NCBI GenBank assembly: GCA_900095095.1
Contig: FMBT01000025.1
Location: 1-28,094, forward strand
Direction: 5' to 3'
Origin: Fragilariopsis cylindrus CCMP1102
Taxonomy: Eukaryota > Bacillariophyta > Bacillariophyceae > Bacillariales > Bacillariaceae
DNA: 28,094 nt
Below are positions 1-28,094 of the stretch, one piece after another. Each line of letters begins with the position of its first letter. The first letter of the stretch is position 1. The translations under genes were made by a program, and so were the position numbers. Under the pieces are notes generated by a model that was not told the origin of the DNA, made no database searches, and saw only the letters and a program-made list of their open reading frames with translations.

Positions 1-729
1 GAATGCAGTAAGTAAACTAGGAAAATTCTCTTTATTTGTATACTAATATTAATTCCATCCCCAAAACTGCTAGGCATAATGTTTTTACTCACATAAAAAT
101 CATACACATGACATGTTTACTTTTGTCCCACCAGGAGGAAAGTTATAAGCACCTCCACATAAGTGATTTTACACATAAAAATATGCATATACCTGTGCAA
201 ACTTTTGCACAAATTAAAACTATGCAGCAGTTGGTTATCCAGCAGTGCAGGCAATTTCTCGTCAGATTGCGGCGTCACATGTCAAAATCTCCCTAATAAT
301 AGTGAATCTATTTATTTTCATCCTGTTTTGCCTCCACAGAATCAGTTATGTAAGTACTATTTCACCTCCTACCTGGAATACGCCAATTATACTTCCTGTT
401 ATGTGGCCTCAATGCATTACATACTATGAATGCAATAGAAGATGTAGGTATCAAACATGGTAATAATCAAAAAAACAAAAAAATCGACAAATTTATATTC
501 GACTCAATCGACCACACAAAAATATTGGGGCGTCAAAACAAATGATATTTTTCATGAAATCATTGTATTTTTCAACACAATGATCAATAAAACAAAAACC
601 TGTAGGCTTAGCTACCAAGTACTGCTACAGTACACTATCGCACCGTCTAGCTAGATAGAGCTTTCATTAACCGGAACACACTCATTACTTGTACCAGAGT
701 TAATAGACTATACCATCGCTGTATTTAAG
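1..729. other. Upstream intergenic DNA, no gene recognised
   Basis: AT-rich sequence with short open frames of no recognisable similarity and no shared codon pattern. The last part is the presumed promoter and 5' UTR of the SET-domain gene that starts at 730. I see no tRNA, repeat array or mobile element here. Confidence 0.5.
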
Positions 730-3227
730 ATGGAGAAGGAAGAGGCGGAGGCCTCAGCATCAGCATCAGCAACTGCTGCTATCAGCGGAGCGAAGCAGGG
801 CGAGTGCGGGGAGAAAGCTGCTGATGCTGGTTCTTCTCCTAAAAGCAAAAGGCAGAAGATAGGAAAGAAAGAAACGAAGACAAAGACTACCAGAAAAGAA
901 AAAGAAGTGAAGGAAGACATGGCCTGGATTTGTGCTGAGTGCAAAGAAGCCGAATGTGGTTTGGTCCTGCAAAGTGATAAGAAAGACAACTCTACAACTA
1001 CTTTGACCGAAACCATAATTACTCCTTCCACCGATAACGATACTTCTGCTGATTTTTTGATTTGTGACGGCTCTTGTCACCGTATCTTCCACTTACCCTG
1101 CGCAGGTTTGACAAAGGAACCACCCACGGATGATGATTGGTTATGCCAAGATTGCTTGAAAACTGAGCACGCATGTGCCTACTGTGGCGAATACGGGAAG
1201 GACAACGTCAATGTCTTTCCTTGTCAACACGATCAGTGCGGCTTGTTCTTCCATGAGGCGTGCCTAGGATTTCATCATGTCGACTATACGTACTCGGATG
1301 ATCCTTCTCCTGTTTTATCCAACAATCTTGAGAATGATCAGTGCACCAAATGTCCTACCGGTAGTGGCTCTACAGAAATGGCAAATTCGATGGTCGGGCA
1401 GAATGACAAGATCTTCAGTGATAACGATGATGAAGATGAACAGGATGAAGAGTCTCGTATTCCCATCTTCACTTGCCACGCACATTGCTGCTGGACATGT
1501 ACACAGAAGGATATGATTCAACTTGAAAAAGATGAAAAAGCATTAGTCGACCAAAATCAAAAAGCTGACAACAAAAAGAAAACGAAGTCGTCTCGGAAGA
1601 AAAAAAAGAAGACATCTATCTTCCAAACAAAAGGGGGAAGACTCTACGTAAGTTAGAAAAGATCATAAAGGGATGTTGTATTGTTATTCTCTTCCCAATT
1701 AAAAATATCTGTGATACTCATTTATCTCTTTTTCTTTTATTCTTTCCGCAGAGATGTCTATACTGCCCAACAGCTTATCATGCAACATGTATCCCACCCA
1801 GTGCACGCTTTCATGAACTGGCTGTCCTTTGTCATGAACATTCGATGATACACAAACTGCCTGAGCTCGATATTAATAATTCTTTCCAGAAAAAGGTTGA
1901 GAACAAAGTTGAAAAAACTCTAATGAGACTTCATGGTTGCAACCGTCCAAAAGCGAATGAAGGTAAACATGGAAATGCATGGTCACGCATGTACGGTCGT
2001 CGAGGCCTGTCGACTAATCCGTTCTTCCCAGGCCTACGAGGCGATCGATTCGATTCGACTGAACAATCTATGGTATCATACATTAAGGATGAAACTATGC
2101 AGCAACAAAACCAACACCAACAACATCATCAGCAACAACCACACGAGAACTCGTCCCTGATGGTTGTAAAGCCCTCAAGCACGATGTCCATGGTATTGGA
2201 TGGTAGCGTACCCTTTTTATTACCAATGGATATCAAGAATGAAGTGTACTCGAAACCGCCATCTTATACACACATTCAAGGGAATAAATTTGGTGATGAT
2301 CCAAACAATCGGCCGAAAAAGATTCCTGTTGCCCGTTACGAAGACCAAGAAAAGTGCGCATGCACTGGGTCATATTGTGGAGAGGATTGTTTCAATCGCA
2401 TAATAATGGCAGAGTGTATTGGATCAAGTAATTGCAACCTTGGTCATAAAAACTGCGGAAATCGAGCTCTGGGAAAGCGGCTATCGGTTAAGTGCCAGCC
2501 AAAACGAGACAGAGGCATGGGATGGGGATTGGTAACTCTTGAATCCGTCGCCAAAAACAGGCTGGTACAAGAATATGTGGGAGAAGTCATCGACGAAAAG
2601 GAAAAAGAAAGTCGATTACATTTATGGAATATTGAGCATCCGTATGATCATGACTTTTACGTTATGGCTTTATCAAGGGGATTTTACGTCGATGCCCGTG
2701 AATTTGCAAACTATAGCCGCTTTATTAATCACTCTTGTGCACCCAACTGCAAACTGGTGAGTGTCAACGTCAAAGGTCGTTTGCGCAATGGTATATACAG
2801 TATACGAGATATTCAGGCTGGAGAGTTCTTAACTTATGACTATAATTTCGATACAAAACAGGAGGATCGATTTGTTTGTCGTTGTGGAGCAAAAAATTGT
2901 CGTGGAACTATGAAGGGAGGAGGTGGGAAGGGAGACAACGAAACGAAAAAAGTTGCAACATGGAAGGAAATTAGGGCTCATTATGAAGCTGACAAGACTT
3001 TCTTGACAGAAATGAAAGGAAAGGATGTTGTGAGATTAAATAATGGTTTGTTACCGGGTGCCGAAGATCCCACAGAAACAATAGTCAGAGGTCCTCTTGT
3101 AAAGCATTATCAAGCGGCTATTCAAAGCAAGATTTTTCTGTGGAGAAATGTTAAACTGGGTGCAAACTTTGTGTCTCGTAACTCAAGACTCACAGGTGTT
3201 CCAGTTGCGGCTAGTATCAAAAAATAG
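730..3227 (+). CDS. PHD-finger and SET-domain histone lysine methyltransferase (NSD/ASH1/SETD2-like)
   Basis: Two exons, 730-1647 and 1752-3227, joined in phase 0 across a 104-bp GT-AG intron (donor GTAAGT, acceptor CCGCAG); predicted protein 797 aa. The start at 730 is the first ATG and opens into an acidic, Ala/Lys-rich N-terminus. A PHD finger begins near residue 66 (WICAEC, then LICDGSCHRIFHLPC and WLCQDC). A second Cys/His-rich PHD-like region follows (HACAYCGEYG, FHEACLGF) and finishes in exon 2 with RCLYCPTAYHATC and CHEH, as in NSD-type proteins. A Gln/His tract lies near residue 420. The AWS zinc cluster starts near 508 (CACTGSYC...CGNRAL). The SET core follows, with RGMGWGL, the catalytic/cofactor motif FINHSCAPNC near 632 and GEFLTYDYNF, then the post-SET CRCGAKNCRG. 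This order is typical of nuclear H3K36 methyltransferases, which transfer methyl groups from S-adenosylmethionine; the exact target lysine is inferred. It converges with the eIF4B-like gene. Confidence 0.93.
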
Positions 3228-3276
3228 ACATAGTAGAATATTACGTCTAATCTTTTCTTTTACTATATATTAAAAG

Positions 3277-3282
3277 AATAAA
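3277..3282 (+). terminator. Candidate polyadenylation signal AATAAA of the SET-domain gene
   Basis: An AATAAA hexamer lies about 50 bp after the SET-gene stop codon, in AT-rich DNA shared by two convergent 3' ends. Position is the only support. Confidence 0.35.
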
Positions 3283-3541
3283 TTCTAAATAATAAGTAAA
3301 TGATATGTAAATTGCATTTATTTGATAACGATGTACAGCTTTTTCTTTAGTTGTAATTTTTCTTGATCTTTTTTCTTCTTCTCTAGAGGGTAAGTGCACG
3401 TACTGCACCATATGATCTGAACAATGACGAAAGCAAAGCTGATAAGTTCTCAAGTAATAATGGAAGATATTTCCTTTTTATCTTGCTTGTCTTACTAGAA
3501 ATCGTTCCATTTTTTCCTTCCTCAATACCAGCCAGAACTAA

Positions 3542-5075
3542 CTAATCCGAGTCAGAATCCATCAATAGAGCAAATCCGTTACTAGGGGCTTTGGTTTTGA
3601 TTTCTTTCTTCGGTTCAGCCTGCGGTCCCGTTTTGGCAATACCAGACGTCTTAGAAGTTAGATTATTAGTACTATCAGCTGCAGCTGCAGCTGCAGCCTT
3701 TTCTTCGGTTGAAGGTTGCTGCCGCCGTTTGTCTTGCTTTTTATCCTGTTGTGATTGCCGTCGTCCAGAACCTCCCTTTTGATTGCGCTTATTGGGATCA
3801 CCCTTATCGTTATTGATGCGTCCACCACTATTGCTACCACGACCTCCTCCTCGAGCCTTTCCATTTCCACCACGTCCTCCTCCTCGACCACTTTGACGCC
3901 GTTCAGGATGATTCGAGGTAGATGTTTTATTAACAACTTTTGTTTTGTTTGTGGTTACAGGATCTATTGACATAGCAGCAGTAGCAGTGACACTAGAGTC
4001 TTTCGTGACCCAGCCATCTGCTTTCTTATTATCTTCTTTATTATCAATATTTCCCGTGGTTTTGCTGTCATCACCAGCCCCACCAGCCCCACCAGTAACG
4101 CCAGATGATTGTTTGTGATTGTCTTCCTTCTTGGTTTTATTATCATCGTCCGGAACTTTAGAATTAGTAGTTATACTGTCGGTTTTATCAGCCACGGCGA
4201 CTGTCTTTTCCTGCTGCTGCACCTCTTTAGTTTTCACTGAAGCACGTCGATTTTCTTCCCACGCCTGTTCGTCTCGTGCCTTAGCACCTCCAAAAATATT
4301 CGACGACGTCGATGTACGTGCTCCATCGACGGGTTTACTGCGTTTTGCTAACATCAAGCTGGGTCGTTTCGGAGGTTCAGAAGGTGGACCACCCTTGCTA
4401 GTATTTTTGGCATCGTATTGTTTGCGAGAAAACGATCCTCCTCTCTCCCTAGGATCATTACTTTGTCTATCATTAAAATTCGTGTTATTGCCGCGGAAAC
4501 TGTTGTTTCGTTGGCTATTGGTATTGTCATTATTGTTACTGCTGCTGCTGTTGTTGTTATTATTATTATTGTTATTAAATTTTCCTCCTCGAAATTTCGA
4601 CCCATCAATTTCACCAAACCTGCTGTTGTTATTCTTCTCTCCAGTTTGTGAACGATTGAAGGATCCTCGGTTATTATTATTGTTGTTGTTGTTTTGTTGA
4701 GATCCTCCTCCCCGATTATTTTGTCGGTTTTGATGGTTTGCTGTATCGACCTGGATTTTTCGTCCCGCTAACATTGCTTGTGCGTCATCGTTTAGTTTCA
4801 TCACAATTTTGAGCTGAACGACAGGTGGAAAAAAGTTAAGTGGGGGGTGGGAGGGGGGTGGAAAAAAAAAAGTTAATACCGGTATATCATTCAATAAGCA
4901 TAGATTTAAGAATATGTTTTGGATACTTTCATATAAGACAATGACGTGATGCATATGAATCTTAATTTCTATCTTTCTCTCTCTCTACATATACACAAAT
5001 AATTGCGATAAATGATGATATATCTTAATGAATGCGAATGCAAACAAAACATTTTTATTGTGGTTACGTTTCGTT

Positions 5076-5110
<35 letters not shown>

Positions 5111-5510
5111 ACTCACTCACCTCTTCTAGAGTTTCCAATTCAACATAACCAAAACCACGATGATTTCTGTTGTCGCTGTTTCGTTCGTAACAAATTTTTG
5201 CCCCTATGATATTAATTTTTTCCTTGAGACGATCATGGACGACATCCACTAGAGCTTGTTGAAGATGAGAAACTTCAGAGATTTCGTATGACAAATTACC
5301 CACGAATGCATTAAATGGAGCTTGATTGGGATAGTCGTATTCTCGAATACCTGGACCTCCTGAGTTGTTGAGAGGGTTTTCACCATCATTATTGATTTGT
5401 AACTTCTCTAAAGCGGTAGGCTCCAAGGTTTCTTGCTCCTCCTCCTCCTCTGCTGCGTCATCAGAAGAATAATCTTCCTCGTCACTCGAACAGTCTGCCC
5501 AGCTTTTCAT
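3542..5510 (-). CDS. EIF4B: eIF4B/eIF4H-like RRM translation initiation factor
   Basis: Exon 1 is 5121-5510 and exon 2 is 3542-4813 (minus strand), joined in phase 0 across a 307-bp intron (donor GTGAGT; acceptor CGTTCAG after a long pyrimidine tract); 553 aa. The N-terminus is acidic (MKSWADCSSDEEDYSS, then an E run). One RRM spans roughly residues 68-150: RNP2 is AFVGNLSYEI and RNP1 is RGFGYVELETL, with the domain split by the intron and finishing MLAGRKIQVDTA. The rest is low complexity: Asn runs and Arg/Gly repeats. Near residues 281-313 come KRPSLMLAKRSKP and SNIFGGAKARDEQAWEE, which resemble the RPKLxLxPR and (S/A)IFGGAxPR motifs of eIF4B. The protein ends LLMDSDSD. Known role of the family: stimulating eIF4A helicase and mRNA recruitment in the cytosol. 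A different RGG-rich RRM protein is possible, but the IFGGA motif favours eIF4B. Confidence 0.85.
5077..5106. repeat. (CA)n dinucleotide microsatellite inside the eIF4B-like intron
   Basis: An uninterrupted CA run of about 15 units (GT on the gene's strand) begins about 14 bases inside the intron, almost touching the splice donor of the eIF4B-like gene. Confidence 0.9.
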
Positions 5511-7681
<2,171 letters not shown>

Positions 7682-9785
7682 ATGTAAAATTCAAATATGT
7701 TATGTTCTGTATAATGAACTTTATTTTACCTTTCAGCCATTCAGTGATTTGGTTGCTTTTTCTAGCTAGTATTATAAAAATTACCTGTCTTCTTTTCACC
7801 CCAGGCCAAACTAGCATATTTTAGGTTGAACAAACTCTGCTGCTTGTAGACGAGTTTGGTTTTTTCTCATGTCCCAGTCAGAAGGCTAAGTGCATCCCTC
7901 TTAATGGTACTAGCTGTACACTGATTTTCGCACGAGTATAACGGGTCTAAGTTTTGTACCTACATTACTACAAAACTAAACACTTTGACATACTTTAGCT
8001 TCTTTTTGACAGACGGACTGAATACGACTCCTGTCCACCATTCAGTTACTGCTAGCCGAGTACTTCTTTAAAAGAGAGTAAAAAAACAAAATCCAACAAA
8101 CAAAATATTAGTTATTCATCGATCGATCGACGAGTGAAGTTACGCATAAAAACAGAAACATCATGACTCTTTAACAGCGGCCATATCCGCATATCGGATG
8201 AAACAGCAAACTATACTGAGGTTTCTGCATCAAAAATTACCATGAGTATCAAGATACATGTCTGAGAAAGCAAAGGAGAGGAAAGGTGAGTTTCGATTCT
8301 TACATGAACAAATGACGATATGTGTTGTTTTCCGTGCATCTATTTTTTAAATGATGAGATAATACACTCCCACTATTTCACGACGGTCTTTTGAGATCTT
8401 GAAGCGAAACGAAACATAATTATTCCTTTTCCAAAATGGAGATTGATATTATTTTCATCGTGGATAGAGTGATATCACTGGAGATTATAAAAACCTGAAA
8501 AAAAATAAAGATGAAGAAAAAATAACACACGAATGCTCGTTAGGATACTAGGAGGATACCTTATTCCAGATGAAGATCCAACATTATATTTATATATCAC
8601 ACAATTCTGACACCTCTAATGCTAGCTCGGAAGCGATTCCGGACGATGATCTGAAATGTGAATCTGATGGCCTAAGGAAGAATCCCTAGTCCCCTATCCT
8701 AATGTTATGCTTGCTTCAATGGTATTTTTGAAGTACATCGTGTATTCCTTTTATCTAAACCTATGTCACTTTTCGTTTCCATCTCTTGTTTATATTAGGG
8801 TATTTATCTTCGGTACGATGATGAATATGATATTTCAATAACATTATCAAGATGATGAACTTCACCGAGCTTATGCTACTAGCATAAGTCACGAGGCCGC
8901 AAGCATGAGGCACTACGTATCACGGTACTAATTCATGGTACTTGCAAATAAAACTGAAGGTAACCCTTTTGAAGTTGTTGCATGAAGTTCTCTGTACAGA
9001 GGTGTGATAATACGCAAGGAACAATCGAATGTCCCGCGACTGTAATAAGGTACCATTTAGCTACTTAACTAGCCCACTATATCTCCAAGTACTGTAATTT
9101 GAGCGGCAGCATCTTCACTGTTACCGCAGTACTGGTACTTATTGTGCGGTCTGACATGTATGGATACGGTCTGGTCATTGCCCAGAATATAGGTGCGTTG
9201 ATTACGGTTTTCGATTTGAGAAGCATACGACAAAAAATAGATTTGGCTAATAAAATAAATAAATTTATGCATAATACCGACACAAACAGTGACACTAAAC
9301 TTTAAACACTGTAGATACTGGGTACAATTGTTGATGACCTCGACCTGGTTTTGAACAGATAGAAGCTTTATTTTAGTCTTTTTTCATATCATTGTACACA
9401 TCTTGATTTTTATATCACCTCATCTTAAAATAACGAGTAAAACGTAACTTCGCATTTTCTAATTCGATCCCTTTTATTAATAACTAGTGTTTAAAAGTAT
9501 ACGATGTTAGCTTTCTGTAGATGTTCTTATGGTGGTGCGTGCATAAGAGAGTTAAAACGCATCGTTGTTGTCGTCGATACAAATTTTAATAGCCGTCGGT
9601 ACGAGTTCACCAAGAGCGAGAGATTTTCCGTGTGTTACATTTAGAAATAATTTCATTTTTTAATTCTCTTAATACCTGAAATCACTTCACTCTACTATAT
9701 AGTAGTATGTTACCGTAACAAATTGGCACAAATACCCTAATATCATTTGTCGATTTCGATTGATTGATTCCTTTTTGTTATTTAT
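7682..9785. other. 2.1-kb stretch without a recognisable gene
   Basis: The largest gap in the window, between the 3' ends of GMD and the PIG-F-like gene. It holds the two 3' UTRs and otherwise AT-rich DNA with short open frames (for example about 68 codons on either strand around 9070-9305) that resemble nothing I know. I found no tRNA or spliceosomal snRNA signature. A perfect 19-bp inverted repeat lies at 8870-8888. Confidence 0.5.
8870..8888. repeat. Perfect inverted repeat, 9-bp arms
   Basis: CTTATGCTA, one central C, then TAGCATAAG: both arms match exactly. The single-base spacer makes it more like a dimer-binding site than an RNA hairpin. It is in gene-free DNA, about 1.2 kb after the GMD stop codon. 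Confidence 0.8.
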
Positions 9786-10484
9786 TTATTTCGCATCTTT
9801 CTTCTTGTTCTTGAAATACGAAAGAGTGATCCCAAGAATCGAACCGAAGATAAATCCGTATGTTCCACCAATCAAAACAGGAACAGGCCATCGTTGGAGT
9901 TGAGAACCATGATCAAGTATAGACAAAATACTAAATGGGATGATAAATGCAAGAGTGCAGTACAAACGACTGGTTGTCATTATCTCAGATTGATCGAAGA
10001 ACGGTAATTCTTCCAAAATGTTCGATGATCTTTTTTCCGTTAAATTTGTACAAATTAATGCCGAAAGAAACAGAGCCGCTGATAACGAATGTTGCCAATT
10101 CTCGACTAAATGATTTCCACACAAAGCAAATAAAACATAAGTAAACCCAGTAACTTTGATGAAACTCAATATTTTCCATATAACTGTAGACGGATTGCTG
10201 ACTGTCCAACATACCAATAAAGTCATTACTGGTAACAAAGAAAAGATTGACACCTGTACCAAAGGGAATGGCATACCAATAATCTCTGATGGATCCATAT
10301 GTTGCTATTGCAGTAGTAAGATGAAAGATAGAGAAAAAGTCACAGACCAACCAATGAGAAAGGAATGAATGAATGAAAAAAAAAAAGAATCAATCGGTAA
10401 GAAATATGGATGTGATGTGTCATCTAAATTGTTACTTATCATTCTGAAAAAGGAGAACACCATCGGCATCGGCATCGGCATCGT

Positions 10485-10516
<32 letters not shown>

Positions 10517-10700
10517 TTAAAAACAGACTGATACCATCAGCTGAAAAATTTACCGTACATACCATTTCAATTCCAATATCACCGGAGGGTCTCAAGATCA
10601 TGATTTCAAACCAACCAAGAAGTAAACAAAACGAAATAATCGAACCAAAGTTTCGCATGAGACGTTGCGCCTTCTCGTCAGTATACACATAACCACCCAT
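9786..10700 (-). CDS. PIGF: PIG-F-like GPI-anchor biosynthesis membrane protein
   Basis: Exon 1 is 10563-10700 and exon 2 is 9786-10304, joined in phase 0 over a 258-bp intron (donor GTATGT, acceptor TGCAATAG). The result is 218 aa, essentially the length of human PIG-F (about 219). The protein is strongly hydrophobic, with several predicted membrane helices (for example IISFCLLLGWFEIMIL, FSLLPVMTLLVCW, LSAALFLSALICT). Family-like features are the central YVLFALCGNHLVENWQHSL segment and the C-terminal pattern LDHGSQLQRWPVPVLIGG followed by a glycine-rich last helix and a basic tail (KNKKKDAK). PIG-F is an ER membrane partner of PIG-O/PIG-G that helps add ethanolamine phosphate to GPI precursors. 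Sequence similarity is moderate, so this rests on length, topology and the C-terminal motif. It is divergent with pyruvate kinase. Confidence 0.72.
10461..10515. repeat. Two adjoining hexanucleotide repeats in the PIG-F-like intron
   Basis: On the plus strand, about four CATCGG/CATCGT units run straight into about five or six CAACGA units. All lie inside the intron of the PIG-F-like gene. The two repeat types share the spaced pattern CA-CG-, suggesting one arose from the other. Confidence 0.8.
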
Positions 10701-11168
10701 GATCGCTTATATTGTAATCTTATTCTACAGTATTAACGAGAAAGAAATTCCGTCTTGGTCGCAGTACAACAGTAGATTTTTAGAAAATGTAAGCTGTAGC
10801 TTTTCAAATACTACGAAGCAGTTTTGTTGTCGGTAAGTTATTGTTAAAAATTTGAATTTTAAAAGTTTTAGAGGGCAGACTATTCCCTTCAAGTAAGCAC
10901 GACTGAAAATAAATCAAACTACCGGGTGTTTTCGGCATTATCGATCATATTTTTTAACGGTGTTTTTCGCACGCTACTACGACTTGTACTCCTCTACTGT
11001 ATGTCAAAAATACAGTGAGGATACCGATCGATGTGTGCGTGGAACGCGTCTTTCGATCTTATTCGCATTGCATGTAATAATATCTTCTTCTCACTGTTTT
11101 CCAATTGAATTCATCAAACAAAGCAGTCATACTAATATAACTAGTACAATACTATTCAACATTTCATC
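10701..11168. promoter_or_regulatory. Bidirectional promoter between PIG-F-like (-) and pyruvate kinase (+)
   Basis: 468 bp separates the two divergent start codons. It is AT-rich with no CCAAT or TATA element I would insist on. Placement only. Confidence 0.5.
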
Positions 11169-13213
11169 ATGGACGGCGAAAACATCGGTCTTGACCTCGT
11201 GAAGGAGGAAATCAACACTCTCCATAGACAGACAAAAATTATTTGTACTATCGGACCGGCAAGTTGGGATGAGGAAGGGTATGTCGCGTCGTAACGGGTC
11301 GTTATCGTTATCGTTATCGTTATTTTGTATTTTACGTGTTGGTCGGTCTTATTTATCCACCTTCTCGCTTCTCTCTCACACATACATACTTACTCTCTCT
11401 CTCTCTCTCTCTCTCTTTTCCAAAACAAAAACAAAAAGTCTCGCTATACTTATGGACGCTGGTATGTTTATTTATGAATTAGTATTTCTTTTTCTTTTAA
11501 AGTTCTTTCATACACATGATATCCCTTATACTCACACTCATACTTGATGCCCGTTTGCTATGTTATCACTATTTGTTAAAAACTTAACTTATGGTAATCC
11601 CCCCCCTTACCGTACGTTAGGCATGAACGTTGCTCGGTTCAATTTTAGTCACGGAGACCACGCAACGCACCAAATGGTATTAGAAAGATTACGAAAGGTA
11701 GCGGAAGCTAAATCAAGAAATATTGCTGTTCTTTTAGACACCAAGGTATGTAGTTTTTTTTTAATTTTCCAAATTCTATAGGTCGTTCGAAAAGTATTCC
11801 TACATACCATCTTTGTGTTCGTATTTCCATCAAAACAAAAAAAATGAATATCCTCACGATTGGAATGTTTTATAATGTGCAACCAGGGTCCAGAGATTCG
11901 TTCTGGTTTCTTCGATAATAGTGTCATGACGAAATTAAACTTAGTCAAAGGACAGGAACTTATCATGACTAGTGATTACGATTATAAAGCCGTCGATGCA
12001 ACAAAACTAGCTGCTCATACAATAATTTGGCAACTGATGTTCAACCAGGACAACAAATTTTGTTAGCGGATGGATCATTAGTCTTAACTGTCCTGTCTTG
12101 TGACGTCCCAAATAAGGAAATTACGACACGTGTTGAAAACAATACTTCTATCGGAGAACGTAAAAATATGAATCTGCCTGGTGTGAAGGTCAATCTTCCA
12201 ACATTTACTGAAAAGGATGTTGATGATGTTGTTAATTTTGGTATCCGTCACGGAGTTGATTTTATCGCTGCCTCATTTGTTAGGACTGGAAATGATGTTC
12301 GTAATCTTCGTAAGCTCTTAGCCGATAATGGTGGTAGTCAAATCAAAATCATTTGTAAGATTGAAAACCAAGAGGGATTAGAAAACTACGACGATATTCT
12401 TGAAGAAACGGACGCGATTATGGTTGCTCGAGGTGATTTAGGATGGAAATTCCATCATCAAAAGTGTTTTTGGCGCAGAAATTTATGATCCGAAAAGCCA
12501 ACATCGCAGGTAAGCCTGTTATTACGGCGACACAGATGCTCGAGTCGATGATTACCAATCCCGTCCAACACGCGCTGAGTGCAGTGACGTAGCAAATGCC
12601 GTTTTTGATGGAACCGATGCCGTTATGTTGTCAGGAGAATCGGCAAACAGCCCGTATTTCGAACAGGCGTTACGATGATGAGTCGCACTGTTACTAATGG
12701 TGAAATCGCTCGCAACTACAATGTCTTGTATCAAGCCATTCGAAATTCAATTGTTGCTGAAAAAGGCCCGCTTTCGAAAGGAGAAAGTGTAGCGTCGAGC
12801 GCCGTTGCCGCGGTACTAGATATTGGAGCAAAATTGATTATTGTTCTAAGCGATACTGGAAAGTTAGCAGGGTACGTCTCCAAATTCAGACCTGCTGTTG
12901 CTTCACTAATGTTAACACCGGACGCAAGCATCGCCCGACAGGCACACGGATTGACATACGGGTGCCACTCGATACTTGTCGACAGCTTGGAAAATGCTGA
13001 AGAATTGATAGAAGAAACCATGTTTGAGCTTAGTCAGAGTAAAATGCTAAAGCAAGGCGACAAAATTATCTTTATGGCGGTCGAGCTGCATCTTTTAAAG
13101 AACGCATGATGATTACTACCCTAAACGAAGGCAAATCCCATGGTCGTTTTGTCAAAACTGGAGGTATGTTCTTCAATCGTGGCCACATTTTGGGCATTCA
13201 AGGAAAAAAATAA
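11169..13213 (+). CDS. PYK: Pyruvate kinase with five apparent -1 frameshifts in its last exon
   Basis: Exons 11169-11278, 11439-11461 (23 nt), 11621-11745 and 11887-13213; introns 160, 159 and 141 bp. The enzyme makes pyruvate and ATP from phosphoenolpyruvate and ADP. Family motifs in order: [71 protein letters not shown], the active-site KIEN ([17 protein letters not shown]), [45 protein letters not shown], and a C-terminus ending [10 protein letters not shown]. The last exon does not read through. One base is missing near each of 12010-12012, 12441-12443, 12560-12562, 12667-12669 and 13077-13080. Allowing five single-base gaps gives exactly 530 codons including stop (529 aa), the family's normal length. 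Read literally, translation stops at 12064-12066 after about 145 aa. No nonsense codons or damaged motifs occur inside the segments. Options are sequence/assembly error, recent pseudogene, or recoding/editing. Confidence 0.9.
11299..11324. repeat. (GTTATC)n hexamer repeat in pyruvate kinase intron 1
   Basis: Four near-perfect GTTATC units follow the first splice donor closely. The same intron also holds a CT run at about 11393-11416, which serves as the pyrimidine tract before the microexon. Confidence 0.75.
11393..11416. repeat. (CT)n microsatellite upstream of the pyruvate kinase microexon
   Basis: About 12 CT units lie about 20 bp before the acceptor of the 23-nt exon at 11439. On the transcribed strand this forms a strong polypyrimidine tract. 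Confidence 0.85.
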
Positions 13214-13731
13214 TTGATAGAAAGTGGACGTCCCCTGGCCCTGGAATATTGTAGTGGTAATTTTGTTGTAAAGATTTATTTAAGATATAAGTAATTTCGT
13301 CTATTATTATTTTTCATCTCAATTTAGTATCAATAATTGTAAAGAAGAGTAAACCCATGCAGGATACCATTCACAACTCCTCGTCTACCTATCTGTCTTG
13401 TGATCTTCCTCTATTTGATTTTCTATTTTCAATAAATGCAATGTATACATCATACATCATACATTGTATATTTAATACAAATGAAACTCTTCCTTAAATC
13501 AAGTAATCATATAAATATGCGCTGAAACGAAATGAACCATAAACTTGATTTTTATATATCTTATTCTTTTGTCCCTTATCTGGTCTATTTTAATAGAGAC
13601 GGACCGTGGATAAATTGAGAATAGACCGCCGATAAACCTTCATTCTACAGGACAGACTCTCTGATGCAATGAAAGATAAACTATGCATACAATTTGAATA
13701 GCGTAAATCGTAAACAAACGGTGGAATTTCT
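13214..13731. other. Shared 3' region of convergent pyruvate kinase and OSCA-like genes
   Basis: 518 bp of AT-rich DNA between two stop codons. An AATAAA at 13431-13436 is a candidate polyadenylation signal for pyruvate kinase, followed by a palindromic AT-rich stretch with ATACATCAT repeats. No gene is seen. Confidence 0.5.
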
Positions 13732-16700
13732 TTATTCATCTTTCATATCATCGTCCATACCGTTGGTGTCCACAAATTGGGAATGTAGTGATAATGTGTT
13801 ACCTCCTGAGAAACGATCTTCCGGAACAGAATAATCCATGTCTCCGATTGGAATTTGAAGCATGTTTGTTCCTATTACTCTACGAAATAATGCGCCGCGT
13901 TGAAAGCTAGCATTGTTTTGAGAGCGAGACGAGTTATAACTGTCAAGGGTAGAAGTCCGCTGACGTCCTGGTGCAACTGGAGAAGAGCCACTTGGATCAC
14001 GGGAATAATAAGAATCAGGAGGAAGTACATCGGTATTTAGGAATGGATCACTATCACTATCAATATCCTGGTCACGTTCTGTGGGTATAACCACTGAGAT
14101 TTTTCAAATGTGTGAAGATAAGAAGAGCAGTTAGTTTTCGACTTCTTAAAGAATTATAAATAAAACAATACCAATATCCTTACCAGCAGGTTCTGAAGTC
14201 AAAAAGTTATCTTCTGCATTTACACAGATAGGAACATAGCTGGCCTTGTGACAATCCACAAGCCATTTTCTGAAGCGTTCTCTTTCTGTCACCGATGTCT
14301 CATCCTCCATATTCCAGCCGTCAAGTTCACTCGTCTGTAGCAAAGCGGCATCATTATAGCTCTGCTCAAATGTATCTTTACAAACAGTTTTGAATGTCCA
14401 GGTTGGAATTATTGAAATCAAAGCAATGAATCCAACAAAATAAGCTCTCTTTATAAAAAAACTAAAGGTAAGGACAATCTATACAATATTTAAAAAGAAA
14501 AAAAGTTGATAAAAAGGAAAGGGTAAGAACGAAAACGAAAACGCAGCATAAACACGTCGGGCTAGCCATGTCTAATATCAGTCATTTCCTCTCTTACCTG
14601 TGCTACGATTACTGCGACCATCAGTATATCATGAAGAATAGGCCACCTCAATCCTCCTGCGTCAAAGGTAGGACGGTATACAAAAATGTGTGACCACTTC
14701 AGCATAGGAACGATGAATAGAAAGATCATCATGGAAAATGGAGCTACCATAGGACTGATAGGTGCAAATGCCACAACGCATAAAAAGATTATACCAACAT
14801 TCACATAGATTCTGTAGGGGACAACACCTCCAGGACCACTGTAGTAATTAAAAAAGAGGAGGAGGAGAGAGGGGGGGGGGGGGGGGGGTAAGCATAACTC
14901 ATCTTAAGAAAACACGAATAAAGAGAGCACGGAAAAGATTCAATCCGAAACTTACCCGCCAGCAGTCGCACGGGCACCACAATCCCATTTGAGTGCTGTG
15001 AAGAGAAAATTATTAAATTGCAAAAAGTACATGAACGGTAGAATCAAGAGATTTTGTGTTATAATCCAAATTGTCCAGGTCCATGATATCTGTGTTGGTA
15101 CACCATTCCCCAACTCGAATAAGATCTTTTGAGCTCTCAACAAGCTGACATCATTGGTTTCGAACGCATTGAGAATGAGAGTTGATAAAGTGGTAGAGCC
15201 AAAGGCCCAAACTAGCATGAACCACCAATAGTACGCTAGAGCATGGCGTTCCGCCTCTTGAACGCTAGTTGCTCCACTTCCAAAGTTAGCCAACGCTTTG
15301 AAGATTTGCGGGAGGATGGCAAAGAAAGTAGTCATAATCAACAGCCTTATCATTGATGAAAAAAATTGGGAAGAATCTGCAATAAAAAGAGATGAACCAG
15401 AAAATGCTTTCTGAATTTTATCTGGAGTGGTTTCACTAAATAAATAACTAAAGGGGTGTTAGATCGTTTATAAGAAAGAAAGACGAGCAAAGCTGGAACT
15501 AAATGAAAACATAACTTACACGAAGGGGACTGTCCACAGCACGGTGAACACAATCATGAAAACCACGAGTCTTGGTTTGGTTTTGAGGAAAAAGAAAGAA
15601 GAACAAATATGGGTTAACATTATCAGATATAAAATATATGACAACATTCAATACTTAACAACGAGAATGAAGAATGGGTAAAGACAAACCTACAATCTGT
15701 AACGGTAACGCTTCTGCTCCGATGGCAAAGTAACGGTGACGGGCTTGCAGCAGCCTCGGCAATCAAAGATGTTCCAGGGCACTGCATCCGCAAGTGGCGG
15801 AATTGGGATTTTATCAACTTCGCTCCAGCCTTCTAATCCAGATCCATCAGCTAGACATTGACGAGCGGCAATAGATGCCTGCCTAGACGTAAATGTTACA
15901 ACTGCATAAGATTCGGGTTTGATTATTCTCGACCAAATACCCGAGGGAATTGCATTCCCATCCACTCTTTTAGATGTGAACCCTTTTGAAGAAAGTGACA
16001 GAGGATTATACCACCTCCCTGAACTGAGCGTTCGCTTTCGAAGCTGTCCGCCTCTTTTGAACAAGTATTGCTCCCCCCCGACGAGCTTTTCTGCCTGCTC
16101 CCAGAGATACGAACTTGATGTGTTGCCCGGTTTTTCTTCTTCGTGAAAATTATCAGACATCGAAACTTCTTCTGGGTCTTCATCTACCTCCCCAAAATAG
16201 TCTTCTTCAATGTTCGAAGGATTTGAACGTAATTCTTGGACAGTATGAAATTGCGTCACTTCTTGTTTCTTATCCGCACGAATCTCAATGCGAGCCTGTC
16301 GAAGTTCTTCTATTGCAAGCTGGACTTCTTCTGCTGCTTCCTGCTCTAAATCTTCTAGAGTAATTACATCAGCCTTCAAAATCGCATATTCGTCGCAACC
16401 ATTTGGACCACAGGAAGCCGAACTTTCGAATTTGAAAAAGAAAAATATCAGAACGGGTGGCATGGAGATAATTTTAAAATCAATAATACAAGCCGATTTC
16501 TATACTAACCTTCGAGCAAACTCTCTATAATATACTGTCATTTGTTCGATATCATCATCAGGTAAAAACATTTCCATATTGGATTCTTCATTTGCTTCGG
16601 TCGCAGCAAGCATCCGAGATTTTTCTATGTCATTCCCTACGCATGCTTTTCTCGACCTACGCTTCATTGACAATTGAGAGTCATCATCATCATCAGTTGC

Positions 16701-18322
16701 ATGTTTCGAAACATCATCAGTTGTGTCAGAAATGGTGCCGTTATTTCTTCCTTCAGGTATAAACACTTCATTAGAAGAAACTTCATCAACAGTCTGTAGC
16801 TTTCCAAGACCTGCTAGTGAATGTTTTCCGTTACTTCGGAGAGTGTCTAGTTCTTTATCATGACCATCATCGTTGTTGCGTTGTTGGCTATCAACATCAC
16901 CATTTGTCAAATTCTGGCCTTCGTGTCGAAGCTTTTTAAGTCTTTGTCGAATAAATTTTAAACGTCTAACTTTGCTGGCACATCCGAACCATTTCTTCCA
17001 CGCCTGAGATAAACGCTTGACGTCTGGTAAAATCGTTAAAGCCGCAACTGAACTCGAGAATCCAGGTTGATTCGGAACCACCTTATCAAAAAAATCAATA
17101 GCTATCTGCAGTTGATGTCCAACATTAGAGTTACTGGCACATGTCATCGTGTCTAGTTGGACACCTGGTAGGCGGAACAGTACAGAGTAGAGACCAATGT
17201 TAGGGACGGTATCCCTTAGTTCGGGATGCGGAACAAAAACTGGTCGATCTTTGATGGTATCATCTTCCGGATAGTTAAGATTATCTAAACATTCTAGTTC
17301 CTCCTTCCGATTTTTGTAGTGATTAAACTCGAGATAATAGACACGTCTCAAAGCTAGGTTTTGAATCCATTCTTCCCATATCAATACTTCGATTTTGTCG
17401 GAATATTCGAATATAGATGAATACAGTAATGAAAGAAACAAAGATAATTCAGCACGGTAATTTAAAGTTTTACACTCTTACAAGTATTGGTTCCGCTCTA
17501 TCCCTTGGGATACAATGTATGTGATCTATTTCTACTTACCACAAGTATAGGTGTAAATAATGCAAGCAACGAATAAAGTTGCAATCATCCGCAGAGTGAT
17601 ATTAGTTGATTCTTTCCTGAAGGCGTCTGTGAACACAGATCTGCTGTACCAAGTGGAGTTGGGACTACTTGAGACAAGAATAGGTATATTTGCGTACGTC
17701 GTTTTTTGGTAAGCGTTCGATACCGTAGTGTTTATGCAAGTCTGACTCCCAATATCAAAGTCCTCATATGCTGCCGGGTTGCATTCTGCGGTGAAATTAA
17801 TTGGCAAAATTACACCAATGCACAAAATTGTGGCAAGGATCGAAACTTTCAAGCATAACACACAGAACTTAATCAATATAATTCCATCTAGATTACAGCG
17901 AAGTTTCCATCCTGACCATCCATTGTTTCGTGTGCCTGTCCCTTTGACACCTTCGAGCATTTCGGAATATGTTAGATTCAATGCCCATGGAATCCATCGC
18001 ACACAGTAAGGTCGTTGTTTGAGTTGGTTTTTTATGATCTGTTTATTGGTGGCAAAAAAATAATGATGAGGTTATAAACATTTGAGCATTCGCATTTGTA
18101 CCATATTGATAAATCTGCGCGTTGTAACCATCAATACTACGAGGTTCTTCAAAGTTAACGTAATGCACTTACCTGTATCGGCCTAGCGTATGACCGAGGT
18201 GCAAAGAGCCTATTCCAATCATAATGTACAGCAACCTCAAACATTGACATGGCAATAACAAAAAAGACAGATAGTATTGCAATTAATGAAAAAAGCAGCC
18301 GGAAAGCTGCCGCCGCTCCCTT
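13732..18322 (-). CDS. OSCA/CSC1-like (DUF221/TMEM63) mechanosensitive cation channel, N-terminal exon unresolved
   Basis: Minus-strand exons: 18173-18322, 17540-18038, 16510-17386, 15694-16422, 15520-15570, 14956-15435, 14598-14838, 14184-14478, 13732-14093. All are joined by GT-AG introns of 84-153 bp with consistent phases, giving at least 1,227 aa. The first helix (LLFSLIAILSVFFVIAMSMFEV) leads into WNRLFAPRSYARP and RWIPWAL...GVKGTGTR, the classic OSCA start. The large cytosolic part contains EEWIQNLALRRVYYLE, VPNQPGFSSSVAALTILPD, acidic disordered stretches and an RRM-like second half (AVVTFTSRQASIAARQCL, WNIFDCRGCC). Pore-side helices follow, then GGPGGVVPYRIYVN, FAPISPMVAPF and YRPTFDAGGLRWPILHDIL. 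The tail has DAALLQTSELDGW and a polar, disordered C-terminus. The family forms stretch- or osmotically gated cation channels in membranes. The exon at 18173-18322 opens after an acceptor (TAATATAG), with an in-frame stop just upstream, so a short first exon is missing from this model; the ATG at 18250 is a fallback start. Confidence 0.9.
14871..14888. repeat. Poly-G run of 18 in an OSCA-like intron
   Basis: Eighteen consecutive G on the plus strand. On the gene's strand it is a C run about 30 bp before the splice acceptor at 14839, so it sits in or next to the polypyrimidine tract. Confidence 0.9.
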
Positions 18323-19521
18323 CTATATTAGAAATTCCACTAGTAGTTATAGTTCCATTCATCTTTATGCAGATTTGATCGTCTTGTTTTCGAAGTGGAC
18401 TGCACAAACCCCATTGATTGTATTCAGTATTGATAGTATCATTTACAGAAACTTGACTTTTTTATATGTTTTTATGTAAATTGAAAATGCAGAAAAATAA
18501 TAAAAGCCTTCTCTCATTATTATTGTCTTCGCTCAGCGTGAATACTCAATACAAAGTAAGTTCACGCGACAAAAGCGTTTTTACAAGCAAGTTCACGTGA
18601 CAAAAGCGCTTTTAAAAACATAAGCATGGAGGGTCTGGGAAATCAGACACAAATTTGTGCATAATATATGGTAAGTAAGTAGATATAACCTTGATATTTA
18701 TTTTATAGTAAGCTGCCGTGTTACTCTATACCACTAAATGGCTAGTACATCATACAGTCAGCCCAACAACACTTTATTATTCTATCTTACTATTTGATCA
18801 TTTGTGCCATCTCGCCATATATATCAATCCTCATACCTACTGTGGTTCTCTTCTTTGTTTCACTATTATCATTCCGTCTTCTTATCACATGTTTTTGTCT
18901 TTATGTTTCATATTATTGCTTTTTGTACTCCTTAACTTGCCAAATTTTTCTGCATCTTATGTATCAATATATGCTTAACTGACAAGAAGTTTGAGAGCAC
19001 ACAACATACAACATGTTAAAATCATTGTTTCTCCAATATGTTTATCAAGTTGCTCAACACTAAAAGTGCCACATACCTGAAACTGTTTTGAGTGAGATTC
19101 AAATATTGCTTTGTAGTACATATTATGTATCAAGAATAAACCGAATCTATCATTCGTTTTTGGTTACTACCACCTACGGATGTCACGAAACAACATTACT
19201 AAGTCATTACTGCTTCTTTTAAGCAAAGCACAGGGTCTCTATCTCTACACCGTTTTAGCTAGAGTACTACAAGTAGTACAAAAAAGTTATTGATCATGTT
19301 TGGTATTTAAATTTTACATCAATACAGGCTATGAAATAGTGCCATGATCTTCTCTTCTCCACAAGATAAAGATACGAACAATTTTGATTGTCTTGATGTT
19401 TTTTCAAGCAAAAAAAGAGGGTATCATCCGTGCGTTGTAAAGACATTAATAACATTTATACAGTTTCTCTTCCCCGCACCCCCTACTACTACTTTCCAAT
19501 TCTACTTCGTTTGAAAGATAA
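18323..19521. other. Intergenic DNA upstream of the OSCA-like gene and downstream of NF-YB
   Basis: This 1.2-kb interval should contain the OSCA-like promoter and its missing first exon, most likely in the first 250 bp. Two near-identical direct repeats carrying CACGYG lie at 18558-18615. The rest is AT-rich with short hydrophobic open frames of no recognisable family, which I do not call genes. Confidence 0.45.
18558..18615. repeat. Tandem direct repeat with E-box/G-box-like core
   Basis: Two copies of about 27 bp starting at 18558 and 18589 (31-bp period) share AAGTTCACGYGACAAAAGCG and a T-rich end. Copy two holds the palindrome TCACGTGA; copy one has TCACGCGA. They lie about 240 bp upstream of the first recognised OSCA-like exon. 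Confidence 0.75.
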
Positions 19522-20419
19522 TTAAGATTTAGTTTGTCCAGCTACCCCGCCAGCATTAACATTAGCACTAGCTGCACTAGCATTAACTGCATTAGCAGCA
19601 TTAGCTGCACTAGCGGCAGCACTAGCTGCATTGGCACTAGCCCTTGCCGCCGCTTTGTCTGGTTTATCTCCACGAACTGCTTCTCTGTACTTGCTCAAAT
19701 ACAGTTTGAGAGGCTCAACGTACTTATCAAATCCAAGAGTTGACATTGCCCATAACAAGTCGTCTCCATTTATTGTTTTTCGTTTTTCCTGTAGGCATTT
19801 ATCGGATGCTTCCGATGTGATAAAGCTTATAAATTCCGATACGCATTCCTGTACTGTTTCTTTGGAATCCTTAGCGATTTTGGCATTTTCAGGTAACGTA
19901 TTCTTCATTATCCGAGCAATATTGGCTATTGGCAAATAACGGTCCTGGTGGATGAAAAGAAAAGATTTGGTATTTTGGTTTTTACATATAAAGAAGAAGA
20001 AAATTCAAAATGAGAGAATATCTTTTTGTTTTGCGACGCCATCACTTGCATATTCCCGCATATCGATAACAACATAAGCAGCAACTGAAGGGAAAGTGCT
20101 GACTTTTTCATCATGTAGACCAAAGACGAGACTGCATCCGATAGAACGTCGTCGACGAATTGATATTATAACTTGGGCAATAATAACCCTCCCATGTGAT
20201 ACGAAAACGGCATCGAGATTGCACCTGCACCCCCCACACAAGCGCTCCTCATATACTAGTAGTTAAACTCATAACAAAGATAATTGTCGCCGATAGAATA
20301 TACAAACAATTTTATTTATTTATTTTTGAACGTACCTGTTCTCTAATCTCTTCGTAATCATCCCCAGGAGAGATCTTAGCATCAGCTATTGCATCTGCAT
20401 TTGAAGGAAGGTCGGCCAT
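19522..20419 (-). CDS. NFYB: NF-YB (HAP3) subunit of the CCAAT-binding factor
   Basis: Exon 1 is 20336-20419 and exon 2 is 19522-19944, joined in phase 0 across a 391-bp intron (donor GTACGT, acceptor CACCAG); 168 aa. The histone-fold core starts at the exon junction ([17 protein letters not shown]) and continues [51 protein letters not shown] and [14 protein letters not shown]. This is the near-invariant NF-YB domain, which pairs with NF-YC and NF-YA in the nucleus to bind CCAAT promoters. The C-terminal 45 residues are a low-complexity Ala/Asn/Ser tail encoded by degenerate GCTAATGCW-type repeats. The start at 20419 ([10 protein letters not shown]) is the first ATG, giving a short acidic lead. 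NF-YA and NF-YC are not in this window. Confidence 0.96.
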
Positions 20420-21386
20420 TTTTTTCTTTTCTTTATAAATACGGTAGAGAAATGGGTTAAGATATGCGCTTTCGAACGAACACTATAATTTTTTGGGAAG
20501 GAGGAAGGTAGGAACAGTAGATGATACAAACAATGCAAACAGAATGTAATAAATAATCTCATGAATGTATCGAAAAACGAATCAATTGACACATTGCAGT
20601 AGTAGTCCTACGTACTATTACGCGTTAGAACTACATTCAATGATCTTTATCTTATGCTAATCACGTGAATGATTGAGTCAAAACGCGATTCGATGGCCAA
20701 AATTGTTCCGCGTGGAAGTCCTTCCGTCGTCGCGTACATATACATAATCTTCCGTCGTCGCGTACATATACATAATATGATGATATACTAATATCAACTG
20801 TATGCTACTAGATATCAAGAACCTATGTACTATGTATTATATAAGGAATAGATGTAAGCTATGTTAAAGGTAGAAGACACAGGTATGATAATGTTTGGAG
20901 ATATGAGGTATTCAGTAACTTCGCTGACTTCTCTATTCTCTTTTACTTTCTCTAAAAGTTGATGTGCTACTTTTACTCTATCAATTCAAGCACCAGCAAA
21001 CAAGGCCTCTGAAGTGAGCAGGTTCTATGATCGAAGAAAAAATATGCTTGATTACGGTGTTCATTATTCACTTTTTCGTAGTATATTAATCATCATCTCC
21101 AGACCATTTCAGACCAACTGCTCACGGTCAGTAAGAAATGTAATTGTTGGATGTCAGAGAGAATGATGGGGTTAGTTAAATTGCGCCGATTCCCATCAAA
21201 AATACACAGCAGTAAAGCGATGGGTAGTAGATAGTCAGACGATTGGTAAGCGGAGCCACCGTGATGAGTGACTCAGTCGAGCTATGTGTAGTAAGGTATT
21301 AAACGAGTAGATTTTTATCTTTTAAAGTAGTCAAATACTAAGCATCTATTGGCACCTTGAAAAAGAAAGATATTATAGAGAAAACA
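20420..21386. other. Intergenic DNA between NF-YB and KTI12
   Basis: About 970 bp holding the NF-YB promoter and the KTI12 3' end. Near the NF-YB start it has TCACGTGA (around 20662) and TGAGTCA. A perfect 11-bp palindrome TGAGTGACTCA (bZIP-like) is at 21265-21275. An exact 28-bp tandem duplication is at 20721-20776. No gene is recognised. Confidence 0.5.
20721..20776. repeat. Exact 28-bp tandem duplication
   Basis: Positions 20721-20748 and 20749-20776 are identical. Each copy begins CTTCCGTCGTCGCG and ends ACATATACATAAT. It lies about 300 bp upstream of the NF-YB start codon, so both copies are in its probable promoter. Confidence 0.95.
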
Positions 21387-22595
21387 TTATACATATTGTC
21401 GTGTAGACATCCCCTCTTTGAGATTATTCGTTTTCAGCAGAAATGTGTCAAGAATATCATCAAGCTGCTCCTCTAAAGGTTTATTACTACTGCTTGGCTG
21501 CTGCTGAGGTTGTGATGATGGTTGTTTGGGTGGTTTGGGTGTCGAAGTACCACAATCGGAGGATTCGTCTGCGTCTGATCTCATCATAATCTCATTTGAT
21601 GTCGGAATATGGTCTACAGTCGCCTTTTCTGATCCAATGATTGAATTCGACACTGGACAAGTACCGATGCTAGTAGGGATATCACCCCTATTGCATTCAT
21701 CATCCTCGCGGGCTACAATTTTCTTCTTATTTTTATCTGGAGGGGTTATTTTCTTCTTTCGCTGAAATGCAGATTTTTTAGGTGGTTTTGTTGTACGTGA
21801 TGTTGCTGGAGCAACTGAACTCTCAGTAGTCGTAGGTTGAAGATTGCTAAAAGCATCTCCAAGAGAATGCATATTGTAGACAGATTGTTCCAACACTTCA
21901 TTTCTGGTCGATATCTCATTTTTTATCGGCACCACTTCTTCGTCCTTGTTACTAGCTGGTAAAGCATCCGATCTAAGTGCTGCTGCTGCTGCTGCTACAT
22001 CTACAGTAAATAGTGGCTGATCCCAACGATTTCGACTGTCTGGCGGTTCGTATCGGGATATTAATTCTTGCAAGAGTTCAGTGGAGTAACGTTGCTGCTT
22101 ATTTTTCTTTTCAGGACTGTGCGAATTGCTGGTAGAACCTTCATTCCACTGCTGAACGACCGAACTGCGATTTAATACCCATAAAATACCGTGCTTTTCT
22201 CCCGCTGCCTTAGAGATACAGTGCAACTCGTATCTAAAACCCTTGATATAATTCAACGAGTCTAAAATAACTAGTCGTCGACTGTTGTTTTTGCTACTAC
22301 TTTTCTTTACGGCCCGATCAAAGCCAGATTTCAACGCTGCTCGTGTTTGTTTTTCAACAAATGAAGTCTCATATAATTCTTGCTTGGTGGCAACATTCTT
22401 ATTTTTCTCTGTGTTTGGAGTCTCGTCCTTATTATCGTTGCCGTCGTCATCGTTGAGACAACAACCGCATTCCGACTCTTCGTTCACTACGACGACCTCG
22501 TCGATATCGTCGTGCAATAGCGCTCTTTCTTTCAGCAGATATGCGAGGGTGGTCTTACCCGCTGAGGGGTGACCAGTAATAATGAGACAAGGCAT
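21387..22595 (-). CDS. KTI12: KTI12-like P-loop ATPase associated with Elongator
   Basis: Single exon, 402 aa, starting at the only sensible ATG (MPCLIITGHPSAGKTTLAYLL). The P-loop GHPSAGKTT is at residues 8-16. The second family block is RRLVILDSLNYIKGFRYELHC, followed by ILWVLNR (the Walker-B-like/strand region), LLQELISRYEPPDSRNRWDQPLFTVD, and a C-terminal helix EEQLDDILDTFLL ending in a polar tail. This matches KTI12, which regulates Elongator and hence the wobble-uridine modification of tRNA; the related PSTK kinase (selenocysteine synthesis) is the main alternative. It is longer than the usual 280-350 aa because of two polar inserts: an acidic one after the first strand (ECGCCLNDDDGNDNKDE) and a Lys/Pro/Ser-rich stretch around residues 240-370. 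No intron is needed. Confidence 0.88.
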   Translation of the reverse strand: MPCLIITGHPSAGKTTLAYLLKERALLHDDIDEVVVVNEESECGCCLNDDDGNDNKDETPNTEKNKNVATKQELYETSFVEKQTRAALKSGFDRAVKKSSSKNNSRRLVILDSLNYIKGFRYELHCISKAAGEKHGILWVLNRSSVVQQWNEGSTSNSHSPEKKNKQQRYSTELLQELISRYEPPDSRNRWDQPLFTVDVAAAAAALRSDALPASNKDEEVVPIKNEISTRNEVLEQSVYNMHSLGDAFSNLQPTTTESSVAPATSRTTKPPKKSAFQRKKKITPPDKNKKKIVAREDDECNRGDIPTSIGTCPVSNSIIGSEKATVDHIPTSNEIMMRSDADESSDCGTSTPKPPKQPSSQPQQQPSSSNKPLEEQLDDILDTFLLKTNNLKEGMSTRQYV

Positions 22596-23177
22596 TATTA
22601 GGCAATGGATTTATGTTGATTTTGTGATTTTGTGATCAATGCATGACGGATTATTACGGATGATACAATGTACAATTATTGTGTAGAGAGCAATTTCAAA
22701 TTACGATTGGGTTTTGATGAGTGGTTTGCGCAATTTTTTTTCGCAAAAACAGCAAATATTTATTTTAATTTCAATTTATAATACGGTACCAGTACTGGTA
22801 TCAAAGTAGGACTACATTTAAACATGTATTCAATAATCCTATTATACTATGTATTATTTCATAACTGTGTCATTATTATTTTCATTGCATGAAGTAGCTA
22901 GCTAGTCATAGGCAATATCCGAAAAATACACTGGTAGTGTGCTGACAAGGTCCAGCAGTCCTTGACTTTCAAAATAGGGTAAAAACATATACAAATATGC
23001 TGCTTCATCTTTCTAAATATGATACTAGATACTTTATCATTATTCTATTACTATGTTGACAAAAATCAGGTTGAATGAGAGGTCTTACTAAGGTTGTTAC
23101 TATTCAATTACAGTTGTGTGGTGTTATTTAAAGGTTAAAATTGCAAAGTTAAAACATACATTTTTCTGGTCATACAA
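22596..23177. other. Intergenic DNA, KTI12 promoter and P4H 3' region
   Basis: About 580 bp, AT-rich. It contains GGTACCAGTACTGGTATC, an imperfect palindrome around 22786-22803. No gene or RNA is recognised. Confidence 0.45.
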
Positions 23178-24999
23178 TTACTCCCCATCTTCTGATCTGA
23201 GTACAGTTAATGTGTTGAACGCATTGTGGGGGGTATCACCATCTACTCCATAACGCACCCATTGGGTAATAATCTTCTTTTCCCCTTCATAGACTGGACA
23301 ACCTGAATGCTGTGTGAGTCCATTATCAGTTTCATTTGTGTTTGGATCAATGTACGAAAAGAAGACAGCACTACCGGCGCTTGGTTTGACGTGAACATTA
23401 GCATTCTGGAAATTGGTAAATCCACCTTTAGCTGGAATCTTACAGTAAATAACCATTGTCGCCATCCGACCTCCATAAACATGATTTTCCCCTGTGCATC
23501 TGCCATCGCAATGTGGCGTGTATCTATCCGGTTCAATGTCATGTTTACCCCGTCCGAAATACTGAATACTCATGAGGGGTTCTTGCCCTTGATGTGAAAT
23601 GTCCATATCAAGAACACGATTGACGTATTCTGATGATTATCAATTTTAAAGTAAAGATTTGAAAATTGATCGTGTGAGTAAAATGATTGATCAAGGAAAC
23701 AGAAAAAATCAAACTCGAGAGAGAAGAAAAAGAGGAGCGAAAGGGAGGGCTCAACATACCGTAAACTCTGCCAGATAAAGTAGCTATCAAGTTGCCATCC
23801 AACGGTTCGCCCTCTGCTGTAAATGCAGGTTTTATACCCGCCTGCATAGCTGCATTAATAAATGATGCAAATGAGTAGATGATATTTGTGTGAGAGATTG
23901 GTGGCAAGAGACGAGACGACCAGTCGTGCAATGATTTTAAATTTTACCTTTGCGACCTAACGAAACCTTAGATCCACCCTTGCCATCGGCAGTCGATGCA
24001 ACGTGTAAATCTTTTTCTGCCTCAGTTTCCATAGACCCACATTCATCGGGACTTGCAAAGTTTTCAACAACGTGAATTCGACTTGCGGGACGGTCTAGCT
24101 TGACGTGTACGGTTCGCGTGACATTGTCTTTTGAAGACATCCAATCTTCTGTGATAACATCAGGACTAGATTCAAGACCAACATTGACACATGTGAAATT
24201 CTCGGCGATATTCGAAGCTTCCAATCGCAGAGTTCGTTCGAATTCCACTTCATCAATGGACGCTTTAATCCGTGGCGCTAATCCGACCGTAATACAATCG
24301 TGTAACTCATCGTTAATTTTTTGAATCATTTCTTCCTCGCCATCTATTTCTTGCAACAATTTAGTGGCTCGTTTTTTACATTCCGTCAAGGTTTTGATTG
24401 GATCTTCGACGACATCTAAGTCAATGTCATTGAGGAGTAAATTAGTTTTATCATCAGAAAGCGGTTTTACTGTTTCAATTTGAACCCCTTCTTTAATGAC
24501 AAAACCTGTTAATCGTGGTCGATAAACAAAAATACATGACATAATTTAGAGAATTACAAACAGTAGAAGCACAAGGGGATGAGATTAACATACAGAGCGG
24601 GATATTTTAGATTGCAGTGCATGTGATTTATCGATTTTGTTGTAAAGTAAATGACCATCAATCCTCACCTTGCTCGGGACCTTCTGTGGCTTGAAAGTAA
24701 TCGATGTTGCAATATTGATCGTCGGTTTTTTCTTTTTCTCCGTCACAAATACCCGTAACAGGATCAGGCAATTCCCACACTTCGAATCGATGCGTTAGAT
24801 ATGAATTAAAGTTAAAGATCAAATCAGGTTCGATGTCACCCTTGATGAGTGAGATAGCTTGGGTACTTGGATTGATCCAATAAATTGATATGTAGGTTCC
24901 GCTTTCATTAACGAACCGAAGCGTGACCTCTTGAATAACACCGACGACCGCAACAGCCAAATGAAGAAGAAAAAGACAAGATATCCAGAAAAATTTCAT
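23178..24999 (-). CDS. Secretory-pathway prolyl 4-hydroxylase with N-terminal VHL-like beta domain
   Basis: Minus-strand exons: 24669-24999, 23948-24505, 23760-23849, 23178-23629; introns 163, 98 and 130 bp, all phase 1; 476 aa. The start at 24999 gives a clear signal peptide (MKFFWISCLFLLHLAVAVVG). Residues about 22-100 (EVTLRFVNESGTYISIYWIN, then FNFNSYLTHRFEVWELPD) resemble the beta domain of VHL-type proteins. A helical acidic linker with a likely coiled coil follows. The 2-oxoglutarate/Fe(II) oxygenase starts near 260 (HVVENFASPDECGSMETEAE, then RKAMQAGIK). The metal ligands are His366 and Asp368 (PHCDG) and His434 (QHSGCPV), with a Lys near 444-445 as the probable 2-oxoglutarate anchor. 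The family hydroxylates peptidyl proline in the ER/Golgi; substrates here are unknown. The VHL-like assignment is weaker than the catalytic one. Exon 3 (90 nt) completes the conserved RVYEYVNRVL junction, which supports the splicing. Confidence 0.9.
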
Positions 25000-26459
25000 G
25001 ATTAAATGGGTTGGATCTGAGAACAAGAACTAGGTATACTGTGTGAATAAGGTGTGCTTATCGATGTTGGATAGCAACATAAACTTTCAACGCGAACAAT
25101 GAACAATGAGAATAGAAATGAATCGGTGAAATGGTGAAATGGGAAGTTTCTAGTTTCTTCTGCCAAATTCAAAATAAAAAGTCATAAATGAAAATGTTCG
25201 GTATTTCGAGATTCGGGGGCGCTCGCTGCCCCCTAGATCGAATTAATTTGTTAATCATTATTTATTTAAAACATTGATTGTTAGTTTTAGTTTCATTAAA
25301 ATCTATGTCGTTAGTATCATTGTCATCTAGTAATTACCTACTACTAGCTACATACATTATGGCTGATATCAGCACAATTTAGTGTGTAGGTATAGAATAG
25401 AAGTGTTTGCCCATAAGCTCCACTCACAATGCTACCAATTATTTCTGCTTTTCCCACTCATACACCCCTATATACACACATATATATGCACATAGACGCG
25501 CCCATAGAAAAGAAAGTAAGCCAAACAGAAGCTCTACACATCCCTGACAACAAGTACCTCTAAAAAGGCCAGTCAAAACTAGGAATCAGATAGTGTCAAC
25601 AAGAATATTAAGTAAGGAGACCAAAGACAAGGTGCAGTTAGTCCTGTGTGGTTTTCAACTGTCTAAAATACTGCATTTCAAAACTCAAAGCACAAGCTAT
25701 GACGAGACACATAGTTATATAATATCATCTTTTTGTGCAAGCAGTAGCAGGTCAAGTGAGTGTAGTGGTGCTCAATATACAATTTAGGATGATCAAGTTC
25801 TTCAACTAGCTAGCTAATATTATGACAAAAGAAATCACGTAATAATAGGCAGGTGGTTCTGGAGTCCTTCCAGTCATTTTGCACAAATCATGTTGTGTTG
25901 CAACAAGTCTCTACCAGAAGCGAAAATATGTATGTTACTTATTCCTGTTGTGGGATCAAACAGTTGATTGATCCTCCTCCAACTAACTGCGAAGAACACC
26001 AACAGTGGCGACAAGATAAAAGTAGCAACAAATTGCTGCATACCTATTTATTTGTTAAACAGTTGTCTTCAATACATATAGTTCTCTTTGATTCATCTCA
26101 CAAAAAAAATTCAGTCCAATATTTGAAAACTAACATAAAATTGATCTATTTAAAAATTACATTGAAGATTTGGGTTTGATTTCCTTTTTATGAGGATGAT
26201 CTGATTATGTTGTTGGATGTAGACTTGATCTACATTCTTAGCAGTTTTCATTCTGGATTGCCCATACTACTATTAGATATGAGTCACTCTATAGCCACTA
26301 GTATATGTAAATGCATAAGTATTACTACTTCGTATATACTTTCAACAGTAAGAATTACGATGTATGTTACTTGTTATGATTTTTAATATTATGCATTATG
26401 CTTTCATTTAGATATAATATTACATACTAATTTACAGTAATCACTCTTATTAATAACAA
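25000..26459. other. 1.46-kb intergenic stretch
   Basis: Upstream of the P4H gene and downstream of the Cys-rich gene. AT-rich with short unrecognised open frames (64-108 codons) that I do not call genes. It contains a GC-rich hairpin at 25215-25233. No tRNA signature seen. Confidence 0.45.
25211..25243. repeat. GC-rich hairpin in AT-rich DNA
   Basis: GGGGGC (25215-25220), a 7-base loop, then GCCCCC (25228-25233). Outside the stem, ATTCG and CGAAT also pair if five bases bulge out. It lies about 215 bp upstream of the P4H start codon. Function unknown. Confidence 0.65.
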
Positions 26460-27239
26460 TTATGTTCGAAACCCTCTCATTCTTCTCGTACCACCCTCTC
26501 GTTTAACGTCAAGTTCTTCCTTTCCACTCAACTCAAGATGCAGCTCCTTTTCTATATCAGCTGAACAATTTCCTACTACTTGTTCTGGTTGACATTTTTC
26601 ATAATGGTGGTCCTTAGTCTCGTTTTCGTTATCGCTGTCTTCATCTCCAATAATCTCAAATCTGCACATATTGATGTGATCGGCACATCCATCCTTACCA
26701 CAATAAAGACACTCTGTTTCAAGTGTAGCGAAGCCCTCACAAGCGAAAGAACGATCATGACCATCGTGACATTTGACTAATTTAGATCCTTGTACGTGAA
26801 CTTTGCGACCCGCCTTGACGCCACTAAAATTTACTTCATCAACTCCACCAATCTGTGCAACATCGCAGCTTCCTGATCCTATACAAGAGACGGTTGTTGA
26901 TTGAACGATATCACTGGCAGCAGCACTGATTTCAGTACGATGACAAGCATGGAGTCCTTCACAAAGAACAGAATCGGTAAAATTGATAATTTTTGCTGAA
27001 TTACAAGCCTCGTTGTCGAAACATTTAATAATAGGACAATCAACAATCAATGCATCCCGACATTTTGAATGTCCCATACAGTCCACGTAAGGTTCTTTGG
27101 AAATACCATCAATGATATAAAATTCATTTGTTACATCCTGATCGTTCAAGGTAACTTGACACGCGAATGCATGTTGTAGCGTAGTAGTAGAGAGGAACAC
27201 CAAAATCGAAGGAAGGAAAAAATAGAATGCGCTCATCAT
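26460..27239 (-). CDS. Secreted Cys-rich protein of unknown function
   Basis: Single exon, 259 aa, starting at the first of two adjacent ATG codons. A signal peptide is clear (FYFFLPSILVFLSTTTLQHAFA), with likely cleavage just before the first Cys. The mature part has 18 Cys in loosely repeated units of the form C-x-G/D-x-x-x-C-x-x-A-x-I (MGHSKCRDALIVDC, FDNEACNSAKI, EGLHACHRTEI, IGSGSCDVAQI), which suggests a small disulfide-bonded beta-repeat. Four N-glycosylation sequons are visible (NFT, NFS, NET, NCS). The C-terminus is acidic, then basic (RRMRGFRT). I do not recognise a named enzyme family; proteins of this style are common in diatom secretomes, but that is an impression. Cell-wall or extracellular location is inferred from the signal peptide. 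Confidence 0.75.
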   Translation of the reverse strand: MMSAFYFFLPSILVFLSTTTLQHAFACQVTLNDQDVTNEFYIIDGISKEPYVDCMGHSKCRDALIVDCPIIKCFDNEACNSAKIINFTDSVLCEGLHACHRTEISAAASDIVQSTTVSCIGSGSCDVAQIGGVDEVNFSGVKAGRKVHVQGSKLVKCHDGHDRSFACEGFATLETECLYCGKDGCADHINMCRFEIIGDEDSDNENETKDHHYEKCQPEQVVGNCSADIEKELHLELSGKEELDVKREGGTRRMRGFRT

Positions 27240-28094
27240 GATTTAATTCAAAGACGTTGTTGATGTTGAGTGTTGTTGATGATGACACAAATAATAATGA
27301 TAATAGTAATAGTAATGAAAATGAAAATGCGTCGAATAAGTTTGGAATAATGCAGTCAATGGTACGGGAACTGTATTGAATGTTTGTCAATGAAAGTTGT
27401 TGGTTGTTGCTGTGTGTACTTCGTAGTGTGCTGTGTGCTTCTTGTTCTCTTTTTTTATATCGCGTGAGCTATCATTAATGTCTTTTCATGATTTTACGAC
27501 TAAAAGGCTTAAATTATTACACTTCAATCTTGCTTTGCGCTTTATGACTGATGAGAGGGAAAATTACTGTTAAAATTCAAAATAGTGTGTAGCCTTATAT
27601 TGACTCCATCAATTTAGTTTATGATAAGCACAAGTGAAGTTCTTTTATATCCTATTCTATTCTATTCTATTATGTGTATTATCTGCAACAAAATCAAAGC
27701 GTTCATTAACAGCTGTTAACAGTGTTAGTGGGTCCTCAGGCAATATAATTTTTCTAAACAATTTGTTCTATCTCGCTGATCACAAAAAAATCACCACGTT
27801 TAAACGTGGGATGAGGGAAGAGGAGGAGAGGAACAAAGAGAAAACTTTCGCTTCTCAAGAATTCTCAAGCAGCTAGAAAACAGTGCGTAAAATTCTCAAA
27901 TCGTGACATTTCTGCTTTCATACTGGTGCCTATAATTCTTAAGGCATCAGAATTGGATTGGTGTGTTTCTTTGCAATTAGAAGGAGGTAGGTAAGATATT
28001 TTTACTTATATGATATGATTGTTTAATTGATAGGACTATAATATTGGAAATCTGCATGCTTACGGTGATCATCATCATCATCATCACTGTCACA
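27240..28094. other. Promoter region of the Cys-rich gene and window end
   Basis: 855 bp with no recognised gene. It contains a (CTATT)n run at about 27650-27671, a perfect 14-bp palindrome TTAACAGCTGTTAA at 27706-27719, a perfect 16-bp palindrome at 27794-27809, and an ATC run at the window edge (from about 28067). Confidence 0.5.
27794..27809. promoter_or_regulatory. Perfect 16-bp palindrome CCACGTTTAAACGTGG
   Basis: Two inverted CCACGT half sites (ACGT-core, bZIP/bHLH-like) are separated by TTAA. It is about 555 bp upstream of the Cys-rich gene's start codon. A role in transcription is inferred from symmetry only. Confidence 0.45.

Follow-up and report, generated by a model that had tools for sequence, protein, structure and literature searches.

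Five frame breaks in a pyruvate kinase gene of Fragilariopsis cylindrus probably reflect consensus errors of a diploid PacBio assembly

A pyruvate kinase gene split over three frames

In the genome assembly of the diatom Fragilariopsis cylindrus CCMP1102, one pyruvate kinase gene is split over three reading frames, which raises the question of whether the gene is broken in the living cell, is repaired during its expression, or is merely misrepresented by the assembled sequence. The window (the whole stretch of DNA that was analyzed, 28,094 bases) is one entire contig, C355, of an assembly of 818 contigs and 67.9 Mb. The gene, assigned by its matches to the Pfam PK family and by its relatives, consists of short first exons, introns, and a long last exon. 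The family matches it in four separate places (11614 to 11745, 12000 to 12470, 12443 to 12565, and 12553 to 12669), and four pyruvate kinase pieces, with scores of 43.8 to 181 bits, exceed the curated cutoff of PF00224 (30).

An earlier note on this DNA had described six segments joined at five one-base junctions, and this was confirmed for the last exon, whose open pieces, six in all, alternate in frame and meet near 12011, 12442, 12561, 12669, and 13079, every jump being equivalent to one missing base. The accompanying claims also held: no stop lies inside any of the six pieces; comparison of the frames against the database protein P0002 (described below) shows that the pieces join without losing a residue; and the joined protein has 529 residues plus the stop, matching the 530 codons given before, with the short first exons spliced by eye. 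The features on which the argument depends are listed here, with C679 denoting the second contig that carries this locus.

11170..13213, plus strand: pyruvate kinase gene (short first exons, introns, long last exon at 11887 to 13213)
12011..12012, plus strand: frame break 1; C355 is one base short relative to C679, which reads through
12442..12443, plus strand: frame break 2; C355 is one base short relative to C679, which reads through
12561..12562, plus strand: frame break 3; C355 is one base short relative to C679, which reads through
12669..12670, plus strand: frame break 4; shared with C679, whose sequence is the same at this place; P0002 is open
13078..13080, plus strand: frame break 5; shared with C679, whose sequence is the same at this place; P0002 is open
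7657..12561, no strand: stretch diverging from C679 in the detailed contig alignment (putative haplotype bubble)
12562..18298, no strand: stretch letter-identical to C679 in the contig alignment, holding shared breaks 4 and 5

Other copies of the locus

DNA searches with window positions 11170 to 13250, 1 to 5000, and 23000 to 28094 showed that C355 is a second copy of part of C679, a contig of 769 kb, with 99% identity over 11170 to 13250. The two contigs agree letter for letter at 1 to 7656 (a CA repeat excepted), 12562 to 18298, and 18976 to 27610; over 1 to 7917 and 11027 to 28093, outside 7657 to 12561 and 18831 to 18975, there are only three differences: the CA repeat changes in length at 5077, and there is a one-base indel at each of 18299 and 27611. 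C679 stays in one frame across junctions 1 to 3. Breaks 4 and 5 are present in C679 too and lie in the stretch of 5.7 kb that holds no difference between the contigs. The search for a second, intact copy that the earlier note had proposed was thus successful in part: C679 was found and keeps the frame at breaks 1 to 3, but it shares the other two, and with neither contig open at breaks 4 and 5, there is no intact copy within the assembly.

In the last 1.5 kb of the divergent stretch (11027 to 12561), C355 carries 11 one-base deletions and 1 one-base insertion relative to C679, an excess with a two-sided binomial P value of 0.006 if the 12 indels are treated as independent errors, although some of them resemble real variation. 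The deletions fall in introns and upstream sequence as well as in the exon. This bias is absent from a second patch of difference, 18831 to 18975, where the differences in C355 comprise one insertion of 52 bases, two of 2 bases, and one-base indels that divide into 4 deletions and 5 insertions. The breaks sit at or just past the edge of the stretch in which the contigs diverge, and the overall pattern is how a bubble of diverged haplotypes between homozygous flanks would look. C355 would then be an alternate-haplotype contig, as its small size and full containment in C679 suggest.

The same alignment revealed a stretch of about 1.7 kb, flanked by the genes for GDP-mannose dehydratase and PIG-F, that is inverted between the contigs (window positions 7948 to 9656 against 536345 to 534608 of C679, 93.5% identity). 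A blastn comparison of 7601 to 11200 against itself found no inverted repeat, and the inversion looks heterozygous between the haplotypes.

Confusion with a paralogue was rejected: the remaining DNA matches, on C499 and C392, are just 69% identical over 644 bases. No third close copy of the pyruvate kinase gene was found in the assembly by DNA search, which leaves C679 as the sole close match; a Pfam search located several further pyruvate kinase loci in the genome.

The read-through protein was also searched against 5.8 billion proteins. One match, P0002 (480 residues, source "ena," from a contig of 1,718 bases, clustered with others to a total of 46 sequences), starts within what corresponds to the intron preceding this gene's last exon, is open from there to its end, and crosses all five junctions without a break. 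Compared with the six pieces (439 residues), it shows two residue differences in total: four pieces match exactly (142, 40, 36, and 44 residues), and two pieces hold one difference each (N/T in 41 residues and I/V in 136 residues). By back-translation, its intron part is equally distant from C355 and C679, at 5 edits each, and since it differs from both contigs, P0002 represents a third sequence. It probably comes from an environmental sample of the same species and would be independent of the assembly of this strain.

The intron part of P0002 also bears on the C355 deletions. C355 has four one-base deletions in that intron, and P0002 sides with C355 at two of them (11833 and 11838) and with C679 at the other two. 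The deletions at 11833 and 11838 therefore look like real variation, so that the one-base deletions of C355 would be partly natural and not all errors, and some of the differences between the contigs are probably not real variation.

The other relatives resemble an ordinary enzyme at the level of their sequences. P0001 (529 residues) is 88% identical to the read-through protein, and the 22 further relatives listed, P0003 to P0024, are 69 to 81% identical over 92 to 100% of it. Two of these are diatom pyruvate kinases with PF00224 and PF02887, P0001 (88%) and P0010 ("Pseud…," taxon identifier 697910, 77%), each covering 98 to 99% of the read-through protein; both Pfam domains are common to all three proteins, and unlike P0001 and P0010, the window copy is broken over three frames as assembled. 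Among the best 120 of 5,348 and the best 120 of 284 matches listed, most of them unnamed and the names truncated, no pyruvate kinase was named for F. cylindrus.

Frame jumps and accuracy across the assembly

Frame jumps in unrelated conserved genes were counted as neighboring matches to one protein family that change frame with no space for an intron between them. Matches on one contig and strand within a 5-kb limit were treated as one locus, and allelic copies were counted separately. To be registered, a break must fall within a domain and separate pieces that are each long enough for a score, so the counts are lower bounds; applied to the pyruvate kinase locus, the method recovered 2 of the 5 window breaks and neither of the 2 breaks of C679. 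Outside pyruvate kinase, jumps were found in 2 of 16 HSP70 loci, 3 of 16 Cpn60 loci, and 2 of 13 tRNA-synt_1 loci, at least 7 of 45 altogether. The elongation-factor family (66 rows) was left out of the count, as was the ice-binding family, of which 12 of 53 rows were entered and the result was not used. The profile matches placed the jumps on these contigs:

C481, C498, C655, C347, C451, C693, C70: contigs with frame jumps in conserved genes

The direction of the frame change corresponds to a missing base in five of the seven and is the opposite in two (C693 and C70). In two of the seven, both with the missing-base direction, a sister contig has an open frame where the jump occurs (C221 for C498 and C159 for C481). 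Relative to C221, C498 carries three one-base deletions and one substitution over 3,294 alignment columns, which at the sequence level is the same signature as that of the pyruvate kinase locus. The C221 match contains four stops at residues 139 to 199 of 530, far from the jump, which probably fall in an intron. The C481/C159 pair differs by 43 substitutions and by one-base deletions and insertions in a ratio of 9 to 8; the deletion bias is absent, and this difference is real divergence. The ice-binding family (PF11999) itself has 53 matches in the genome, several of them as frame-changing fragments, and its presence fits a sea-ice diatom. One ice-binding frame of the genome matches FRACYDRAFT_161630, a partial protein of F. 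cylindrus CCMP1102 with 217 residues, at 100% identity over 62% of the query, in keeping with this strain as the source.

The published PacBio genome of strain CCMP1102 was assembled with FALCON and polished with Quiver, yielding 745 primary contigs (59.7 Mb) and 288 alternate contigs (9.1 Mb), and was described as having highly diverged haplotypes within an otherwise homozygous genome (PMC5634323). The 818-contig, 67.9-Mb assembly analyzed here, somewhat different in contig number and total size, is taken to be the same deposit. In Table 3 of that paper, 13 Sanger-finished fosmids differ from the assembly by 622 indels in 420,988 aligned bases (our sum over the table, some of the indels being haplotype differences), at rates of 0 to 4.63 per kb, and because the rate spans this range, the differences are patchy along the genome. 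Primary and alternate contigs were supplied separately as polishing references (PMC5634323), which fits the letter-identical flanks of C355 and C679. According to the available part of PMC8081667, consensus calling from CLR reads yields short indels and thereby frameshifts, and an allelic copy stayed unpolished, with frameshifts in TLK1.

Weighing the explanations

Taken together, we consider it very likely (probability of about 0.94) that all five breaks arose as consensus (base-calling) errors of the PacBio diploid assembly and not through biology. The reading follows from the duplication of C355 in C679 and from the open frames found at each break in another copy of the locus, in C679 at three of the five and in P0002 at all five, and it is strengthened by the 11-to-1 excess of deletions, the frame jumps in 7 of 45 loci, the fosmid indels, and the cases described in the accessible text of PMC8081667. 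In the homozygous flanks, both contigs would have been built on the same reads and would have kept the same residual errors, giving breaks 4 and 5; in the part specific to one haplotype, reduced coverage and the mixing of reads from two haplotypes during polishing may have left further one-base deletions, breaks 1 to 3. Several observations count against consensus error. Both contigs carry breaks 4 and 5, and an intact copy is absent from the assembly; the deletions at 11833 and 11838 have a natural look, the C693 and C70 jumps run in the opposite direction, and neither the C481/C159 pair nor the patch at 18831 to 18975 is biased toward deletions.

Local assembly error had been the first of the options left standing by the earlier note, and the C679 and P0002 evidence favors it. 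The poor fit of a uniform error rate, which was argued there, is real but lends no help to a stranger reading, because the accuracy of the assembly is itself uneven, with fosmid indel rates anywhere between 0 and 4.6 per kb, and because the breaks lie along the border of the region where the two haplotype contigs differ. That decay would leave mixed changes does count against a pseudogene, but it favors consensus errors equally. The absence of frameshifts from the nine other genes of the window is plausible and was partly checked, by Pfam searches of 20 open frames and by the comparison with C679.

A pseudogene was rejected, given the two residue differences from P0002 in 439 residues and the lack of stops within the pieces. 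A real but very young null allele, with one-base deletions of which two are homozygous and three lie on one haplotype while other pyruvate kinase genes compensate, would account for the presence of breaks 4 and 5 in C355 and C679 alike, and loss of the gene could be tolerated with several other pyruvate kinase loci in the genome. We nevertheless regard it as improbable, since it requires five deletions without further decay in a sequence so close to P0002, in a region where one-base deletions predominate in the neighboring introns and upstream sequence as well, in a genome where unrelated conserved genes also show frame jumps, and in an assembly whose fosmid indel counts (PMC5634323) are high enough to permit errors of this kind.

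Correction during expression, whether by base-inserting RNA editing or by five −1 ribosomal frameshifts that yield a working enzyme, would need what is seen here, pieces that abut exactly and keep a conserved sequence. It would, however, be needless at three sites in C679 and at every site in P0002, and similar jumps occur in unrelated genes, two of which have an open sister contig. A scan of the last exon for slippery heptamers of the form XXXYYYZ found seven, none of them at a junction; the closest start 44, 37, 82, 190, and 15 bases from breaks 1 to 5, respectively, and programmed −1 ribosomal frameshifting was rejected on this ground. We therefore hold correction during expression to be extremely unlikely, and it is about as unlikely that the genomic sequence is correct, with the frame restored at the RNA or ribosome level at five sites here and at two on the other haplotype.

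Consensus error would also place the locus among known cases. Long-read diploid assemblies and haplotigs (PMC5634323, Table 3, and the available text of PMC8081667) similarly contain short, patchy indels that break frames, and the latter source likewise describes an allelic pair of contigs with one copy less polished. Compared with those systems as far as they are described there, nothing at this locus differs in kind; it has several errors in one exon, two of them in a stretch common to both contigs.

Most likely, the pyruvate kinase gene is ordinary and intact in the living cell. Wherever a long-read assembly of a heterozygous organism is locally diploid, clusters of frameshifts should be expected in its alternate contigs, and an identical break in the sister contig is no validation, because both contigs can rest on the same reads. 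Claims of gene loss or recoding drawn from the present assembly require the reads or a Sanger version first.
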